The notes under the pieces were generated by a model. The model worked only from the letters and a program-made list of their open reading frames with translations. It made no database searches and was not told where the DNA came from. From Poseidonibacter lekithochrous (GTDB lineage Bacteria > Campylobacterota > Campylobacteria > Campylobacterales > Arcobacteraceae), in assembly GCF_018861145.1 (NCBI RefSeq), contig NZ_JAHKQT010000017.1:62001-126000 (forward strand): a stretch of DNA of 64,000 nt, given 5' to 3'. Positions within the stretch are counted from its first letter, which is position 1. Every line of letters starts with the position of its first letter. This document shows positions 1 through 64,000 of the stretch, piece after piece. The position numbers were made by a program, and so were the translations under genes.

Positions 1-293
1 CTTTAAATAATCCTAAAAATCAGAATATTGTTGGAAAAATAAAGTTTAATCTAGGCGTTTATTATCTAAATAGTAAAAAAAGAATTGATAAGAAAAAGTC
101 TCTTAAATATTTTAAAGAATCAAAAGAAAAAGAGGCTTATTTTAATCTAGGCATATTTTATTATATAGGCCTATTTGTAAAAGAAAATGACAAAATAGCC
201 TATAAGTATTTTAGCAAATCATCTGATTTAGGTTTTTCTAGAGCAAGTAAAAATAAAAATATTATGGAAAAATATAAAGTGGGAACAAACTAA
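1..293 (+). CDS. Sel1-like repeat protein (3' end only)
   Basis: Only the last 96 codons lie in the window; the start is off the left edge. The translation contains tetratricopeptide-like alpha-helical pairs of the Sel1 type, for example AYFNLGIFYYIGLFVKEN followed by AYKYFSKSSDLGFSRA, with the spacing of small and aromatic residues typical of Sel1 repeats (about 36 residues each). Two repeats can be seen. Such proteins usually act as protein-protein scaffolds, often exported; no specific role can be given from this fragment. Its stop codon overlaps the stop of the convergent MATE gene, so the two genes share three bases and no terminator lies between them. Confidence 0.6.
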   Translation, partial: LNNPKNQNIVGKIKFNLGVYYLNSKKRIDKKKSLKYFKESKEKEAYFNLGIFYYIGLFVKENDKIAYKYFSKSSDLGFSRASKNKNIMEKYKVGTN

Positions 294-1645
294 ATAGTTT
301 TATTACAAACTTCTTTAAGCACTCTATTTGTATAGAAATATGCAAAAATAGCAGCACTGTAAATCATAAATAAAATCCCAAACCATAAATAAATATAATC
401 TAATTCAAAATATTTTACTATAACCCATGCAATAATTAGCTTTGCTACAATCTGTCTATATAAACTAATAAACAAAATCATCTTAGGTTTTTTAATTCCC
501 TGAAGTGTTGATACACAGATAAATAAAACAATATAAGCATAAAAAATCCATATTTCAACTAGTAAATAATCAACACCGAAATCTACAACTGTTTCATTTG
601 AATCAAATTGCATAATAAAAAATCTACCAAGGAGCGTTAATATAATTATTCCAACAGTTGATATTATAAATCCATATTTAAGTGAAACTTTTAATGTTTG
701 AATAACTCTATCATATTTTTTAGCACCATAGTTATTTGATACTAGAGTTAGAACAGCAGTATTAAGTCCTAGTGCAGGTAAAAGCATAAGTTGTTCAACT
801 CTATATCCAATTCCATATCCTGCAACTGCTTGCATACCATAATGAGATACAAAATAAGTAAGAATTAGTGAACCAAATGCCATAGTTAGCATACTTAAAC
901 TAATAGGCAAGCCTTGGCTCATAAATAGTTTATATACTCGTAAGTTTGGAAGAAAGTATTCAAGTTTTTTAAAATGAATTACTTTTGTTTGAAGTACTTT
1001 ATAAAGCATAAAAAACATATTTATTACTTGAATTAGAACTGTAGCAATTGCAATACCTTTTATCCCCATTGCAGGAATAAATAAGAATCCATAAATAAAT
1101 AAAGGATTTAAAGCAAGGTTTGCAAAGAATCCAAATATTAGAGTATTTCTATATGTTTTTGTATCACCTTGAGCAACAAGTACTGAGTTTAACGAAAAGT
1201 TAAACATAAAAAAGACAGTACCAAATAAAATTGGATTTATATATTCAATTGAAGTTGCTAAATATTGATCACTAGCACCTAATAAAATAAATAAAGATGG
1301 AGCTAAAAGATATCCAATGATACTTAAGAAAATACCAAGAAGAGGAACAAAAAACAAGCCTTTATGAGCATAAATAGAAGCTAGTTTATATTTCTTTTTT
1401 CCAAAGGCATTTCCTAATAACGCTGTAATTGCAGAAGAAAAACCATATCCTAGTCCAATTATTAAAAAGAATATCATAAAAGATAAAGATAAAGCAGCAA
1501 TTGCTTCAGTTGATATTAGTCCTGCATAAAATGTATCTACTACATTATACATAGTGTTAAAAAACATTCCTACACTTGCTGGAATTGCTAGTTGTTTTAT
1601 TAAAGTAGGTATTTCTTGTGTTGTTAAATGTGCTGATTTTCTCAA
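290..1645 (-). CDS. MATE family multidrug/Na+-driven efflux transporter
   Basis: A 451-residue integral membrane protein, the usual length for the MATE family, with about twelve hydrophobic segments arranged as two similar halves. The N-terminal helix reads IPTLIKQLAIPASVGMFFNT, a typical MATE opening, and NVVDTFYAGLISTEAIAAL is the classic first-loop signature. These antiporters export cationic drugs or metabolites in exchange for Na+ or H+; the substrate cannot be deduced. The start is a TTG at 1645 with a GGAT-like ribosome site upstream; no in-frame ATG lies close by. It is separated by about 100 bases from hom and appears to be a single-gene unit. Confidence 0.88.
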   Translation of the reverse strand: MRKSAHLTTQEIPTLIKQLAIPASVGMFFNTMYNVVDTFYAGLISTEAIAALSLSFMIFFLIIGLGYGFSSAITALLGNAFGKKKYKLASIYAHKGLFFVPLLGIFLSIIGYLLAPSLFILLGASDQYLATSIEYINPILFGTVFFMFNFSLNSVLVAQGDTKTYRNTLIFGFFANLALNPLFIYGFLFIPAMGIKGIAIATVLIQVINMFFMLYKVLQTKVIHFKKLEYFLPNLRVYKLFMSQGLPISLSMLTMAFGSLILTYFVSHYGMQAVAGYGIGYRVEQLMLLPALGLNTAVLTLVSNNYGAKKYDRVIQTLKVSLKYGFIISTVGIIILTLLGRFFIMQFDSNETVVDFGVDYLLVEIWIFYAYIVLFICVSTLQGIKKPKMILFISLYRQIVAKLIIAWVIVKYFELDYIYLWFGILFMIYSAAIFAYFYTNRVLKEVCNKTI

Positions 1646-1752
1646 AATGGAATCCGTATCTATATTAGTTTGTTTAAAATTGATTATAGTATAAAAAAGA
1701 AGATTTAGATGTTTATATTGTAAATTTGTTTATAAAGATAGAAAAGAAGGGT

Positions 1753-3015
1753 TTAATCTTCTATTCTAATCATAGCAGGTTTTGAAGTAACAAAACTTGT
1801 TGCTTCAATTTTTGCTAATGCTTTATTTATATCACTTTCAATACAAGTATGAGTTGAAAGTAAAAGGTGCGCACAAGTTTTATTAAGTGGTTTTTGAATT
1901 AATTTCTCAATTGAAATATCATATTCACTTAAAATAGTTGCAATTTTTGCTAATACTCCAGCTTTATCTTCAACTCTAAGTCTTATATAGTATTTTGTTT
2001 TTATATCATCTTTGCTCATTAGTTTTAATTCTTCACCATAAGAAGTTTCAAAACCAAGCATTGGTGAACCTTTTCCTCTTCTTGCAATATCTACAATATT
2101 AGCAACTACAGCAGATGCAGTTGCATCTCCACCTGCTCCTGGTCCATAATACATCGTTTCACCAACTTTATCTCCAATAACAGAAACACCGTTCATAACG
2201 CCATCAACTTTTGCAATCATTTCACTATTTGGAAGTAATACAGGATGAACTCTAAGTTCAATCTCATTACCTATTTTTTTAGCAATTGTAAGAAGTTTAA
2301 TCGAATAACCAAATTCATTTGCAAAATCAATATCTTCAGGAGAAATATCTTGAATACCTTCAATTAAAATATCTTCAGGTTTCGCATCAATACCATATGC
2401 AATAGAACCTAAAATTAGTAATTTATGTGCAGCATCAAAACCGCCAACATCAAATGTTGGATCTGCTTCTGCATATCCTAATTCTTGTGATTCTTGTAAT
2501 ATCGTGTCATAATCAACACCTTCATCAATCATCTTTGTTAGCATATAATTACAAGTACCATTCATGATACCTTTAATTGATTCAATATTATTTGCAGTTA
2601 GACCTTCTCTTAAAGCATTAATAATTGGAATACCACCTGCAACTGCTGCTTCATATTCAAAAGGAGTATCTCCTGCTAAATCTTGTAATTCATATCTATG
2701 ATATGCAAGTAAAGCCTTATTTGCAGTTACAACTGCTTTACCTTTTGCCAATGCTTTTTTTACGATTTCATATGGTTTTTCAATTCCACCCATAAGCTCA
2801 ACAACAATATCAATTGACTCATCATTTAAAACTTCATCAATATTATCTGTTAATTTAATACTTACATCTCTATCTTTATTTAAGTTAGAAACTACGCCAA
2901 GAACTGGTTCAATTTCAATACCAGCACGTGCAGTAATAATATTTTTATTATCTCTTAAAATATTTGCAACACTAGCTCCTACAGTTCCTACTCCAATAAT
3001 TCCTACTTTTAACAT
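1753..3015 (-). CDS. hom: Homoserine dehydrogenase
   Basis: A 420-residue monofunctional homoserine dehydrogenase, which reduces aspartate semialdehyde to homoserine in threonine and methionine synthesis. The N-terminus has the nucleotide-binding fold GIIGVGTVGASVANIL; the central catalytic segment includes GIMNGTCNYMLTKM and ELGYAEADPTFDVGGFDAAHK. The last 80 residues form an ACT domain (YYIRLRVEDKAGVLAKIATI), the usual site of threonine feedback control. It has no aspartokinase domain. It is the last gene of a minus-strand unit with the AlaC-like aminotransferase 14 bases upstream, the exported protein and rlmB, so co-transcription is likely. Confidence 0.95.
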   Translation of the reverse strand: MLKVGIIGVGTVGASVANILRDNKNIITARAGIEIEPVLGVVSNLNKDRDVSIKLTDNIDEVLNDESIDIVVELMGGIEKPYEIVKKALAKGKAVVTANKALLAYHRYELQDLAGDTPFEYEAAVAGGIPIINALREGLTANNIESIKGIMNGTCNYMLTKMIDEGVDYDTILQESQELGYAEADPTFDVGGFDAAHKLLILGSIAYGIDAKPEDILIEGIQDISPEDIDFANEFGYSIKLLTIAKKIGNEIELRVHPVLLPNSEMIAKVDGVMNGVSVIGDKVGETMYYGPGAGGDATASAVVANIVDIARRGKGSPMLGFETSYGEELKLMSKDDIKTKYYIRLRVEDKAGVLAKIATILSEYDISIEKLIQKPLNKTCAHLLLSTHTCIESDINKALAKIEATSFVTSKPAMIRIED

Positions 3016-3029
3016 CTGTTTTCCTATTC

Positions 3030-4244
3030 TTATTTTTCTAAAGATTTTAAATATTTCTTTATATTTTTTGCTGCTTGTCTAATTCTTTTCTCATTTTCAA
3101 TTAGTGCAATTCTTACATAACCTTCACCATAGTGACCAAATCCAATACCAGGACTTACAGCTACTTGTGCTTGTGTTAATAATTGTTTTGAGAATTCCAT
3201 ACTTCCTAAGTGTTCTGCTTGTTTTGGAATTTTTGCCCAAATAAACATTGAAGCATTTGGTATATCCATATCCCAACCTGCATCTTTAAATGCATCAATC
3301 ATTACATCTCGTCTAAATCTATATTTTTCGGTATGTTCTGCTACACATTCTTGTGGACCATCTAGAGCTACTGTTGCTGCTACTTGAATTGGTGTAAACA
3401 TTCCATAATCAAGCCATGATTTAATTCTTTTTAAAGCGCCTACTAATTTTTCATTACCAACAATGAATCCAACTCTCCATCCTGCCATATTATATGACTT
3501 AGATAAAGTAAATGATTCAACTGCAACATCAAGTGCACCTTCTGCTCCAAAAATTGAAGGAGTTTTATATCCATCAAAAGTAATATCTGCATAAGCAATA
3601 TCAGAGATTACATAGAATCTTTCTCTTTTAGCCATATCAACTAATCTTTGATAAAACTCAGGAGTCACTGTTGCACAAGTTGGATTATGTGGAAAATTAA
3701 CTAGTACATATTTTACTTTTGGAATTGATTCATTTAATGTTTTTTGTAATCTTTCAAAAAATAGATCTTCATCAACTCTAAAATCAGCTCCAAAAGAAAG
3801 TTCAAACTTATGAATTGCTGCTCCACTTAACATAAATGCATACGAGTGAATTGGATATGTAGGATCAGGTACTACTGCTACATCACCAACATTTACAATA
3901 GCTTGAACTAAGTGAACATAACCTTCTTTTGAACCCATTGTTGCACATGCATGTTTATCTGGATCTAGGTAATCTACACCATATTTTCTTTTATACCAGT
4001 TACAAATTGCAAGTCTTAATTTATAAATACCAGCACTTGCTGAATAACCATGGTTTTTAGCTTTATCCGCAGTTTCTTTTAGCTTATCAATAATGTGTTG
4101 TGGTGTAGGACCGTCAGGATTTCCCATTGAAAAATCTATTATATCTTCACCCGCACGTCTTGCTTCCATTTTTATATTATTAACTTCTGCAAACACGTAG
4201 TTTGGAAGTCTCTTCATTCTCTCAAACTCTATTTCTTCAAACAC
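3030..4244 (-). CDS. alaC: AlaC-like pyridoxal-phosphate aminotransferase (class I/II)
   Basis: 404 residues closely resembling E. coli glutamate-pyruvate aminotransferase AlaC along the whole length: ARRAGEDIIDFSMGNPDGPTP near the N-terminus, then TMGSKEGYVH, and the PLP lysine motif SFTLSKSYNMAGWRVGF at about residue 245. It transfers amino groups between alanine or related substrates and 2-oxoglutarate. Related proteins in this phylum are often labelled aspartate or LL-diaminopimelate aminotransferase, so the substrate is not certain. The start is GTG at 4244: a strong AAGGAG ribosome site sits seven bases upstream, overlapping the end of the exported-protein gene, which indicates translational coupling. 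Confidence 0.88.
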   Translation of the reverse strand: MFEEIEFERMKRLPNYVFAEVNNIKMEARRAGEDIIDFSMGNPDGPTPQHIIDKLKETADKAKNHGYSASAGIYKLRLAICNWYKRKYGVDYLDPDKHACATMGSKEGYVHLVQAIVNVGDVAVVPDPTYPIHSYAFMLSGAAIHKFELSFGADFRVDEDLFFERLQKTLNESIPKVKYVLVNFPHNPTCATVTPEFYQRLVDMAKRERFYVISDIAYADITFDGYKTPSIFGAEGALDVAVESFTLSKSYNMAGWRVGFIVGNEKLVGALKRIKSWLDYGMFTPIQVAATVALDGPQECVAEHTEKYRFRRDVMIDAFKDAGWDMDIPNASMFIWAKIPKQAEHLGSMEFSKQLLTQAQVAVSPGIGFGHYGEGYVRIALIENEKRIRQAAKNIKKYLKSLEK

Positions 4245-4247
4245 TTA

Positions 4248-5054
4248 TTACTCCTTTGTAATACTAATCCCTCGCTTTAAATTAGCAAGAGAATACAAAT
4301 CATCTATTTTTATATATGTTGTATTAATTGGTACATCAACTCTTAAGTCATGATGTAAACTATCATCTTTAAAGTTTTCTATAATATTCAAATCATCATC
4401 ATAAAAAACAACATCTGGATGCCATCTATTCCCTCTATTAGAAGTTATATTCAAACTATTAGCATTTGAAATTTTTATTAAATAAGGTTTAAGTGGTTTC
4501 TTTAGTGATAATTGATTATTTGCTGTTAAATCTTTTGCTTTATATATATTTGAATTATCACTATTTATTGAATATCTCCAGCTATAAGCTCCCTCTCTTT
4601 TTATATAGCTCACTTGGCAATTATTTTTTGCAAGTGCTTTTGCTAATCTGAGAGGGTTAATGGCGGCTTCTGTTTTTAGCTTTATATTCCAAATAAAACT
4701 GTTGTTATCATATTTTGCATCTTGAACAAGATAGTAATAATGACCTAAAGAGTTAAGTGCGTCTTTTAAAATTAAAAGAGATTTTTTAGGTGTATCACTT
4801 ATTTTAAATGATACATCTATATATTTTGTAGAGCCATATTTTAATTTTAATAATCCATTACTTTGTAATTTACTTGTTAATGCTAGATAATTTACTTGAC
4901 CATTATTAGAATACGATGAGCCATTAAAGATATAATTAATTAAGTTTTTGTGCTTGTTGTAAGCACTAGGGCCTAGTATATCTCTAATTTGAGTATTTAC
5001 GTTTGCATTTAAAGCTACAGTACAAGTAATTATTAAAATTAGTTTTTTTATCAT
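4248..5054 (-). CDS. Exported protein of unknown function
   Basis: 268 residues with a clear Sec signal peptide (MIKKLILIITCTVALNA, cleavage expected after Ala17). The mature part is mixed alpha/beta, rich in Asn, Lys and Tyr, with one cysteine near residue 143. The C-terminal 80 residues (PYLIKISNANSLNITSN onwards) look like a small beta-sandwich that could bind a ligand or envelope polymer. I do not recognise a family. It lies between rlmB (11 bases upstream) and the aminotransferase (3 bases downstream), and its 3' end contains the ribosome site of the latter, so it is a true member of the operon although its product is periplasmic while its neighbours are cytoplasmic enzymes. Confidence 0.75.
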   Translation of the reverse strand: MIKKLILIITCTVALNANVNTQIRDILGPSAYNKHKNLINYIFNGSSYSNNGQVNYLALTSKLQSNGLLKLKYGSTKYIDVSFKISDTPKKSLLILKDALNSLGHYYYLVQDAKYDNNSFIWNIKLKTEAAINPLRLAKALAKNNCQVSYIKREGAYSWRYSINSDNSNIYKAKDLTANNQLSLKKPLKPYLIKISNANSLNITSNRGNRWHPDVVFYDDDLNIIENFKDDSLHHDLRVDVPINTTYIKIDDLYSLANLKRGISITKE

Positions 5055-5065
5055 AATAAAATCTC

Positions 5066-5755
5066 TTATCTTTTTAGATTATAAATTAAAATCCCAGCAG
5101 CTACTGATACGTTTAACGAATCAAATTCATGTTCCATTGCAATTGATACTTTTAAATCAAGTTTTTTAGCAACTTTTGGAGAAATACCTTCACCTTCACT
5201 TCCTAAGAATAATGCAACTTTATCAGTTTTCTCGATTTTACCATATTTTTTTAAGTCAACACCATCCGTTGTTGCACCTATTAAAGTAAAGCCACAATCT
5301 CTTAACTCACTTGATAAATCAGCAGATCTTGGGTGCACCATAAATGGTAAATCAAGTAATGCTCCTGAACTTGTTCTTACAATTCCAGCGTTATTAATAG
5401 TCTTGATATTTGAAGCTATAATTCCTTCAATACCCATTGAATATGCAGTTCTTGCAATTGCACCAATATTTCCAACATCCGTAACTCCATCTAAAACTAA
5501 GATAAAGTTCATTTCTTTGAAATCTTTGATTGGTGTATAGTCAAATTGAACTAACTTTAAAAAGAAACCTTGATGATTTCCACCTTTTGCAAGTGCTTGA
5601 GCTTTTTGGTTATCTACTTTGTAAATTACTTTTTTAAGACTTGCAAACTTTGAAAAAAGTTTTTTATCTATTTCTTTTGAAAGAAAAACTTCTTCAATTA
5701 ATTCGGGGTGATTTTCTAGTACGTATAGTACGATTTGTTTTCCATATATTATCAT
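5066..5755 (-). CDS. rlmB: TrmH/SpoU-family 23S rRNA (guanosine-2'-O)-methyltransferase RlmB
   Basis: A 229-residue SpoU-family methyltransferase that uses S-adenosylmethionine to 2'-O-methylate a guanosine in 23S rRNA (G2251 in E. coli). The N-terminal 70 residues are the small substrate-binding domain (IIYGKQIVLYVLENHPELI). The C-terminal knotted domain shows the three SpoU motifs: VLDGVTDVGNIGAIARTAYS, LFLGSEGEGISPKV and MEHEFDSLNVSVAAGILIYN, with the essential Asn and Glu-Gly residues in place. It is the first gene of the minus-strand unit that runs on to hom, and is divergent from the FIST chemoreceptor gene. Confidence 0.93.
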   Translation of the reverse strand: MIIYGKQIVLYVLENHPELIEEVFLSKEIDKKLFSKFASLKKVIYKVDNQKAQALAKGGNHQGFFLKLVQFDYTPIKDFKEMNFILVLDGVTDVGNIGAIARTAYSMGIEGIIASNIKTINNAGIVRTSSGALLDLPFMVHPRSADLSSELRDCGFTLIGATTDGVDLKKYGKIEKTDKVALFLGSEGEGISPKVAKKLDLKVSIAMEHEFDSLNVSVAAGILIYNLKR

Positions 5756-5886
5756 GGCTAGATTTTATCTAAAAGTTGTTGATAAACCTCTTTGATAGTT
5801 TTAAAAGAATAAATTAGCTATTTGCTATAACCTAGCTATATAATTATATTATTATATATCATAGAAATTAAAGAGAAAGAGCGTCT

Positions 5887-7857
5887 ATGAAAAGTGAATA
5901 TCTAAAAATAGTAAATACAAAATTGTCAGAAATTAATCAAGATTTAATTGATAGTTTAAGTTTCGAAAATAGCGAGACTAAATTGGTTTTAGGATTTGTA
6001 TCCCCTCATGTAAATTTTAGAGAGTTATCAAGTAAAGTTAAATCATTTTTTTCTTCAGCCACAAAAGTTATTTTAGTTACAACAGCTGGTGAATTATGTA
6101 CTTATAATTTAGACGAAAAAAGAAATATGATTTATAATGATGCAAGTTCTACTTGGGATGACATAGTTTTTCAAGTATTTAGTGAAAAAATGATAGAAGA
6201 TATAGAAGTATTAACTATCCCTTTATTTAGTGAAAACTTAGATCCAAATAGTTACTCACACAAAGAAAGGGTTTCAAAAATAAGTAATGAATTAGATAAA
6301 GTAAATATTCCATTTAAAATTAATCATGAGGACACTTTTGCCTTAACTTTAATAGATGGATTATCAAATAGTGAGAGTTTTTTCACTGAAGCTGTTTATA
6401 ATAGTGGAAAACTTCCTTGTTTAATTATAGGTGGATCAGCAGGTGGAAAACTTGATTTTAAAGAAACATTTATTTTTAATAATAACCAAGTAGTTAGACA
6501 TAAAGCTGTTGTTACTTTAGTAAAATTAAAGAATAATATAAAATATGGAATATTTAAATCTCAAAGTTGTGAAGCAACAAATAAATCTTTTTTAGTTGCG
6601 CAAGCTAATGTTTTAAATAGAACAGTAACTAGTACACTAGATGAAACAAGTAATCAAATCGTTAATTTTGTTGATGTTCTATGTTCTACATTAAATTGTA
6701 CACTTGAAGATTTACCAGAAGTGCTTAACTCATATACTTTTGCAATTAAACTTGATAATGATATTTATATTAGATCTGTATCAAATGTTGATATAGAAAA
6801 TAAAAATATTTCATTTTTTTGTGATATTTCTTTTGGTGATGTATTATATTTAGTAAAAAGAAAAGATTTTCTTTCACAAACTGAAAATGATTATAGAAGA
6901 TTTTGTGCAAATAAGCATGTTGAACCAATAGGTGGAATGTTTAATGATTGTATTTTAAGAAGATTGACTAATTATGAACATTTAAACTCTTTGACAACTT
7001 TTAATGATATTCCTATTGCTGGATTCTCAACATTTGGAGAACTTTTAGGCTTGAATATAAATCAAACTTTAACTGCATTATTCTTTTATCATGTAGAAAA
7101 TGAAAAAGATTTTGCTGATAATTTTGTTGATAATTTTGTAAAAAAATATGCACAATATTCTGCTTATTATGAAAAGAAAGAAATCCATCAGCAACGATTG
7201 TTATCAAAAGTTAGAAATACTTTATTAAGTACTTTAAATGATGCTTTTCCTTTGATTAAAGATATGGTTAACATTTTAAATGATGTTTATGGAAATACAA
7301 AAAAAGGGAATGAAATTATTAGTGATGTTAATAGTAAGTTTGAAGTATTTTCAAATGATATTACAAAAAATGTCGATACAAATAATGATTTAGTTGAAAA
7401 TATGAAAAGTTTAATAAGTAATGCATCTGATATTAAAACTGTATTAACTGCAATTTCAGGTATTGCAATGCAGACAAACTTATTAGCTTTAAATGCAGCA
7501 ATTGAAGCATCAAGAGCTGGTGAATATGGTAATGGTTTTAAAGTTGTTGCAGATGAAGTTAAGAAACTTTCTAAAACAACACAAGAAAGTGTAAAAGAGA
7601 GTAATTCTTCAGTTGATATTACAATAAAAGATATAAATAAAATATCTAAAATAATTTATGAAGCTAGTTCTTCATTAGAAACAATTTCAAAAGATATAGG
7701 ATTAATAAGTGGCTCTTTTACAGAAATAACTAAAAGTAGTAAAGATACTAATGGCTTAATTGAAGATAAAAAAGATGGCTTTAATATTTTAATTAATCAC
7801 TTAGGGAAAATAGATTATATTCAAAATAATTTAAAAACTTTAGAAAAGAATATATAA
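5887..7857 (+). CDS. Soluble methyl-accepting chemotaxis protein with FIST sensor domains
   Basis: A 656-residue cytoplasmic chemoreceptor. Residues about 20-220 match a FIST_N domain ([14 protein letters not shown], then [16 protein letters not shown]), and residues about 230-405 a FIST_C domain ending with [16 protein letters not shown]. The C-terminal 240 residues are the coiled-coil MCP signalling domain; its hairpin tip contains [11 protein letters not shown] followed by [12 protein letters not shown]. No membrane segment or HAMP domain is visible, so the protein should sense a cytoplasmic ligand and couple to CheA/CheW. FIST domains are thought to bind small molecules such as amino acids. 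The ribosome site is AAAGAGAAAGAG. It is transcribed alone and ends in a shared terminator with rsmI. Confidence 0.92.
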
Positions 7858-7875
7858 GTAATAACTTATATATTC
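7848..7875. terminator. Bidirectional hairpin between the FIST-MCP gene and rsmI
   Basis: A perfect 12-bp inverted repeat (GAATATATAAGT / ACTTATATATTC) with a 4-base loop. It spans the stop codons of both convergent genes. Confidence 0.75.
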
Positions 7876-8684
7876 TCTTTCATAAGTTGTTGGTAAACTT
7901 CTTTTGTAGCTTGTCCTGTTAGTTTTGAAATAAGTTTTGCTTTGATTTTTGGAGCTAAGTCTAAGTCTTGTATATCTTTTAATTCAAGATGTGAACCACT
8001 TATTTCTTTTGGTTCAATAACTACAACCCATTCACCTCTTATATTTATATTTTTAAATTCTTCATATAAATTTGCAGCAGTACTTTTATAAGTTGTTTGG
8101 TGTAATTTTGTAATTTCTTTTGCTAAAAATATTGTTCTAGAAGGTTGAAGTTTATTTAATTCTTCTAGTAGTTTTGCTAGTCTATGTGGTGATTCATAAA
8201 GAATTGCTAGTTTATCATCATTTAAAATTTCATTTAATTTCTGTGCTCGAGTAGCTCCTTTATGATCTAAAAAACCATGAAATGAAAAAGTAGTATGAGG
8301 AAACCCACTCATTGCATAAGCTGTTAAGACAGCATTTGCACCAGGTAATACATCATATTCTATATCATTTTTAATACAGTAATCAACAAGTGTAGCCCCA
8401 GGATCTGAAACACAAGGCATTCCTGCATCACTTACATAAACAACATTTTTAATAAAAGTTTCTTTTGATAATGTTTCTAAGACTTTTTTTTCATTATGAG
8501 AATGATAAGATTTATATTCTTTATCTTTGAAGTCTAGATTATTTTTTTCACCTAAAAGTGAAAGTAGTTTTTTTGTTACTCTTGTATCTTCACAAAAAAT
8601 TAGTTCCGCCTCCTGTAAAACTTGAAGAGATCTTTTTGAGATGTCTTCAAGATTTCCAATAGGAGTGGGAACTAAGCAGAGCAT
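7866..8684 (-). CDS. rsmI: 16S rRNA (cytidine1402-2'-O)-methyltransferase RsmI
   Basis: A 272-residue tetrapyrrole-methylase-fold enzyme that 2'-O-methylates C1402 in the 16S rRNA decoding centre. Family motifs are plain: MLCLVPTPIGNLEDIS at the N-terminus, AELIFCEDTRVTKKLL, and VSDAGMPCVSDPGATLV at about residues 88-104, which bind S-adenosylmethionine. The length is normal. It follows rpmE with a 9-base gap on the minus strand, so the two ribosome-related genes are probably co-transcribed. Confidence 0.95.
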   Translation of the reverse strand: MLCLVPTPIGNLEDISKRSLQVLQEAELIFCEDTRVTKKLLSLLGEKNNLDFKDKEYKSYHSHNEKKVLETLSKETFIKNVVYVSDAGMPCVSDPGATLVDYCIKNDIEYDVLPGANAVLTAYAMSGFPHTTFSFHGFLDHKGATRAQKLNEILNDDKLAILYESPHRLAKLLEELNKLQPSRTIFLAKEITKLHQTTYKSTAANLYEEFKNINIRGEWVVVIEPKEISGSHLELKDIQDLDLAPKIKAKLISKLTGQATKEVYQQLMKENI

Positions 8685-8693
8685 AAAGTTCTA

Positions 8694-8900
8694 CTACTTA
8701 GAAGCAGCAGCGTATTTAGCTTTGAATTTCTCAACTCTACCAGCAGCATCAACAATTTTTTGCTCTCCAGTAAAGAATGGGTGACAAGATGAACAAATAT
8801 CTATTCTCATAGTTTCAACATTTGATTTAGTTTCAAATGAATTACCACAAGCACAAGATACTGTACAAGTTTTGTAGTCTGGGTGTATATCTTTTTTCAC
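8694..8900 (-). CDS. rpmE: 50S ribosomal protein L31 (zinc-binding type)
   Basis: A 68-residue L31. It is the C+ zinc-binding form: Cys residues occur at [11 protein letters not shown] and at [15 protein letters not shown], giving the four-ligand zinc site expected for the primary, zinc-replete paralog. The start is GTG at 8900 preceded by an AAGGACC ribosome site; the next in-frame codons are MKKDIHPDY as in other L31 proteins, so this start is well supported. Confidence 0.96.
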
Positions 8901-8985
8901 GCCAAGGTCCTTATATAAATTAATGTAAAATAAAAGGTCAAGTCTATAGTTGCCCTTTATTAAACTCTTTGAATCGGGATTATAT

Positions 8986-9858
8986 CTAAAAAAACTTAAT
9001 AATATCTGAATTTAAGTTTGTTATAATATTTGAAGTTTTATTACTTTTAAATTGACCCTTATTAAAAGTATTTTGTCTTTTTGCAAGTTTGACTGTATTT
9101 TGAGCAATTTTTTCTTCTAATTGTTTTTTATTTAGTTTTCCATCTAAAAATTCTAGAGTTTCAAGTATTCCTATTGATGACATACTATTTGGTTTTCTAG
9201 TATATTTTCTTTCTAAATATATTACTTCATCAATAATTCCATTATCTATCATTTGAGTTGTTCTTTGATAAATTCTTTTTTTAAGGTCTTCTTTTTCCCA
9301 AAGGATTTCAAAAAGTTTTAGATTTTTTACAATTGGAATTTTTGGATTTTTTTTAAAATAAACACTTGGAGTTAAATCAGTTTTCTTATAAATCGCATAA
9401 GCTTTTTCAATTCTATATCTATCATTTCTTTTGATTTTTGACATATAATCTTTATCTAATGAATACAACAAATCATATATCTCACCAACATTTGAATCAA
9501 GTTTTACTTTAAAATCAACTCCTGTAGAAATACCCTCTATTAAACTTTTTAAATAAAATCCTGTTCCACCAACAATAATAAGGTTTTTATCATTATTCTT
9601 TGCAAAATCTTTTGCTTTTTTATAACAGTTTATAAATTGAATAACATCAAACTCTTCGTTTGGTAAAACTTCATCAATTCCAAAGTGAATAATATCTCCG
9701 CGCTCTTCTTTTGTAGGTTTTGCAGAAGCTACATTTATCTCTTTATACACTGCTAGTGAATCAAGTGATAGTATTATAGAATTTGTTTTATGTGCTATTT
9801 CTAGTGATAAAGCAGTTTTACCTGAGGCCGTTGAGCCTATAATTGCGATTTCTTTCAT
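8986..9858 (-). CDS. miaA: tRNA dimethylallyltransferase
   Basis: 290 residues. It adds a dimethylallyl group to the N6 of A37 in tRNAs reading UNN codons. The P-loop is at the extreme N-terminus ([13 protein letters not shown]), followed by [19 protein letters not shown], which matches the family signature for the substrate base and isoprenoid binding, and [13 protein letters not shown]. It is slightly shorter than the E. coli enzyme, as is common in this phylum. The gene stands between rpmE and a small lipoprotein gene on the same strand. Confidence 0.94.
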
Positions 9859-9893
9859 TTTTTGATTTTATCTAAACTCTTATGAATGCTATC

Positions 9894-10112
9894 TTATTTA
9901 GCAGTTTCTTTTGATTGTACTTCTTTATTTCTACAATCTTCTAATATTTGATTTAGTTTATTGATTTCTTGTTCTTTTTCAATTAATGATTTTAATAAAT
10001 TTGAGATATCGTCTTTGTTTGAATCTTCTACGTGTGTTTGTGCTTTTGAAATACAAGCTGTAAAAACTGTAGAGATAAGTAGTATTGATAGGGTAAGTTT
10101 TAATATTTTCAT
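9894..10112 (-). CDS. Small putative lipoprotein
   Basis: 72 residues from the ATG at 10112. An upstream TTG at 10142 is in frame but would put ten charged residues before the signal sequence, so the ATG is preferred. The N-terminus is MKILKLTLSILLISTVFTAC, a lipoprotein signal with the modified cysteine expected at residue 20. The remainder is a short coiled coil (LLKSLIEKEQEINKLNQILED) ending with a second cysteine in DCRNKE. It may be an envelope anchor. No family is recognised. It lies downstream of the large repeat lipoprotein but is separated from it by a strong hairpin. Confidence 0.65.
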   Translation of the reverse strand: MKILKLTLSILLISTVFTACISKAQTHVEDSNKDDISNLLKSLIEKEQEINKLNQILEDCRNKEVQSKETAK

Positions 10113-10130
10113 GAGTTTCTTTCTTAATTT

Positions 10131-10169
10131 AATTAAAAACAAAAAGCTTTATAGCTTTTTGTTTTAATT
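10131..10169 (-). terminator. Terminator after the repeat lipoprotein gene
   Basis: A long inverted repeat (AATTAAAAACAAAAAGCT / AGCTTTTTGTTTTAATT) with a 4-base loop and one bulged base, directly downstream of the minus-strand gene that ends at 10173. The arms supply T-runs in both directions. Confidence 0.75.
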
Positions 10170-10172
10170 ATA

Positions 10173-11543
10173 CTATAAACCTAAAGATTTTAGAGTTTTT
10201 AAAGTAAGAGCACCTTCATTTAATTTGTTTGCTCTTTGATATGCTTGAACTGCAGCTTTTGTTTCTGGCCCATATACACCATCAATTTTAGTGATTTTAA
10301 AGTCTTTTGCTTTTAATGCTCTTTGTAAGTTAGCAACTACATCATTAGTAGTATTTGTTTCACAAAGAATTCCTTGCCATTTTAGGTAAGAATCAGCAAC
10401 TTTAACTTTTGTTGGTACGTTTGTGTAAACTGCTGGAATATTAGTTTTAACTTCTTTTGCAGGAGTATCAACTACTCTTGTTTTAACCATTTTACATACA
10501 GCTGGAATTTTAACTTCTTTAGTAGTTGCAGGTGTTGCAACAACTTTTTTAGTTATCATTTTGTAAACAGCTGGAATAACAATTTTTTTAGTAGTTGCAG
10601 GAGTTGCAATAACTTGAGTTGGTACTGATTTATAAGTAGCTGGAATTTTAACTTCTTTAGTAGTTGGAGCAGTTACAACAACTCTTCTTTCTACTGTTCT
10701 ATAAACAGCTGGAGTTTTAACAGCTTTAGTAGTAGCAGGTTTGTCAATTACTTTTGAAGTAAGAGTCTTGTAAACAGCTGGAACTTCAACTAAACATAAA
10801 ATATCACCTGTTGAGTTATCAATCTTTTCAATTTCACCTCTACCTTTTTTCCATGAAGTATATGCAGGTTTAACTAAAATTTTTTCAGTAACTGTTTTAT
10901 AAGTTGCAGGAATTGTAACTAATTTAGTTTTTTCTGGCTCAACCATAATAGTTTCAGTAACTGTTTTATAAGTTGCAGGAACAGTAATGATTTTTGAAGA
11001 TTCAGGAGAAGCCATTACTTTTTGTGAAGCTTTTTTGTAAGTTGCAGGTATAACAACTAATTTAGTTGTTTCTGGTTTAATTAAAACTTTTTCAGTAACT
11101 GTTTTGTAAGTAGCAGGAACTGCAACTAATTTTGAAGATTCTTCTCTAATAGTAACTTTCTTTTCTACAACTTTATATGTAGCTGGAATAATTTCTATAT
11201 TAGTTCTAGCTTCTTTTAACATTTTTTGGATTTTTTTAGTTTCATATTTTGCAGGAACTAAAACTTTTGCGTAACACTCACCTGCTTTTGCATTTGCAGG
11301 TACTAGTGAATTTATCACAGCATTAGCATCTTTACCTTCCGCATTCATTGCGTTAATCGATGATAAAGCTTTTGATTTATCCATTTCTAATTGAGAAATT
11401 TTTGCATTTTGAGCATCAATTTCTTTTTGTAATTGTATAACTTTATCAGATGATGTTCCCATTGTATCTTTTGAAGTACAACCAGTCATTCCAATAACAG
11501 CTGCAGCTGCTAATATTGCAGAATTTCTTAAATATTTTGACAT
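10173..11543 (-). CDS. Repeat-rich lipoprotein with C-terminal peptidoglycan-binding domain
   Basis: 456 residues. The N-terminus has a lipoprotein signal (ILAAAAVIGMTGC, lipidated Cys22) followed by a short coiled coil. Residues about 85-385 consist of about twelve copies of a 22-25 residue unit of the form PATYKTVTEKVLVKPETTK; the consensus is PA-T/V-YK-x-V. A spacer with the cysteine motif DILCLVEV interrupts the array between units 5 and 6. The last 70 residues are a PG_binding_1-type domain (DGVYGPETKAAVQAYQRANK). The layout suggests an outer-membrane-anchored strut that grips peptidoglycan. It is divergent from the OmpA-like gene, which may act in the same envelope layer. Confidence 0.8.
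   Translation of the reverse strand: MSKYLRNSAILAAAAVIGMTGCTSKDTMGTSSDKVIQLQKEIDAQNAKISQLEMDKSKALSSINAMNAEGKDANAVINSLVPANAKAGECYAKVLVPAKYETKKIQKMLKEARTNIEIIPATYKVVEKKVTIREESSKLVAVPATYKTVTEKVLIKPETTKLVVIPATYKKASQKVMASPESSKIITVPATYKTVTETIMVEPEKTKLVTIPATYKTVTEKILVKPAYTSWKKGRGEIEKIDNSTGDILCLVEVPAVYKTLTSKVIDKPATTKAVKTPAVYRTVERRVVVTAPTTKEVKIPATYKSVPTQVIATPATTKKIVIPAVYKMITKKVVATPATTKEVKIPAVCKMVKTRVVDTPAKEVKTNIPAVYTNVPTKVKVADSYLKWQGILCETNTTNDVVANLQRALKAKDFKITKIDGVYGPETKAAVQAYQRANKLNEGALTLKTLKSLGL
10420..11280 (-). repeat. In-frame tandem repeats coding for PATYKxV units
   Basis: About twelve degenerate repeats of 66-75 bases inside the lipoprotein gene. The most similar pairs encode PATYKTVTE; the unit has diverged toward the 3' end to PAVYKM. 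The array is a likely site of unit gain or loss by recombination. Confidence 0.75.
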
Positions 11544-11659
11544 TTTTAATTCCTTTTTTGAATAATTACTAAATGCTATCTAAATAATCATAAATATTAC
11601 TTTAAAATTAGTTTAATTATGATATTATCTGATTAATTATTAAATTTGAGGAGAAAAAA

Positions 11660-12139
11660 TTGAAAAAAGTTATTATATCAACACTAGTTGGATTTATAGG
11701 AGCAGCATCTTTAAGTGCGGCTGATTGTATTATGGTTAAGGACTTAAATGTTCAATTTAAAAATGCATCAACAGTATATGCTGATTCATCAGAAATGAAA
11801 GAAATTAGAGAATATGCACAATTCTTAAAACAAACTGATTTATATACTGTTATTGAAGGACATACAAGTTCTTTATCAGGTGCAAAATATAATTATGATT
11901 TATCAACAAGAAGAGCTGCAAAAGTTAAAGCTGAATTAATTAAATTAGGTGTTCCTTCATCTAGAGTAAAAGCAATGGGATTTGGTGAGTCAACTCCTTT
12001 ATATAACAACAATACAGAATCTGGTGCTGCGCAAAATAGAAGAGTTGTAGGTGAAGTATTTAATACATCTACTGAATTATCTAACTATATCGCAAATCAA
12101 AAAACTAGAATTGCAACAACTAAATTTCAAGAGCAATAA
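11660..12139 (+). CDS. OmpA-family C-terminal domain protein
   Basis: 159 residues: a Sec signal (MKKVIISTLVGFIGAASLSA) followed directly by an OmpA-like peptidoglycan-binding domain. Family motifs are YTVIEGHTSSLSGAKYN and LSTRRAAKVKAELIKLGVPSSRV, then RRVVGEVF; the Asp and Arg that contact diaminopimelate in OmpA correspond to positions within this stretch. There is no beta-barrel, so it should be a periplasmic protein. The start is TTG at 11660, supported by a strong TGAGGAGA ribosome site six bases upstream. An extended -10 (TGATATTAT, 11620-11628) lies upstream. Confidence 0.88.
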   Translation: MKKVIISTLVGFIGAASLSAADCIMVKDLNVQFKNASTVYADSSEMKEIREYAQFLKQTDLYTVIEGHTSSLSGAKYNYDLSTRRAAKVKAELIKLGVPSSRVKAMGFGESTPLYNNNTESGAAQNRRVVGEVFNTSTELSNYIANQKTRIATTKFQEQ

Positions 12140-12150
12140 AACTTAAACAA

Positions 12151-12180
12151 TAAATAAAGACGATTTAAAGTCTTTATTTA
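12151..12180 (+). terminator. Rho-independent terminator after the OmpA-like gene
   Basis: A perfect 11-bp stem (TAAATAAAGAC / GTCTTTATTTA) around an 8-base loop, 11 bases after the stop codon and followed by a T-rich stretch. Confidence 0.8.
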
Positions 12181-12228
12181 TTTCTATCTTAATTTATCTT
12201 TTTATTATTCTTAGATAAAATCCTCTTC

Positions 12229-13089
12229 ATGGAAAAACTTTTAAAAAAACTTAATGATTTCAATGAACTAGTTATGTTCAAACATTCTATATTTTCTTTA
12301 CCTTTTATTTTTATTGCAATGGTAGTAGCTGCAAATGGCTGGTTTGGATTTAACCTTATGCTTCTAGGAATCTTTGCAGCCCTTACGGCAAGAAATTTTG
12401 CAATGGGCTTTAATAGATATATGGATAGAGATATAGATGCACTAAATCCAAGAACTGTAAATAGGCCAAATGTAGATGGAAGAATTTCTGCTACTCAAAT
12501 GTTGATATTTACACTAGCTAATGCTTTTGGATTTATTTTAGTTGCTTATTTTGTAAATGACTTGGCTTTATATTTATCTTTACCTATTTTATTAGTTATT
12601 GGTTCTTACTCATATTTCAAAAGGTTTTCGTATTTAGCTCATATTATATTAGGAATATCTTTAGGTCTTGCACCAATTGCCGGAGTTGTAACGGTATTAG
12701 AAACTATACCTTTATGGTCTGTATTTCTTAGTATTGGTGTTATGTTTTGGGTTGCTGGATTTGACTTGCTTTATTCTTTACAAGATATTGAAGTTGATAA
12801 GAAATTGAACTTACATTCTATTCCTTCAAAGTTTGGTGCAAAAAAAACAATGTTGATATCAAAAGTATTTCATTCTTTAACTATACTATTTTGGTTGTTG
12901 TTTATAATACAATCAGAAAGTTCATATTTTGGATATCTTGCAGTAATAGTAAGTGCTATTATGCTTTCTTATGAGCATTATTTAGTAAATAAAGATTTTA
13001 CAAAAATAGATAAAGCATTTTTTACTGTAAACGGTTATTTGGGGATTGTGTTTTTTATTCTTATTGTTTTAGATAATATATTTTTCTAA
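12229..13089 (+). CDS. mqnP: UbiA-family prenyltransferase, menaquinone biosynthesis MqnP
   Basis: 286 residues with about eight membrane helices. The two Asp-rich prenyl-diphosphate motifs are NRYMDRDIDALNPRT at about residue 62 and SLQDIEVDKK at about residue 185. In Campylobacterota this UbiA member prenylates the naphthoate intermediate of the futalosine pathway to menaquinone, the role assigned to MqnP; assignment to MqnP rather than UbiA rests on family likeness and on the phylum lacking ubiquinone. It is preceded by the OmpA terminator, so it has its own promoter, and is the last gene before tRNA-Arg. Confidence 0.85.
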   Translation: MEKLLKKLNDFNELVMFKHSIFSLPFIFIAMVVAANGWFGFNLMLLGIFAALTARNFAMGFNRYMDRDIDALNPRTVNRPNVDGRISATQMLIFTLANAFGFILVAYFVNDLALYLSLPILLVIGSYSYFKRFSYLAHIILGISLGLAPIAGVVTVLETIPLWSVFLSIGVMFWVAGFDLLYSLQDIEVDKKLNLHSIPSKFGAKKTMLISKVFHSLTILFWLLFIIQSESSYFGYLAVIVSAIMLSYEHYLVNKDFTKIDKAFFTVNGYLGIVFFILIVLDNIFF

Positions 13090-13173
13090 ATTTTAAACAA
13101 AATCAGGAAAGTGTTAGTAATCTAAAAGGTATGTAAGCTTTTATCTGCTAATATTCTTCCCTTATTTATAAAT

Positions 13174-13250
13174 GCGTCTGTGGCTCAACTGGATAGAGCA
13201 CTGGGTTTCGGCCCCGGCGGTTACAGGTTCGACTCCTGTCAGGCGTACCA
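13174..13250 (+). tRNA. tRNA-Arg (anticodon UCG)
   Basis: A 77-nt cloverleaf with encoded CCA end. The acceptor stem GCGTCTG / CAGGCGT pairs with two G-U pairs; the D arm is GCTCAACTGGATAGAGC; the anticodon stem CTGGG / CCCGG carries the loop TTTCGGC, giving anticodon TCG for codon CGA; the T arm is ACAGG TTCGACT CCTGT. The 3' part from 13206 is duplicated at 21328, making this tRNA the integration target of the adjacent mobile element. The complete copy at the left end remains functional. Confidence 0.96.
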
Positions 13251-13273
13251 TTTAGAAGCCCGATTTAATCGCT
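13206..13273 (+). repeat. attL: 68-bp direct repeat at the tRNA-Arg 3' end
   Basis: Bases 13206-13273 are identical to 21328-21395. The repeat starts in the anticodon loop (TTTCGGCC), runs through the T arm and CCA and continues 23 bases past the tRNA into the terminator stem. Beyond 13273 similarity continues imperfectly through the T-run. Confidence 0.95.
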
Positions 13274-13302
13274 GTTTGCAGTGTTTATGTCGGGCTTTTT
13301 TT
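13256..13302 (+). terminator. Terminator of tRNA-Arg
   Basis: Stem AAGCCCGA (13256-13263) / TCGGGCTT (13290-13297) followed by a run of T. The left arm lies within the att repeat. Confidence 0.8.
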
Positions 13303-13339
13303 ATATTGATAGATATTCAAATACCCAGATGTTCCCCAT

Positions 13340-13930
13340 CTAATTCTTTTTTATAAAGTCATTAAGACTTGTAGATTTTAAATAAGTAGCATAATATTTA
13401 TCTAATACTCTATTTGGAATATTGTTAATAAAGTTAAATATTGCATAATAAATTGTATCTATATCTAATTCAAGTAAATAGGAAGATAAGCAATTAAATG
13501 GTTCTTCTAATATTTTACTATTCATATTATTATTGATTTCCGAGGCATAGTATTTATTTAAATATTTTAATAACAATATATTTACTTTTGTGTCAATCAT
13601 ATTACTTTTATTAGATGAATAATGTAATAAATCATCAAATATATTTTGTCCAAATTTATCAAAAAAACTAAAATAAAGAAATATTCCTTCTTCTTCTAAT
13701 GTATCAGCTAGTTTTTCAATAAAAAAGAAATATTCATCGAACTGTTTTTGACTATAGACATTTATTAAATCGTATCTTGAAATACTATCTGTATTTATAA
13801 ACTGTATTAAATCATCATCAGTAAAATACTTTTCAATTAATCTAATTATTGGTCTATTCTCTTTTCTCCACTTTCCTACTCCTTGAGGAGTCATACTAAG
13901 TACTTTTGAAATTAGTGTGTTTGTAATCAT
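13340..13930 (-). CDS. Putative DNA-binding regulator of the element
   Basis: 196 residues, not matched to a named family. Residues 5-22 (TLISKVLSMTPQGVGKW) have the pattern of a helix-turn-helix, and RKENRPIIRLIEKYF follows as in Cro/CI-like regulators that recognise their own operator. The rest is helical, acidic and Tyr/Asn-rich. It is transcribed divergently from the 88-residue HTH gene across a 160-base region with two classes of inverted repeats, the arrangement of a repressor controlling an integrative element. Regulator function is inferred from position and from the N-terminal motif only. Confidence 0.55.
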   Translation of the reverse strand: MITNTLISKVLSMTPQGVGKWRKENRPIIRLIEKYFTDDDLIQFINTDSISRYDLINVYSQKQFDEYFFFIEKLADTLEEEGIFLYFSFFDKFGQNIFDDLLHYSSNKSNMIDTKVNILLLKYLNKYYASEINNNMNSKILEEPFNCLSSYLLELDIDTIYYAIFNFINNIPNRVLDKYYATYLKSTSLNDFIKKN

Positions 13931-13939
13931 TTATAGCCT

Positions 13940-14036
13940 AAATTGTAATAATATTTCTAAATTTTATACAATTAACTCTTAAGGAAACATTGTTTCCAAT
14001 ATTAAGAATTTATTAAGTGAAATAATATTACAATTT
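13940..14036. promoter_or_regulatory. Operator cluster between the divergent element genes
   Basis: Three symmetrical sites. At 13940-13956 (AAATTGTAATAATATTT) and 14020-14036 (AAATAATATTACAATTT) is an inverted pair matching at 16 of 17 bases. Between them, 13983-13997, is a perfect palindrome GGAAACA-T-TGTTTCC. Probably bound by the regulator encoded at 13340-13930 and/or the HTH protein at 14092. Confidence 0.6.
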
Positions 14037-14091
14037 ATGGAGCAAAAACATATAAAATGAAATATAGTTACAATACATAAAGGAAAAAGAA

Positions 14092-14358
14092 ATGAATTAC
14101 GAAGACATATTAAAATACAACCTTATGCGTTTAGAAGATGCATTTCCAAATTCAAAAACGTCAATAGGTATTACAAAAGAGCAGTTAGCAGAATATAAAC
14201 AATGTTCAATTTCAACAATAGATAGAGCTATTATGGAGTCTGATTCAAGTGTTATCCCTGATTACATAAAAGGAAAAGGAAAAAATGGACGTGTGTTTTT
14301 CCCTTTATTAAATATTGCTATGTATTTAACAGACCAAACTGTAAAAGTTGTTAGGTAG
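14092..14358 (+). CDS. Small helix-turn-helix protein of the element
   Basis: 88 residues. The segment ITKEQLAEYKQCSISTIDRAI (about residues 25-45) is a clear helix-turn-helix, followed by KGKGKNGRVFFPLLNIAMYL, which looks like a winged or excisionase-style extension. The start ATG has an AAAGGAAAAAG ribosome site. It is the first gene of the rightward element operon and ends 5 bases before the DUF4373 gene. It could be an excisionase/recombination directionality factor or an activator; sequence alone does not decide. Confidence 0.6.
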   Translation: MNYEDILKYNLMRLEDAFPNSKTSIGITKEQLAEYKQCSISTIDRAIMESDSSVIPDYIKGKGKNGRVFFPLLNIAMYLTDQTVKVVR

Positions 14359-14363
14359 TAATC

Positions 14364-15005
14364 ATGTTAAAAAAGGATGCATATTACTTTTCTCATGACA
14401 GTAATGCAAAAGATGACTTCAAGTGTATGTTACTCATAGAAGAGATAGGATTAGAAGGATATGGTATTTTTTGGATATTAGTTGAAACATTACGAGAACA
14501 AGAAAGCTATAAATATCCATTAAAACTACTTCCTAGTCTTGCAAGAAAATATAATACTACATTAGCAAAAATGAGAGTTGTGGTTTTAAATTATGGTTTA
14601 TTTATACTTGAAGATGAGAAATTCTTTTTTAGTAAAAGTTTGAATAACAGAATGGCGTTAATGAATAGTAAAAAAGAGCAAGCAAGGTTAGCAGGAATAA
14701 AGTCAGGAGAGGCAAGAAGATTAAAAAATGAACAGAAATCGAACGGACGTTCAACGGATGTTCAACAAATGTTGAACAAAGAAAGAAAAGAAAAGGAAAA
14801 GAAAGAAAAAGAAAAAAAAGATATCGAAATTTTAAGAAAAATATCAGGAATGACAGCAAGAGAAATGTCACAAATTAAATTAGAATCATTAGGATTGAGT
14901 ATTGAATGTGAAAATTTGGTTAAGAAAGAATCTTTACCAATGATTGTTAATTATGCAATTAATAATACAAGATATTTAATTGGTGAGATAAAAAAAGGAT
15001 ATTAG
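14364..15005 (+). CDS. DUF4373 (Lin1244/Lin1753-type) replication-associated protein
   Basis: 213 residues. The first 95 residues match the DUF4373 or Lin1244/Lin1753 N-terminal domain found in phage and plasmid replication proteins: KKDAYYFSHDSNAKDDFK, IGLEGYGIFWILVETLRE and the ARKYNTTLAKMRVVV helix. A highly charged Lys/Glu linker (residues about 115-155) follows, then a small helical end domain. Such proteins act as replisome organisers or initiators. In this element it could allow replication of an excised circle. The role is inferred from the family. Confidence 0.65.
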   Translation: MLKKDAYYFSHDSNAKDDFKCMLLIEEIGLEGYGIFWILVETLREQESYKYPLKLLPSLARKYNTTLAKMRVVVLNYGLFILEDEKFFFSKSLNNRMALMNSKKEQARLAGIKSGEARRLKNEQKSNGRSTDVQQMLNKERKEKEKKEKEKKDIEILRKISGMTAREMSQIKLESLGLSIECENLVKKESLPMIVNYAINNTRYLIGEIKKGY

Positions 15006-15182
15006 ATGAATATAGATCTTAAGAGAATGAAAAAAATATTACAAAAAGAAAGAACTAAAGTAAAAGTAATTGAAAAAAGAAAAAGAACTTCAATCAATGT
15101 AAGAAATAAAAAATATGAAAGATATTTAAAATATGAAAATACAGTTCTTTCTAAAATTTTTACTCCTTACGAAAAGATTTAA
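15006..15182 (+). CDS. Small basic protein of the element
   Basis: 58 residues, starting directly after the stop of the DUF4373 gene (TAGATG). It is strongly basic (MKKILQKERTKVKVIEKRKR) and ends IFTPYEKI. The tight coupling and coding-like composition argue that it is real. No family is recognised; a nucleic-acid-binding accessory is possible. Confidence 0.5.
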   Translation: MNIDLKRMKKILQKERTKVKVIEKRKRTSINVRNKKYERYLKYENTVLSKIFTPYEKI

Positions 15183-15183
15183 A

Positions 15184-15468
15184 ATGATTGTAGATATTAG
15201 CTATCAAAATACAGATGATGTTGAAAATAGAGTTACTGTTGTTAGAGTAAGAAAATCATCTAAAAGAGATTATCTCTTTGATATAGAAGTCTTAAGAAGT
15301 ATTTGTTCGGATTTAGCAATGTCCTTTGATCGTATGGGAGGCGAATTTTATAAAGATTGTTTTAATAATTTTGTAATTAATGCTAAAGAGGATGCTGTTA
15401 TTCAAATTGAAATATCATGGGAAGATACATATCTAGGAATAATATCATCTCAGAGTTTGCCATACTAA
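15184..15468 (+). CDS. Hypothetical protein of the element
   Basis: 94 residues from the ATG at 15184, which lies one base after the previous stop; the longer reading frame starting at 15133 overlaps the upstream gene and is less likely. The sequence (MIVDISYQNTDDVENRVTVV ... IQIEISWEDTYLGI) is beta-rich, acidic, and has two cysteines. No family is recognised. Confidence 0.5.
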   Translation: MIVDISYQNTDDVENRVTVVRVRKSSKRDYLFDIEVLRSICSDLAMSFDRMGGEFYKDCFNNFVINAKEDAVIQIEISWEDTYLGIISSQSLPY

Positions 15469-15493
15469 AAAAGTAATGGAACAGTACTTAAAT

Positions 15494-15525
15494 AAAATTT
15501 CTAATCCCTTGTGGTAAGAAATTTT
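15494..15525 (+). promoter_or_regulatory. Hairpin in the intergenic region upstream of the mob gene
   Basis: A 9-bp perfect stem (AAAATTTCT / AGAAATTTT) with a 14-base loop containing CCCTTGTGG; a similar string CCCTTTGTG recurs at 15536-15544. The 116-base region between two small genes has no reading frame. It could be an origin of transfer or a regulatory leader; neither is proven. Confidence 0.35.
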
Positions 15526-15584
15526 CAACAAGCATCCCTTTGTGAGTACTTACATTTTTATATAAAAATGAATGGAGAATTAAA

Positions 15585-15845
15585 ATGACAAAGAAAGAAG
15601 AAGCTATTTATCTACTTGGATTATTAGGTTATAAATTTGATGACTTCGAGAATGCACTTAAATTATTAGAAGAAAATGAATTTAATAATCTTGTAGATTT
15701 TTATTATGAATTAGAAAATTATAATATTGAAAATGAAACGGCAACTAGAATTTCATTAGCAGGCTGTTATCCAAAAATTAAAATAAAAAATGGCGACTGG
15801 TGGGAAGTTGAAGAATTGATGAGAAAGTGCAATGTTTCAATCTAA
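15585..15845 (+). CDS. Small acidic protein upstream of the relaxase
   Basis: 86 residues, acidic and helical (LEENEFNNLVDFYYELENYNIENE), with a CYPKIKIKNGDWWEVEELM tail. The start has an ATGGAGAAT ribosome site. It lies 27 bases before the putative relaxase gene, the usual position for an accessory mobilization protein, but no family match is recognised. Confidence 0.5.
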   Translation: MTKKEEAIYLLGLLGYKFDDFENALKLLEENEFNNLVDFYYELENYNIENETATRISLAGCYPKIKIKNGDWWEVEELMRKCNVSI

Positions 15846-15872
15846 GTAAAAATATTTGTAAAAGGTATAAAA

Positions 15873-17120
15873 ATGAGAAAAGGAACTTTTTCAGTACAAA
15901 ATGCAACTACACATTCTACTAAACATAACTCAAGAGAAGAAGCTCCAAGATATTTAATTGGCTTAGAAAGTGGAAAATCAAATTATTATGAATTGATAGT
16001 TGAAGATGAAGAGTTTGTTGAAAATGCTAAGTTAAGATACAAAGAATATGTAAAACAGAATATGCAAAAGAAACAAATCCCTGGATTAATCAAAGAAACT
16101 ATTTTAACTCTTAAAGAACATCAAAATGAAAATGATGTTAAAGCATTATTCAAAGAATTAAATAAAAAATATGGAGGACACTTTTTAACAGAAGTTTCTA
16201 TCCATAGGGATGAAGGACACTTTGTAAGAAATGATATTGCATATTATCCAACAAAGAATATTTTACAAAAAGAAAATGATTGGTATATCTGTTCTAATCC
16301 ATATATCAAGAAACCAAAAAAAGATGATTTTGATATAAAAGTAAATATTAATGAATTTAAAAAAGTTTATAACTATCATGCACATGCTAAGTTTTCAATG
16401 TTTGATATGAATACAGGTAAAACTGCACGAATAGATAAAAAAGCTATGAGTAGTAGAATTAAATTTATAAGTAAATATCTAGGTTTAGATTATGGTCCAG
16501 GGAAAGACCGTTATATTAAGAAATCAGTTAATCAAATTAAAGATGAACATTTAGCAGTTTCTAATGAAAAGATTAAAGAATTGGCTAAACAAAAAGATTT
16601 AAAGCTAGAAATTGCAAGAGTAAGAGAAGAGCTACAAAAAGAAAAAGCAACTAGAAAAGATTATGCAGCACTTGAAGAATTAAACAGAAATTTAAAAAAG
16701 AAAATTAGTAATAAACAAATAACAATAGATGAAATGCAAAATGAGATTGATACTCTTAACGAGCAATTCAATAATAACATCAATCCTATTGAACTTGAAA
16801 AAGAATTAGAAAGAGTTTTAGATGAACATTTAGAAGAGCAGGAAGTAAAAGTAAGCTTATTTGGTAAAGAAACTAAATCAGTAGTTGAAGATAAGTTTTC
16901 TTTCAAAAGTGCATTAAGTAAGCTTATATCAAAAGGTGCAGTTTATTTATTGAAAAAATATAATGAGTTGAAAACAAAATATGAGCAGTTACAAAAACAA
17001 TTTAACAACTTAGAAAAAGAAAATATACATTTAAAAAGTTTGATAGAAAAATTAAAAGAAAATTATCAAGATAAAAAAGAATTAAACATTGTTAGTAAAA
17101 AAAGAAATTTTAATAGATAA
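15873..17120 (+). CDS. Putative Mob/relaxase protein with C-terminal coiled coil
   Basis: 415 residues. The N-terminal half looks like a HUH-type mobilization protein (Mob_Pre/MobV-like): VSIHRDEGHFVRNDIAYY at about residue 110 and NYHAHAKFSMFDMNTGKT at about residue 168 provide the His-x-Asp-Glu and His-x-His cluster, followed by a conserved KAMSSRIKFISKYLGLDYGPGKD segment. The spacing between the two motifs is longer than in classical MobV. From residue about 225 to the end it is predicted coiled coil (LEELNRNLKKKI and similar). The N-terminus ATTHSTKHNSREEAPRYL may carry the DNA-contacting or nucleophile region. The role in mobilization is inferred from motifs and context. Confidence 0.6.
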   Translation: MRKGTFSVQNATTHSTKHNSREEAPRYLIGLESGKSNYYELIVEDEEFVENAKLRYKEYVKQNMQKKQIPGLIKETILTLKEHQNENDVKALFKELNKKYGGHFLTEVSIHRDEGHFVRNDIAYYPTKNILQKENDWYICSNPYIKKPKKDDFDIKVNINEFKKVYNYHAHAKFSMFDMNTGKTARIDKKAMSSRIKFISKYLGLDYGPGKDRYIKKSVNQIKDEHLAVSNEKIKELAKQKDLKLEIARVREELQKEKATRKDYAALEELNRNLKKKISNKQITIDEMQNEIDTLNEQFNNNINPIELEKELERVLDEHLEEQEVKVSLFGKETKSVVEDKFSFKSALSKLISKGAVYLLKKYNELKTKYEQLQKQFNNLEKENIHLKSLIEKLKENYQDKKELNIVSKKRNFNR

Positions 17121-17162
17121 GAATAGTGAGTATTTTATATGATTACAAATTGACATATTTTT

Positions 17163-17190
17163 ATAGATTAAAATTTTTTTAGTCTATAAT
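17163..17190 (+). promoter_or_regulatory. Promoter with overlapping inverted repeat upstream of the methylase
   Basis: An inverted repeat ATAGATTAAAA / TTTTAGTCTAT (10 of 11 match, 3-base spacer, 17163-17187) runs into a -10 element TATAAT at 17185-17190, 65 bases before the methylase start. The overlap suggests repression of the restriction-modification operon by a bound protein. Confidence 0.5.
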
Positions 17191-17255
17191 TATAAGAGAT
17201 ATAGCAACTATTAGATATATTACAAATTTAACAAATAAAGGGAATTAAAGAATAA

Positions 17256-18086
17256 ATGTGTAAGCCAGTTATAAAATGGGTTGGAGGAAAACGCCAACTT
17301 TTAAATGAATTAAAAAAATATATGCCTAAAAATTTCAATACATACTTTGAGCCTTTCATAGGTGGTGGGGCTTTATTTTTTGATTTAAAAATAAAAAAAA
17401 GTTTTATAAATGACTATAATTCAGAGCTAACAAATTTATATGAGATTATTAAAAACAAACCTAATGAACTTATCAAAGATTTAGAAAAGCATCAAAACAA
17501 TTCAGAATATTTTTATAAGACAAGAGAATTAGATAGAACACCCGAAAAATATAAAAGATTATCAAAAGTAAAAAAAGCAAGTAGATTTATATATCTTAAT
17601 AAAACTGGTTTTAATGGACTTTATAGAGTAAATAGAAGTGGTCAATTTAATGTGCCATTTGGTAAATACAAAAACCCTAATTATGCCGATAGTGATAATA
17701 TTTTAGCTTGTAGCGAATTATTACACGATACAACTATATTAAATGGAGACTTTGAAATTATAAAGAAACATATTCAAAAAGGTGACTTTGTATATTTTGA
17801 CCCTCCATATGTTCCATTGAATGAGACTTCAAGTTTTACTGGTTATACAGACAAAGGCTTTGATGAAGATATGCAATTTAGATTAAAAGAATTATGCGAC
17901 TATATAAATAGTATTGGAGCTTATTTTATGTTATCTAATTCGTATACTAAATATATAGAAAATTTATATAAAGAATATAATTTAATTACAGTTCAAGCCA
18001 ATAGAGCTTTAAATTGTAAAGCTACGGGAAGAGGAAAAATAAACGAATATATCGTTATAAATTATGAAATTAATAAGGAAAAATAA
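17256..18086 (+). CDS. DNA adenine methyltransferase, Dam/MboI-type
   Basis: 276 residues, the typical size for a Dam-family N6-adenine methylase. Motifs in order: KWVGGKRQLLNEL at residue 7 (the X motif), YFEPFIGGGALFF at about 31 (motif I, AdoMet binding), NKTGFNGLYRVNRSGQFNVP at about 113, and the catalytic DPPY in GDFVYFDPPYVPL at about 178. This subfamily mostly modifies GATC, so GATC is the likely target but is not proven. Its stop overlaps the next gene start (TAATG), coupling methylase and endonuclease. It lies in the mobile element and is therefore acquired. Confidence 0.88.
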   Translation: MCKPVIKWVGGKRQLLNELKKYMPKNFNTYFEPFIGGGALFFDLKIKKSFINDYNSELTNLYEIIKNKPNELIKDLEKHQNNSEYFYKTRELDRTPEKYKRLSKVKKASRFIYLNKTGFNGLYRVNRSGQFNVPFGKYKNPNYADSDNILACSELLHDTTILNGDFEIIKKHIQKGDFVYFDPPYVPLNETSSFTGYTDKGFDEDMQFRLKELCDYINSIGAYFMLSNSYTKYIENLYKEYNLITVQANRALNCKATGRGKINEYIVINYEINKEK

Positions 18087-19303
18087 TGTCTAAGATAACA
18101 AGTCATACTTCATGGGAAAATATTTTTAATCAATATAATGTTTTAAGTGAAATTAGTCGAAATAATTATTTTGATATTACGGCAGACCAAATAAAAGCTG
18201 TTGATGGTAAAGAAGCGAGACTTATGACAAAAGTTGATTTTAGACAAAGCTTACCCAATATAATGAAGCAAGAAGAACTTTCTATTTTAGCAATAAAAAA
18301 TGGTTTATATAGAATTGCAAAAAATGACCCTTTTATTAATATCAATCAAAATATAGAAACTGAAATTATTGAATTAGAAGCACCTTCAAATATAATAAGT
18401 ATTGACCCATATAATATAAAAAGCGAAAGTGCTGCATTAGATATTGCAACTATTACAGAAATGGCTAATACTGTATTTGGAGAAGAGAGTAGTTTATCAA
18501 TTAGAGGAAGGTTAAGAGGCTCATTAAATTTTAATATTGGAACTGTTCCATATAATATTGACGGAGTTCAAATAGAAGTTGATGGAGGCTACGAAGGTAA
18601 TTCCTCAATAAATTTAATTGAAGCAAAAATTGGTTATCGTGATAATATTAATATAAGGCAATTACTTTACCCTGAATTATATTGGAAAAATGAAATTAGT
18701 AATAGAAAAACAATCAAGAGCTATATTTTTTATTTACAAGAAGATATTTATAGATTCATTCCTTATATTTATGATGGAGTAATAGGCTACGCAGACCACG
18801 CAAATGAGAAAGCATTTAAATTTAAAGAGCCTTCTTCTGATTTTTCTTTATTTAGTATCGAAATAAATGAAAATCATATATGTTTAAACACTCCATTTCC
18901 ACAAGCTGACAAATTTGATACTATTCATAGTATGTTAATTTTAATATCAGAACACCCATGCATGACAAAAGAAGAACTAAAATTAAATTTTGATATCGTT
19001 GATAGACAAATAGATTATTATTACAATGTTTTAAAATGGTTAAAACTTTGCGAAGAAGAAAATGATTGTATGGTCTTAACTACAAAAGGAATAGAAGTTC
19101 TTCAATTACCTTTTAAAGATAGAATTATTGAAATATCAAAGATTGTATTTTCAGAACCCATTTTCAATAATTACTTAAATGATAGAGAAGTAAATCTTCA
19201 ATTATTTCAAAGATATAATGTAAATAGTGAAAGCACTAAGAATAGAAGACTTCAAACTGTTAAGGCTTGGGTTTTATACTTTAAGAATATCGTTGAAAAT
19301 TAA
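18086..19303 (+). CDS. Putative type II restriction endonuclease partner of the methylase
   Basis: 405 residues. The N-terminal part (SWENIFNQYNVLSEISRNNYFDITADQIK, then ARLMTKVDFRQSLPNIM) and the central segment with Asp166, Glu179 and Lys181 (EVDGG ... LIEAKIGY) fit a PD-(D/E)xK nuclease site, and NIRQLLYPELYWK follows as in known endonucleases of this type. The C-terminal 130 residues look like a winged-helix domain that could read DNA. Position directly after, and translationally coupled to, a Dam-type methylase supports the role. The recognition site should equal that of the methylase. Assignment is by motif and context. Confidence 0.75.
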   Translation: MSKITSHTSWENIFNQYNVLSEISRNNYFDITADQIKAVDGKEARLMTKVDFRQSLPNIMKQEELSILAIKNGLYRIAKNDPFININQNIETEIIELEAPSNIISIDPYNIKSESAALDIATITEMANTVFGEESSLSIRGRLRGSLNFNIGTVPYNIDGVQIEVDGGYEGNSSINLIEAKIGYRDNINIRQLLYPELYWKNEISNRKTIKSYIFYLQEDIYRFIPYIYDGVIGYADHANEKAFKFKEPSSDFSLFSIEINENHICLNTPFPQADKFDTIHSMLILISEHPCMTKEELKLNFDIVDRQIDYYYNVLKWLKLCEEENDCMVLTTKGIEVLQLPFKDRIIEISKIVFSEPIFNNYLNDREVNLQLFQRYNVNSESTKNRRLQTVKAWVLYFKNIVEN

Positions 19304-19315
19304 GAGTAGAAGTAA

Positions 19316-19465
19316 TTATTTACTTCTACACTCTTTACACCAACTTTGGTTAGTTGCATTACCGCTAATTGTTCTATAACCAAATAGCTTATCTAACTCA
19401 ACTGCTGTCGTTGCTACTTTTCCACATTTTGGGCATGAATGTGGTAAATTTATTTTTCCTGACAT
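19316..19465 (-). CDS. Small zinc-ribbon protein
   Basis: 49 residues, with two CxxC knuckles: HSCPKCGKVATT at residues 9-20 and SWCKECRSK at the end. A good AAAGGAAA ribosome site precedes the ATG. Its function is unknown; similar mini zinc ribbons occur as stand-alone pieces of HNH-type or RNA-binding proteins. It is convergent with the endonuclease gene, with 12 bases between the stops. Confidence 0.6.
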   Translation of the reverse strand: MSGKINLPHSCPKCGKVATTAVELDKLFGYRTISGNATNQSWCKECRSK

Positions 19466-19475
19466 TTTTTTTCCT

Positions 19476-19706
19476 TTATTCTTTTCTCATCATAATTTTT
19501 AAAGTTTCTTCACTGTATCCTCTGTTTAGTAATTCTTTTGCAGCATATCTAGAACTTATGCCATCTTTAGATTCAACCATTTCTAATAACTTTTCGTCAT
19601 TATATTTAGAAAATTTTTCAGTTCTTTCTTCCTGTTGTTCTACAACTTTTTCACTTGTTTCTTTGACAAAATTAAAAACTTTTTTTAGAGTACTTATTAA
19701 TTCCAC
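19476..19706 (-). CDS. Hypothetical protein of the element
   Basis: 76 residues if started at the GTG at 19706, which has a TGAGG ribosome site 8 bases upstream; a GTG at 19721 is the longer alternative but lacks such a site. The protein is helical with a central charged coil (ETSEKVVEQQEERTEKFSKY) and a C-terminal segment RYAAKELLNRGYSEETLKIMM. It is followed after 10 bases by the zinc-ribbon gene, so the two probably form a unit. No family is recognised. Confidence 0.5.
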   Translation of the reverse strand: MELISTLKKVFNFVKETSEKVVEQQEERTEKFSKYNDEKLLEMVESKDGISSRYAAKELLNRGYSEETLKIMMRKE

Positions 19707-19824
19707 TTGATACAACCTCACTTTAATTAAATTATAATTATAAACATCATAATATAATTATTATTATTTCTAAATTAAAGTAATAAAATGCACATTATAA
19801 AAATCAATCAGATATGTTTAAAAA

Positions 19825-19971
19825 ATGAGTAGAACAGAATAAGAAAAATGGCGATATGAATTATGTAAAACAAAAGAAGAAAAGCAAAAGATCATGAAGG
19901 TAAGAACTGGTAGTAACTTTCCTAAAATCTTATTCTATATATTTAAAATTATTTTTTCTTTTCATCATTAA
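19825..19971 (+). pseudogene. Small gene with an in-frame stop
   Basis: A 48-codon frame reads MSRTE-stop-EKWRYELCKTKEEK and continues to a stop at 19969. The TAA at 19840-19842 is one base from CAA (Gln). The remainder (IMKVRTGSNFPKILFYIFKI) has a coding look with a hydrophobic end. This is probably a dead copy of a small protein, or translated only from an internal start at codon 24. The rest of 19707-20019 is AT-rich with no other recognisable feature. Confidence 0.4.
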
Positions 19972-20019
19972 AAATTAAAAGTAATAAAAATTAGTGTCCT
20001 TTTTTATTCCCCATTTCTA

Positions 20020-21153
20020 TTAGATTATATTTGACATAATGGCATCTATCATGTCCCTACCACTATCAGGGGATAGTTTCGCATATCTTAAAGTCATATT
20101 AATATCTTTATGATTTAAAAGCTTTTGAATGGTATATATTGGAGTACCTTTAATTGCTAAGTTACTTGCAAAACTATGCCTAAAGGTGTGAATAACAACT
20201 CTATTTTTAGCATCACTTTTTTCAAGACCTTCATTGAAAAGTTCATCTAAGATAGGTTTTAATCTTTTTTGTATTTCTCTTAATTTTGCTTGAGTATTAT
20301 TTATTTGAAATATATAATCATTTACACTAAGAGTTTTTAGCTTTTCATTTAAGATGGTTGCTGTTTCTTTAGTTATAAAGCCTGTGTATGTTGTACCATT
20401 CTTGAAGTCTGTTAAAGTAATATTTCTTTCCTCAATGTTTATGTGCTTTTTTTGAATATTAAGTGTTGTTGTTGCTCTTGCACCTGTAGAGAATGAAATT
20501 AAACAGAATAGATAGAGAAGTTCATTATCTCTAACATTGTCAAGTAACAGTTGAATCTCACTTAATGTTAAAAATCTTTCTCTTTTATTATTGATTTTGA
20601 CCCGTTTGATTTTATTAAGAGGATTTGTACCTTTATAAACATCATTGTTAATAGCATAATTAAAAATTGTACTAAATAATGTGAGTATATGATTTACAGT
20701 TTTTGGTGCAAGTGTTTTAAGCTTCTCACGTTGCAGTTTTTGAATATCCTGTATAACTATAGCATCTAAGTTTTTTTTGCCGAATATAGGCTTTAAATGA
20801 GTGTTATATCTATATACTTCATTGTCTTTACTTTTTTTATTATGATGAACTTCTCTATATTCAAAATATTGCTTTGATATATCATCTAAAATTAATGTTG
20901 TTCTATTATTTCTAGCTGCAACTTTTGGCAGGTCTTCACCTAATCTAATTTTTGTAATAATTTCATTTCGTTTTGTGTTACAATAATTCTCTCTTATACC
21001 TTCAGAGAATTTACCTATTTTTAATTCTTTATCTTTTAAGTTTTCATCTTTATATCGTATGTAATAAGTTTTATCAGGCTTACTATTTGTGGTAGAATGT
21101 ATGTAATATACACCTATGAATTTTGTTTTATTTCTATTAAATGCTTTTCCCAT
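20020..21153 (-). CDS. int: Tyrosine recombinase (integrase) of the element
   Basis: 377 residues from the ATG at 21153, chosen because AGAAAGGG lies just upstream; an ATG seven codons earlier has no ribosome site. Domain order: an arm-type DNA-binding N-terminus with the FIGVYYIHS strand, a SAM-like core-binding domain at about residues 80-190, and the catalytic domain. Catalytic residues visible are Arg226 (STGARATTTL), His322 and Arg325 (HTFRHSF), His348 (LLNHKDI) and the nucleophile Tyr357 (RYAKL). It sits 174 bases from the right 68-bp repeat and should catalyse insertion into and excision from tRNA-Arg. Confidence 0.93.
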   Translation of the reverse strand: MGKAFNRNKTKFIGVYYIHSTTNSKPDKTYYIRYKDENLKDKELKIGKFSEGIRENYCNTKRNEIITKIRLGEDLPKVAARNNRTTLILDDISKQYFEYREVHHNKKSKDNEVYRYNTHLKPIFGKKNLDAIVIQDIQKLQREKLKTLAPKTVNHILTLFSTIFNYAINNDVYKGTNPLNKIKRVKINNKRERFLTLSEIQLLLDNVRDNELLYLFCLISFSTGARATTTLNIQKKHINIEERNITLTDFKNGTTYTGFITKETATILNEKLKTLSVNDYIFQINNTQAKLREIQKRLKPILDELFNEGLEKSDAKNRVVIHTFRHSFASNLAIKGTPIYTIQKLLNHKDINMTLRYAKLSPDSGRDMIDAIMSNII

Positions 21154-21327
21154 TTTTACCCTTTCTCTCCCCATCTTAAATAAAATAAAGTGCTATAATT
21201 TGTAAATAACATGATATAAGAAAAAGGAATTATCGAATACTATAAGTACGATATATGCGATGATGTGCGAGTAAATTGATTGAAGTTAAAGTGAATTGAT
21301 ATATAGTGATAAATCGCTAATATATAA
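21154..21327. other. Region between integrase and attR, possible arm-type sites
   Basis: Non-coding, AT-rich. The short string AATTGAT is repeated near 21274-21300, and GCGATGATGTGCGA is a local near-repeat around 21257. These could be integrase arm sites, but no clear consensus can be shown by eye. Nothing else is seen. The stretch without a gene continues through attR to 21517. Confidence 0.25.
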
Positions 21328-21395
21328 TTTCGGCCCCGGCGGTTACAGGTTCGACTCCTGTCAGGCGTACCATTTAGAAGCCCGATTTAATCGCT
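21328..21395 (+). repeat. attR: 68-bp direct repeat
   Basis: Identical to 13206-13273. It carries only the 3' part of tRNA-Arg from the anticodon loop, so it is not a functional tRNA. It marks the right boundary of the element. Confidence 0.95.
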
Positions 21396-21425
21396 CTTTG
21401 TGAGTGTTTAGGTCGGGCTTTTTTT
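21378..21425 (+). terminator. Second copy of the tRNA-Arg terminator
   Basis: Stem AAGCCCGA (21378-21385) / TCGGGCTT (21413-21420) followed by T-run. The loop differs from the left copy (CTTTGTGAGTG against GTTTGCAGTG). This is presumably the original chromosomal terminator displaced by the insertion. Confidence 0.75.
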
Positions 21426-21517
21426 ATGTCTAAAAATTAAAGTGATGCCTATATCACACTAATAGATTAGCATTTTCGTCAAATGATTTTATTAGGAAAA
21501 TATAAAGATATTTTATA

Positions 21518-22516
21518 CTATTTAGTCCTTACTCTTTTCATTCTATCTTTATAAGATTCCTTATAAAACTCTTTTGCTTTAGGACTTAAAAAAGATTTAT
21601 CAATTAAATCTTCTACTTCTAGATATGAATCTTCAATAAATTTCATAATTTTATTAAATCTAATTTCAGGTAAATCTATAAACTTAGCAAAAGTTTTGAA
21701 ATCATTATAAGTATAGTAACCATAAGCTTCATAAGTATCCGTATAATCATCTAATAAATCTATTGCCATATCTCCATATTTTTCATTTATATGAAATCTT
21801 GTGTTTAATAAATCATAACTTGGTGTTAAAAAGTATTCATTAGAATCTGCTTTACTATACAAAGAAAAGTTTTTAAGATGAGCATCGCCATTACATATTA
21901 GATAGTTTAAAATAATTCTTTTAAAAAAATCTTCTTGTGATACTATACTAGATGCTACATGTTTTTTTATCATCTTTGCACAATCTAAATAACTACAAGC
22001 ATCATACTTATAATTTTCTCCATGAGTTACTGGTGTTATTCCCATAATTCCAGCAAAATCTTCTTGATCGTATTTTAAAGCTGATACATCATCATAATCA
22101 AATCTCTTTGTTATATAAGCTAACTCTCCATCACTAAATCTAATCAAACCACTTGAAGCTGTAGGAATTTTAAATATGTTCTTTGAGATAAGCATTGATA
22201 AATGTTCATTTGCCACAATATCTTTTTCATTTTGAATATGTCCATCCCCATTAGTAATAGGTTTTAAAATATATCTTCCATTAGCTGCAGTGGGTATTAA
22301 GTCTTTCTTTTCAAAAGTTAAAGAGATTTTATCTTGAACCCCAGAGATTGACATTCTAGGCGATAATTCTGCTCTTTTTTTAGTAAATTCAATTCTGTCA
22401 AAACTTAAAGGATTTGGCACTTTCCCATTAAAAAGCTCTTTAATACACTTTGGACAATAGTTATTTCTTAGTTTTTTATTTTCTGATAAACAACCCAAAC
22501 ATATTTTATCTTCCAT
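21518..22516 (-). CDS. hipT: HipT-type serine/threonine kinase toxin
   Basis: 332 residues. It lacks the N-terminal subdomain-1 of classical HipA and is preceded by a separate gene for that part, as in HipBST systems. The N-terminus has a zinc knuckle (Cys6, Cys9, Cys21, Cys24) not usual in the E. coli HipT. The phosphate-binding loop contains MSISGVQDKISL with Ser56-Ile57-Ser58, matching the SIS motif where HipT autophosphorylates. The kinase core follows: ILKPITNGDGHI (lysine), ICNGDAHLKNFSLY (catalytic Asp) and PSYDLLNTRFH (metal-binding Asp). In E. coli O127 HipT phosphorylates tryptophanyl-tRNA synthetase; the target here is unknown. Confidence 0.88.
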   Translation of the reverse strand: MEDKICLGCLSENKKLRNNYCPKCIKELFNGKVPNPLSFDRIEFTKKRAELSPRMSISGVQDKISLTFEKKDLIPTAANGRYILKPITNGDGHIQNEKDIVANEHLSMLISKNIFKIPTASSGLIRFSDGELAYITKRFDYDDVSALKYDQEDFAGIMGITPVTHGENYKYDACSYLDCAKMIKKHVASSIVSQEDFFKRIILNYLICNGDAHLKNFSLYSKADSNEYFLTPSYDLLNTRFHINEKYGDMAIDLLDDYTDTYEAYGYYTYNDFKTFAKFIDLPEIRFNKIMKFIEDSYLEVEDLIDKSFLSPKAKEFYKESYKDRMKRVRTK

Positions 22517-22518
22517 TT

Positions 22519-22845
22519 TTATATCTCATCTTTTTCTATAGTAATAGAACCTATTGTGTTCTCTTTTGTTGTTAATAATAATCTTGAAAAATCATCATTT
22601 TTATCAATTCTAAGTTCCTTGCATTGAATATCTTTTAATTTACCTTCTGCCAATAAATTATAAAAAAAAGGAAATAAACTTTTTGATGTAAATTCCTCTT
22701 CTTGTAAAGGGAATGTTAGACTAATAGCTTTTGCATTATCTTTATTTAAATACTCTTTATCATAAACAAAGCTATAGCTATTGTCATCAAACTTTGTAAG
22801 TAAACCAGTAAAGGTGTTATTTCTAAAAACTTTTGCTCTTTGCAT
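22519..22845 (-). CDS. hipS: HipS-type antitoxin (free HipA N-terminal subdomain)
   Basis: 108 residues corresponding to subdomain-1 of HipA: AKVFRNNTFTGLLTKFDDN at the N-terminus, then SLTFPLQEEEFTSKSLFPFFYNLLAEG, which aligns with the HipA segment SLPL...PFFDNLLPEG. In HipBST systems HipS, not HipB, neutralises the kinase. The gene overlaps hipB by the TAATG junction and ends 2 bases before hipT, so the three are one operon in the order B-S-T. Confidence 0.88.
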   Translation of the reverse strand: MQRAKVFRNNTFTGLLTKFDDNSYSFVYDKEYLNKDNAKAISLTFPLQEEEFTSKSLFPFFYNLLAEGKLKDIQCKELRIDKNDDFSRLLLTTKENTIGSITIEKDEI

Positions 22846-23057
22846 TATTTAATCTTCACTTTGATATCTAATTCCATTCCTAATACATCTAAAAGTTTTT
22901 CTAGTGTTTTAACCGTAGGATTAGCTTTTCCATTTTCAATCTCAGATATTGAAACATAATTAACACCTGAATAATCTTGTAAATCTTTTAGTTCAAGATT
23001 TAATTCTTTTCTTCTTTTTTTTATAGTTTTACCTATTTTAGCAGATGTTACTTCCAT
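22845..23057 (-). CDS. hipB: HipB-type Xre family transcription regulator
   Basis: 70 residues forming a single Xre/Cro helix-turn-helix: IGKTIKKRRKELNLELKDLQDYSGVNYVSISEIENGKANPTVKTLEKLLDVLG. This fits HipB, which binds operators and augments toxin neutralisation through the HipS-HipT complex. It is the first gene of the operon. Three 19-bp near-identical sites lie in the 209-base region upstream, the nearest 26 bases from the start, so autoregulation is likely. Confidence 0.85.
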   Translation of the reverse strand: MEVTSAKIGKTIKKRRKELNLELKDLQDYSGVNYVSISEIENGKANPTVKTLEKLLDVLGMELDIKVKIK

Positions 23058-23082
23058 TTTAATACCTTAATATGTATTCTTA

Positions 23083-23222
23083 TTTAGTATATAAGTTAAA
23101 TATGTTTAATTATATATCTATAAAAATTAATATTTACTTTAAATTTAAGTTATATACTAAATAATATGATACGAGTTGATAATATTTGAAAAAAGACTTC
23201 ATATTTAATATATATGTTAAAT
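23083..23222. promoter_or_regulatory. Three operator-like repeats shared by hipBST and the divergent helicase gene
   Basis: Sites at 23083-23101, 23143-23161 and 23204-23222. Aligned in one orientation they read ATTTAACTTATATACTAAA (site 1, reverse), ATTTAAGTTATATACTAAA (site 2) and ATTTAACATATATATTAAA (site 3, reverse). Centre spacing is about 60 bases. Each has TTTA / TAAA half-sites. They occupy both promoter regions and are the expected HipB targets. Confidence 0.65.
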
Positions 23223-23266
23223 TAAAAATATGATAAACTCAATTTACAAAAATAATTGGATTCTAA

Positions 23267-26200
23267 ATGTTTAAAAATGGTTTATACGAACAACTCATAA
23301 ATAATTTGATTTCAAATAAATTAAATTCTTTGGATTTGGAAACTATTTATTATAAAACTACTGCTATTGAAAAATCGGAAGCTTCTAATTTCTTAACACA
23401 ATATATAAGTAACTTTATTAATCATTCACTGAATTTAATAAGTGGTGAAAATAGTGTTGAAACCAAGATAAATATCATAAATAAAATAATCTTATTACTT
23501 CAAAGTGAAATAGAAAAACAAGATTTTAAAGATAATTTACTTGATATTAATACTTCTATTTTAAAAGCAGTTATACCAAAACTTGATTCTCATATAAAAG
23601 ATTTTGACACTTATATTAAAGAAATCACTCCATATACAGGTCTTACTCAAAGTGAACTTTTTACGGGAAGTAATGCTGGAGTTTCTTTAGAAAGTGAAAT
23701 AAAAAAAGAGATACTTTCTTCTGACAAGATATATTTTCTGGTCTCTTTTATAAAATGGTCAGGTATTAGGATATTTGAAAAAGAGTTAAGAGAATTTACT
23801 AAAAGAGGAAAAAAACTACAGGTTATTACCACTTCATATATGGGAGCAACTGATTTAAAAGCAGTTGAATTTTTAGCAAGTTTACCAAATACTGAAATTA
23901 AAGTTTCATATAATACAGCAAATGAAAGACTACATGCAAAATCTTATCTATTTTTTAGAGATACGGGTTTTCATACTGGATATATAGGTTCTTCCAATAT
24001 TTCAAAAAGTGCACTTACAAGTGGATTAGAATGGAATTTAAAAGTAACAAATTCAGAAATTTCACATATAATAAAAAAGTTTGAAAAAACTTTTGAAACA
24101 TATTGGGAAGATAAAGAGTTTGAAGTATTTACACAAGCAGAAAAACAAAAACTTCAAATTGCACTAAATAATGCTTCGACAAAAGATACAAATAATTTCT
24201 CAACTTTTTTTGATATAAAACCGCATCATTATCAAGAAGAAATTTTAGAAGAACTTCAAGTACAAAGAGAGGTTCATAAACGTTACAAAAATCTTTTAGT
24301 TGCTGCAACAGGAACTGGAAAAACAGTTATAAGTGCTTTTGATTATAAACGATTTAAACAAAATAATCCAAGTGCAAAACTTTTATTTGTAGCTCATCGA
24401 AAAGAAATCTTAATACAAGCTAGATCTACGTTTCAAGCAATATTAAAAGACAATAATTTTGGTGAATTATGGGTTGATGGAATTACTCCTTTAAGTTATG
24501 AGTACTTATTTACCTCTGTACAAACTTTACAAAATAATATTGAAAAACTCTCTCTTACAAAAAACTATTATGATTTTATAATAATAGATGAAGTACATCA
24601 CATAGCTGCAAAAAGTTATAGACCAATTTTACAAAAGTTTGAAGCAAATATTCTCTTAGGACTTACAGCAACACCTGAGAGAATGGATAATGAAAATATT
24701 CTAGATGATTTTTGTGGTGTAATTGCTTGCGAGATTAGACTTCCTGAAGCATTAAATAGAAAACTACTTTGCCCTTTTCAATATTTTGGAATTAGTGATA
24801 GTGTAGATTTACAAAATATAAAATGGCAAAATGGGAAATATCAAACAAGTGAACTAAATGATGTTTTATCAAGTGAAAAAAGAGTTGGTGAAATTATTGC
24901 AAAATGTGAAGAATATCTAAGAGATATAAATGATGTCTTAGCAATTGGCTTTTGTGTATCACAAGAACACGCAAAGTTTATGAGTGAGAAATTTAATGAA
25001 GTTGATTTAAAAGCAGATTTTCTTATAAGTGGAAGTTCCAATAGAGATGATGTGAAGTCAAGATTATTAAAAAAAGAAATAAACTATTTATTTGTAGTTG
25101 ATATCTTTAATGAAGGTGTTGATATTCCACAAATTGATACTATCTTATTTTTACGTCCAACTGAGAGTTTAACTGTGTTTTTACAACAATTAGGGAGGGG
25201 ACTTAGATTTGCTGAAAACAAAGAGTGCTTAACTGTTTTAGATTTTGTAGGAAATGCTAGAGATGAATATGATTTTGAAGGTAAATTTAGAAACTTAATT
25301 GGTAAAACCTCTAATAGTGTAAAAGATGAAATAGAAAATGAATTTCCTCATTTACCTTTAGGATGTTCAATAGTCTTAGAAAAAAAAGCTAAAGAACATA
25401 TTTTAAATAATATTAAAAAAGCAACTACACTTGGTAGAAGAAAACTAATATCAAAAATAAGAAATTATGAAAATCAGACAACTTTAGCACTTACAATTAG
25501 AAACTTTACGAAGATAAATCATCTTTCCTTAGAAAATTTATATAAAAAAGATAGTTTTTCTAAATTGTGTTATGAAGCTAATATTGTAGAAGATTTTAAT
25601 GAAGTTAATGAAAAAGAGCTGATAAGAGCAATTTCTAAAAAATGGCTATTAACAAGATCTCATAGTTATTTTGAATTTATTTTAGAACTTATAGATAATA
25701 ATTTTGATTTTACAAAAGAAGTTATGGAAAAAAATAAAAAATCATTTTTGATGCTTTATTATGATTTCTTTCAAGACCCAAATATGTTTAATAGTTTAGA
25801 CGAAGGAATAAAATATATAGGAAATAATAAAATCTTAATTAAGGAATTAAAAGAGGTAATTGAAATTTTAATAGATAAAATCACTCATATTGAAAGTGAT
25901 TTAGATTTACCATATTTTTGTCCAATAAAACTACATTCAAGATATACAAGAGAACAGATATTATCAGGTTTTGGGCAAAATAGTTTTCATAAAAAATCAA
26001 ATAGTAGAGAAGGTGTTTTAAATATAAAAGACAAAAATACTGAACTTTTATTTGTAACATTAGAAAAAACAGAAGATAAATATTCCCCTACAACTATGTA
26101 TGATGATTATGCAATAAATGACAGATTATTCCATTGGCAATCTCAAAATTCAACTAAGCCAGACTCTCCTAAAGGTTTAAGTTATATTAACCACCAAAAA

Positions 26201-26395
26201 GAGAATAAAAATATTATCTTATTTGTAAGAGAATCAAGCCATAATGAAAATAAAAATGTAATGACATATATATGTTTAGGGAAGGTTATTTATAAAAGTC
26301 ATTATGGAAGCCAACCTATGAGTATTACATGGGAACTTGAAAATAAAATACCACCTTTTTTATGGAAAAATATTGCAAAAATGGCAGTGGGATAA
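23267..26395 (+). CDS. PLD-nuclease / superfamily II helicase / DUF3427 protein
   Basis: 1042 residues in four parts. Residues about 130-280 are a phospholipase-D-like domain with the HKD-type motif LHAKSYLFFRDTG and GSSNISKSALTSG. Residues about 320-660 are the helicase core: Walker A in AATGTGKTVIS, DEVHH box in FIIIDEVHHIA, motif III GLTATPERMD, and motif VI FLQQLGRGLRF. A linker follows, and the last 160 residues match DUF3427 (RYTREQILSGFG ... LLFVTLEKTEDKYSP). Such proteins are thought to be nucleic-acid-processing enzymes and are common in accessory regions; a defence role is plausible but unproven. Divergent from hipBST across shared operators. The ribosome site is weak. Confidence 0.85.
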   Translation: MFKNGLYEQLINNLISNKLNSLDLETIYYKTTAIEKSEASNFLTQYISNFINHSLNLISGENSVETKINIINKIILLLQSEIEKQDFKDNLLDINTSILKAVIPKLDSHIKDFDTYIKEITPYTGLTQSELFTGSNAGVSLESEIKKEILSSDKIYFLVSFIKWSGIRIFEKELREFTKRGKKLQVITTSYMGATDLKAVEFLASLPNTEIKVSYNTANERLHAKSYLFFRDTGFHTGYIGSSNISKSALTSGLEWNLKVTNSEISHIIKKFEKTFETYWEDKEFEVFTQAEKQKLQIALNNASTKDTNNFSTFFDIKPHHYQEEILEELQVQREVHKRYKNLLVAATGTGKTVISAFDYKRFKQNNPSAKLLFVAHRKEILIQARSTFQAILKDNNFGELWVDGITPLSYEYLFTSVQTLQNNIEKLSLTKNYYDFIIIDEVHHIAAKSYRPILQKFEANILLGLTATPERMDNENILDDFCGVIACEIRLPEALNRKLLCPFQYFGISDSVDLQNIKWQNGKYQTSELNDVLSSEKRVGEIIAKCEEYLRDINDVLAIGFCVSQEHAKFMSEKFNEVDLKADFLISGSSNRDDVKSRLLKKEINYLFVVDIFNEGVDIPQIDTILFLRPTESLTVFLQQLGRGLRFAENKECLTVLDFVGNARDEYDFEGKFRNLIGKTSNSVKDEIENEFPHLPLGCSIVLEKKAKEHILNNIKKATTLGRRKLISKIRNYENQTTLALTIRNFTKINHLSLENLYKKDSFSKLCYEANIVEDFNEVNEKELIRAISKKWLLTRSHSYFEFILELIDNNFDFTKEVMEKNKKSFLMLYYDFFQDPNMFNSLDEGIKYIGNNKILIKELKEVIEILIDKITHIESDLDLPYFCPIKLHSRYTREQILSGFGQNSFHKKSNSREGVLNIKDKNTELLFVTLEKTEDKYSPTTMYDDYAINDRLFHWQSQNSTKPDSPKGLSYINHQKENKNIILFVRESSHNENKNVMTYICLGKVIYKSHYGSQPMSITWELENKIPPFLWKNIAKMAVG

Positions 26396-26526
26396 GTTAA
26401 AAAGTAACAACAAATTTCTGTAGTTTTTTAAGACAAATATCAATATATAAAGCATTAAAATTTGTATTTAATATAAGTATTTGTTGAGATTGAATATACT
26501 ATTAGAATTATATTCTAGGAGTTGTA

Positions 26527-27330
26527 GTGATTAATAAGTTAAAAGAAATAACATATTTAACAATAAAAGATTTAAAAAAACAATCTATTATTCTTCCTGG
26601 TAAATATTCTGATATTTTTGAGAACTATGCAAAGGAATTAGAAGTAAACCTTGATGATGAAAAGGTTATTTTAAAAGACTTACAGAAAGATACTGAATAT
26701 GTTGATAAAATTGTTAGAAAAACAAATGACAACTTAACAGCTTTAAAAGCATCAACTTCAAATGCAAGAAAAGCGATTCAAAATAAAGATGAAGAATCTT
26801 TAAATAATATTAATAATGAATTAGAAGAGATGCAAAAACAGATAAATACCTTACAAAAAGAGCTTTTTTCTGATCCTTTAACTGGCGCATATAATAGAAA
26901 ATGGTTTTCAGATTATTATTTAAAAGATGATTTATTTGTAAATGATGGTTTTATTGTTTTTATAGATTTAGATAAGTTTAAATTTATCAATGACAATTAT
27001 GGACATATTGTAGGTGATCAAATTTTAAAATACTTGGTTAACTTTTTACAAAAAGAGTTAGATAATCCTGCCGTAGATATTTTAAGATATGCAGGAGATG
27101 AATTTATTGTATTATTTAATAAAAATAAATCATCAATTTTAAATCCTGATAAAAAAATGAAAGAAACTCAAGATAAACTATCTAAACTAGTTCTAACATC
27201 TTCAAAAATTAAAAAATTGAAATTCACATTTTCATATGGAATTACACCTTTTAAGAAAGAAGATAACATAGAAGATATACTTGTTATCGTTGATAAGCTT
27301 ATGTATAAGAATAAAGAAGAGAATAGATAA
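26527..27330 (+). CDS. GGDEF-domain diguanylate cyclase
   Basis: 267 residues. The N-terminal 110 residues are helical and coiled coil, with no membrane segment (LNNINNELEEMQKQINTLQKE). The GGDEF domain begins with DPLTGAYNRKWF and carries the active-site variant AGDEF in RYAGDEFIVLF; AGDEF is usually active. No RxxD inhibitory site is visible five residues upstream. It makes cyclic di-GMP from GTP. The start is GTG with an AGGAG site. A palindrome TAGAAT-TAT-ATTCTA at 26503-26517 lies directly upstream. It precedes the pilus-like cluster by about 280 bases and may control it through cyclic di-GMP, which is inference. Confidence 0.88.
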   Translation: MINKLKEITYLTIKDLKKQSIILPGKYSDIFENYAKELEVNLDDEKVILKDLQKDTEYVDKIVRKTNDNLTALKASTSNARKAIQNKDEESLNNINNELEEMQKQINTLQKELFSDPLTGAYNRKWFSDYYLKDDLFVNDGFIVFIDLDKFKFINDNYGHIVGDQILKYLVNFLQKELDNPAVDILRYAGDEFIVLFNKNKSSILNPDKKMKETQDKLSKLVLTSSKIKKLKFTFSYGITPFKKEDNIEDILVIVDKLMYKNKEENR

Positions 27331-27609
27331 TATAAGTAATCTTTACTTATTAACTCATACACAATTTTATTATATTATGTTCAATTAAGTTATTATACAA
27401 TTATAAAAGTTAGTTTAAAATAATTATAGATAATAATTATAAAATTTTTATTAACTCATTAGACACCTTAAAATAGGCTTCAGAGATATTTAAAGGTAAA
27501 TTTAGAAGCTCAAATAAAATAAAATAATTTTGTTTAAGCTTACTTTTAACAATAGATATGCTAGAATTAGACAAATAGAATATTATTCATATTCATATTA
27601 AGGAAGAAA
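27331..27609 (+). promoter_or_regulatory. Upstream region and promoter of the pilus-like cluster
   Basis: 279 bases with no gene. An extended -10 element TGCTAGAAT (27559-27567) lies 43 bases before the first gene, of the same form as the catalase promoter. The ribosome site AAGGAAG precedes the ATG. The rest is AT-rich; nothing else is recognised. Confidence 0.5.
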
Positions 27610-28164
27610 ATGCCATATCTAGTTGCATCTATTATTACAATTGTAACAGCTATGACTATTTTACTTACAAGATATGAAGCTGATGATAGTACTATAAAAG
27701 CGGAACTTGAAAATATGAGAGTTATGTTTTCAATGATTGATGGTTTTGTTAATACTTATGTTGATAGTGGTGGAAATTTAACTATTATTAATATTTTTGA
27801 ATTAGGGAATGATGGAATATTGCTTTCAAATATGGAAGTTTTTCCTGATACTGTAGATGAAGATTCAACTTATTTGGAAAAATTGAAAACTACAACTATT
27901 TTACCAAATAGTAATGTTGTTTGGCAAATTATTCCAAATAATGCTGATGCTAGTTCTTATAAAATATTAGTTGATATGAGAGCTAGTGGAGGATTAATGA
28001 GTAAAGCTGTATTCTCTGAAAACTTCTCAGGTAGAGAATTTTGTGAAAAATCGCTTTTTGGTACAGCAGAATTAACTTTAAATCAATTTGATGGAACAGA
28101 TGATTTTAAAGATAGTGGAGGTACAACTAAAGATGGAATCTTTGTTTGTACTGTATTTAAGTAA
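27610..28164 (+). CDS. Pilin-like protein A of the type IVb-like cluster
   Basis: 184 residues. The protein begins MPYLVASIITIVTAMTILL: a hydrophobic helix starts at residue 3, so there is practically no leader peptide, followed by a charged amphipathic helix (IKAELENMRVMFSMIDGF) as in the alpha-1 spine of type IV pilins. The globular domain has two cysteines (REFCEK at about 145 and VCTVFK at the end), which fits the disulfide-bounded D-region. There is no Glu5. It is the first gene of the cluster. Pilin identity is inferred from architecture and context, not from a family match. Confidence 0.6.
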   Translation: MPYLVASIITIVTAMTILLTRYEADDSTIKAELENMRVMFSMIDGFVNTYVDSGGNLTIINIFELGNDGILLSNMEVFPDTVDEDSTYLEKLKTTTILPNSNVVWQIIPNNADASSYKILVDMRASGGLMSKAVFSENFSGREFCEKSLFGTAELTLNQFDGTDDFKDSGGTTKDGIFVCTVFK

Positions 28165-28247
28165 TTGGTGTGATTTATAAAGGTTTATAAATTATAAACA
28201 TTTGGTAGGTTGGTAGGAAAAATTTAAATTAATAAAAAAGGATTAAA

Positions 28248-28889
28248 ATGCCACAGTTAATAGCAATGGTTATAGTAGTAGTTGGAGCAATGATTTATAT
28301 GTTCCAAACGTTTGGTGGAACAGGTGATAAAATTGAAGGTATCGCACAAAAGTCTAGTATTATTACTGAAATAAATAATATTAAAAGTGGTGTACAGCTA
28401 GCATTAAGATCTGAAGTTGTTTATAATACTTCAGAAACAGAATCAGTTGAAAATAGTTTAGCGACTAGTTTAAGTGGAATTGCTTCATTAGAATTTTTCC
28501 CTGAACAAATAAATAATCAACTAATAGATAATGCGGTAACGAATACTTATAATGCAATTTCTTTTGGGGCAAGTGATAATATGGAGATAACATTAGTCTT
28601 GCCATCTACAGATGCAGCTGCAGATGAAAGTGCTAGACCAGGTCTTTTTATAGATATGAGTAAAGGTAATTTAGCAACAAATTCAGGGTTTTTAGAAAAA
28701 CAAGTAATTAATGATTTAGAATCTTTAGCATCAATAGACGAACATGCTATAAGTACAACAGGATATAATGCTTTAGATAATGATGGGGATATAACTGCTA
28801 AGACAGCTGCTAGTACTGGTTCAGATTTAGATGGTATGTTTACAATTTATTTCAAAGATTTACCTAGAGGTTCAATTAGGAGTGAGTAG
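28248..28889 (+). CDS. Pilin-like protein B of the type IVb-like cluster
   Basis: 213 residues beginning MPQLIAMVIVVVGAMIYMFQTFGG, closely similar in its first 20 residues to protein A (MP-L-A pattern, then a hydrophobic helix), followed by AQKSSIITEINNIKSGVQLAL, which resembles the amphipathic helix of PilS/TcpA-type IVb pilins. It contains no cysteine. It has its own ribosome site (AAAAGGATT) and is followed by a strong hairpin, giving the unit the expected profile of a major pilin gene expressed above the machinery genes. Identity as pilin is an inference. Confidence 0.62.
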   Translation: MPQLIAMVIVVVGAMIYMFQTFGGTGDKIEGIAQKSSIITEINNIKSGVQLALRSEVVYNTSETESVENSLATSLSGIASLEFFPEQINNQLIDNAVTNTYNAISFGASDNMEITLVLPSTDAAADESARPGLFIDMSKGNLATNSGFLEKQVINDLESLASIDEHAISTTGYNALDNDGDITAKTAASTGSDLDGMFTIYFKDLPRGSIRSE

Positions 28890-28928
28890 TAACATTTTAG
28901 GCTTTTTAGCCTAAGTGTTATCTAAAAT

Positions 28929-28963
28929 AAAAAATGAGTATTATCCTTTAATATTCATTTTTT
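28929..28963 (+). terminator. Hairpin after the two pilin-like genes
   Basis: A 15-bp stem (AAAAAATGAGTATTA / TAATATTCATTTTTT, one G-U pair) with a 5-base loop and T-rich 3' arm. A smaller hairpin (TTAGGCT / AGCCTAA) lies just before at 28897-28914. Probably partial termination that reduces transcription of the downstream machinery genes. Confidence 0.65.
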
Positions 28964-28988
28964 ACTTTATAAAAAGGGACAAATACAA

Positions 28989-29735
28989 ATGTTAGGAAAT
29001 ATATGGCTATCATCAGCACTCATTGTTACAGCTATATATTCTGCATCATCTGTATATAAGTCATATTCTGATGCCCAAGAAGCAAAACAAATCCAAGAAA
29101 ACTACGAAATTATATCTGATATAAAAACTCTCTTAGCTAAACAATACAATAAAAATCCAGATGAAGTTACACGTGATGAGATTATGATGCACTTACCCGT
29201 TGGTGGAAATTGGGAAAAGGTATTACTTTTAGATAGGAGTACTTCTAGTACTCTTGAAAATGATGCCTTGGTTGATGTTGATGGTAACTTTGTACTAAAT
29301 GAAAGTGAGCAATTAAAACTTTTTGCTTTAAGAGCAAAATTGAGTAATTTATCAGATACTAATACAGAAGTCTTAGATGAAAGTACAAAAGATTATACTT
29401 TTACTGTTGGTAAAAAAGATAAAAATATGGTAAATAAAAATATATCAATTGATGAAAATGTAGAAAAGGCCATAGAGTATTTAAGTACAACAATTTTATA
29501 TTCTACATTAACTAGTGCTGAAATTGAAACTAAATTAAATGAAGCAATAGAAAAATACACTCCTTATAGTGATATATATCAAGATATGAAAAAGAGTGAA
29601 GCAGAAGTGATAGATGATGCTGAAGTAGAAATAAGAAAGAAAGCATTTTTCAAAAATAGAATAGAAGAACAATTACTTTTAAATGAAAATGCAATGGAAA
29701 CAAAATTATATTATTACTTGAAAGATATATTATGA
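28989..29735 (+). CDS. Bitopic helical protein of the pilus-like cluster
   Basis: 248 residues: a hydrophobic helix at residues 4-20 (NIWLSSALIVTAIYSASS), then a long helical, acidic region (SYSDAQEAKQIQENYEIISDIKTLL). It could be a minor pilin or a pseudopilin-like assembly factor, since the hydrophobic helix starts at the very N-terminus as in the two pilin-like proteins, but it has no cysteine pair and no clear globular head. Its stop overlaps the next start by four bases (ATGA). No family is recognised. Confidence 0.55.
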   Translation: MLGNIWLSSALIVTAIYSASSVYKSYSDAQEAKQIQENYEIISDIKTLLAKQYNKNPDEVTRDEIMMHLPVGGNWEKVLLLDRSTSSTLENDALVDVDGNFVLNESEQLKLFALRAKLSNLSDTNTEVLDESTKDYTFTVGKKDKNMVNKNISIDENVEKAIEYLSTTILYSTLTSAEIETKLNEAIEKYTPYSDIYQDMKKSEAEVIDDAEVEIRKKAFFKNRIEEQLLLNENAMETKLYYYLKDIL

Positions 29736-30478
29736 TTAAAATATTTTTAATGATGTTAGCATTTTTTATGTCACTAAACATTTTAAATGCAGAGGATTCG
29801 GAGTTTATAAAACAGCAAGAATTACTTTTAACAGTAAAAACTATTATTCAAGAAGAAGAGTCCATAGCTAGAGCTTATGAAAGTTTTATTATTAATAAAA
29901 AAAAATTACCTGAAGTATTCTCAGATTTAGTAAGTGATGAGTATCTAGGTAGTGGATTTACTTTGACACCTTTTGTAGTTGGAGATACCGTATCTATTAA
30001 TGATTTTGGCTTTAGAAAAGGGATAAATAACAGATTTAAAGATGCAAATTTTGATGGAATATCTTTAGAGGATAAGCTTAGTGTACAAAGATTATATGAA
30101 AGTGATTTATTTAGAAAAAAAACTTATTTTTATGATAGCGATACAATAGGTATAAAACTTGATGATGAGTTTGCAAAACATTTATATTTCTTAAGTTCAA
30201 CTGCTGGATTTAATTTAGTCGATTGTGCTGATACTCCTAAAAAAAGATATTGTACAGATGGAGATGATATTTATATCTATGATAATGATTCCCGAACAAA
30301 TTTATTAATGTATTATTCAATAGATAAGTTTAAAACAGGACCAATTATTATTACTAAAGAAACTTCTTTTCATATTACAAGTGATGAATTTAATTCTATA
30401 CCAAAAGGTGCTACGCTATATGATACTAATGCCGTAAAATATATAAAAACAATAAGTTCTATTGAAGTGGTGAAATAA
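29732..30478 (+). CDS. Sec-secreted paralog 1 of the cluster
   Basis: 248 residues with signal peptide MIKIFLMMLAFFMSLNILNA. The mature N-terminus carries the motif shared by four proteins of this cluster: VKTIIQEEESIARAYESFIINKKKLPE, then DEYLGSGF, and later SDLFRKKTYF. The C-terminal part has the cysteine pair DCADTPKKRYC at about residues 168-178. The motif EE-x-IA-x(5)-YI places it with the proteins at 30478, 31189 and 39590. It has no prepilin leader. Probably a periplasmic or surface subunit; no database family is recognised. Coupled to both neighbours by overlapping start and stop codons. Confidence 0.6.
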   Translation: MIKIFLMMLAFFMSLNILNAEDSEFIKQQELLLTVKTIIQEEESIARAYESFIINKKKLPEVFSDLVSDEYLGSGFTLTPFVVGDTVSINDFGFRKGINNRFKDANFDGISLEDKLSVQRLYESDLFRKKTYFYDSDTIGIKLDDEFAKHLYFLSSTAGFNLVDCADTPKKRYCTDGDDIYIYDNDSRTNLLMYYSIDKFKTGPIIITKETSFHITSDEFNSIPKGATLYDTNAVKYIKTISSIEVVK

Positions 30479-31188
30479 TGAAAATATTAATAACAATACT
30501 TTATTTATGCCTTAGTTTTTTAAATGCAAAAGATACATTATATGTACAGCAACAAAATGTATTATATGTACAAAACTTAATAGAAATAGAAGAGAAAATA
30601 GCAAGTAATTTTGAAAAATATCTATTAAATGAATTTAAAATACCAGAAATGAGTGATTTAAAAGATGATGGATATTTAGGAAAAAATTTTAATACTACAA
30701 ATAAATTTAGCTTAGAAGATATAGATTTTATTTCAAATGAGAACTTAAAGATAAGATATGCGATTACAAAGGAAAACTTACCACTTTATATTAATGGATT
30801 ATATAAAAGAGATTTATATCGGGATATGACAACTGCTTATGAAGATAGTGATTCTAGTAAATCATATGTATCTTTTGAATTAAAATCAAAAGTTGCAGAA
30901 AATATTTTAGATATTTTAGAAGGTGGATTTACTATTGAAAGTGAATGTTCTAATTCTTTAAAAGAGACTTATTGTGTTACGAATCTAAATACTATTAGAT
31001 GGTATAATGCAAGTTCAAATTGGATTGAATATAATAATGAGAAATTTGAAGATGGAGATGTAACTATAAGCACTAGTGGACTTCTTACAAGTTCAAAATT
31101 AGATGACTTAAGTATTGGAGTCTTTGTTTTTGTAAATAATGGCGATAAATATTTGAAAACATTTTCTGATGTAATAAAGGTTAATTAA
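30478..31188 (+). CDS. Sec-secreted paralog 2 of the cluster
   Basis: 236 residues, signal peptide MKILITILYLCLSFLNA. It shares with paralog 1 the block LIEIEEKIASNFEKYLLNEFKIPE, the DGYLGKNFN motif, LYKRDLYRDMTTAYEDSD and the cysteine pair ECSNSLKETYC. It ends with a short beta-rich domain. The start overlaps the previous stop (TAATG), and the next gene begins immediately after its stop. Both small paralogs correspond to the N-terminal domain of the two large RCC1-type proteins, so they may be shorter partners lacking the propeller. Confidence 0.6.
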   Translation: MKILITILYLCLSFLNAKDTLYVQQQNVLYVQNLIEIEEKIASNFEKYLLNEFKIPEMSDLKDDGYLGKNFNTTNKFSLEDIDFISNENLKIRYAITKENLPLYINGLYKRDLYRDMTTAYEDSDSSKSYVSFELKSKVAENILDILEGGFTIESECSNSLKETYCVTNLNTIRWYNASSNWIEYNNEKFEDGDVTISTSGLLTSSKLDDLSIGVFVFVNNGDKYLKTFSDVIKVN

Positions 31189-33996
31189 ATGAGATTTATA
31201 CTTTTGATTTTATTGTTAATAAATATTAGTTTTGCAAATACACAAAATATATCTAGAATGAATGCTCTAAAAAAAGTTATTCAAAAAGAAGAATATATAG
31301 CTTTAGCAATTAATAAGTATATCTTGCAAACGGGAAGTCTTCCTCTTACAGAATCAAAGGATTTTGATTGGACTAAACTTGATAATGAAGATTATTTAGG
31401 TAAAAATTTTAATAAAAGTAATCCTTTAACTTCAAAATATATAGATGTTTACTATAAGAGTGGCAACTTTTTTATTAAAGGAGTAATCGATGATAATATT
31501 TCATATGATGAAGATTTAAAATATTTATATAATTTTTATACAAGTAGAATATTTAGAGTAAATACTTTAGCACCAATAAAAATAATAGAGGATGGTGAAA
31601 ATAATGACTCTCAAGTTATTTATTCTTCAATTCAAAAAGAGATAGTAAAAATTCTTAATGATCCAGAAACTGATGCAATTACAACTATAAAACTTGATAG
31701 TCAAGAGTGCCCCGCAAATGAATATTATTATGAATTAAAAGGTAAAGAATTAACATTAAAATTTTGTAAAGATGAAGTTAGTCCAAGTTCTAATCGAGGT
31801 ATTAGTGTATATCAAGAAGCTCCTATTTATGCTGAAAATTGGGAAGATTTACTATATATTAAAGCAAAGATTGGAGATAAGGCTTATGCAAAGAAAAATG
31901 GCACATGGTATGAATATTATTATCAAGGAGATACATCTATTCGATGGGTTCCTTCTTATTTAGGTTCAACAATAAGCGCAGAAAATGAGAGTGAAAATGT
32001 AGAAGATTTGATACTCTCATATATTCCTGATTCAAAAGATTTAGTTTTTAGGCGAGATGGTGGATGTATGTTAGCAAATGGAGATATATTTTGCTGGGGA
32101 AATAATAAATATAAAAAAGCTGGAATTGAAAACTATGGACAATTAGATACATCATTAAGTCCAGATTATGTAAATACACCAGTAATGCTAAAAGTTCAAA
32201 TTGATAATATAACTAAAATTGAAGATGATAAAGGTAATAAACTATCAAGATATGACAAAAAATGGTATAACAATCCTTATAGAGTAAAATTCGAAAAAAT
32301 GGGAATGAATAGTTCAAATGTATGTGGAATATCTCCAATCTTTACATATAAACTTGACGGGCTTGAAAGAAAAATTGGAGGGGAACTATATTGTAATGGT
32401 AGTGTATCCTCAACATATTTTGAAGATTTAGATAGTAGTACTAAAATGACTTCAATTTTAAAGAAAAATAAATTTTTCACTAAAGGGAAAACAAACACCG
32501 AGACAGATACCCCTGTATATTTGCAAGATATAGTGATGGTAGAAGATACTACGGTTGTGTTATCAGATGCTGGAGATATTTACACTTTTGGAAGAAATTA
32601 TAAAGGTGCTTTAGGAATCGGAAGTGATGATAAGTTTATTGCTAAAAATACTCCTGAGAAGATTAATGGAGAGACTATTTTTAAAAAGATTTTTGCTCTT
32701 AGAGATATAAAAGGACTTGGAGCTATTGATGAAGATAACTTTTTTTGGATTTGGGGAGAAACATCATCTGGAATAGTTTATAATAAACCTACACTTTTAG
32801 ATGAAGTTAGAAGATATAATAAAGATGCAATTTTTGTAAATACAAAAGAGTTTGTATTAAAAGGTGTTGATAATAATTTTTACCAAACTACAGGTACTAA
32901 TTCAACAAAATTATTAGCGAATATTCCAAGTACAGCAATAAGCGTATCTGTTTATGGAGACTTTTATACATATATAAATGAAGACTTAGAATTAAAAGCG
33001 AGTGAAAGTTTAAGAGTATGTATGCAAGCAAATGAAACTGATAAATGTACAGCAAATGCGAATAATTATATATTCGATACTTCATTTAATGAACTAAATG
33101 AAAAATCAAATACTGTAAATAATAAAGATTATGCAAACTTCGCAAATGTATCAATTTTTAAACTTGATAGTGTGATAATTGAAGATTTTGAAGATTTTGA
33201 AGACTATAAATCTAGTGATATCCCAAATGGTTGGAATAATGCTAAAGTTACGGTTATTGAAGATGATGGAACAGATGAAGTTCCAGTAACAACATTCTTA
33301 GGAAATTTTAAAATAGGTTCATCGATTGATAAGGTATATTCATTTCCTGAATATAAAAATAATGAAGTAGATGTAGAATTTGATTTTTATGAAATTGATA
33401 CATGGGATTATGAGAAATTTATTGTTAAATTCAATGGAGAAACCATTGTTGAAGATAATTTTATTCATGATGATCATACAGAATTAACTGATGTCAAAGA
33501 TAATGGGGAATCTCTTCAAGCTGTATCCTCATCTGGTGGTTATAATGATGGTGACCAAAAATTTCATTATAAGTTTAGAACAAATTTAGATGGTAATGGA
33601 GATTTAAAGATTGAATTTAGTACAAGAGGATTAGTTGAAGGTGATTTTGGGAAAAACAAGTGGTCATATGCTCAAACTTTAGGAGATGAATCGTGGGGAA
33701 TTGATAATGTACATGTAAAAGTAAAGGAAACAAATAAAAAATTTGTATGTGCTATGACAGGTTTAGGTAGTAAGTCTCAGATGTATTGTTGGGGGAATGT
33801 CGCTAGAAGCATACCTATTTTAAGCACATCTTTATATGATATGAGTAAAATAACTACTATTAATAAATTATTTATCACTCAAGAAGATGAAAAAAAAGTC
33901 CAAATGTCAGATAGCTTCTATAATTCAAATGGAAATTTATTTCTAAAATTTCCTACATATATTGGAGGATTTGATTATGGTTTTTATTTTAAATAA
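31189..33996 (+). CDS. Secreted RCC1-type beta-propeller protein 1
   Basis: 935 residues. Signal peptide MRFILLILLLINISFA, then the paralog N-domain (LKKVIQKEEYIALAINKYIL ... EDYLGKNFNKSNP) to about residue 240. From about 285 come RCC1-like blades: GGCMLANGDIFCWGNNKYKKAG, VVLSDAGDIYTFGRNYKGALGIG, FFWIWGETSSG, and at the end MYCWGNVARS. A beta-sandwich-like domain (about residues 658-845, FEDYKSSDIPNGWNNAKV onward) is inserted before the last blade. Cysteines pair at the blade ends. The final residues are KFPTYIGGFDYGFYFK, nearly identical to the end of the protein at 39590. Probably a surface or pilus-tip ligand-binding protein; function is unproven. Confidence 0.72.
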   Translation: MRFILLILLLINISFANTQNISRMNALKKVIQKEEYIALAINKYILQTGSLPLTESKDFDWTKLDNEDYLGKNFNKSNPLTSKYIDVYYKSGNFFIKGVIDDNISYDEDLKYLYNFYTSRIFRVNTLAPIKIIEDGENNDSQVIYSSIQKEIVKILNDPETDAITTIKLDSQECPANEYYYELKGKELTLKFCKDEVSPSSNRGISVYQEAPIYAENWEDLLYIKAKIGDKAYAKKNGTWYEYYYQGDTSIRWVPSYLGSTISAENESENVEDLILSYIPDSKDLVFRRDGGCMLANGDIFCWGNNKYKKAGIENYGQLDTSLSPDYVNTPVMLKVQIDNITKIEDDKGNKLSRYDKKWYNNPYRVKFEKMGMNSSNVCGISPIFTYKLDGLERKIGGELYCNGSVSSTYFEDLDSSTKMTSILKKNKFFTKGKTNTETDTPVYLQDIVMVEDTTVVLSDAGDIYTFGRNYKGALGIGSDDKFIAKNTPEKINGETIFKKIFALRDIKGLGAIDEDNFFWIWGETSSGIVYNKPTLLDEVRRYNKDAIFVNTKEFVLKGVDNNFYQTTGTNSTKLLANIPSTAISVSVYGDFYTYINEDLELKASESLRVCMQANETDKCTANANNYIFDTSFNELNEKSNTVNNKDYANFANVSIFKLDSVIIEDFEDFEDYKSSDIPNGWNNAKVTVIEDDGTDEVPVTTFLGNFKIGSSIDKVYSFPEYKNNEVDVEFDFYEIDTWDYEKFIVKFNGETIVEDNFIHDDHTELTDVKDNGESLQAVSSSGGYNDGDQKFHYKFRTNLDGNGDLKIEFSTRGLVEGDFGKNKWSYAQTLGDESWGIDNVHVKVKETNKKFVCAMTGLGSKSQMYCWGNVARSIPILSTSLYDMSKITTINKLFITQEDEKKVQMSDSFYNSNGNLFLKFPTYIGGFDYGFYFK

Positions 33997-34005
33997 GGGA
34001 AAAGA

Positions 34006-35667
34006 ATGCATTATGTTTTAAGAAATATTTCATTAAGTACATTAATTATTTTTATGATGACTGCTTGTTCAATGAAGAGTTATCACGATCAAATGACGAC
34101 AGATGTTAAAAAAACAGTAAATGAAGAAAGTTATGAGGGAGTTAGAAACTCATATTCTGAAGAATTGGTAGATCAAAGAAGTAGAAATAAAGAGTTTATA
34201 GATATATTAAGTGATAAATCATTAGGTGATGTTTTAAAAGAGTTGGAACTTATTGATGGCAATTTTTATTATTTAAAGAGTAGTGATATCTTAGTCCCTA
34301 AAAGTAGAATGAAAATTCATAATATGGCTGAATTAAATCAGTATTTAAACGCAGTACTTGATAAAGAGCTTTTTATTAAAAAAAGTGGTTCTATATATTT
34401 AGTAAAACTTTTAAGTACAAGTGAAACTAAAAAACAATCAATAAAAGATATACCTTTTAATTTAGATGGACAAATATCAGTAGAAGAGTTAATCAAACTT
34501 ATAACTGCCCAATCTGGTTATGAAGTTTCAATTGGAAATTATATTAAAGATAAAGATGATTTTCAAAATAGTATTGTTTCTGTAAAATCGAAAAATTTAA
34601 TAAATGCAATTAATTCTCTTGCACATGCAAAAAATGTTTATGTAGATGTTGATTATGACAAAGAAATGATTCATATTAAAAGATATAAAGATGTTGTTGT
34701 TGAATTAAATATTCCTTTGTTAAATATTACAACATCAAATGAAACATCATCAAGTGAAACAAATGGTGAGAGTAAAGTTGAAAATAGTTCAGAAATTGTT
34801 CTTTATGATGAGTTAGATAAAATGATGAAAAATATTATTGGAAATGATACTATTTCAACTTACCATATTGATAAATCAAGTGGTCTTATCTTTATGAAAG
34901 CTACGAAAAGTATAGAAGCAACTGTTCGAACTATTGCAAAAGCATATGAAGATAGTTTTGCAAGAGAAGCTACTATTGTATTTGAGAGAATTGAACTAGT
35001 TTTAAATAAAAGTAGAGAATATGGAATCGGATCTGCGTCATTAGCTCCTAATGAATCTAGTGAGTCTTCAAGAGGAATTACTAAAACTTTAGGAACAGAT
35101 GGTGCTCTTTCATTTTTACAACAAGGTTCAGCAAGATTATTCCAAATTACAGGAAAAGTAGATAATAAAATAGGAAAAATTTTAAACTATAGTAAAAATG
35201 TTATGGTATTAAAAAACAATATCCCATCTGTTCAGTCAATTAGTCAAAATACAGACTATATTGAAAAAATTGAAACTACAGTAAATGATAATGTAACAAC
35301 TTCAGAAGCTACTGTAAATACTATCAAAGATGGTACATCAATTACAGCAATGGCAAAAATATCAAGAGATAAACTATTTTTAAACATTACACCAAATATT
35401 AAAAAGTTAATTAATATTTCAGAAGCTACAATTGGTGATTCTACTATTCAATTACCTGAATACAAAGACCAAAGTTATAATATTTCAAGAGAAATAAAAG
35501 TTGGTGAAACTTCAATTGTTGGTTCAATTATTGTTCATGATGATGCAAAAGAGTATGCGGGTATTCTTCCTTTAGAAGGTTTTGCAATTGGTGGAAGTGA
35601 TTCAAAATCTTATGTAAGAAGAGAAATAGTATATGTTGTTTCTGTACAAAGTATTAAAGGCTTCTAA
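34006..35667 (+). CDS. Secretin lipoprotein, PilN/BfpB-like
   Basis: 553 residues. A lipoprotein signal ends at IFMMTACSMKSYHDQM (lipidated Cys21). Residues about 60-225 hold N-domains (LDGQISVEELIKLITAQSGYEVSIG). The C-terminal half is the secretin barrel: REATIVFERIELVLNKSREYGIG, the S-domain-like turn, and near the end VGETSIVGSIIVHDDAKEYAGILPLEGF. Length and lipidation match type IVb pilus secretins such as R64 PilN and BfpB rather than PilQ. It should form the outer-membrane pore for the cluster. It has a good ribosome site (AAGGGAAAAG). Confidence 0.85.
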   Translation: MHYVLRNISLSTLIIFMMTACSMKSYHDQMTTDVKKTVNEESYEGVRNSYSEELVDQRSRNKEFIDILSDKSLGDVLKELELIDGNFYYLKSSDILVPKSRMKIHNMAELNQYLNAVLDKELFIKKSGSIYLVKLLSTSETKKQSIKDIPFNLDGQISVEELIKLITAQSGYEVSIGNYIKDKDDFQNSIVSVKSKNLINAINSLAHAKNVYVDVDYDKEMIHIKRYKDVVVELNIPLLNITTSNETSSSETNGESKVENSSEIVLYDELDKMMKNIIGNDTISTYHIDKSSGLIFMKATKSIEATVRTIAKAYEDSFAREATIVFERIELVLNKSREYGIGSASLAPNESSESSRGITKTLGTDGALSFLQQGSARLFQITGKVDNKIGKILNYSKNVMVLKNNIPSVQSISQNTDYIEKIETTVNDNVTTSEATVNTIKDGTSITAMAKISRDKLFLNITPNIKKLINISEATIGDSTIQLPEYKDQSYNISREIKVGETSIVGSIIVHDDAKEYAGILPLEGFAIGGSDSKSYVRREIVYVVSVQSIKGF

Positions 35668-35669
35668 TC

Positions 35670-36686
35670 ATGAGTATGTTTTCTGATCCATATGAACAGT
35701 TTTTACTAGACTATTTAGTAACAAAATTAGAGAATGGATCTAATACTAGAAAGGCTTTGCTTTTATATAAAGAACAAATTACAAAAGAAACAAGATTTAA
35801 AAGAAGACTTGAATCTGCAATTAAAGACATGGAAATTGGAAAGCATAAACTAGAAGCAATTTTACATAGAAATAAGTTTTTAAATGATTTTCAATATAGC
35901 TTAGTAGTAAATAGTACTAATACAGTAGATGGTTTAAAATTAGTTCAATCTTTTGAAAAAGCAAATTCAAATCTTTTACCTAAAATGATTAATCCAATAT
36001 TTGTGCCCTTAGCAATTATAATTTTTTCTTTTTATGGTCTAATTTTATATTTAGGAATGCTTGAAAAAGACTTAGAAGGTTTAAAAAAATTAAATTCTGA
36101 TGTAGAGTCTTTTTTAGGAATTCCTGCATACTTTAATTATGACTTTGCATATCTAGGACTTGGAATCTCTATTTTTGTGACCTTATTTATCTTTTTTGGA
36201 TATGTATATACTGAAAAATATAAACCTGCATGGCTTTATAAAGTTTTTAAAACACAATGTTACTCTGATGGTAGGTTTATGTTTAGGATTTTAAATGGTA
36301 TGTTAAGTGCTGGTATTTCATTTCATAAAACTTCATTAATTCTTTCAAAAGATTATTTTAAAGTAGGGCTGCGTCCATTTTTTGCTGAACTTGCAGATAT
36401 TATAAGTAAGAATAAAAAACTATTTTTAGTTTTTGAGAAGTATAATTTCCCCCCTTTAGTGACAGCTGATATAAAATTATCTGAGTTAAGTAAAACAAGT
36501 TTTGCTGATGTTACTAAAGCTTTATATCAAACCTGTGACACAATGTATGAAAAAAATATTGCTTATATGGTTATTCAGTGGAGACTTCTTTTTTGGTTAA
36601 TAGCAATGCTTATTACTGTTGTAATAGGTTCAGATATTATAAATTTAGTTATAAGTACTTTTACTTTTAAAACACTGTATCAATAA
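35670..36686 (+). CDS. Inner-membrane platform protein, GspF/PilR-like
   Basis: 338 residues, with two repeated cytoplasmic helical domains and three hydrophobic segments: about residues 103-130 (INPIFVPLAIIIFSFYGLILYLG), about 162-187 (LGLGISIFVTLFIFFGYVY) and about 305-330 (LLFWLIAMLITVVIGSDII). This is the type II secretion F domain layout. The segment RFMFRILNGMLSAGISFHKTSLIL corresponds to the conserved turn of each GspF half. It should be the pilus assembly platform. It starts 2 bases after the secretin stop. Confidence 0.85.
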   Translation: MSMFSDPYEQFLLDYLVTKLENGSNTRKALLLYKEQITKETRFKRRLESAIKDMEIGKHKLEAILHRNKFLNDFQYSLVVNSTNTVDGLKLVQSFEKANSNLLPKMINPIFVPLAIIIFSFYGLILYLGMLEKDLEGLKKLNSDVESFLGIPAYFNYDFAYLGLGISIFVTLFIFFGYVYTEKYKPAWLYKVFKTQCYSDGRFMFRILNGMLSAGISFHKTSLILSKDYFKVGLRPFFAELADIISKNKKLFLVFEKYNFPPLVTADIKLSELSKTSFADVTKALYQTCDTMYEKNIAYMVIQWRLLFWLIAMLITVVIGSDIINLVISTFTFKTLYQ

Positions 36687-36695
36687 GAAGAAAAA

Positions 36696-38363
36696 ATGAT
36701 AAAAAAATTAATAAAAAAATATAAATCAAATAAACTTTCTATCTTGAACAGAAATATTAATAAAAGTGAAAAAATTAATATAAAAGAATATCTTAAAGAA
36801 AAAAAGACTGAACTTGTTCAGTATATAAAAAAAGAAGATGAAAAAGATGTAGTGTTATCAACGCTTATTGAAGATTTAATAAAAGATAAATTTAATATTG
36901 CAGGAGGATATGGAGATTTAATTGCAAACGAATCAAAATATGCAGAATTTGTAAGAAGTTTAGGATACGAATACTATGCTTCATATAGTGAATTATCTAA
37001 ACTTTATCAAGATACCTCTTTTCAATTAGATGAAAGAAAACTTGAATTTTGTACAAGTATGTATATTATTACACTTGAAGATAAAAAAACTAAAAATAAA
37101 GTGTTAGGGATAAGAGATGTTGTAAACTTAGACTTTGATGTTTTAAGTAAATTTTATTTTACAAAAATAGTTGTTTTAGGAGAGGGTGTATTATCTTCAG
37201 TATTTGGAGAAGATAGAGAGATTATTTTTGGGTCTACAACGGATACTGATAATGAAGAAGAAATTGATAAATATTTTGACAAAATGATGGGACAAGCTAT
37301 TTTATTAGGTGCTTCAGATATCCATATTCAAAAAACAAATAGATATGCTTCTTTATGGTTTAGAATTGATGGTATAAAAGTTGATATGGGAACAATGCCA
37401 ATTGCAATTGCAAAAACAATTAAAAGAAGACTTGTAACTATGGCTGATCAAGAAGATTCTGATTTTGAGTCAATTAATGGTGTTATTAATTATGATTATG
37501 GAAAGAAAAATATTAAATTTAGACTTGGACTTATTAACTCTAAATTAAACTTTTCCCTTGTAATGAGAATGATTGGTGGGAAAGGTGTAGTTTCTCATAA
37601 TCTAAGAGGACTTAATTATCCTTCTGAAACTGTTGATATTCTTGATAATTTGACAAAATATTCAAATGGTATGATTTTAATTACTGGGCAAGTTGGTTCG
37701 GGTAAAACACACTTAATGTATGCACTTTTACAACAACTTGCAAAACAACAACAATATGTAATTACTATTGAAGATCCTGTTGAGTATGTTGATGAGTCTT
37801 TCTTCCAAATTGATTTATCAGAGTTTGCAAGTGCAAGTGAAGAGTTCAAATATGGTTACCCAGAAGCAGTTGTTGATATTTTAAGACAGGATTCAAATAT
37901 TATTTTAATTGGGGAAACAAGAGAGCCTGAAACTGCATCTCAACTTGTAAATGCATCAAACTTAGGACAATTAGTATTCTCAACTATGCATACCAACTCA
38001 GCACCTGCAACAGTATCAAGAATGACGAGTTCATTAGGTATTAATGAAGGGGATGTAGTAGATAACTTAAGAGGAATTGTATCCCAACGATTAGTACGTA
38101 AACTTTGTGATTATTGTAAAGTTGAAGATGGTGAAGGCGGATATGCCAAAGTTGGCTGTGATGAGTGTAATGGAAGTGGATTTAAAGATAGGGTACCTAT
38201 TGCCGAGGTAATTAGATTTAAATTAGGATTTGGTGGAGACTTTGAAAATCCAGCTGAATATATGACAGTTGAAAAAGCTTGTATGGCACAATATCATGCT
38301 GGTCTTATTACAAAAGCTGATGCAACGGCAATTATTAAAGGGGAGGAAGTATGGTACGACTAG
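36696..38363 (+). CDS. Secretion/pilus assembly ATPase, GspE/PilQ-like
   Basis: 555 residues. Walker A at about 326 (LITGQVGSGKTHLM), Asp box at about 355 (TIEDPVEYV), Walker B at about 400 (ILIGETREPETA), His box at about 430 (STMHTNSAPAT). A tetracysteine zinc site (about residues 470-492, KLCDYC and CDECNGSG) places it with extension ATPases of the GspE/PilB type rather than retraction ATPases of the PilT type. The N-terminal 190 residues are the N1E-like region. No retraction ATPase lies in the cluster. It powers assembly of the pilus or pseudopilus. The last 13 bases overlap the next gene. Confidence 0.92.
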   Translation: MIKKLIKKYKSNKLSILNRNINKSEKINIKEYLKEKKTELVQYIKKEDEKDVVLSTLIEDLIKDKFNIAGGYGDLIANESKYAEFVRSLGYEYYASYSELSKLYQDTSFQLDERKLEFCTSMYIITLEDKKTKNKVLGIRDVVNLDFDVLSKFYFTKIVVLGEGVLSSVFGEDREIIFGSTTDTDNEEEIDKYFDKMMGQAILLGASDIHIQKTNRYASLWFRIDGIKVDMGTMPIAIAKTIKRRLVTMADQEDSDFESINGVINYDYGKKNIKFRLGLINSKLNFSLVMRMIGGKGVVSHNLRGLNYPSETVDILDNLTKYSNGMILITGQVGSGKTHLMYALLQQLAKQQQYVITIEDPVEYVDESFFQIDLSEFASASEEFKYGYPEAVVDILRQDSNIILIGETREPETASQLVNASNLGQLVFSTMHTNSAPATVSRMTSSLGINEGDVVDNLRGIVSQRLVRKLCDYCKVEDGEGGYAKVGCDECNGSGFKDRVPIAEVIRFKLGFGGDFENPAEYMTVEKACMAQYHAGLITKADATAIIKGEEVWYD

Positions 38364-39106
38364 TAGTTACAGATTTTGCAACTAGAGAAGACAACGAAGC
38401 TTTCTACCTTAAAGATGATTTTGATATTTCTCAAAAGATGTTTACTTATGACTCATTTAAAAAGCATAGTGTTTATCTATCAAAATATGAAGTTACAAAT
38501 ACGATATATTCTTTAAATTTATTATCAAGAGAACATTTAAAGAAAAATCAATTATTAGTTTATATTACTGATAGTGAATATTTTATTTTGTTTAATCATA
38601 AAACTGTATACTCAGCAAAAATAAATCAGAATTTTATTACAGATGATATTATAAAATCGATTTTAATTACAAAACATATTGCGATGCTTTCAAGTGGTGG
38701 GAGTATTGAAAGATATTATTATGTAATTAGTGCAAAGTATAAAAGTGCTGTAGAAAATATTTTGAAACAAAATACCAAAAATGAAAAACATGAAGAAATT
38801 GCACAATCTTTAGGAAATATTGAAGAATTAGTTAAGCCTTTAAATGAGTTAGATAGTTTTAAATCACATTTTGGTAAAAATATTTTTTTGTTATTCTTTA
38901 CTACTTTAGTTGTATGGGTTATGTTTTTTGGTTTAGATTTAGTGACAAAGAAATATATCTATAAAGAACCTTTAGAAAAATTAAAAAGAGAAATAAAAAT
39001 TGAAAAAAGATTAATACAGAGACAAAAGATTCTATTAACTAGAACAAATAAAAAGTATAAAGAATTAACAGAATGTATTACTCCTTTTGAGGTGAAAAAT
39101 GATTAG
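38351..39106 (+). CDS. Bitopic inner-membrane assembly protein (GspL/BfpC-like position)
   Basis: 251 residues. The first 180 are cytoplasmic and alpha/beta, with an actin-like pattern (LVVYITDSEYFILFNHKTVYSAKIN), then one membrane segment at about 180-198 (NIFLLFFTTLVVWVMFFGL) and a periplasmic coiled coil (LEKLKREIKIEKRLIQRQK). This is the layout of GspL and BfpC. Family membership is not recognisable from sequence; position directly after the ATPase supports it as an ATPase-docking component. The start ATG lies inside the ATPase gene after a GGAGG site. Confidence 0.6.
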   Translation: MVRLVVTDFATREDNEAFYLKDDFDISQKMFTYDSFKKHSVYLSKYEVTNTIYSLNLLSREHLKKNQLLVYITDSEYFILFNHKTVYSAKINQNFITDDIIKSILITKHIAMLSSGGSIERYYYVISAKYKSAVENILKQNTKNEKHEEIAQSLGNIEELVKPLNELDSFKSHFGKNIFLLFFTTLVVWVMFFGLDLVTKKYIYKEPLEKLKREIKIEKRLIQRQKILLTRTNKKYKELTECITPFEVKND

Positions 39107-39593
39107 TATTAATAGGAAAAGATTTAATCTAATTATTAAAGTAGGTTTTGTTATATTTATTGCTTATATTATTGGTTTTTTCTTTTTTAAGTTAGCAAGT
39201 TTTTTTAAAATAGCTTATGAAAAAGATCAACTTACAAATGAACTTCAGATTAAGAAACAAGAAACACTTAGTTTGAAAAGAAAAATTGTTAATATAAAAG
39301 ATGATATGAAAGAGGTTGAATCAAGATATATAAAAAAAGATGAATTAGATAGTAAAATAAAAGATGTTTATAAAAGAATGTCTGTTTTAGATTATAATTT
39401 AAAGTTTCTAGATTCAAAAAGAATGTGTATAGACAATTATATTATAATTACACAGTTAACAGCAAGAAGTAAAAAGGGCTTAAATGCGGGAGAGGGTATT
39501 TTATCTTATTTAGGTCAGATGAAAAAGAGTGAAAAAAATAATACAATTTACTTTGTAAATTATATATCAAAGCCAAAGGATATTAAAAAATGA
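39099..39593 (+). CDS. Bitopic coiled-coil protein (PilO/GspM-like position)
   Basis: 164 residues: one membrane helix at about 11-31 (VGFVIFIAYIIGFFFFKLA) followed by a periplasmic coiled coil (LQIKKQETLSLKRKIVNIKDDMKE) and a small C-terminal domain. This is the general layout of PilN/PilO or GspM alignment proteins. It overlaps the previous gene by 8 bases and the next by 4. Function is inferred from topology and position. Confidence 0.55.
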   Translation: MISINRKRFNLIIKVGFVIFIAYIIGFFFFKLASFFKIAYEKDQLTNELQIKKQETLSLKRKIVNIKDDMKEVESRYIKKDELDSKIKDVYKRMSVLDYNLKFLDSKRMCIDNYIIITQLTARSKKGLNAGEGILSYLGQMKKSEKNNTIYFVNYISKPKDIKK

Positions 39594-41818
39594 TTTTTAT
39601 TAAATTTCTTATTTTCATTTTCTTATCAGTATCTTTGTATTCAGAAGAGATGTATTTTGATACTATCTCTTTATCTAAAATAAAAAAAGTAATAAAAAAA
39701 GAAGAGCAAATTGCCAAGGCATATAAAGAATATATTTTAGAAAAAGCTCAAATAAGAACTTCAACTTCAATATCTATTTTAAATGATTTTTTACCAATAG
39801 GATTTAAGAATGATAATTTATTTAGTAAATCATTTTCTTTACATGCTACTGAATCTTATATTGTAAATGAAATACCTTCAAATATCAAATCAGCTTTATA
39901 TGATAAATATTATTCAAATGAAAATAGAATATACACTAAAGCCCCTCTTAGTAAAAATAGTAAAAATGTTGAAATTATACTTTCTGAAAAAGAAAAGTAC
40001 ATATTAACTCAATTAAGTTCAATTACTACAGATGCAACATCAAGTCCAAAAAATAAGTACTTACTAGATACAAAGGGAGTATTACATTGGTATGATAATG
40101 ATGGAAAGCTACTTTTCTCTTATGATAAAAACCTAATCGTATATCCAGATGCTAAAATGATAGATGATGATGGTAATATATCTTCTGACTTTCAAGATTT
40201 ATTAGATGATAAAAAAATCTCATCTCTTGGTCAACAAATATTAAATATTGAAAACGGTATAGCTCATGAGTATATTAATATTGGTGGGGATACAGGTATT
40301 GTAAAAATAGGAGATGGAAGTAGAGATATTGGAAAAACAATTATCCAGTTTTCCAGACGTGCTGGAGGTATGATAATAAATGGTGATATATATACTTGGG
40401 GTAATAATGCAAATCAAATTGTAGGCTTAGTAAAAACAGATAGTTATGGAAATAAATCTAATACTCAATATTCAGGTTCAGCTGATAATTATTATAAATA
40501 TCCCGTTATTACAGGCCTAGTAAGAGCAAAAGTTAAAACATATGATTCTAAATTTGATAGTAAAAATTTCTTTTCTTCACCTATAAGACCAAAGTTTGTT
40601 GATTTTTTTAGTACGGTTTATCATAGTACTTGTGGTGTTACGGTTGATGGAGCAATTTATTGTGGAGGTTCAAAAGGAGTTACCTACTCTTTTGGAAGTA
40701 ATTTTACTCATGTTCTTGATGCAGATGGAAATCTTGTAGGAAATGATGATCCAGAGATGTTATATCGAAGTAGATTTTTTGATGGAATTACAAATAAAGC
40801 TTCAAAAATGTTCGCAAATAATCAAATATGGCTTATTTTATCGCAAGATGGAGATATTTATAGATGGGGCTATGATTTTGGCTCTGGTTTTTCAGGAAAT
40901 GGATATACTCAATTTAACTATTCAAATAAAAAAACTAATAAAGACCCAGAAAAATTGAGTATAAGTAGTAATGGTACTAGTGTGAAATTTAATGATATAA
41001 CATATTTACTAACTATTGGTTATAGAAAAATGGGGGCATTATCAAAAGATGGTGATATTTATATTTGGGGAATAGAATCAGAAATTGCAAGTGGTAAGTG
41101 TGGGGTTACATGGGAAGGTGTTAGCATGAATTTATGTAAACCATTAAAAGTTGAAACGGATATAACTTTTAAAAGTATTACTGGAGGCTTAGAGGCTTTT
41201 GTAGCAGTATCTGATGATGATAAATTTTATAAGATATATCAACCAAAAAATAAAAAACCAATTGTATTGTCTGTTAATGAAGCAATTAAAAATTATAATG
41301 AAGGTGAGCATAATAAATATGTTGAAGAAGATGATACTCAATTATTATCAGTAGATTTTTCTAGCAAAGCACCAATCTCAGAGTCAACATGGAATACTGG
41401 TATTGTTTGGGTTAATAGTAAAAATGAACTAAAAGGTGATTATTTTACATCAGAAAATAAAGATGATGAATTTTTTAAAGATGCTATTGCAAATATTAAA
41501 TGGAAAAAGATTAAAGTAATACAAGATGATAATGGTATGTGTGGAATAGATACTTCTAATCAAATGTATTGTTGGGGAAAAATGTCCTTTTATAGATCAG
41601 GTGGTAGCAATAGTGATTTTGTGGGTAATACTTTTATGTTACCTGTATTTAACACTAATCTATATGATTTAAAAAAAGACTTTTTAGTTGCAGAAGGCGG
41701 ATATAGTGGTTACTTGACTAAAATGACATCAGGAGATTGGAATCCATCTGGTAATGATTTCTTTATGAAGTACCCAACATATATAGGTGGATTTAATTAT
41801 GAATTTACATTTAAGTAA
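39590..41818 (+). CDS. Secreted RCC1-type beta-propeller protein 2
   Basis: 742 residues, signal peptide MIFIKFLIFIFLSVSLYS. The N-domain has the family block LSKIKKVIKKEEQIAKAYKEYILEKAQI and NRIYTKAPLSK. RCC1-like blades start near residue 260: GGMIINGDIYTWGNNANQ, CGVTVDGAIYCGGSKG, ILSQDGDIYRWGYDFGSGFSGNG, ALSKDGDIYIWGIES and CGIDTSNQMYCWGKM. It has no beta-sandwich insertion, unlike protein 1. The C-terminus is MKYPTYIGGFNYEFTFK, matching protein 1. Two diverged copies in one operon suggest alternative or stacked tip proteins. No known family name beyond RCC1-like. Confidence 0.72.
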   Translation: MIFIKFLIFIFLSVSLYSEEMYFDTISLSKIKKVIKKEEQIAKAYKEYILEKAQIRTSTSISILNDFLPIGFKNDNLFSKSFSLHATESYIVNEIPSNIKSALYDKYYSNENRIYTKAPLSKNSKNVEIILSEKEKYILTQLSSITTDATSSPKNKYLLDTKGVLHWYDNDGKLLFSYDKNLIVYPDAKMIDDDGNISSDFQDLLDDKKISSLGQQILNIENGIAHEYINIGGDTGIVKIGDGSRDIGKTIIQFSRRAGGMIINGDIYTWGNNANQIVGLVKTDSYGNKSNTQYSGSADNYYKYPVITGLVRAKVKTYDSKFDSKNFFSSPIRPKFVDFFSTVYHSTCGVTVDGAIYCGGSKGVTYSFGSNFTHVLDADGNLVGNDDPEMLYRSRFFDGITNKASKMFANNQIWLILSQDGDIYRWGYDFGSGFSGNGYTQFNYSNKKTNKDPEKLSISSNGTSVKFNDITYLLTIGYRKMGALSKDGDIYIWGIESEIASGKCGVTWEGVSMNLCKPLKVETDITFKSITGGLEAFVAVSDDDKFYKIYQPKNKKPIVLSVNEAIKNYNEGEHNKYVEEDDTQLLSVDFSSKAPISESTWNTGIVWVNSKNELKGDYFTSENKDDEFFKDAIANIKWKKIKVIQDDNGMCGIDTSNQMYCWGKMSFYRSGGSNSDFVGNTFMLPVFNTNLYDLKKDFLVAEGGYSGYLTKMTSGDWNPSGNDFFMKYPTYIGGFNYEFTFK

Positions 41819-41837
41819 AAGTTTTAAAAGGAAAAAA

Positions 41838-42851
41838 ATGAAGAAAATTAGTTTAATTATAGTATTTGTTTTTACAGTAATTAATTTATATGCCCAAGAA
41901 GTAAATAAAGAAAGTATGGAGAATGTTGATAAATTAGATGTATTAGATCAGCAATCAAAAAACTTCTTTAAAAGTATAACTGGACTTGAAAAAGATTATC
42001 TAGAAGAACAAATTGATTCAATTCAAAATAAAACTAATAATACTTCTAAAACTCAAAATTCAAATTCAAATCAAAATACTCAAGGTATTTATGTTGAAAA
42101 GCCAGAAGTCTCTCAAGAAGATTATGAAAAAAATGTATTCAAACACCAAAATGAAATGGCTAGATTAACTAGTGATTTTACAAGAACTAAAGAACTAAAA
42201 GATATTAAAATAAAAAGTATGTATTCTTTTAATGGAAAAGATTATGTAATTTTGAAAATAGATAAAAAAAGTTCATCAAATACGAATAGTGAATTAAGTT
42301 CAAATATTGAAGGAAGATTTGTAAAAGGTGATAGTATTTTAGGTCACAAAATTATAAAAATTGATGTTAGAACAAAAACAATAAAACTATATAAAAAAGT
42401 TGATGAAGAGTATGGATATTTAATATATTTAAATAACTATGGAACATCAGTAAGTGATTTAAAGAAAGAACCAAAACCAAAAATCGAAAAAGAAAAAGAG
42501 AAGAAAAAAGAAGTAAAGGTTGAAATTAAAAAAGAAAAGAAAGTTTCTAATATAAAAGAATCTTTTGCAAAGATAAAAGATAAGGTAACAAAAAATGATT
42601 TATCTACATGTTTATACACTGTTAATAAATTGAATTTAAATGTTAGAAATACAAATGCCTTGGATGGAACAATTTTAAGAGTTTTAAAAATAAATGATCA
42701 ATTTACTATTCAAGATAGAAAATCAAATTGGTTGCATTTAGACACTATTTATAAAAAGAAATCTGGTGACGTGATGGTTGTGGACAATGATTCAAATTGG
42801 GTTCAACTAATGGATACTAACTTATTAGTTGATGATGAAAATTGTCAATAA
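41838..42851 (+). CDS. Periplasmic GspC/PilP-like protein with C-terminal SH3 domain
   Basis: 337 residues from the ATG at 41838, preceded by AAAAGGAAA; an upstream in-frame ATG at 41787 lies inside the previous gene and would bury the signal peptide. Signal peptide MKKISLIIVFVFTVINLYA. A helical linker (YLEEQIDSIQNKTNN) leads to a beta-rich unit at about residues 125-200 (IKSMYSFNGKDYVILKI, then GHKIIKIDVRTKTIKLYK), which resembles the secretin-contacting HR domain of GspC/PilP. A Lys/Glu-rich linker follows. The last 75 residues form a bacterial SH3 domain (LNLNVRNTNALDGTILRVLK), often a peptidoglycan binder. Confidence 0.65.
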   Translation: MKKISLIIVFVFTVINLYAQEVNKESMENVDKLDVLDQQSKNFFKSITGLEKDYLEEQIDSIQNKTNNTSKTQNSNSNQNTQGIYVEKPEVSQEDYEKNVFKHQNEMARLTSDFTRTKELKDIKIKSMYSFNGKDYVILKIDKKSSSNTNSELSSNIEGRFVKGDSILGHKIIKIDVRTKTIKLYKKVDEEYGYLIYLNNYGTSVSDLKKEPKPKIEKEKEKKKEVKVEIKKEKKVSNIKESFAKIKDKVTKNDLSTCLYTVNKLNLNVRNTNALDGTILRVLKINDQFTIQDRKSNWLHLDTIYKKKSGDVMVVDNDSNWVQLMDTNLLVDDENCQ

Positions 42852-42860
42852 GGTATTATT

Positions 42861-43934
42861 TTGAGTAATATAATAGATGAATGTAATGCAAAAATTAATC
42901 ATCATATAAAAAATATTTCTGAAGAAATAAAACCTTTTACAGATATATTCAATAAAATATTTATATTTGATGAAATTTTAATAAGTGAAAATGGTGGAAA
43001 AACTAAATTAAATAGACAAATATTAAATGACCAACATGATTTAATGCAAAATAAAATCCTTCTAATTAATTCTGAACTAAATCAATGTTTAGATGTTGTT
43101 AAAGGATATTTGGAAGTAATACTATTAGAGTGTAATAAATCAAGTCAAATAGAAACTGTAAATTTAATATATGATGATAAAAACTTTTTAGATTTATTAG
43201 AAATGGACTTGGAAACTAAAGTTATTCCTAGTACACAAAAGAAAAAACTATTAAAAGATGTTCAAAAACTATCAAATATAAAAAATAAAATATTTAATCT
43301 AAAATACTTAGTAACAATGTTTGATACAACAATTGTTGATAAATATTTAAATAAATTAGGTGTTGAAGATTTAATAAATAGTACATTTATTTTTGAACTT
43401 ATTGATACTTTTGCCTTACATTTTGAAGAATTAAAAAAGTTTGAGTATGTAATTAATAATTTTGATAAAGATAGTGAATCTATAAAAGATTTTTCTGTTC
43501 TTAACTATTTACTTGAGTTACACAAAAGAAGATCAGATAATTATATTTACGCAAATTTTAGATATAAAATTTCTTTAGATTACAATTTAGATTTAGATTT
43601 AAGAAAAAAAGTTGAAATGAACATTATCTATCTTGAAAATATTATCTCATCTTTTATTGAACAATCATGTATGGATTTAGTAAAAAAAGAGATGAAAAAA
43701 GGAAAAATAAATAAATTAATCGAAGTAAATATTTTTAAGCATAAAAGAAATATCCAATTAGTAGTTAAAAATAATGGATTTGAAGTAAAAAATATTCATA
43801 CTCTTTTTCTATCTGATACTGAAAATAAATATATTATTGAAGCAAAAAATTTAGCAACTATGTTAGGTGCAAGCATAGAAGTAACTACGCTTGAAGATGA
43901 AGGAATGGCTTACTCTTGTTCTTTTAAAATTTAA
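42861..43934 (+). CDS. Histidine-kinase-like ATPase domain protein, degenerate
   Basis: 357 residues, no signal or membrane segment. The first 230 residues are helical; the central stretch LEMDLETKVIPSTQKKKLL and the last 100 residues (RKKVEMNIIYLENIISSFIEQS to ASIEVTTLEDEGMAYSCSFKI) follow the pattern of a HATPase_c domain, with LATMLGASIEV at the place where kinases have the G2 region. The N-box asparagine and G1 motif are not recognisable, so it may be an ATP-non-binding relative. Start is TTG with AAGG upstream. It is the last gene of the cluster and may be a regulator of assembly. Low certainty. Confidence 0.45.
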   Translation: MSNIIDECNAKINHHIKNISEEIKPFTDIFNKIFIFDEILISENGGKTKLNRQILNDQHDLMQNKILLINSELNQCLDVVKGYLEVILLECNKSSQIETVNLIYDDKNFLDLLEMDLETKVIPSTQKKKLLKDVQKLSNIKNKIFNLKYLVTMFDTTIVDKYLNKLGVEDLINSTFIFELIDTFALHFEELKKFEYVINNFDKDSESIKDFSVLNYLLELHKRRSDNYIYANFRYKISLDYNLDLDLRKKVEMNIIYLENIISSFIEQSCMDLVKKEMKKGKINKLIEVNIFKHKRNIQLVVKNNGFEVKNIHTLFLSDTENKYIIEAKNLATMLGASIEVTTLEDEGMAYSCSFKI

Positions 43935-43935
43935 T

Positions 43936-43960
43936 AAAACTAAAGTTGGCCTTTAGTTTT
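43936..43960. terminator. Bidirectional terminator between the pilus-like cluster and purT
   Basis: A perfect 10-bp stem (AAAACTAAAG / CTTTAGTTTT) with the 5-base loop TTGGC, between two convergent genes and overlapping the purT stop. Confidence 0.85.
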
Positions 43961-45128
43961 ATTTATCGTCAAAGTTCCCTATAATCTCTTTAGCTTTTTG
44001 TAAAGCTTTATCGCTAGAATCCTTATCAAATGTCAAAGCAACTGCCATTCTTCTGCCTACATGGCTTTGTGGCTTTCCAAATACTCTAATAATAGAATCT
44101 TTTGTAAACGATTGTTCAAAAATATCAACTTGAGGATTAAAGCTATCATTTCTTGCTTTATATGCAGCACTAGCACCTGCTCCATAATCAATATAATCTA
44201 AAGGAAGTCCTAAAACAGCACGTACATGAAGTGCAAACTCGCTAGCTGATTGTGTAATCATAGTAACCATTCCTGTATCATGAGGTCTTGGACTTACTTC
44301 TGAGAAATATACTTCATCACCTTTTACAAACATTTCAACGCCAAAGATACCTCGACCACCTAAACCATCCGTAACAGTTTTTGCAATCTCTTGAGCTTTT
44401 ATTTTTGCATCTTCACTCATGTTCATAGGTTGCCATGAAAAGATAAAGTCACCATCTTGTTGTATATGTCCAATTGGTTCACAAAATACAGTTTGTTTTT
44501 CATTTCGTACAGTTAGCATTGTAATTTCATAATCAAAAGTAATAAATTCTTCTACAATTAATTCACTAGCATCACCTCTAGCTTCTTTTGCTATTTCCCA
44601 AGATTCTTCTAACTCATTTGCACTTTTTGCAACACTTTGTCCATGACCTGAAGAACTCATAACCGGTTTAATTACACAAGGGAATCCCATCTTTTCTGCT
44701 GCTTTTTGTAAGCCTTCAAAAGTACTTACAAATTCGTATCCACCAGTTTTAACACCAAGTTCTACTGCTGCAAACTCTCTGATGTTTTTTCTATTCATTG
44801 TTTTATTTACTGCATCTGCATTTGGAATTACATGGAAACCTTCTTCTTCTGCTGTAAAAAGTGCTTGAATATTTATAGCTTCAACTTCAGGCAAGATAAA
44901 GTTAGGTTTTTCTCTTCTTATTACATCTAAAATCTCATCTTTATTTTTCATATTAATAGTATAAGATTTATTTGCTACTAATTGTGCTGGTGCGTTATTA
45001 TAGCTATCAACTGCAATTGTTTCAATCCCAAGTCTTTGTGCTTCGATTACAACTTCTTTTCCTAATTCTCCACTACCTAATAGCATTATTTTTATTGAAT
45101 CTGATTTTAAAGGTGCTGTAAAATTCAT
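43959..45128 (-). CDS. purT: Phosphoribosylglycinamide formyltransferase 2
   Basis: 389 residues, ATP-grasp enzyme that forms formyl-GAR from GAR, formate and ATP in purine synthesis. The N-terminal domain has [20 protein letters not shown] and [14 protein letters not shown]; the ATP-grasp core contains [16 protein letters not shown] and [20 protein letters not shown], ending with [15 protein letters not shown]. Full length and unambiguous. It starts a minus-strand group that is followed downstream by the terminator. Confidence 0.96.
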
Positions 45129-45136
45129 ATTTATCC

Positions 45137-45889
45137 TTATTTTATATTTTGCTTGTACATATTTTTATTATAGAATCTTTTATCGTATTTTTCAAGTTTA
45201 TTTTTTCTAATTACTATTTCTAGAATTGATAAGTATTCTTCTCCAATACCTGAATAATTTATCATAGTTTGTGATAATTCCAAGCCATTTAAGTGTTTAT
45301 TTTCTATTCTCATTTTGTATCTCTTTTCTTGAAAAGATTTATATGCTCTATTCCTATTTAAATTTAACATATAAGCAGTAATAGAATCTTCTAAAGTTTT
45401 AAAAATTCTAATAAAATGCTTGTCTTCATCATTTCTTTGTTCTGGAAGTATCCCAATCTTTGGATTATATGTCCAATGTCCAAAGATATTATTTGCTTTT
45501 TGTATAAATCTACTTTTCCCCCAACCACTTTCTATAGCAGCTTGAGCTAAACTCATTGAAGGAGGTATAATATCTATTTTTTTCATATATGAAGTGATAT
45601 TATAAAGTTTTTTTATTCTATATTTCTTTTTTATTTCAAGAAGTTTTTTAAATTCTTCTGACTTGGTATTTATATTTAATAAATTTGATGAAAGTATTTT
45701 TTTTATAAAAGTTCTTTCTTCTAAAATTTTATTATTTTGATTTTCAGTCATATTATAAATGTATTCGAAAAAATAAATTCTTGATTTTTCATTATTTTCA
45801 ATTAGATAATATTCTTTTGGCATACCTTTTGCGAAAAGATTTATTGAAAAAGAAATAAAAAATACTAAAAAGAATCTATTTAGTGTCAT
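45137..45889 (-). CDS. Bax-like glucosaminidase-family protein
   Basis: 250 residues with a Sec signal ([15 protein letters not shown]). The core matches the Bax/glucosaminidase lysozyme-like domain: [30 protein letters not shown] with the catalytic Glu in AIESG, then [23 protein letters not shown]. It should cleave or bind peptidoglycan in the periplasm. It lies 8 bases upstream of purT and 6 bases downstream of dapF, so it appears co-transcribed with dapF, the enzyme that makes the meso-diaminopimelate used in the wall. Confidence 0.85.
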
Positions 45890-45895
45890 TTTTAA

Positions 45896-46645
45896 TTACT
45901 TATTTGTGGTAAACACATTTTTTACCGCACCTTTAAAATAAATAGTATTATCAACTAAACTTAAACTTAATTCTTCTTGGCTTTTTGGATAAACAAAAGT
46001 TTTATTAGAAACTAGATTTAAATTGTTTGCTCTTAAAAAACAAGCAGCCATTCCTGTTCCACAAGCTAATGTCTCACCCTCAACACCTCTTTCATAAGTT
46101 CGGACTTTTAAAACTTTTCCCTCTTTGCCGTCTTCTATTTTTGCAAAGTTAACATTTGCATTATGTTCATATCTCATTTTAGCACTTAAATCATGGTCAT
46201 ATTTTTCTAAGTCATCTACTATTGTTACTAAGTGAGGAACGCCTGTATCTACTAAGTACCAAGTGAATCCTTCTTGTTCAAACTCTTCTTTTATAACAAT
46301 TGGAGCTGTTAACTCAGTTTCAACAATATCATCTTCAACTATAGATTTTATAAGTCCTGCACCTGTTAAAAACTTCATAGAATTTGGAGCTAAACCATTT
46401 TTATATGCATAATGTGCACAAGCTCTTGTTCCATTTCCACACATTGAAGCATCACTTCCATCACTATTGTAAAATAACCATTCAAAATCTGCTTTTTCAT
46501 TTGGAACTAATACTATTAAACCATCAGCTCCAATTCCTTCTGTTCTATTACAAAGTTCTATTGCTTCTTTTGAATAGTCTTTTTTAATAAAGGTATGGAA
46601 AATAACAAAGTCGTTTCCACTTGCACTATATTTAGTATATGTCAT
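45896..46645 (-). CDS. dapF: Diaminopimelate epimerase
   Basis: 249 residues. It converts LL- to meso-diaminopimelate for lysine and peptidoglycan. The two active-site cysteines are in MCGNGTRACAHYAY and GETLACGTGMAACFL. The N-terminus YTKYSASGNDFVIF is typical; the stretch GNDFV binds the substrate. It overlaps coaE by four bases (ATGA), so the two are translationally coupled. Confidence 0.95.
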   Translation of the reverse strand: MTYTKYSASGNDFVIFHTFIKKDYSKEAIELCNRTEGIGADGLIVLVPNEKADFEWLFYNSDGSDASMCGNGTRACAHYAYKNGLAPNSMKFLTGAGLIKSIVEDDIVETELTAPIVIKEEFEQEGFTWYLVDTGVPHLVTIVDDLEKYDHDLSAKMRYEHNANVNFAKIEDGKEGKVLKVRTYERGVEGETLACGTGMAACFLRANNLNLVSNKTFVYPKSQEELSLSLVDNTIYFKGAVKNVFTTNK

Positions 46646-47232
46646 ATAATTTCTCCTATAATTCTTTGCACTTCTTTTTCTAAATGTTCTAAATCTTTTG
46701 AATTATCTATTAAGATATCCGCTAAACTCTTTTTTTCTTCAATATCCATTTGATTAGATATTTTTAATTTGGCTTCATTTTCATCAATATTATCTCTTAT
46801 CATTAGTCTTTGAATTTGAATATCATTTGGTGTATAAACTACTAATGATTTTGGTATTGGATAACGCATTTTTTCAAAAAACAAAGGGATATCAACAAAA
46901 TATTTCTTATTTTGTTTTTCTAATATTTTCGACTCTTTTATAACCTCTTCTTTTATAAGTGGATGAAGTAAAGCCTCTAATTTTAGTTTATTATCTTCAT
47001 TTGAAAAGATAATTTTACCTAACTCTTTTCTTATAACTTTTCCATTTTCAACATACTGTTCTCCAAACATAGAAGCTATTTTGTGAGCATTTTCATCTAA
47101 TAACTTATGTGCTATTTTGTCTGCATCAATAATTGAAAAGCCATGAAGTTTCAAAAGCTTACAAACTGTACTTTTTCCTGTCGAAATTCCACCTGTTAAG
47201 GCGATTGCATTTTTAAATAAATCCTTGTTCAT
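46642..47232 (-). CDS. coaE: Dephospho-CoA kinase
   Basis: 196 residues. It phosphorylates dephospho-CoA, the last step in coenzyme A synthesis. P-loop at residues 13-21 (LTGGISTGKSTVCKLL), then IIDADKIAHKLL and the CoA-domain segment LHPLIKEEV with FVDIPLFFEK. Full length. It is the first gene of the coaE-dapF-bax-purT run and is divergent from purM. Confidence 0.94.
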   Translation of the reverse strand: MNKDLFKNAIALTGGISTGKSTVCKLLKLHGFSIIDADKIAHKLLDENAHKIASMFGEQYVENGKVIRKELGKIIFSNEDNKLKLEALLHPLIKEEVIKESKILEKQNKKYFVDIPLFFEKMRYPIPKSLVVYTPNDIQIQRLMIRDNIDENEAKLKISNQMDIEEKKSLADILIDNSKDLEHLEKEVQRIIGEII

Positions 47233-47328
47233 GTAAAAAGTTTACAATAATAATGATTTATTTAAAATTTAATAGAAGTTTTATCTTTATATTTCATTGT
47301 ATATAATCCTTAATATTTATAAACATTT

Positions 47329-47337
47329 TGATATAAT
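47329..47337 (+). promoter_or_regulatory. Extended -10 promoter of purM
   Basis: TGATATAAT, an exact extended -10, lies 46 bases before the purM start; a ribosome site AAAAGGTG precedes the ATG. Confidence 0.65.
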
Positions 47338-47383
47338 TGCCAAAATATTTTAAATTAATCAAAGACAATAAAAAAGGTGAATA

Positions 47384-48379
47384 ATGAGCACAGTTAGTTA
47401 CAAAGACGCAGGCGTTGATATCGATGCTGGGAATCAGTTTGTAGAAAATATTAAACCTCTTGTAAAATCAACAATGATACCAGGTGTATTAGGTGGAATT
47501 GGTTCTTTCGCAGGAGCTTTTGAATTACCTACTGGATATAAACAACCTGTTATTCTTTCAGGAACTGATGGAGTTGGTACAAAACTTAAGTTAGCAATTG
47601 ATTCTAAAAAGTTTGATACAGTTGGAATTGACTTAGTTGCTATGTGTACAAATGATTTATTATGTAACTTTGGTGAACCATTATTTTTCTTAGATTATTA
47701 TGCAACTGCAAAGCTTGAAGTTGAAGAAGCAACAGCTGTTGTTAAAGGAATTGCTGAGGGTTGTATTAGAAGTGAATGTGCTTTAGTTGGTGGAGAAACT
47801 GCTGAAATGCCAGGTATGTATAAAGAGGGTGATTTTGATTTAGCTGGTTTTTGCGTAGGAATTGCGGAAAAAGAAGAGTTAAATAGAATTGAAAGAATTG
47901 CTGCTGGTGATACTTTAATTGCCTTACCATCTTCTGGTATTCACTCAAATGGTTTTAGCTTGGTGCGAAAACTATTATTAGAAAAATTAGGCATGTCTTT
48001 AGATGATGATTTCCAAGGGAAGCCTTTAAAAGATGTATTATTAGAGCCAACTAGAATTTATGTAAAAGAATTCAAAGCTAATAAAGAAAATATTAATGCT
48101 TTAGCACATATTACTGGTGGTGGAATTACTGAAAACTTACCAAGAGTTTTACCTGATAATTTAAAAGCAGTTGTAAAAAGAGACTCAGTTAGAGTTTTAC
48201 CTATTTTTGAATTTATGAGTGCTCATGTAGAACTAGAAGAAATGTATAGAACATTTAACATGGGTGTTGGTATGATTTTAGTTGTAAATCCTGCAAATGT
48301 TGATGCTGTTTTAGCAAATACTGATGGTTATGTTATTGGTGAAATTGCTGAGGGTGAAAAAGGTGTTGAGTTTATCTAA
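47384..48379 (+). CDS. purM: Phosphoribosylformylglycinamidine cyclo-ligase
   Basis: 331 residues, AIR synthase. Family motifs: [19 protein letters not shown] at the N-terminus, [46 protein letters not shown] and [15 protein letters not shown]. It makes aminoimidazole ribotide from FGAM. It is monocistronic, with its own extended -10 and a strong terminator. Confidence 0.97.
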
Positions 48380-48420
48380 ATAAGCTTATTTAATAAACTT
48401 TAAATACCTAGTAACTAGAA

Positions 48421-48455
48421 AAAGCTAAGTTTATATAAACTTAGCTTTTTTTATG
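48421..48455. terminator. Terminator between purM and the GAPDH-like gene
   Basis: AAAGCTAAGTTTA / TAAACTTAGCTTT, a near-continuous palindrome of about 28 bases followed by a T-run on the plus strand and an A-run (T-run on minus) before it, fitting both convergent genes. Confidence 0.85.
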
Positions 48456-48457
48456 TC

Positions 48458-49486
48458 TTAATCTTTCTTATTTTTATAATACTTTAAAATCTCTACAACC
48501 TTTGAAGCATATCCCCATTCATTATCATACCAAAGTAGAAGTTTTACCATTTTATTGTTTTTAACATCTGTATACCTATGATCTATAATTGTAGTTTTAT
48601 GCTCTTTTTTAAAGTCACTTGAAACTAATGGCTCATTATTATTTAACATAATAGGAAAAGATTGATTTCTTTCATAATTCTCAAAAATATCAATTATTTC
48701 TTCTTTTGTACATTCTTCATTTAAAAATAAAGTTACATTTATTGCACCTACTGTATCTGTTGGAACTCTAAGTGAGCTTGATGAGATTAACTCTGCATTA
48801 ATTTTAGGACAAATATATGAGCATGCTTCAATAGTAGTCGTTTTATTTGGAATAATATTTTGAGTTGATGAACGTCCAAACTCAAAATTACACTCAACAT
48901 CTCTTGTTGCACTTCCTACAAAACTTCCATCTAAAACTCTTTGATGATTTAATAGTGGATGGATAGTTACAATATCTCCACAAAAGATTCCTTTTTTTTC
49001 ATTTAAAAGATTTAATGCAGGAAGTAGTGCTGTTGCATTACAAGAACTTGTTGAGATTACTTTATGTTTTTTTATCTCAAGTTGTTTTTCATTTACGCCT
49101 AAAATTAGATTTATATCCGCATTTACATTTGGGTGGGTTAAAAAGACTGCTTGAACATCAAGGTTTTGTAAAATATCTTTTTCTTCTTTTTTCCCACTTG
49201 CATCGATTATAATATCAATATTACTTAAATCAATATCTTTTAAACAAGAGTGATTTACTATTTTTATTTTTGAAGAACTATTTTGTATATAGTTATCATC
49301 TGCTATTTTAAATTTATCTTCAATATTCCCATAAGTTGAATCATGATTTATTGAGTAAACAATGTTTTTAATATAAGGATTTATTTCATTTATAGAAACA
49401 ATTTCAAATGTATCATTTTTATCTAATAATCTTAGAATTACTTTTCCAATACGTCCAACGCCGTTTAATAATACTCGTGTTTTCAT
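48458..49486 (-). CDS. Glyceraldehyde-3-phosphate dehydrogenase family protein, divergent
   Basis: 342 residues. NAD-binding start VLLNGVGRIGKVILRLL; catalytic cysteine in VISTSSCNATALLPALNLL (canonical form SNASCTTNCLAP), partner His in TIHPLLNHQRVLDG, phosphate site in FGRSSTQNIIPNKTTT, and SSSLRVPTDTVGAINVTLFL. The C-terminal WYDNEWGYASKVVEIL is fully conserved. It could act on glyceraldehyde-3-phosphate or erythrose-4-phosphate; the altered active-site neighbourhood leaves substrate open. It is transcribed alone and ends at the purM terminator. Confidence 0.85.
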   Translation of the reverse strand: MKTRVLLNGVGRIGKVILRLLDKNDTFEIVSINEINPYIKNIVYSINHDSTYGNIEDKFKIADDNYIQNSSSKIKIVNHSCLKDIDLSNIDIIIDASGKKEEKDILQNLDVQAVFLTHPNVNADINLILGVNEKQLEIKKHKVISTSSCNATALLPALNLLNEKKGIFCGDIVTIHPLLNHQRVLDGSFVGSATRDVECNFEFGRSSTQNIIPNKTTTIEACSYICPKINAELISSSSLRVPTDTVGAINVTLFLNEECTKEEIIDIFENYERNQSFPIMLNNNEPLVSSDFKKEHKTTIIDHRYTDVKNNKMVKLLLWYDNEWGYASKVVEILKYYKNKKD

Positions 49487-49588
49487 ATATAATTACCTAT
49501 TTTAATACAAGATTTTTGAAATTGTACCATTTATCATATTATCTTTGATATAGTTACTTATTATAAAGATAAAAGGAGATTTAAAACA

Positions 49589-49843
49589 TTGAATAAAACA
49601 CAAATAAGTTGCAGTCTGTATGATCATATTGAAATAGCATGTTTGTATAAATATGAAATTGAAATACATACTATTAATGAAGATGTTTTTAGAGGAATTG
49701 CAATTGATACAAAATTAAATGATGAAAAGAAAGAGTGTATTGTTATTACAAGTGAAAATATCAATAAGTTGATTCTTTTAGAAGATATTGAAAAGTTAAA
49801 AGTTCTCACTAAAAATGCAAAGTTTAGTGAGATTGTTTTTTAG
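49589..49843 (+). CDS. Rof-like (Rho-binding antiterminator family) small protein
   Basis: 84 residues. The N-terminal pattern ISCSLYDHIEIACLYKYEIEIHTI matches Rof proteins (INC--YD-LE-AC--), the small Sm-like beta-barrel inhibitors of Rho; the remainder keeps the beta-strand rhythm (FRGIAIDTKLND, ECIVITSENINKL). In E. coli Rof binds the Rho primary site; whether it does so here is unknown. The start is TTG at 49589 with AAAAGGAGA eight bases upstream, which fixes the start. Confidence 0.7.
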   Translation: MNKTQISCSLYDHIEIACLYKYEIEIHTINEDVFRGIAIDTKLNDEKKECIVITSENINKLILLEDIEKLKVLTKNAKFSEIVF

Positions 49844-49848
49844 ATAAT

Positions 49849-50550
49849 TTAACTTTCTTTCATTTCTATAAACAAAAAGTGAGAATTGCTAATAGCTTCA
49901 ATATTTAGCATACTCTCTTTTGTAACTTCTAGTGCATCTCCATGATTTAACTCAATATTATTAACTCTTGATGAACCTTCAATTTGCACAAAATATACTT
50001 GTCTGTTTTCATCTATTTTATATTCTAAGCTCTTTTCTTTATTAAGTTGGCTTACATAAATATTTATATCTTGATAAATTTTAATTTTTGCATTTCCCTC
50101 TTGTGAAGAAACAATATTTAAAAGTTTGTTATCTTTTTCTTCTTTAAATCTATGGGAACCATAAAGTCTTGGAAGTGAAACTTCAGGAGGAACTATCCAA
50201 ATTTGAAGAAGTCGTAAATCCTTTGAATTATGAATATTCTTTTCACTATGATAAATACCATCTCCAGCGCTTAGATACTGTACTTCACCTTCTTTTAAAG
50301 TCTCACTATTTCCCATTGAGTCTTTGTGTGTTATTTCTCCTTCTACTACATAAGAAATTATCTCCATATTTGAATGAGGATGAGTATCAAAGCCAGAGTT
50401 AGGATGAAGAATATCATCATTTAGTACTCTTAAAACACCAAAATTTATATTATTAGGATTTCTATATTCAGCGAATGAAAAATGAAATCTTGATTCTAGC
50501 CAGCCTAGATTTGATCTTCCCATATTTTCTTTTGATAATTTTTTTAGCAT
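49849..50550 (-). CDS. Pirin family protein
   Basis: 233 residues, bicupin. The pirin signature lies in the N-terminal cupin: HFSFAEYRNPNNINFGVLRVLNDD and HPNSGFDTHPHSNMEIISYVVEGEI, providing the metal-binding His cluster, followed by LSAGDGIYHSEKN. Bacterial pirins can have quercetinase or regulatory activity; the reaction here is unknown. It starts 21 bases after the yceI stop, so the two are one unit controlled by the MarR operator upstream of yceI. Confidence 0.9.
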   Translation of the reverse strand: MLKKLSKENMGRSNLGWLESRFHFSFAEYRNPNNINFGVLRVLNDDILHPNSGFDTHPHSNMEIISYVVEGEITHKDSMGNSETLKEGEVQYLSAGDGIYHSEKNIHNSKDLRLLQIWIVPPEVSLPRLYGSHRFKEEKDNKLLNIVSSQEGNAKIKIYQDINIYVSQLNKEKSLEYKIDENRQVYFVQIEGSSRVNNIELNHGDALEVTKESMLNIEAISNSHFLFIEMKES

Positions 50551-50571
50551 CTTAATTTAAAAAACCTTAGC

Positions 50572-51138
50572 TTATTTAGCTAAGATTCCTTCTAATTCTA
50601 TATCGAGTTTTATTTTTTCTCCAACAACAACTCCACCAGTTTCAAGAGCTTTATTCCAAGATAGAGCAAAATCTTTTCTATTAATTTTTCCGCTTAAAGA
50701 TAAACCTACTCTTTTATTTCCCCATGGATCAGTTATACTTCCATTATTTTCAAAATCAAGTTTTACATCTTTTGTAATACCATGAATTGTTAATTTCCCA
50801 TAAGCATTATCTCCAGATATCTTATCTAACTTAAAAGTTAAGTTAGGATATTTAGTAACTTCAAAAAAATCTGCTGATTTTAAATGCTCATCTCTTTTTT
50901 CATTTTCAGTGTTAATTGAAGAAGCTTCAATATTTCCAGTTAAAGAGTTTAATGTTTTAGTTTTCTCATCATAATCAAATGTTCCACTAAACTTGTCAAA
51001 CTTTCCACTTACATTTGTAATCATTAAATGCTTTACTTTAAAGCCAATATTAGAGTGACTTGTATCCACATTGTAAGTTCCAGCAAAAAGTGCAGATGCT
51101 GTAATAAGTGAGGCTAGTGTTAATTTTTTGAAATTCAT
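50572..51138 (-). CDS. YceI family periplasmic lipid-binding-like protein
   Basis: 188 residues with a Sec signal (KLTLASLITASALFA). The YceI domain covers the rest: TYNVDTSHSNIGFKVKHLMITNVSG and FSGTFDYDEKTKTLNSLTG, ending NRKDFALSWNKALETGG. The lipocalin-like barrel binds isoprenoid chains in studied members. It is the first gene of the yceI-pirin unit; a perfect palindrome TACTAATTAGTA lies 17 bases upstream of the start. Confidence 0.93.
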   Translation of the reverse strand: MNFKKLTLASLITASALFAGTYNVDTSHSNIGFKVKHLMITNVSGKFDKFSGTFDYDEKTKTLNSLTGNIEASSINTENEKRDEHLKSADFFEVTKYPNLTFKLDKISGDNAYGKLTIHGITKDVKLDFENNGSITDPWGNKRVGLSLSGKINRKDFALSWNKALETGGVVVGEKIKLDIELEGILAK

Positions 51139-51154
51139 TTTATTGTCCTTTTAT

Positions 51155-51166
51155 TACTAATTAGTA
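51155..51166. promoter_or_regulatory. MarR-type operator upstream of yceI
   Basis: A perfect 12-bp palindrome TACTAATTAGTA within TTACTAATTAGTAGTAA. The same 12 bases occur upstream of marR at 51654. Confidence 0.7.
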
Positions 51167-51184
51167 GTAATAGATTAAATTTTT

Positions 51185-51631
51185 TTAAATAGAGTTATAA
51201 ATTTTATTTAATAAATTGTAAAAAGTATCTAACTCTTCATCACTCAAGTCTTCAACACAATTATGAAGATTTTTTGCATGATTTGGAAATACTTTTTCAA
51301 TCACCTTTTTCCCTTTTTCCGTGATAGTTAATATTGATGCTCTTTTATCTTCAGGATTTAAAATAGAAGTAATCCAGCCATCTCTTTTTAAATTTTTTAT
51401 AACTACCGTAATGTTTCCAGGAGTACTCATAGTAAGTTTTGTAATTGAACTTATATTTAAATCACCTCTGTGATATAAAACTTCAAGTACTTTAAATTGA
51501 TTAAACGTAAGGTCATGTTCTGATAAATAGTTTACAGTTTGAGTGTGTATTTTTAAATTAAGTCTTTCTAATCTAACAATTGTTTTCATAGCTTTGTCAG
51601 TTCTTAATCCATAACTTTTTTTATTCATCAT
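51185..51631 (-). CDS. MarR family transcription regulator
   Basis: 148 residues: winged-helix with helices flanking (FNQFKVLEVLYHRGDLNISSITKLTMSTPGNITVVIKNL, then RDGWITSILNPEDKRASILTITEKG, the wing). Two adjacent ATGs begin the gene after an AAGGGA site. The palindrome TACTAATTAGTA lies 22 bases upstream and again before yceI, so it likely represses itself and the yceI-pirin unit, released by an oxidant or small ligand; a single cysteine near residue 120 (LHNCVEDL) could matter. Confidence 0.92.
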   Translation of the reverse strand: MMNKKSYGLRTDKAMKTIVRLERLNLKIHTQTVNYLSEHDLTFNQFKVLEVLYHRGDLNISSITKLTMSTPGNITVVIKNLKRDGWITSILNPEDKRASILTITEKGKKVIEKVFPNHAKNLHNCVEDLSDEELDTFYNLLNKIYNSI

Positions 51632-51653
51632 TAATCCCTTGACAAAATTATAC

Positions 51654-51665
51654 TACTAATTAGTA
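51654..51665. promoter_or_regulatory. MarR-type operator upstream of marR
   Basis: Perfect palindrome TACTAATTAGTA, identical to the site before yceI, in the marR promoter and in the marR-katA divergent region. Confidence 0.7.
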
Positions 51666-51716
51666 ATAAAGTCAATACTGGTAATAAATATATCAATATT
51701 ATATAAATTATTAGAA

Positions 51717-51761
51717 GATAATAATTATCCTTTAAGTTTAAATCTGACATACTGTTAGAAT
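51717..51761 (+). promoter_or_regulatory. katA promoter with Fur/PerR-like palindrome
   Basis: GATAATAATTATC (51717-51729), a perfect 6-1-6 palindrome resembling Fur/PerR boxes, and an extended -10 TGTTAGAAT at 51753-51761, 24 bases before the start. Confidence 0.5.
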
Positions 51762-51785
51762 ATATATAAGAATAAAAGGAAAATT

Positions 51786-53228
51786 ATGAAAACAATAACA
51801 ACAACAGCAGGGGAACCTGTAGGTAGTCATCAAGATGCTTTAACAGCGGGTGAGAGAGGCCCTTTATTAATGCAAGATTACTATTTAATAGAAAAACTTG
51901 CACATCAAAATAGAGAAAGAATTCCTGAGCGAACTATGCATGCAAAAGGTTCAGGTGCACATGGAACTTTAACTATTACTAATGATATTACAAAATATAC
52001 AAAAGCTGATATTTTTAGTGAAATCGGAAAACAAACACCTTTATTTATGCGGTTTTCAACAGTAGCAGGTGAGAGAGGTGCTGCTGATGCTGAAAGAGAT
52101 GTAAGAGGTTTTGCTATGAAGTTTTATACACAAGAAGGAAACTGGGATTTAGTTGGAAATAATACTCCAATCTTCTTTGTAGCCGACCCATATAAGTTTC
52201 CAGACTTTGCACATACACAAAAAAGAGATCCAAGAACAAATATGAGAAGCCCAACTGCAATGTGGGATTTTTGGTCATTAACTCCTGAGTCAATACACCA
52301 GGTTACTATTTTATTCTCAGATCGTGGAATACCAAGCTCATATAGACATATGCATGGTTTTGGTTCACACACATATAGTTTTATAAATAAAGACAAGGAA
52401 AGAACATGGGTTAAATTTCACTTTGTAACACAACAAGGTATTAAAAATCTTACAAATGAAGAAGCTAGTGTTGTAATTGGAAATGATAGAGAAAGTGCTC
52501 AAAAAGATTTATACGAATCAATTGAAAATAAAGACTTCCCAAAATGGGATTTAAAAATTCAAGTGATGAGCGAAGAACAAGCAAAAAATCACAGAGATAA
52601 TCCATTTGATTTAACAAAAGTTTGGTCTAAAAAAGAGTATCCACTTATAGATGTAGGTACTATGGAATTAAATAGAAATCCAAATAATTATTTTAATGAA
52701 GTGGAACAAGCATCATTTTCTCCATCAAATATGGTTCCTGGAATTGCATTGTCTCCTGATAAAATGTTACAAGCCAGAGGTTTTGCATATCCTGATGCTC
52801 AAAGATATAGAGTAGGAACTCACTATGAAGCATTACCAATTAACAGACCTTTAAATGAAGTTAATACTTATCATAAAGATGGTTCTATGAGTTTTGAAGA
52901 TATAAATAAAACAGCTGGGCTTATATATGAGCCAAATAGTTTTGGTGGAGCAAAAGAAGATGCCCAATACTTAGAACCTGCATATCCATTAGAAGGTGAT
53001 GCAGCAAGATATGATAGAAGCTTAAATAATGATCATTTCTATCAAGCTAGAGATTTATTTAATCTTATGAATGAGAGCCAAAAAAATCTACTTTTCACTA
53101 ATATTGCAGCAGGAATGCAAGATGTTCCAAATGATATTATAAATAGACAAATAGCGCTATTTGAACAAATATCATCTGCATATGCAAATGGTGTAAAAAA
53201 GGCTTTAGATGGAAACAATAGTAAGTAG
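51786..53228 (+). CDS. katA: Catalase (monofunctional haem, small subunit)
   Basis: 480 residues, clade 3 size. It breaks down hydrogen peroxide. Active-site His in [12 protein letters not shown] at about residue 55; Asn in [17 protein letters not shown]; proximal haem-ligand Tyr in [18 protein letters not shown] at about 335. No signal peptide is visible. A Fur/PerR-like palindrome lies upstream. The stop lies inside the next gene, which overlaps by 20 bases. Confidence 0.96.
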
Positions 53229-53694
53229 CCAAGAAGAAGAAAGATATGTAGAACTTCAATTACTTGCATTAGATTATGCAAGAGAAGGTAATACACATGA
53301 TCTTGATAAGATGATATCTTATGGAATGCCTATAAATCTTTGTACAATTAAAGATGATACATTACTAATGCTGGCAACTTATAATGGTAATTATGAAACA
53401 GCACAGATGTTAATCAAAAATGGTGCTGATTTAGATAAAGTAAATCAAAGAGAACAAACCCCTTTAGAAGGAGTTTGTTTTAAAGGTTATTTTGAAATAG
53501 TAAAATTACTTGTCGAAAGTGGTGCTACAATTACAAATAATTCTATAAGTTTTGCAAGCATCTTTGGACATAAAGAAATAGTAAAATATTTAAAAAATAA
53601 GGCTCCTTTAAAAAAACATAAAATAGTAGGAATTGATGTAGAAAGTATTTCTACTTTTGTAGCAAAAATTAAAAATATTTTTAGAAAAAATTGA
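53209..53694 (+). CDS. Ankyrin-repeat protein coupled to catalase
   Basis: 161 residues with about four ankyrin repeats ([68 protein letters not shown]). Its ATG is within the last codons of katA, so translation is coupled. The same arrangement is known in Pseudomonas, where AnkB supports catalase KatB activity; equivalent function is a reasonable inference. No signal peptide is seen. Confidence 0.9.
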
Positions 53695-53775
53695 TTTCTT
53701 TTCTTAACCTCTTCATAATAAAAACTTAGATAAAATAATACGTTTTGCTATAAAGAATGAAATAAGGAAACGAAT

Positions 53776-54885
53776 ATGTTATTAACTCCAGGTCCTACTC
53801 CTGTACCAGAATTTGTAAGAAAAGCAATGGCCGATATTACAATTCATCATAGAACTCCAGAGTTTGAAGCTATTTTTGCCCAAACGAGAGAGTTATTATT
53901 TGAACTATACAATATGGATGAGGTTGTTATGCTTGCATCTAGTGGTTCAGGTGCTATGGAAGCTTGTATTACAAACTTAACACATAAAAAAGCTCTTACT
54001 ATTAATTCAGGAAAGTTTGGTGAAAGATTTGGAAAGATATGTAAAGCTTTCGATATTGAATATACTGAAATTAAAAATGAATGGAATAAAGCAGTTACTG
54101 TTGAAGAAGTGCTTTATACTCTTGAACAAGATAAAGATATTGATGCGATTTTTATTCAAATTTGTGAAAGTGCTGGAGGATTAAGACATCCTGTAGAGCA
54201 AATTGCACAAGAAGTTAAAAAATTAAACAGAGATATTATGATTATTGCAGATGGTATTACAGCAATCGGTGTTGAAAAAATTGATACTACAAACTTAGAT
54301 GCAGTAATTACAGGAAGTCAAAAAGCTTTAATGCTTCCTCCAGGACTTGCAGTAATTGGTTTATCAAATGATGCAGTTGCAAAAATAGAAAAGAAATCAA
54401 GAGGTTTCTATTTTAATTTAGCGACAGAAATTAAACAACAAAGAAAAAATACTACAGCATGGACAGCAGCTACTACACTTATCATTGGATTACGAGAAAT
54501 TTTATCAAATATTAAAAACAATGGTGGTTTTGATGCTTTATATGAAAAAACTGCATTAAGAGCTAGTTCATCTAGAAAAGCATTAAAAGCAATTGGTTGT
54601 AAGATTTATCCTTCAACTCCTGCAAATGCTATGACTACAATTTATACTGAAGATGCACCTGCAATTAGAAAAATATTAAAAAATAAATATGATGTAAATA
54701 TTGCTGGTGGACAAGATCATATTAAATCATTGATTTTTAGAATTAATCATATGGGCTTAGTTGATGATAATGAAGCTGCATGGGTTTTAAATACAATTGA
54801 ATTAGCAATGGATGAATTAAAAATAAGAACATTTGATGGAACTGCGAATAGAGTGTTTTCTACAAATATGTTTAAAGGAAACTAG
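53776..54885 (+). CDS. Class V pyridoxal-phosphate aminotransferase (alanine-glyoxylate / serine type)
   Basis: 369 residues. N-terminus MLLTPGPTPVPEFVRKAMAD is typical of alanine-glyoxylate and serine-pyruvate aminotransferases; the PLP lysine lies in DAVITGSQKALMLPPGLA at about residue 190. Substrate could be serine, alanine or phosphonate-related; not decidable. It is followed after 5 bases by hisZ and is the first gene of the rightward operon to carA. Confidence 0.88.
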   Translation: MLLTPGPTPVPEFVRKAMADITIHHRTPEFEAIFAQTRELLFELYNMDEVVMLASSGSGAMEACITNLTHKKALTINSGKFGERFGKICKAFDIEYTEIKNEWNKAVTVEEVLYTLEQDKDIDAIFIQICESAGGLRHPVEQIAQEVKKLNRDIMIIADGITAIGVEKIDTTNLDAVITGSQKALMLPPGLAVIGLSNDAVAKIEKKSRGFYFNLATEIKQQRKNTTAWTAATTLIIGLREILSNIKNNGGFDALYEKTALRASSSRKALKAIGCKIYPSTPANAMTTIYTEDAPAIRKILKNKYDVNIAGGQDHIKSLIFRINHMGLVDDNEAAWVLNTIELAMDELKIRTFDGTANRVFSTNMFKGN

Positions 54886-54890
54886 AATAG

Positions 54891-56991
<2,101 letters not shown>

Positions 56992-56995
56992 TATT

Positions 56996-57547
56996 ATGAG
57001 AATGAAGACACATCATACACCATATATTTCAAGAAGAATCACAAGAGATTTAGTTACTTGTGAGTTTGTTGAAATAAGAAAAGAAAAGCATAGTATTGAA
57101 GCTGAAGTAGAAAAAATACTAGATGCTGATATTGATAAAGAGTATGATCTAGATGAAAAAGTTGATTCAATCTTAGATGAACAAGAAGAAGAAATAGAAT
57201 TTCATAATGCAGATAGAAGACAATTATTTTGGATGACTAAAAAAAGATTAGCAAATGATTTTGGAGTTATTTTAAATAATGAAGATAGATTCTCTGATAT
57301 TGCACATCAGATTTTAGATTATTTATGGGATGAAGATTATATTCATTATACATGTTCTGATAATCAAATTAAAAATGTAATTTTTGCTTCAATTGAGCAA
57401 TTTATGAAAGGTTTTGAAGAAGCAGATTCTGCTGTTTATGAAAAAATTAAAACATATAAAAGAAAGCTAATACCAGGAACTGAAGATTATGATATTATTT
57501 ATCATAGATTATATGAAGAAGAATTAATTAAAAGGGGATTGATTTAA
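56996..57547 (+). CDS. DUF507 family protein
   Basis: 183 residues, charged and helical. KTHHTPYISRRITRDLVTCEFVEI opens as in the DUF507 family, and the second half repeats the pattern (QLFWMTKKRLANDFGVILNNEDRFSDIAHQILDYLWD). Function is unknown. It is 4 bases after purA and 1 base before carA, so it belongs to the nucleotide operon, as in other Campylobacterota. The start is ATG at 56996; a second ATG two codons later is the alternative. Confidence 0.8.
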   Translation: MRMKTHHTPYISRRITRDLVTCEFVEIRKEKHSIEAEVEKILDADIDKEYDLDEKVDSILDEQEEEIEFHNADRRQLFWMTKKRLANDFGVILNNEDRFSDIAHQILDYLWDEDYIHYTCSDNQIKNVIFASIEQFMKGFEEADSAVYEKIKTYKRKLIPGTEDYDIIYHRLYEEELIKRGLI

Positions 57548-57548
57548 T

Positions 57549-58670
57549 ATGCAAAGAGTTTGGATATATTTAGAAAATGGAACATTTTTAGAAGCAAGAT
57601 CATTTGGTGCGACAGGTACATCTGTTGGTGAAATAGTTTTTAATACATCATTAACTGGATATCAAGAAATTATTTCAGATCCATCATATGCAGGTCAATT
57701 TGTTACTTTTACAATGCCAGAAATTGGTAACGTTGGAGTTAACTCTGATGATATGGAGAGTAAAACTTGTCACTGTAAAGGTGTATTAGTTAGAAATTAT
57801 CATCATGATTATTCTAATTATAGAGCTACTGATAATTTAGATTCATTATTAAAAGAACATAATGTTTTAGGTATTTGTGACATTGATACTAGATATTTAA
57901 CTAAGATGTTAAGAGATGAGGGGGCTATGATGATGATAGCTTCGACTGAAATTTCATCAAAAGAAGAGTTAGCTAAAAAATTAGCATCAAGTCCTAGAAT
58001 TGAAGATATCAACTATATTGAGCAAGTATCTACAAAAGAAGCTTATGTTCATAAGTTTGGAGCTTGGGATCATGAAAATAAAGCATATAATAAAGCTGTT
58101 ATGAGTGACAAAAAAGTTGTTGTTGTTGACTTTGGTGTTAAAAGAAATATCTTAAATGAATTAGTACAATCAGGTCTTGAAGTAGAAGTTATTCCTTCAT
58201 CTTTTAAAGCTGTTGATTTAATTGAAAGATTTGAGAAAAAAGAAATTGGTGGAATTTTTCTTTCAAATGGTCCAGGTGATCCATTAACACTTACAGAAGA
58301 AAAGAAAGAAGTTCAAAAACTAATTGATGCAAATATTCCAATGTTTGCTATTTGTTTAGGACACCAAATGTTATCAATTGCTCATGGATATGATACATAT
58401 AAATTAAAATTTGGTCAACATGGTGGTAACCATCCTGTTGCAAATCCTGATAATATAGTAGAAATTACTGCACAAAATCATAACTATAATGTTCCAGATA
58501 ATATTATAGAAATAGCAGAAATTACACACCAGAATTTATTTGATAATACTATTGAAGGTGTAAAATATAAGAATAAAGAGATTTTCTCAGTTCAACATCA
58601 CCCTGAAGCATCTCCAGGTCCTCATGAGTCAAAATATATCTTTAATGAATTTGCAAAGATTGTAAAATAA
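57549..58670 (+). CDS. carA: Carbamoyl-phosphate synthase small subunit
   Basis: 373 residues. It supplies ammonia from glutamine for carbamoyl phosphate in pyrimidine and arginine synthesis. N-domain: LENGTFLEARSFGATGTSVGEIVFNTSLTG; C-terminal class I glutamine amidotransferase with nucleophile Cys in FAICLGHQMLSIAHG and the His-Glu pair in SVQHHPEASPGP. Last gene of the operon, ended by a strong terminator. Confidence 0.97.
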   Translation: MQRVWIYLENGTFLEARSFGATGTSVGEIVFNTSLTGYQEIISDPSYAGQFVTFTMPEIGNVGVNSDDMESKTCHCKGVLVRNYHHDYSNYRATDNLDSLLKEHNVLGICDIDTRYLTKMLRDEGAMMMIASTEISSKEELAKKLASSPRIEDINYIEQVSTKEAYVHKFGAWDHENKAYNKAVMSDKKVVVVDFGVKRNILNELVQSGLEVEVIPSSFKAVDLIERFEKKEIGGIFLSNGPGDPLTLTEEKKEVQKLIDANIPMFAICLGHQMLSIAHGYDTYKLKFGQHGGNHPVANPDNIVEITAQNHNYNVPDNIIEIAEITHQNLFDNTIEGVKYKNKEIFSVQHHPEASPGPHESKYIFNEFAKIVK

Positions 58671-58690
58671 GGTTTAACCCCTTATTTTAC
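58662..58690. terminator. Bidirectional terminator after carA
   Basis: A perfect 11-bp stem (GTAAAATAAGG / CCTTATTTTAC) with a 7-base loop, overlapping the stop codons of carA and the convergent DUF2798 gene. Confidence 0.85.
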
Positions 58691-58906
58691 TAATAGTTTT
58701 CCTACGGCTTTTTTAACAAAAGGAACTACTATTATTATTGTTGGAAATGCAACTAAAAATGCTTTCCAATAAGCTTCTAACCAAATAATTATAAAACTGT
58801 CAACAACACCTAAATTAATATATGTAATCACAAGGCTCATGAAACCTGACATAAATAAGCTCATTAAAAAAGCAAATAGTATTATTTCATATTTTCTTGG
58901 AATCAT
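58682..58906 (-). CDS. DUF2798 family small membrane protein
   Basis: 74 residues, two membrane helices (IILFAFLMSLFMSGFMSLVITYI and FLVAFPTIIIVVPFVKKAVGKLL), the DUF2798 pattern. Function unknown. It starts 9 bases after pgpA ends, so it is the last gene of the minus-strand group. Confidence 0.75.
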   Translation of the reverse strand: MIPRKYEIILFAFLMSLFMSGFMSLVITYINLGVVDSFIIIWLEAYWKAFLVAFPTIIIVVPFVKKAVGKLLVK

Positions 58907-58915
58907 TTTAATTCT

Positions 58916-59395
58916 TTATATAGTTGTAAGTGTTTGAAATAATTCATATGTTGCAGCAGTTGCAATTCCTGCTGCAATTCCAGCAACTAAATCATCTCCC
59001 ATAACTCCCCATCCACCTTTTACATCTCTATCAATACGTCCAATAATAGATGGCTTCCAAATATCAAATAATCTAAAGTAAATAAAAGCAAGAGGTGCCA
59101 TAATCATCAGATTTTCTTGAGTGATTCCACAGATTGATATGGCAATCCACATACCTGCTAATTCATCAATTACAATCTCTTTGCCATCATGAACACCTAC
59201 TTCTTTTTCATAAATATCTATTTGTTTAACAGCAATTACACTAATAAATAAGGCTATTAAAAAAATTGTAGATACATGTAAATATGGCAGTAATGCTAAA
59301 ACTAATAATAAAGAAACAAAAGAACCTACAGTTCCTGGTGCTTTAGGACTTAAACCTGAATATCCAACTGTTAAAAAAAATTTTCTAAAATCCAC
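58916..59395 (-). CDS. pgpA: Phosphatidylglycerophosphatase A
   Basis: 159 residues, membrane. It dephosphorylates phosphatidylglycerophosphate. Motifs: GYSGLSPKAPGTVGSFVSLL near the N-terminus, KEIVIDELAGMWIAI and the acidic stretch KGGWGVMGDDLVAGI. Ten bases downstream of the HP1021-like regulator gene. Confidence 0.92.
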   Translation of the reverse strand: MDFRKFFLTVGYSGLSPKAPGTVGSFVSLLLVLALLPYLHVSTIFLIALFISVIAVKQIDIYEKEVGVHDGKEIVIDELAGMWIAISICGITQENLMIMAPLAFIYFRLFDIWKPSIIGRIDRDVKGGWGVMGDDLVAGIAAGIATAATYELFQTLTTI

Positions 59396-59404
59396 AATTA
59401 ATCC

Positions 59405-60295
59405 TTATTTTTTCTTTTCAATACCAAGTTTTTTTCTTTTTTCCCAAAGAGATTTTCTTGAAATTCCTAATTTTTTAGAAAGTTCTGTGTCTGGGTATTT
59501 TGATTGGTATGATAAAACCATTAGTTTTACATAATCATTTATTGTCATAATATTCGTATTACTCATTAGTAAATTTGAATCATTAAATTCTACTTTCCTA
59601 TATGGAAAATCTTCTTCACTTTCTAGTGAAGATATTACACAATTTTTATCTTCAATTAATTTGATTAAATTTTCTTTTGCACTTCTTTTTAATGAATGAA
59701 ATTGTGTTAAATAAATGATTCTTTTTTTATCAATCGTATTTAATTGCTTTTGCCATGTTGATGTAGAAAGAGATATAAAAGAGATTGGTTTATCTAATTT
59801 TCGTGATAGTTCAAATACTAATTTATCGGCACTCTTTTGTGAATTTGATTCTATTAATGTTGGAAATGAAGGTGGAAGTAAAACTTCTTTAGTATCAATA
59901 TCTTCCATAATAAAATCTACATACTCTCTTAAGCTTTGAAGCTCTTTCTTCATTGATCTACACTCTTTGTAGTGGTATATCTTTCTAACTAATTCATCCA
60001 TTATAAAAGGCTTCATAATATAATCTTTTGCGCCATCTTTAATTGGATTAGTAACCGTTTCATCTGAAATATATGAAACTAATAAAAGTATAATTGAAGT
60101 TTGACTATATCTTTTAATTATATTTTTACATAAAGAAGAGGGAAGGGAAGTAGATAATAAAACTATATCATAATCTTTAGTTAGGTTATCTATATTTGGT
60201 GATTCAATATAATCACAACTGTGCCCATCATCTAGTAATCTTGAAACTACTTTTTGTGCTAAGTAAATTTCATTTTCTATAATTAATATATTCAT
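59405..60295 (-). CDS. HP1021-like atypical response regulator
   Basis: 296 residues. An N-terminal receiver domain (MNILIIENEIYLAQKVVSRLL) in which the phospho-acceptor Asp is replaced by Ser48 in DIVLLSTSLP, as in Helicobacter pylori HP1021 (Ser47). Middle region is a remnant of a sigma54-activator-like AAA domain (KRIIYLTQFHSLKRSAKENLIKLIED) without a P-loop. The C-terminal Fis-type HTH reads TELSKKLGISRKSLWEKRKKLG. HP1021 proteins bind oriC and regulate redox and metabolism. The gene follows ispDF with a 4-base overlap, as in Helicobacter and Campylobacter, which supports orthology. Confidence 0.88.
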   Translation of the reverse strand: MNILIIENEIYLAQKVVSRLLDDGHSCDYIESPNIDNLTKDYDIVLLSTSLPSSLCKNIIKRYSQTSIILLLVSYISDETVTNPIKDGAKDYIMKPFIMDELVRKIYHYKECRSMKKELQSLREYVDFIMEDIDTKEVLLPPSFPTLIESNSQKSADKLVFELSRKLDKPISFISLSTSTWQKQLNTIDKKRIIYLTQFHSLKRSAKENLIKLIEDKNCVISSLESEEDFPYRKVEFNDSNLLMSNTNIMTINDYVKLMVLSYQSKYPDTELSKKLGISRKSLWEKRKKLGIEKKK

Positions 60296-61416
60296 TTTTT
60301 AGTCCAATTATAATATTTTAAAGTAGCTATACTTTGTACTGCAACGCCTTCGCTTCTTCCAATAAAACCCATCTTTTCAGCAGTAGTGGCTTTTATGTTT
60401 ACAAATTGTTTTTCAATTCCTAATAATTTTGCAATTGAAGATTTAATTTCTTGTTTATGTGGATTTATTTTTGGTTTTTGAGCAATGATTGTTAAATCAA
60501 TATTTACAATTTCATATCCAACATTATAAATAAACTCTACAATTTTTTCTAATAAAACCTTTGAATCAATACCTTTATATTGTTCATCTGTATCAGGGAA
60601 GAACTCCCCGATATCTCCTGCTCCAGCAGCTCCTAAAAGTGCATCAATAACAGAGTGAATTAATACATCTCCATCACTATGAGCTTTAAACCCATAATCT
60701 ACAGGTAATTTAATTCCGCCTAGATACATTTCTTTATTATCTTCAAACTGATGAATATCAAATCCTGTTCCAGTAAAGAAGTTATTAGAAGGAGTTTTTA
60801 AACAAGCTAGTTCATCAATTTCATTTCCAAAAGTTAATTTTTTGCTTTTTGTACTTCCTTGAATATATTTAATAGTTCCATTATTTGCTTTTATTGCAGA
60901 ACTATCATCCGTATGCTCAATATTTGTTTTTAATGAGTTCCTTAGAACCTCTGTATTTGAAAGTTGAGGAGTTTGTATTAATTTTACACTATCTCTATTT
61001 ATTGTATTTTCATCATAAATTACAGTATCTGAAACATTTAATACAGGTACTATACAATCAGCATGGTTTTTATTTTCTAATAAATCAATAATTACACTTT
61101 TAGGAATACAAGCTCTTGCTACATCTGAAATCATTACATGACTTGTACTTACTTCTTTTAATGAATTTACAATAGATTCTTGTCTAGTATTACCACCTGC
61201 TATAAAGCAGTAATCATCAGAAAAGTTTTTCATATAGGAAAGTTCATTTTTGGAAGAAGTAATTATTATTTTGTCAAAATCAGCATATTCTGACATCTTT
61301 TTTGTAACATTTAACCATAGCGGATGATTATCTGTTCTTAACCATTGTTTTTTTGCTTTATGTTCAAATCTACTTGAATTTCCAGCACATAATATTATCA
61401 GTGTAACATCTAGCAA
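60292..61416 (-). CDS. ispDF: Bifunctional IspD/IspF enzyme
   Basis: 374 residues. N-terminal IspD half: LIILCAGNSSRFEHKAKKQWL (CTP binding) and VMISDVARACIP, making CDP-ME from MEP and CTP. C-terminal IspF half: GTGFDIHQFEDNKEMYLGGIKLP, the zinc site SDGDVLIHSVIDALLGAAGAGDIGEFFPDTD, and TTAEKMGFIGRSEGVAVQ. The fusion is usual in Campylobacterota. MEP pathway to isoprenoids. Confidence 0.96.
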   Translation of the reverse strand: MLDVTLIILCAGNSSRFEHKAKKQWLRTDNHPLWLNVTKKMSEYADFDKIIITSSKNELSYMKNFSDDYCFIAGGNTRQESIVNSLKEVSTSHVMISDVARACIPKSVIIDLLENKNHADCIVPVLNVSDTVIYDENTINRDSVKLIQTPQLSNTEVLRNSLKTNIEHTDDSSAIKANNGTIKYIQGSTKSKKLTFGNEIDELACLKTPSNNFFTGTGFDIHQFEDNKEMYLGGIKLPVDYGFKAHSDGDVLIHSVIDALLGAAGAGDIGEFFPDTDEQYKGIDSKVLLEKIVEFIYNVGYEIVNIDLTIIAQKPKINPHKQEIKSSIAKLLGIEKQFVNIKATTAEKMGFIGRSEGVAVQSIATLKYYNWTKK

Positions 61417-61473
61417 ATAAGTCCCTTGTGTAAAAAAGTTACATATTATAGTTAAAAGTTACTTACGCATAAG

Positions 61474-62295
61474 TTAAGAATTTTTATCTAACTCTTCTTT
61501 TATCGCATCTATTGAATTAATAAAGTGTTCTAAATCTAATTGGTATTCAACAACTTTAGCTATTGCTTTTTCAACAGAATCATCACTAAGAGGGGCTCTT
61601 ACATTAGTTAGTATTTTTATAATTTCAAGTATTTGTACTTTTTGAATAAATTCTTTAGGGCAGTTTTCTATATCTCCCACAAATCCAATTGAAAATATTA
61701 AATTATGTCCAAGTGACCAGTTTTTAAATATATTTGCTGTAATTCTAGCACAACTATATCCTACAAACTTTTCTTCACATAAAGACATATCTTCATTTTT
61801 ATTTAATTCATCTAAAAATTCTTCAGTTTGTTTATTTTCTTGAATTATTTCAGAGATTACAAATTTTCCTGTTTCTTGTAAAAATGCAGGGAGAAGTAAT
61901 TCATCTTTTAAATCAAAATCAATACTTGAAATCCAAGTATTAACAATTTTTGTAGCTAAGGCACTTGTAAATATAAAGTCATCAGTTGTTACTGCATAAG
62001 CGCAAAGATTAGATTTAAGTGTATCTTGAATTAAAGTTCCCATCGCAACAGAAATAGTAAAATTTATTCCTAATAAATGAATAGATCTACTTAAAGTATC
62101 AACTTCACTTCTAAATCCAAACATAGCAGAGTTAGCAATTCTTAAAATTGTTGTAACCATTAAAGGATCTTGTTCAATTATTGTTATTAATTTTTCTGGA
62201 CTTGAGTCTTTGATTCTTTTAAAATCTTCTAACTCGATAATACTACTTGGTAATGGAGGTAGCGAATCTATCTTTTTTATTAAAATTTTTTTCAT
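61474..62295 (-). CDS. HDOD-domain protein
   Basis: 273 residues from the ATG at 62295, which has a TAGGAAT ribosome site; an in-frame start 13 codons upstream would add a non-conserved tail. The HDOD domain opens with IKKIDSLPPLPSSIIELEDF, then IIEQDPLMVTTILRIANSAMFGFRSEVDTLSRSIHLLGI. HDOD proteins often link to cyclic-di-GMP or stress signalling; no output domain follows. It is a single-gene unit. Confidence 0.88.
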   Translation of the reverse strand: MKKILIKKIDSLPPLPSSIIELEDFKRIKDSSPEKLITIIEQDPLMVTTILRIANSAMFGFRSEVDTLSRSIHLLGINFTISVAMGTLIQDTLKSNLCAYAVTTDDFIFTSALATKIVNTWISSIDFDLKDELLLPAFLQETGKFVISEIIQENKQTEEFLDELNKNEDMSLCEEKFVGYSCARITANIFKNWSLGHNLIFSIGFVGDIENCPKEFIQKVQILEIIKILTNVRAPLSDDSVEKAIAKVVEYQLDLEHFINSIDAIKEELDKNS

Positions 62296-62408
62296 ATTAT
62301 TCCTAAGTTGTATTTCAAGTATATATAAAAGCAATTATATAGAAAAGAAACTTACATAAGTAATAAAATAAATGTTAAAAGTATTGATAAATAATTTATA
62401 TATATAAC

Positions 62409-63353
62409 TTAAGAAATATATACTTCAATATTAGGATATATATTTAGAAGCCTTTTTCTTTTTTCTTTTGACATTACACAAAATGCTGTAGCTAGGGCAT
62501 CTGCTAATATTGCATTTTCCGCTTTTACAGTAACTGATTTTAAATAATTTGCACTTGTTCCTGTATTTACATCAAATAAATGATGATATTTTTTGCTAAA
62601 TCTTGTACCATATCCACCTGAACTTGCTAATGCATTATTATTTAGTTTTAAATATTTTTTATTTTTTAAATATGGAGTAGCAATATTCCAATCTCTATTA
62701 TCCTTATGTCCTCCAATACTATTAAATTCACCTAAATCAACTAGAACATTTTTAAAACCTTTTTGTCTTAAAATATTTGTAATTCTATCAGTTATATATC
62801 CTTGTGCGATTCCATTTAGTGTTATTTTCATATCTTTTAATTTAAACCGTATTTCTTTTTGCTCTATAATTATATTTTTATAAGATACTAGTTTAATAGC
62901 TTTATTTATATACTTTTCTAGATTTTGACTATTACCTTTTGTTTTAAAAGCTTTGTCATGTGCAAGCCATAAGGGTTGAACAGTAACATCAAAAGCTCCC
63001 TTTGTATTTACAGATATTTTATGTGCAAAGTTTAATACTTCAACTAATTCTTTGGGTGGATTTTTTAAAACACCATCTTTATTTAATTTTGAAATTGAAG
63101 AATTTGTATCAAAGAGACTAAAGATTTTTTCTAATCTTTTAATCTCATTAATACAAATTTTTAAACTTTCATTTGCATAGTTTTTATCTGAATGGAATAA
63201 TGTCATATGAGATGTTGCACCTAAAGCAACTCCTTTCCAAGATGCTACTAAGGATTCTTTAGTATTTTCTGCATTTAATTTATCAAAAGGTAAAGTAAGA
63301 CTTAAAGAACTAGCTAGAATTGTTAAAAACTTTCTTCTTGATACTTTAGACAT
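62409..63353 (-). CDS. apbE: FAD:protein FMN transferase ApbE
   Basis: 314 residues from the ATG at 63353, which has a GGAG site; longer frames lack support. Tat signal SKVSRRKFLTILASS (RR motif) then ApbE: SLFDTNSSISKLNKDGVLK, FDVTVQPLWLAHDKAFK, DLGEFNSIGGHKDNRDWNIATP and FDVNTGTSAN. It covalently links FMN to Thr/Ser in target proteins in the periplasm. Its coding sequence overlaps by 8 bases the upstream polyferredoxin gene, whose probable product (NosR-type) has a flavinylated domain; the pair points to nitrous-oxide or related respiration. Confidence 0.92.
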   Translation of the reverse strand: MSKVSRRKFLTILASSLSLTLPFDKLNAENTKESLVASWKGVALGATSHMTLFHSDKNYANESLKICINEIKRLEKIFSLFDTNSSISKLNKDGVLKNPPKELVEVLNFAHKISVNTKGAFDVTVQPLWLAHDKAFKTKGNSQNLEKYINKAIKLVSYKNIIIEQKEIRFKLKDMKITLNGIAQGYITDRITNILRQKGFKNVLVDLGEFNSIGGHKDNRDWNIATPYLKNKKYLKLNNNALASSGGYGTRFSKKYHHLFDVNTGTSANYLKSVTVKAENAILADALATAFCVMSKEKRKRLLNIYPNIEVYIS

Positions 63354-64000
63354 TTGTTTTTCTCCAATCTTTAATTTCCATATCTTTTTCTTTTTTTGCA
63401 TCTTTTTTTAATATCTTACATAAATTTGCATCACTATAAATTTGAACACAATCTAAACATTGAAAACAATCTGCATATTTGATATGACCATCAGTTTTGT
63501 CAATTGCTTGATAATTACAGCTTTTATGGCAGTTATTACATGGGTTTCCGCACTCAGCTCTTCTTGGTAACCAGTCTAATATTTGTAATCTACCCATTAA
63601 AGAAAGGAATGCTCCTAAAGGACAGAAGTATCTACAAAATCCTTTAAATAAGAACATTCCTAGAATTAACCAAAATAAGGCATAAACTACATACGGCCAT
63701 TGTCTATCAAAGATTAAAGTAATTGAAGTTTTAAAAGGTTCTATTTCGATTAAATACTCAGTAATATTTGGAGCAAATATAGCTGAAAGAATTAAGGATG
63801 CAAGTACTACATACTTTATATATATAAGTTTAGAATTTAATTTTTCTGAAAATCTAATTCGGGGTAATTTTAATATTCTTCCTAAATAGTGAGAAAATTC
63901 TTGAAGTACTCCATATGGACATAACCAACCACAAAATGTTCCTCTACCCCAAATAACTAATGATAGTAAAACAAAGAACCAAATTATAAGTGAGAAGGGA
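63346..64000 (-). CDS. NosR/NirI-type membrane iron-sulfur protein, C-terminal part
   Basis: Only the last 218 residues are in the window; the frame runs open off the right edge. Four or five hydrophobic helices are seen, with the first cysteine group RGTFCGWLCPYGVLQEF, the second KGFCRYFCPLGAFLS, and two 4Fe-4S motifs with cysteines in CGNPCNNCHKSCN and ADCFQCLDCVQIYSD. This matches the C-terminal half of NosR/NirI and related NapH-type proteins. NosR is a nitrous-oxide-reductase electron donor or maturation factor; adjacency to apbE favours NosR, as its FMN domain needs ApbE. The N-terminal half is missing, so the call is tentative. Confidence 0.75.
   Translation of the reverse strand, partial: PFSLIIWFFVLLSLVIWGRGTFCGWLCPYGVLQEFSHYLGRILKLPRIRFSEKLNSKLIYIKYVVLASLILSAIFAPNITEYLIEIEPFKTSITLIFDRQWPYVVYALFWLILGMFLFKGFCRYFCPLGAFLSLMGRLQILDWLPRRAECGNPCNNCHKSCNYQAIDKTDGHIKYADCFQCLDCVQIYSDANLCKILKKDAKKEKDMEIKDWRKTNV

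Follow-up and report, generated by a model that had tools for sequence, protein, structure and literature searches.

A likely integrative mobilizable element with a restriction-modification pair behind a tRNA-Arg gene of Poseidonibacter lekithochrous

What kind of mobile DNA occupies the site behind a tRNA-Arg gene in a 64,000-nucleotide stretch of Poseidonibacter lekithochrous (the window), and how might it spread? A preliminary description had read it as a compact integrative mobilizable element (IME) carrying restriction-modification, and this reading fits the integration site, the empty site of a sibling, the relaxase motifs, the lack of secretion genes and the existence of related elements. 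We consider it likely that the 8-kb island is a real, compact element of this kind, and its features are as follows.

13174..13250, + strand: intact tRNA-Arg(tcg) gene, target of integration (ARAGORN)
13206..13273, + strand: left 68-bp repeat (att site), the tRNA 3' part plus 23 bp (exact repeat)
13340..13930, - strand: repressor-like (phage-like) regulator, 196 aa (blastp)
13939..14037, no strand: pair of 19-bp inverted repeats separated by 61 nt and 95% complementary, in the gap between the divergent regulator genes
14092..14358, + strand: small HTH-like protein, 88 aa (relatives in loci L040 and L098)
14364..15005, + strand: replication initiator with Lin1244_N domain (PF14297), phrog_2562 (family matches)
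15006..15468, + strand: two small ORFs of no assigned family, 58 and 94 aa
15506..15570, + strand: oriT-like left half, with outer arm 15506-15516, middle arm 15526-15532 and AT-rich perfect palindrome 15553-15570
15585..15845, + strand: small ORF of no assigned family, 86 aa
15873..17120, + strand: MOBV-like relaxase, 415 aa, HUH domain and coiled-coil tail (alignment and fold)
17256..18086, + strand: Dam/DpnM-type adenine methyltransferase (family and PDB matches)
18086..19303, + strand: type II restriction endonuclease, DUF6996/DUF6997/DUF7226, PADLOC REase_II
19316..19465, - strand: small ORF, 49 aa, paired CxxC motifs
19476..19721, - strand: small ORF of no assigned family, 81 aa
20020..21174, - strand: tyrosine integrase, 384 aa (Phage_integrase match and catalytic residues)
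21328..21395, + strand: right 68-bp repeat (att site, exact repeat)

The repeats bracket 8.1 kb just behind the tRNA gene. Both copies are identical over exactly the boundaries claimed earlier, with the next base mismatched on either side, and no rival direct repeat of at least 18 nt with comparable length and identity was found within 12000-23000. The tRNA-Arg target was likewise borne out, with the gene beginning 32 bases upstream of the 13206 given before; the left repeat thus sets in 32 nt inside the gene and extends 23 bp beyond its end, and the resemblance of the two element ends carries on across the terminator hairpin (25 nt, 96%). A clean empty site was observed in a sibling genome (G003), in which, past the tRNA and terminator, the sequence rejoins the window at 26469; another sibling, G006, lacks the 8-kb element but has the island that comes next (HipA / type IV restriction). 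The element was present behind the tRNA in none of eight informative sibling stretches (nine were examined; L096 stops at the tRNA), and the genomes searched yielded no other complete copy.

The integrase claimed earlier, which lies at the far end, matched Phage_integrase (4.6e-21) and keeps R233, H329, R332, H355 and Y364. At the tRNA end, the 196-aa regulator gave no significant Pfam match, and its N-terminus is similar by blastp to the tRNA-adjoining gene of three relatives (L032, L036, L040). The inverted repeats beside it are probably the operators of the divergent regulator genes, and the 88-aa protein, whose place is taken by HTH_17 proteins in other elements, is a candidate excision or control factor. 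The protein earlier called DUF4373, which we take to be the older name of Lin1244_N, did match that family (3.3e-14).

The putative relaxase of the preliminary description gained backing from both alignment and fold. Its motif residues (H18, R21, H111, D113, E114, H169 and H171; HNxR / HxDEG / HxH) are all present; loss of an essential one, together with lack of an excised form, had been named beforehand as counter-evidence. In an alignment of 19 relaxases, 12 columns, including R21, H111, D113, E114, H169 and H171, were invariant in all 19, and H18, the first His of HNxR and presumably the equivalent of the MobM nucleophile, was conserved in at least 90%. H18, R21, HxDEG and HxH are also common to the element relaxase and a plasmid protein typed MOBV. 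The predicted model (pLDDT 82.7) had MobM in all of its top six VIA-align rows (Z 10.8-12.4; 4lvj_A: Z 12.4, rmsd 3.3, 156 residues aligned), followed by other relaxases (Z at most 9.4), and its best Foldseek E-value was a modest 1.6e-3. None of the relaxase families in Pfam, NCBIfam or PHROGs matched the protein; a MOBV-typed Bacteroides protein has PF03432 as its sole Pfam match (2.3e-6). A single-sequence search of PDB sequences returned no relative, and the matches of a 19-relaxase profile there were set aside as chance coiled-coil similarity in favour of the fold comparison. Identification of the product as a MOBV-like relaxase with intact motif residues is thus supported by sequence and predicted structure.

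The methylase-endonuclease operon was confirmed as two genes overlapping by 1 bp with the corresponding family matches. The top PDB match of the methylase is DpnM (2.1e-82), its target sequence is putatively GATC, and the endonuclease has a candidate D-x12-E-x-K motif from residue 166. GATC sites are scarce in the element (3 observed, 15.2 expected) and also depleted elsewhere in the window (52 versus 162). The two genes are adjacent in four of four further genomes, in all of which the pair stands alone at other loci, and the idea that it is a constant part of the element family was therefore rejected.

A search for integrase relatives at the tRNA, suggested with the earlier reading, indeed recovered related elements with different cargo at the same tRNA. 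Within the bacterial family of the host, such elements occupy tRNA-Arg or tRNA-Glu sites, usually with a TrbL/VirB6 subunit. The integrase type occurred in 28 stretches, eight of which also have the relaxase family; most integrase-positive relatives with a relaxase have TrbL/VirB6, whereas the window element does not. Matches to TrbL/VirB6 were found in five relatives; the large membrane proteins of L098, L035 and L120 look pore-like by eye but were left out of this count because no Pfam family scored above the cut-off. The ORFs at 15006..15468 occupy roughly the TrbL/VirB6 position of most relatives, and a TrbL remnant sought in the window element left no recognisable trace. The nearest relaxase relatives (62% identity) are on small Aliarcobacter plasmids of 3.4-5.2 kb. 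The integrase tree places the window together with L040, L098 and L100 (96/93), whereas in the relaxase tree, where the long branches L098, L041 and L125 are of unsure placement, it groups with pABRW13 and Sulfuricurvum/Sulfurimonas loci (95/98). This conflict between the gene trees shows that the mobilization module was swapped with its counterpart in small plasmids or related elements. A relaxase simply tracking its integrase was rejected, as L034 and L039 have near-identical integrases and relaxases from different groups.

The same relaxase lineage is also conserved next to hemN in some Aliarcobacter chromosomes. A broader scheme, which we regard as speculative and unlikely as a whole, would have one Campylobacterota MobV-like relaxase lineage shuttle among small plasmids, tRNA-inserted elements and a fixed hemN-side Aliarcobacter locus; the tRNA-inserted elements, some with a TrbL/VirB6 subunit and some without, would gain and lose the relaxase by swapping, and purifying selection would act on the hemN-side copy, which would be accompanied by an oriT-like palindrome. 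If that copy were active, a helper could mobilise the entire Aliarcobacter chromosome from a defined origin.

As had been claimed, the element has no transfer machinery: apart from the relaxase, its sole transfer gene, no secretion or transfer genes were found among its ORFs with Pfam, NCBIfam and PHROGs. Having its own integrase, a plasmid-type transfer protein and a defence pair, it therefore probably spreads by use of another element's transfer machinery. Judging by the anatomy and the empty site, integrase-driven recombination between the 68-bp repeats would release an 8122-bp circle and restore the tRNA locus; the Lin1244-type initiator, by its family, would probably replicate the circle briefly. 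The relaxase, for which motifs, fold and half an oriT are in hand, would nick an oriT just 5' of its own gene and pilot one strand into a type IV secretion channel supplied by a conjugative element in the same cell, and in the recipient the integrase would insert the element into the tRNA-Arg gene. The methylase-endonuclease pair would be cargo, acting as defence against unmethylated DNA and as a penalty on element loss.

Whether the element can still transfer is uncertain: its oriT can be recognised in the left half alone, and neither VirD4 (PF02534) nor VirB4 (PF03135), models that do not cover every system, found a match in the assembly. The left-half score was equalled by 1 of 200 Markov-generated versions of the element and by 0 of 2000 such versions of 430-bp stretches. 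The right arms of the relatives' nested oriT were looked for in the element and not found, and a small-plasmid-type oriT, expected upstream of the relaxase, is absent: nucleotide similarity to the plasmids ends at the gene start (about 15848-15873) and leaves out their oriT-like palindrome. It is accordingly quite possible, at somewhat below even chances, that the element arrived as an IME, that the exchange of its relaxase gene cost it half the oriT, and that it now stays in place as a defence island capable of excision at most; this alternative overlaps the IME reading, as it concerns present activity and not the nature of the element. Against decay, the integrase and relaxase frames are open with their motif residues retained, and a half-site might suffice because the pMV158 relaxase requires just IR1 and 8 nt 5' of the nick for binding (PMC5863519). 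In addition, an AT-rich perfect palindrome, reached in 1 of 60 shuffles, stands about where the relatives have their core palindrome.

That the island is an integrated cryptic plasmid or replicon, whose HUH protein serves rolling-circle replication and not transfer, would suit both the small plasmids carrying the closest relaxase relatives and the element's own initiator; those plasmids, however, like the element, have a separate replication initiator, the best fold matches of the HUH protein are relaxases, and the integrase and tRNA att sites indicate a dedicated integrative element, which makes this very unlikely. A phage satellite (PICI- or P4-like) packaged via a helper phage is more improbable still. 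Repressor, small HTH protein, replication initiator and tRNA integrase form a satellite-like layout, but no capsid, terminase or packaging-interference family was among the Pfam, NCBIfam and PHROGs matches, scans of viral contigs found no relaxase relatives encoded there, and a relaxase is not known as a satellite hallmark.

Returning to the IME reading, we compared the element with known systems. The claim that such elements are poorly described in Arcobacter-type bacteria holds for the mobilizable kind and fails for islands generally, because the Arcobacter butzleri islands ABGI1-3, with integrase and direct repeats, are already published (PMC2147049). They share a terminal integrase and short direct repeats, one lying at tRNA-Leu and one having type I restriction genes, and differ in repeats of 21-25 bp; in the account given there, the authors found no function pointing to plasmid origin (PMC2147049). 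The Aliarcobacter plasmids pABRW13, AB-1163-LD and AB-1166-LD, the last two noted by their authors for putative mobilization genes (PMC3896396), have the closest relaxase, with 71-76% nucleotide identity inside the gene, and differ in that they are free plasmids whose oriT-like palindrome is complete and whose annotations include neither an integrase nor a restriction-modification gene. The element also shows that relaxase genes of plasmids labelled 'non-mobilizable' by a typing tool represent a real MOBV-like group. With five relatives matching TrbL/VirB6, the element family as a whole resembles IMEs and islands that bring type IV secretion subunits, such as IncP islands with TrbJ/K/L (PMC5704250) and SGI1 with TraN/H/G (PMC5389848), from which the window element differs in having no TrbL; these natural element pairs, with and without TrbL/VirB6, could test why helper-dependent elements have pore subunits. 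Like the canonical IMEs with MobV relaxases, of which Tn4451, Tn5520 and IMESag-rpsI are named in the review, it has its own recombination module, its own MobV-type relaxase and no secretion system, and the review further lists IMEs with replisome-organizer genes and with type II restriction-modification (PMC5704250). According to that review, IncP plasmids can mobilise MobV elements in E. coli. It differs in its Campylobacterota host, its tRNA-Arg target, its half-oriT and a relaxase too divergent for Pfam models. The helper-dependent lifestyle is already known and the host belongs to a little-described bacterial family, and the element adds a mobilizable, defence-carrying example to these emerging food-borne and environmental bacteria, for which descriptions of such elements are scarce.

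The element runs from one 68-bp sequence (13206-13273) to an identical second copy (21328-21395), so that the repeats are perfect, as the preliminary description had claimed. The left copy comprises the 3' part of a tRNA-Arg(tcg) gene plus 23 bp, and after the right copy stands a sequence nearly identical to the tRNA terminator (25 nt, 96%). The predicted circle is 8122 bp, and composition is no marker of the element, since its G+C content is 25.6% versus 27.0% for the window. Read from the tRNA side, the order of features is as follows.

13174-13250, tRNA-Arg(tcg) gene, intact
Minus strand, repressor-like gene, first after the tRNA
19-bp inverted repeat, between the repressor-like gene and the next gene
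Small HTH-like gene, divergent from the repressor-like gene
Replication initiator, Lin1244_N (PF14297, 3.3e-14)
Small ORFs of unassigned type, between the initiator and the proposed relaxase
Proposed relaxase, 415 aa
Dam-type methylase (2.1e-70), overlapping the following gene by 1 bp
Protein with three linked DUF domains (endonuclease), sharing that 1-bp overlap
Minus strand, two small ORFs, between the endonuclease and the integrase
Tyrosine integrase, reading inward, last before the right repeat

The same tRNA locus was compared in nine sibling genomes of the source genus; two of the stretches (L088 and L092) were short, and one (L096) stopped at the tRNA and was uninformative. The element was absent from all eight informative stretches. 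In the sibling G003, the tRNA and terminator are directly joined to sequence matching the window from 26469 onward, and this locus is an empty site both for the element and for the next stretch, 21428-26468. In the sibling G006, which lacks the element, a counterpart of 21428-26468 (94% identity) follows a tRNA-end fragment of its own. Two independent insertions therefore lie in tandem behind tRNA-Arg. In the second, separate insertion (21428-26468), a HipA-like kinase is divided over two genes (C- and N-terminal parts) accompanied by an HTH gene, and a protein of 1042 aa fits a model for type IV methyl-directed restriction enzymes (1.3e-211); the HipA part of this insertion occurs twice in another searched genome (G002).

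A search of related genomes for the same integrase, proposed in the preliminary description, recovered this type (E up to 1e-70) in 49 of 200, the window's own included. A tRNA or tmRNA was also present in 16 of 28 integrase stretches (L100 counted together with the adjoining L101), the targets being mainly tRNA-Arg and tRNA-Glu. Repeats were compared in all of these except L103 and L104, and 12 of the 16 have a repeat of 25-68 nt shared between the tRNA end and a second position; the L112 repeat has two mismatches, L036 shows no more than two 14-mers, both from one imperfect repeat, and L115 has no repeat above 12 nt. The L100/L101 region of genome G057 represents tandem elements at the same target; it has two integrases, and a tRNA-Arg end repeat of 64-67 bp is present there three times. 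The window's own genome holds a second integrase of this type (46%), at G000:C43:155410-156486 (L042), with no tRNA found within the fetched stretch.

The 415-aa protein had no relaxase match in Pfam, NCBIfam or PHROGs. Counting the window's own genome, 22 of 200 genomes encode sequence relatives, which are also found on 34 plasmid records, the best being small Aliarcobacter plasmids (62%); PLSDB types 29 of the 34 as non-mobilizable. R21, H111, D113, E114, G115, H169 and H171 are among the columns invariant across 19 aligned proteins, H18 is kept in at least 90% of them, and the same residues line up with a Bacteroides protein typed MOBV. A structure model of residues 1-240 (11 sequences, pLDDT 82.7) best matched MobM of pMV158 (Z 12.4, 156 residues, 3.3 A); MobM filled the six top rows of the fold comparison, the next rows (Z 9.4 or less) being other relaxases, and Foldseek by itself was weak (best E 1.6e-3). 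From alignment and model, we conclude that the putative relaxase of the preliminary description is predicted to be MOBV-like with intact active-site residues.

Upstream of the relaxase gene, relatives carry a strong palindrome, reached by none of 60 shuffles in 12 of 18 and weaker in the other six (1, 3, 5, 13, 14 and 39 of 60); in Sulfuricurvum and Sulfurimonas stretches (L118, L119) it forms the centre of three nested inverted repeats. In the window, the oriT-like region has an exact match to the outer left arm (11 nt, occurring nowhere else in the 64 kb on either strand) and the middle left arm, then an AT-rich palindrome at about the right distance (reached by 1 of 60 shuffles). The right arms were not found in the element. 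Of 200 Markov versions of the element, one scored as high as the left-half alignment; for a 430-bp stretch, none of 2000 did. Because the pMV158 minimal binding site, IR1 plus 8 nt, lies wholly 5' of the nick (PMC5863519), the half structure may, by analogy, still be functional.

A relaxase relative of 335-343 aa stands alone directly behind argF-hemN at all nine Aliarcobacter loci tested (loci concerned: L023-L031, L122 and L124), with a short GGTGCT...AGCACC palindrome upstream at several loci. The gene occurs in 10 of 31 Aliarcobacter genomes, including A. cryaerophilus LMG 9065 and A. vitoriensis, shows pairwise dN/dS of 0.08-0.58, and looks like a domesticated relaxase.

Relaxase family and integrase occur together in 8 of 28 stretches (the window, L032, L034, L036, L037, L039, L040 and L098), and six of these eight encode a TrbL/VirB6 protein by our own profile; all five of the six compared with Pfam pass PF04610. 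The window element contains neither such a protein nor a trace of one, which agrees with the lack of transfer machinery described earlier. Its integrase clusters with those of L040, L098 and L100 (96/93), and its relaxase with plasmid pABRW13 and Sulfuricurvum/Sulfurimonas loci (95/98), nested in a 100/100 group free of TrbL-bearing loci. These conflicting groupings, together with nearly identical integrases but relaxases of different groups in L034 and L039, show that relaxase modules are exchanged among elements and small plasmids. Close to relaxase genes, at L098:7313-9787, L035:10702-13311 and L120:5112-6980, lie large membrane proteins of 623-870 aa with no Pfam match above cut-off, which are possible undescribed secretion-pore subunits.

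The best PDB match of the methylase is DpnM (2.1e-82). For the endonuclease, PADLOC gives a match to a model of type II restriction (4.7e-44); the protein retains a D-x12-E-x-K candidate site and has no sequence match in PDB. Counting the window's own genome, 8 of 200 genomes hold a relative. In all four other genomes inspected, the methylase adjoins the endonuclease without a window-type integrase or relaxase, and the pair is therefore cargo. GATC is under-represented within the element, and outside it the deficit is likewise strong (52 seen versus 162 expected over the remainder of the window), so that a GATC specificity of the pair is plausible rather than established.

No match to PF02534 or PF03135 was found in the source assembly, whereas PF03135 is matched by 9 of 104 Arcobacteraceae genomes and a published 27-kb A. 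butzleri plasmid carries a type IV secretion gene set (PMC3896396); helpers thus exist in the family, with none visible in the source genome. Among the papers listed by the literature searches, which covered few subscription journals, apparently none describes an integrative mobilizable element (IME) for Arcobacter, Aliarcobacter or Campylobacter. A review (PMC5704250) records IMEs with MobV relaxases, IMEs with replication genes, IMEs with type II restriction-modification and IMEs with TrbL, and the window element is accordingly an example of an already known kind.

Follow-up and report, generated by a model that had tools for sequence, protein, structure and literature searches.

RESULTS

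The hipBST operon and a divergent SauUSI-like gene

The window analyzed here is a stretch of 64,000 nucleotides from Poseidonibacter lekithochrous (contig NZ_JAHKQT010000017.1, positions 62,001 to 126,000), and coordinates are those of the window unless another locus is named. On the minus strand, hipB (22845..23057) encodes a 70-aa helix-turn-helix repressor (HTH_3, 4.5e-15; the couple_hipB domain match, at 1.8e-13, is under that model's cut-off), hipS (22519..22845) encodes a 108-aa protein with a HipA N-terminal domain (Couple_hipA, 7.8e-22; TIGR03071, 1.2e-23), and hipT (21518..22516) encodes a 332-aa HipA C-terminal kinase (HipA_C, 2e-38). The genes overlap or almost do so and have the hipB-hipS-hipT order of a HipBST three-gene operon, in which, by homology, HipS would be the antitoxin and HipT the toxin. 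An alignment showed that the kinase motifs of HipT are intact, with the SIS motif/SISG loop, the catalytic loop NGDAHLKN and YDLLNT all conserved. The solved structures nearest to HipT were the HipA_C chains 7ab3-7ab5 (1.3e-19), which are of HipT length, and HipT(Lp) 8ezr (4e-16).

The gene that diverges from hipB (23267..26395, plus strand; hereafter called the helicase) encodes a protein of 1042 aa with a PLD nuclease, a ResIII helicase and DUF3427 on a single chain, which is the composition of SauUSI-type enzymes. The protein matched the PADLOC mREase_IV model with 703 bits across 918 residues. It also matched PDB entry 7clg (1.5e-76), a 953-aa chain described as a "putative helicase" which, from its name and length, we take to be SauUSI. 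The product resembles a SauUSI-type (type IV) restriction enzyme, and this name is more exact than the "PLD/helicase/DUF3427 gene" of the initial annotation. SauUSI of Staphylococcus aureus has the same domain order, with an N-terminal PLD nuclease, a central ATPase/helicase and a C-terminal DUF3427 on one chain, and cleaves 5-methylcytosine DNA in an ATP-dependent reaction (PMC3874153). By analogy, the 1042-aa protein may have the same activity. Unlike the 953-aa SauUSI, it has approximately 100 N-terminal residues that fall outside the match.

We found the divergent hipBST-helicase pair in a single genus, where four genomes have it, namely the window's genome, G002, G005 and G006 (hereafter the pair genomes), and it occupies an integration hot spot. 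In the window, an integrated element of about 8 kb is delimited by a tRNA-Arg(TCG) gene (13174-13250) and by a 100-bp copy (96%) of the 3' part of that gene together with a terminator (21328-21427). The element carries an integrase gene (20020-21174) at its right end, and hipBST begins just outside it. A tRNA-Arg fragment occurs at the same place in G002 and G005, along with different integrases, and in G006, where that integrase is absent.

Several other features of the window and its genome were also recorded. Inside the element (17256-19303), a gene for a D12-class adenine methyltransferase is followed by one for a DUF6996/DUF6997/DUF7226 protein that matches a PADLOC type II restriction model, and the two would form a putative restriction-modification pair. 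Downstream of a GGDEF gene lies a run of pilin-like and secreted-looking genes (27610-33996), the last of which encodes a 935-aa protein with RCC1-like repeats, identified by eye. Elsewhere in the same genome, a SauUSI-like remnant with 75-77% identity over codons 17-99 lies by a resolvase-like gene (L036 6577-6817; contig C12 of G000).

Three evenly spaced sites between hipB and the helicase

The start of hipB (23057) and the ATG of the helicase (23267) are separated by an intergenic region of 209 bp with 87% A+T. We found that this region holds three 18-bp imperfect palindromes on alternating strands. The hipB-proximal site O1 (23083..23100, minus strand; TTTAACTTATATACTAAA) is 25 nt upstream of hipB, O2 (23144..23161, plus strand; TTTAAGTTATATACTAAA) has the strand sense opposite to that of the other two, and the helicase-proximal site O3 (23204..23221, minus strand; TTTAACATATATATTAAA) is 45 nt from the helicase ATG. 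Start to start or centre to centre, the sites are 61 and 60 bp apart, with gaps of 43 and 42 bp.

O1, O2 and O3 are the only perfect matches to the pattern TTTAASWTATATANTAAA in the 3.0-Mb genome. When two or fewer mismatches were allowed, the genome contained 66/55 matches versus 52/43 for the reversed control, a background which is mostly chance. The three-copy score of the region was 33, 37 and 40 for 18, 20 and 22 nt, while the shuffle maxima were 31, 34 and 36, and the observed score was reached by none of 400 dinucleotide-shuffled versions of the region. With unique exact matches and a score beyond that of the shuffles, the array described in the initial annotation, three sites with a shared consensus at a spacing of about 60 bp within the 209 bp, is real.

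A search of other genomes for the same head-to-head pair led to the pair genomes of the one genus, and the repeats were kept there. O1 was identical across all four genomes, and 15 of the 18 columns of O2 and 17 of the 18 columns of O3 were invariant. From O3 to the helicase ATG, 43 of the 45 columns were invariant in the four genomes, while the O2-O3 spacer had 25 invariant columns out of 42; within the intergenic region, only O1 is better conserved than O3 with these 45 bp.

Promoters were also predicted in this region. A putative -10 box of hipBST, TATAAT, was picked out by eye on the minus strand at 23109..23114, and a TATATAATTA stretch is conserved at its place in loci L042-L045 and L200 of other genomes (see below). 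The box lies 8 bp upstream of O1, so that the transcription start would be covered by HipB bound at this site. On the plus strand, a predicted -10 box of the helicase, TATGAT (23229..23234), lies 7 bp downstream of O3, and a weak promoter-like match (9/12) at 23205-23234 overlaps O3. A promoter scan of the region returned 7 matches versus 4.9 +/- 1.7 in shuffles.

The array with and without the helicase

G005 and G006 both have a broken helicase beside an intact hipBST and intact O1-O3. A second hipBST copy in G002 (L029) is preceded by three equally spaced sites (5672/5733/5793), and no divergent gene is present at this copy, where the upstream gene is co-directional. The same three sites were found in L042, L043 and L044, which are from other genera of the family (HipT 81-82% identical) and from which the helicase is absent. 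In L046 (HipT 65% identical) and its relative L066, three sites of related sequence are 61 and 61 bp apart, and the helicase is likewise absent. L045 has fewer than three recognisable sites, as do several Campylobacterota loci that are more distant.

G414 has a broken helicase gene, 77% identical, upstream of hipBST and co-directional with it. The array of this genome (spacing 60 and 61) is located between the helicase 3' end and hipB, and so cannot drive the helicase. The helicase was found within the examined stretch of none of 80 further named HipBST loci from many phyla (0/80). No such operators were found upstream of the 75%-clade helicases that occur without HipBST.

Since the array is present without the helicase, is kept where the helicase is broken, and, in G414, lies at the 3' end of the helicase, it belongs to the HipBST module and not to the gene pair. 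The possibility that the operators are the helicase's own was ruled out, because 75%-identical helicases without HipBST lack the sites and the array exists without the helicase.

HipA-family kinases beside one clade of SauUSI-like genes

In the clade with >70% identity, a HipA-family kinase adjoins the helicase in 7 of 11 loci. Four arrangements were observed: divergent HipBST in the four genomes of the one genus, HipBST downstream in tandem in G414 (L200 7650-12536), HipBA upstream in tandem in G027 (L030 6960-11887), and HipBA downstream and convergent in G003 (L031 8858-13435). Among the 34%-clade helicases of the same 60 genomes, no HipA-family kinase was found within 146 kb on the contig (0/18), some of these contigs being short. 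The juxtaposition of kinase and helicase may be functional or may come from shared defence islands, and its recurrence beside one SauUSI-like clade offers a lead of its own on partnerships in defence islands.

Two related loci were also noted. In G026, the helicase gene is split by a transposase-like gene (L033 3134-7834; insertion at 3852-5216). Facing the second HipBST of G002 in convergent orientation is a run of genes, identified by eye, for an AbiEi-like HTH protein, a SAM methyltransferase and an 868-aa helicase (L029 91-5105), which is possibly another defence system.

A 61-bp operator spacing in HipBST promoters

The spacing of operators was analyzed in 80 HipBST upstream regions by taking the best similarity between two 18-mers, in either orientation, at each offset between 18 and 140 bp. 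Offset 61 had a mean similarity excess of 2.25, and the excess did not go above 0.74 at any offset when 100 dinucleotide-shuffled sets were scored. The best offset was at 60-62 in 41 of the 80 loci, compared with about 4 per typical three-base bin and 10 in the highest bin away from 61; since the loci are related by descent and about half of them have no clear 61-bp pair by this scoring, the effect size is approximate. Neither random 230-mers from the same loci nor dinucleotide shuffles gave a peak. The peak at 61 was also absent from 29 HipBA upstream regions, where similarity instead rose weakly and broadly near 40, and the HipBA promoters rule out the 61-bp spacing as a general feature of the Hip family.

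In Bacteroidota and neighbouring groups, the operator sequences themselves differ, and include ATCACA-N6-TGTGAT, AGTGCA-N6-TGCACT and TTAGAAATATATTTCTAA. In L071, L114, L137, L144 and other loci of these groups, 18-bp palindromes of several unrelated sequences lie approximately 61 bp apart, and the first operator is often 43-50 nt before hipB. Since operators of different sequence are found at about 61 bp, the spacing is kept while the operator sequence changes. Thus, the 61-bp operator spacing recurs in HipBST promoters of several phyla despite unrelated operators. This is a new result, as a 61-bp spacing across phyla is not described in the searchable HipBST papers. Its recurrence indicates that the geometry of the repressor complex, besides its DNA contacts, is under selection.

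DISCUSSION

The three sites are very likely HipB operators, and we are confident that the HipBST toxin-antitoxin operon regulates itself through them. In the mechanism that we infer, HipB dimers, alone or with HipT and HipS, would bind O1, O2 and O3. O1 lies immediately past the predicted hipBST -10 box, where transcription would start, and its occupation would block the operon. O2 and O3, which follow outward in steps of about 61 bp, would strengthen repression, probably via contacts between phased complexes. The array is part of the HipBST module and ends at O3. With the helicase start codon 45 bp past O3 and its predicted promoter overlapping O3, HipB may damp the restriction gene as a by-product. 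The toxin-restriction regulon suggested earlier thus becomes simpler, the array being the regulatory module of the HipBST operon itself.

It was proposed in the initial annotation that HipB sites lie at the promoters of both genes, and that toxin and helicase expression would rise together when HipB is lost or titrated. The first part largely stands: beside the probable identity of the sites as HipB operators, O3 overlaps the predicted helicase promoter, so that HipB could repress both genes. The second part fares less well. An array kept, or an O3 placed, for the joint repression of hipBST and the restriction gene, the two rising together as one defence response, appears quite improbable to us. 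The position of O3 at the predicted helicase promoter would agree with such a design, as would the conservation from O3 to the ATG relative to that of the O2-O3 spacer, the divergent orientation kept in 4/4 genomes of the genus, and the HipA-family kinase genes beside this helicase clade in 7/11 loci. However, O3 is found at equal spacing without any helicase or divergent gene, the same array precedes hipB at helicase-free loci, and it persists intact beside the broken helicases of G005 and G006. Furthermore, the hip genes of G414, G027 and G003 are otherwise oriented and share no promoter with the helicase, and the 75%-clade helicases without HipBST have no such operators upstream. Either a promoter belonging to the helicase itself or recombination between the four closely related genomes could account for the conserved 45 bp. 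The release of the toxin upon loss of HipB is also doubtful. In the HipBST systems studied, HipS neutralises HipT and HipB represses the operon (PMC10653801, PMC10627512), so that a loss of HipB would raise antitoxin and toxin together and need not free the toxin.

On the other hand, HipB at O3 could repress the restriction gene merely through the place where that gene landed, and we would put the chance of this a little below even. The position of O3 relative to the predicted helicase -10 box, 7 bp away, and to its -35 speaks for this, but the helicase promoter is a weak prediction, given how little the promoter scan exceeded the shuffles. Shared use of the array with the helicase is thus possible, and it looks like an accident of position. 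A mere chance resemblance among the sites carries almost no probability: the motif is A+T-rich, as is the region, and its two-mismatch matches are common genome-wide, but the shuffle test, the three unique exact sites and the conservation upstream of hipB in other genera all speak against it, and conservation at independent loci refutes a chance origin of the array. A wider scheme, which we consider unlikely, would make a ruler of about 61 bp general to HipBST promoters, kept across phyla as HipB-HipT-HipS complexes touch or bridge one another; in the present genome, this assembly would also silence the SauUSI-like gene, and the toxin operon and restriction would be released together.

As autoregulatory operators of HipBST, O1-O3 can be compared with those of two known systems. 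The HipBST of Escherichia coli O127 has the same hipB-hipS-hipT order and a HipT with the double-serine SIS motif, and HipB represses the operon promoter there (PMC10627512, PMC6581861); its HipB is 107 aa long, versus 70 aa here. The Legionella-type operator motif is reported to be absent from the E. coli O127 HipBST promoter (PMC10653801).

The closer likeness is to Legionella pneumophila, whose HipBST has three evenly spaced 18-nt operators with O1 24 nt before hipB, and whose HipB shifts fragments bearing each of the three operators in EMSA, with HipT and HipS joining the complex (PMC10653801). A recombinase or integrase lies beside most Legionella HipBST loci (PMC10653801). The present locus shares with that system the tripartite hipB-hipS-hipT operon, three evenly spaced 18-nt imperfect inverted repeats upstream of hipB with O1 at 24-25 nt from the gene, and O1 as the best conserved operator; in addition, there are no other genomic copies of the operator, except at a second hipBST-like locus. 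The arrays are likened here by the published description of their build and not by the letters of the operators. Unlike the Legionella locus, the present one has a divergent restriction gene beyond O3. The gaps also differ, as they are 53 bp in nearly all of 28 Legionella species (PMC10653801) and 43 and 42 bp here, which corresponds to a centre spacing of 71 bp (18 + 53) there and about 61 bp here. The two spacings are approximately one helical turn apart, which suggests that neighbouring complexes must face the same way.
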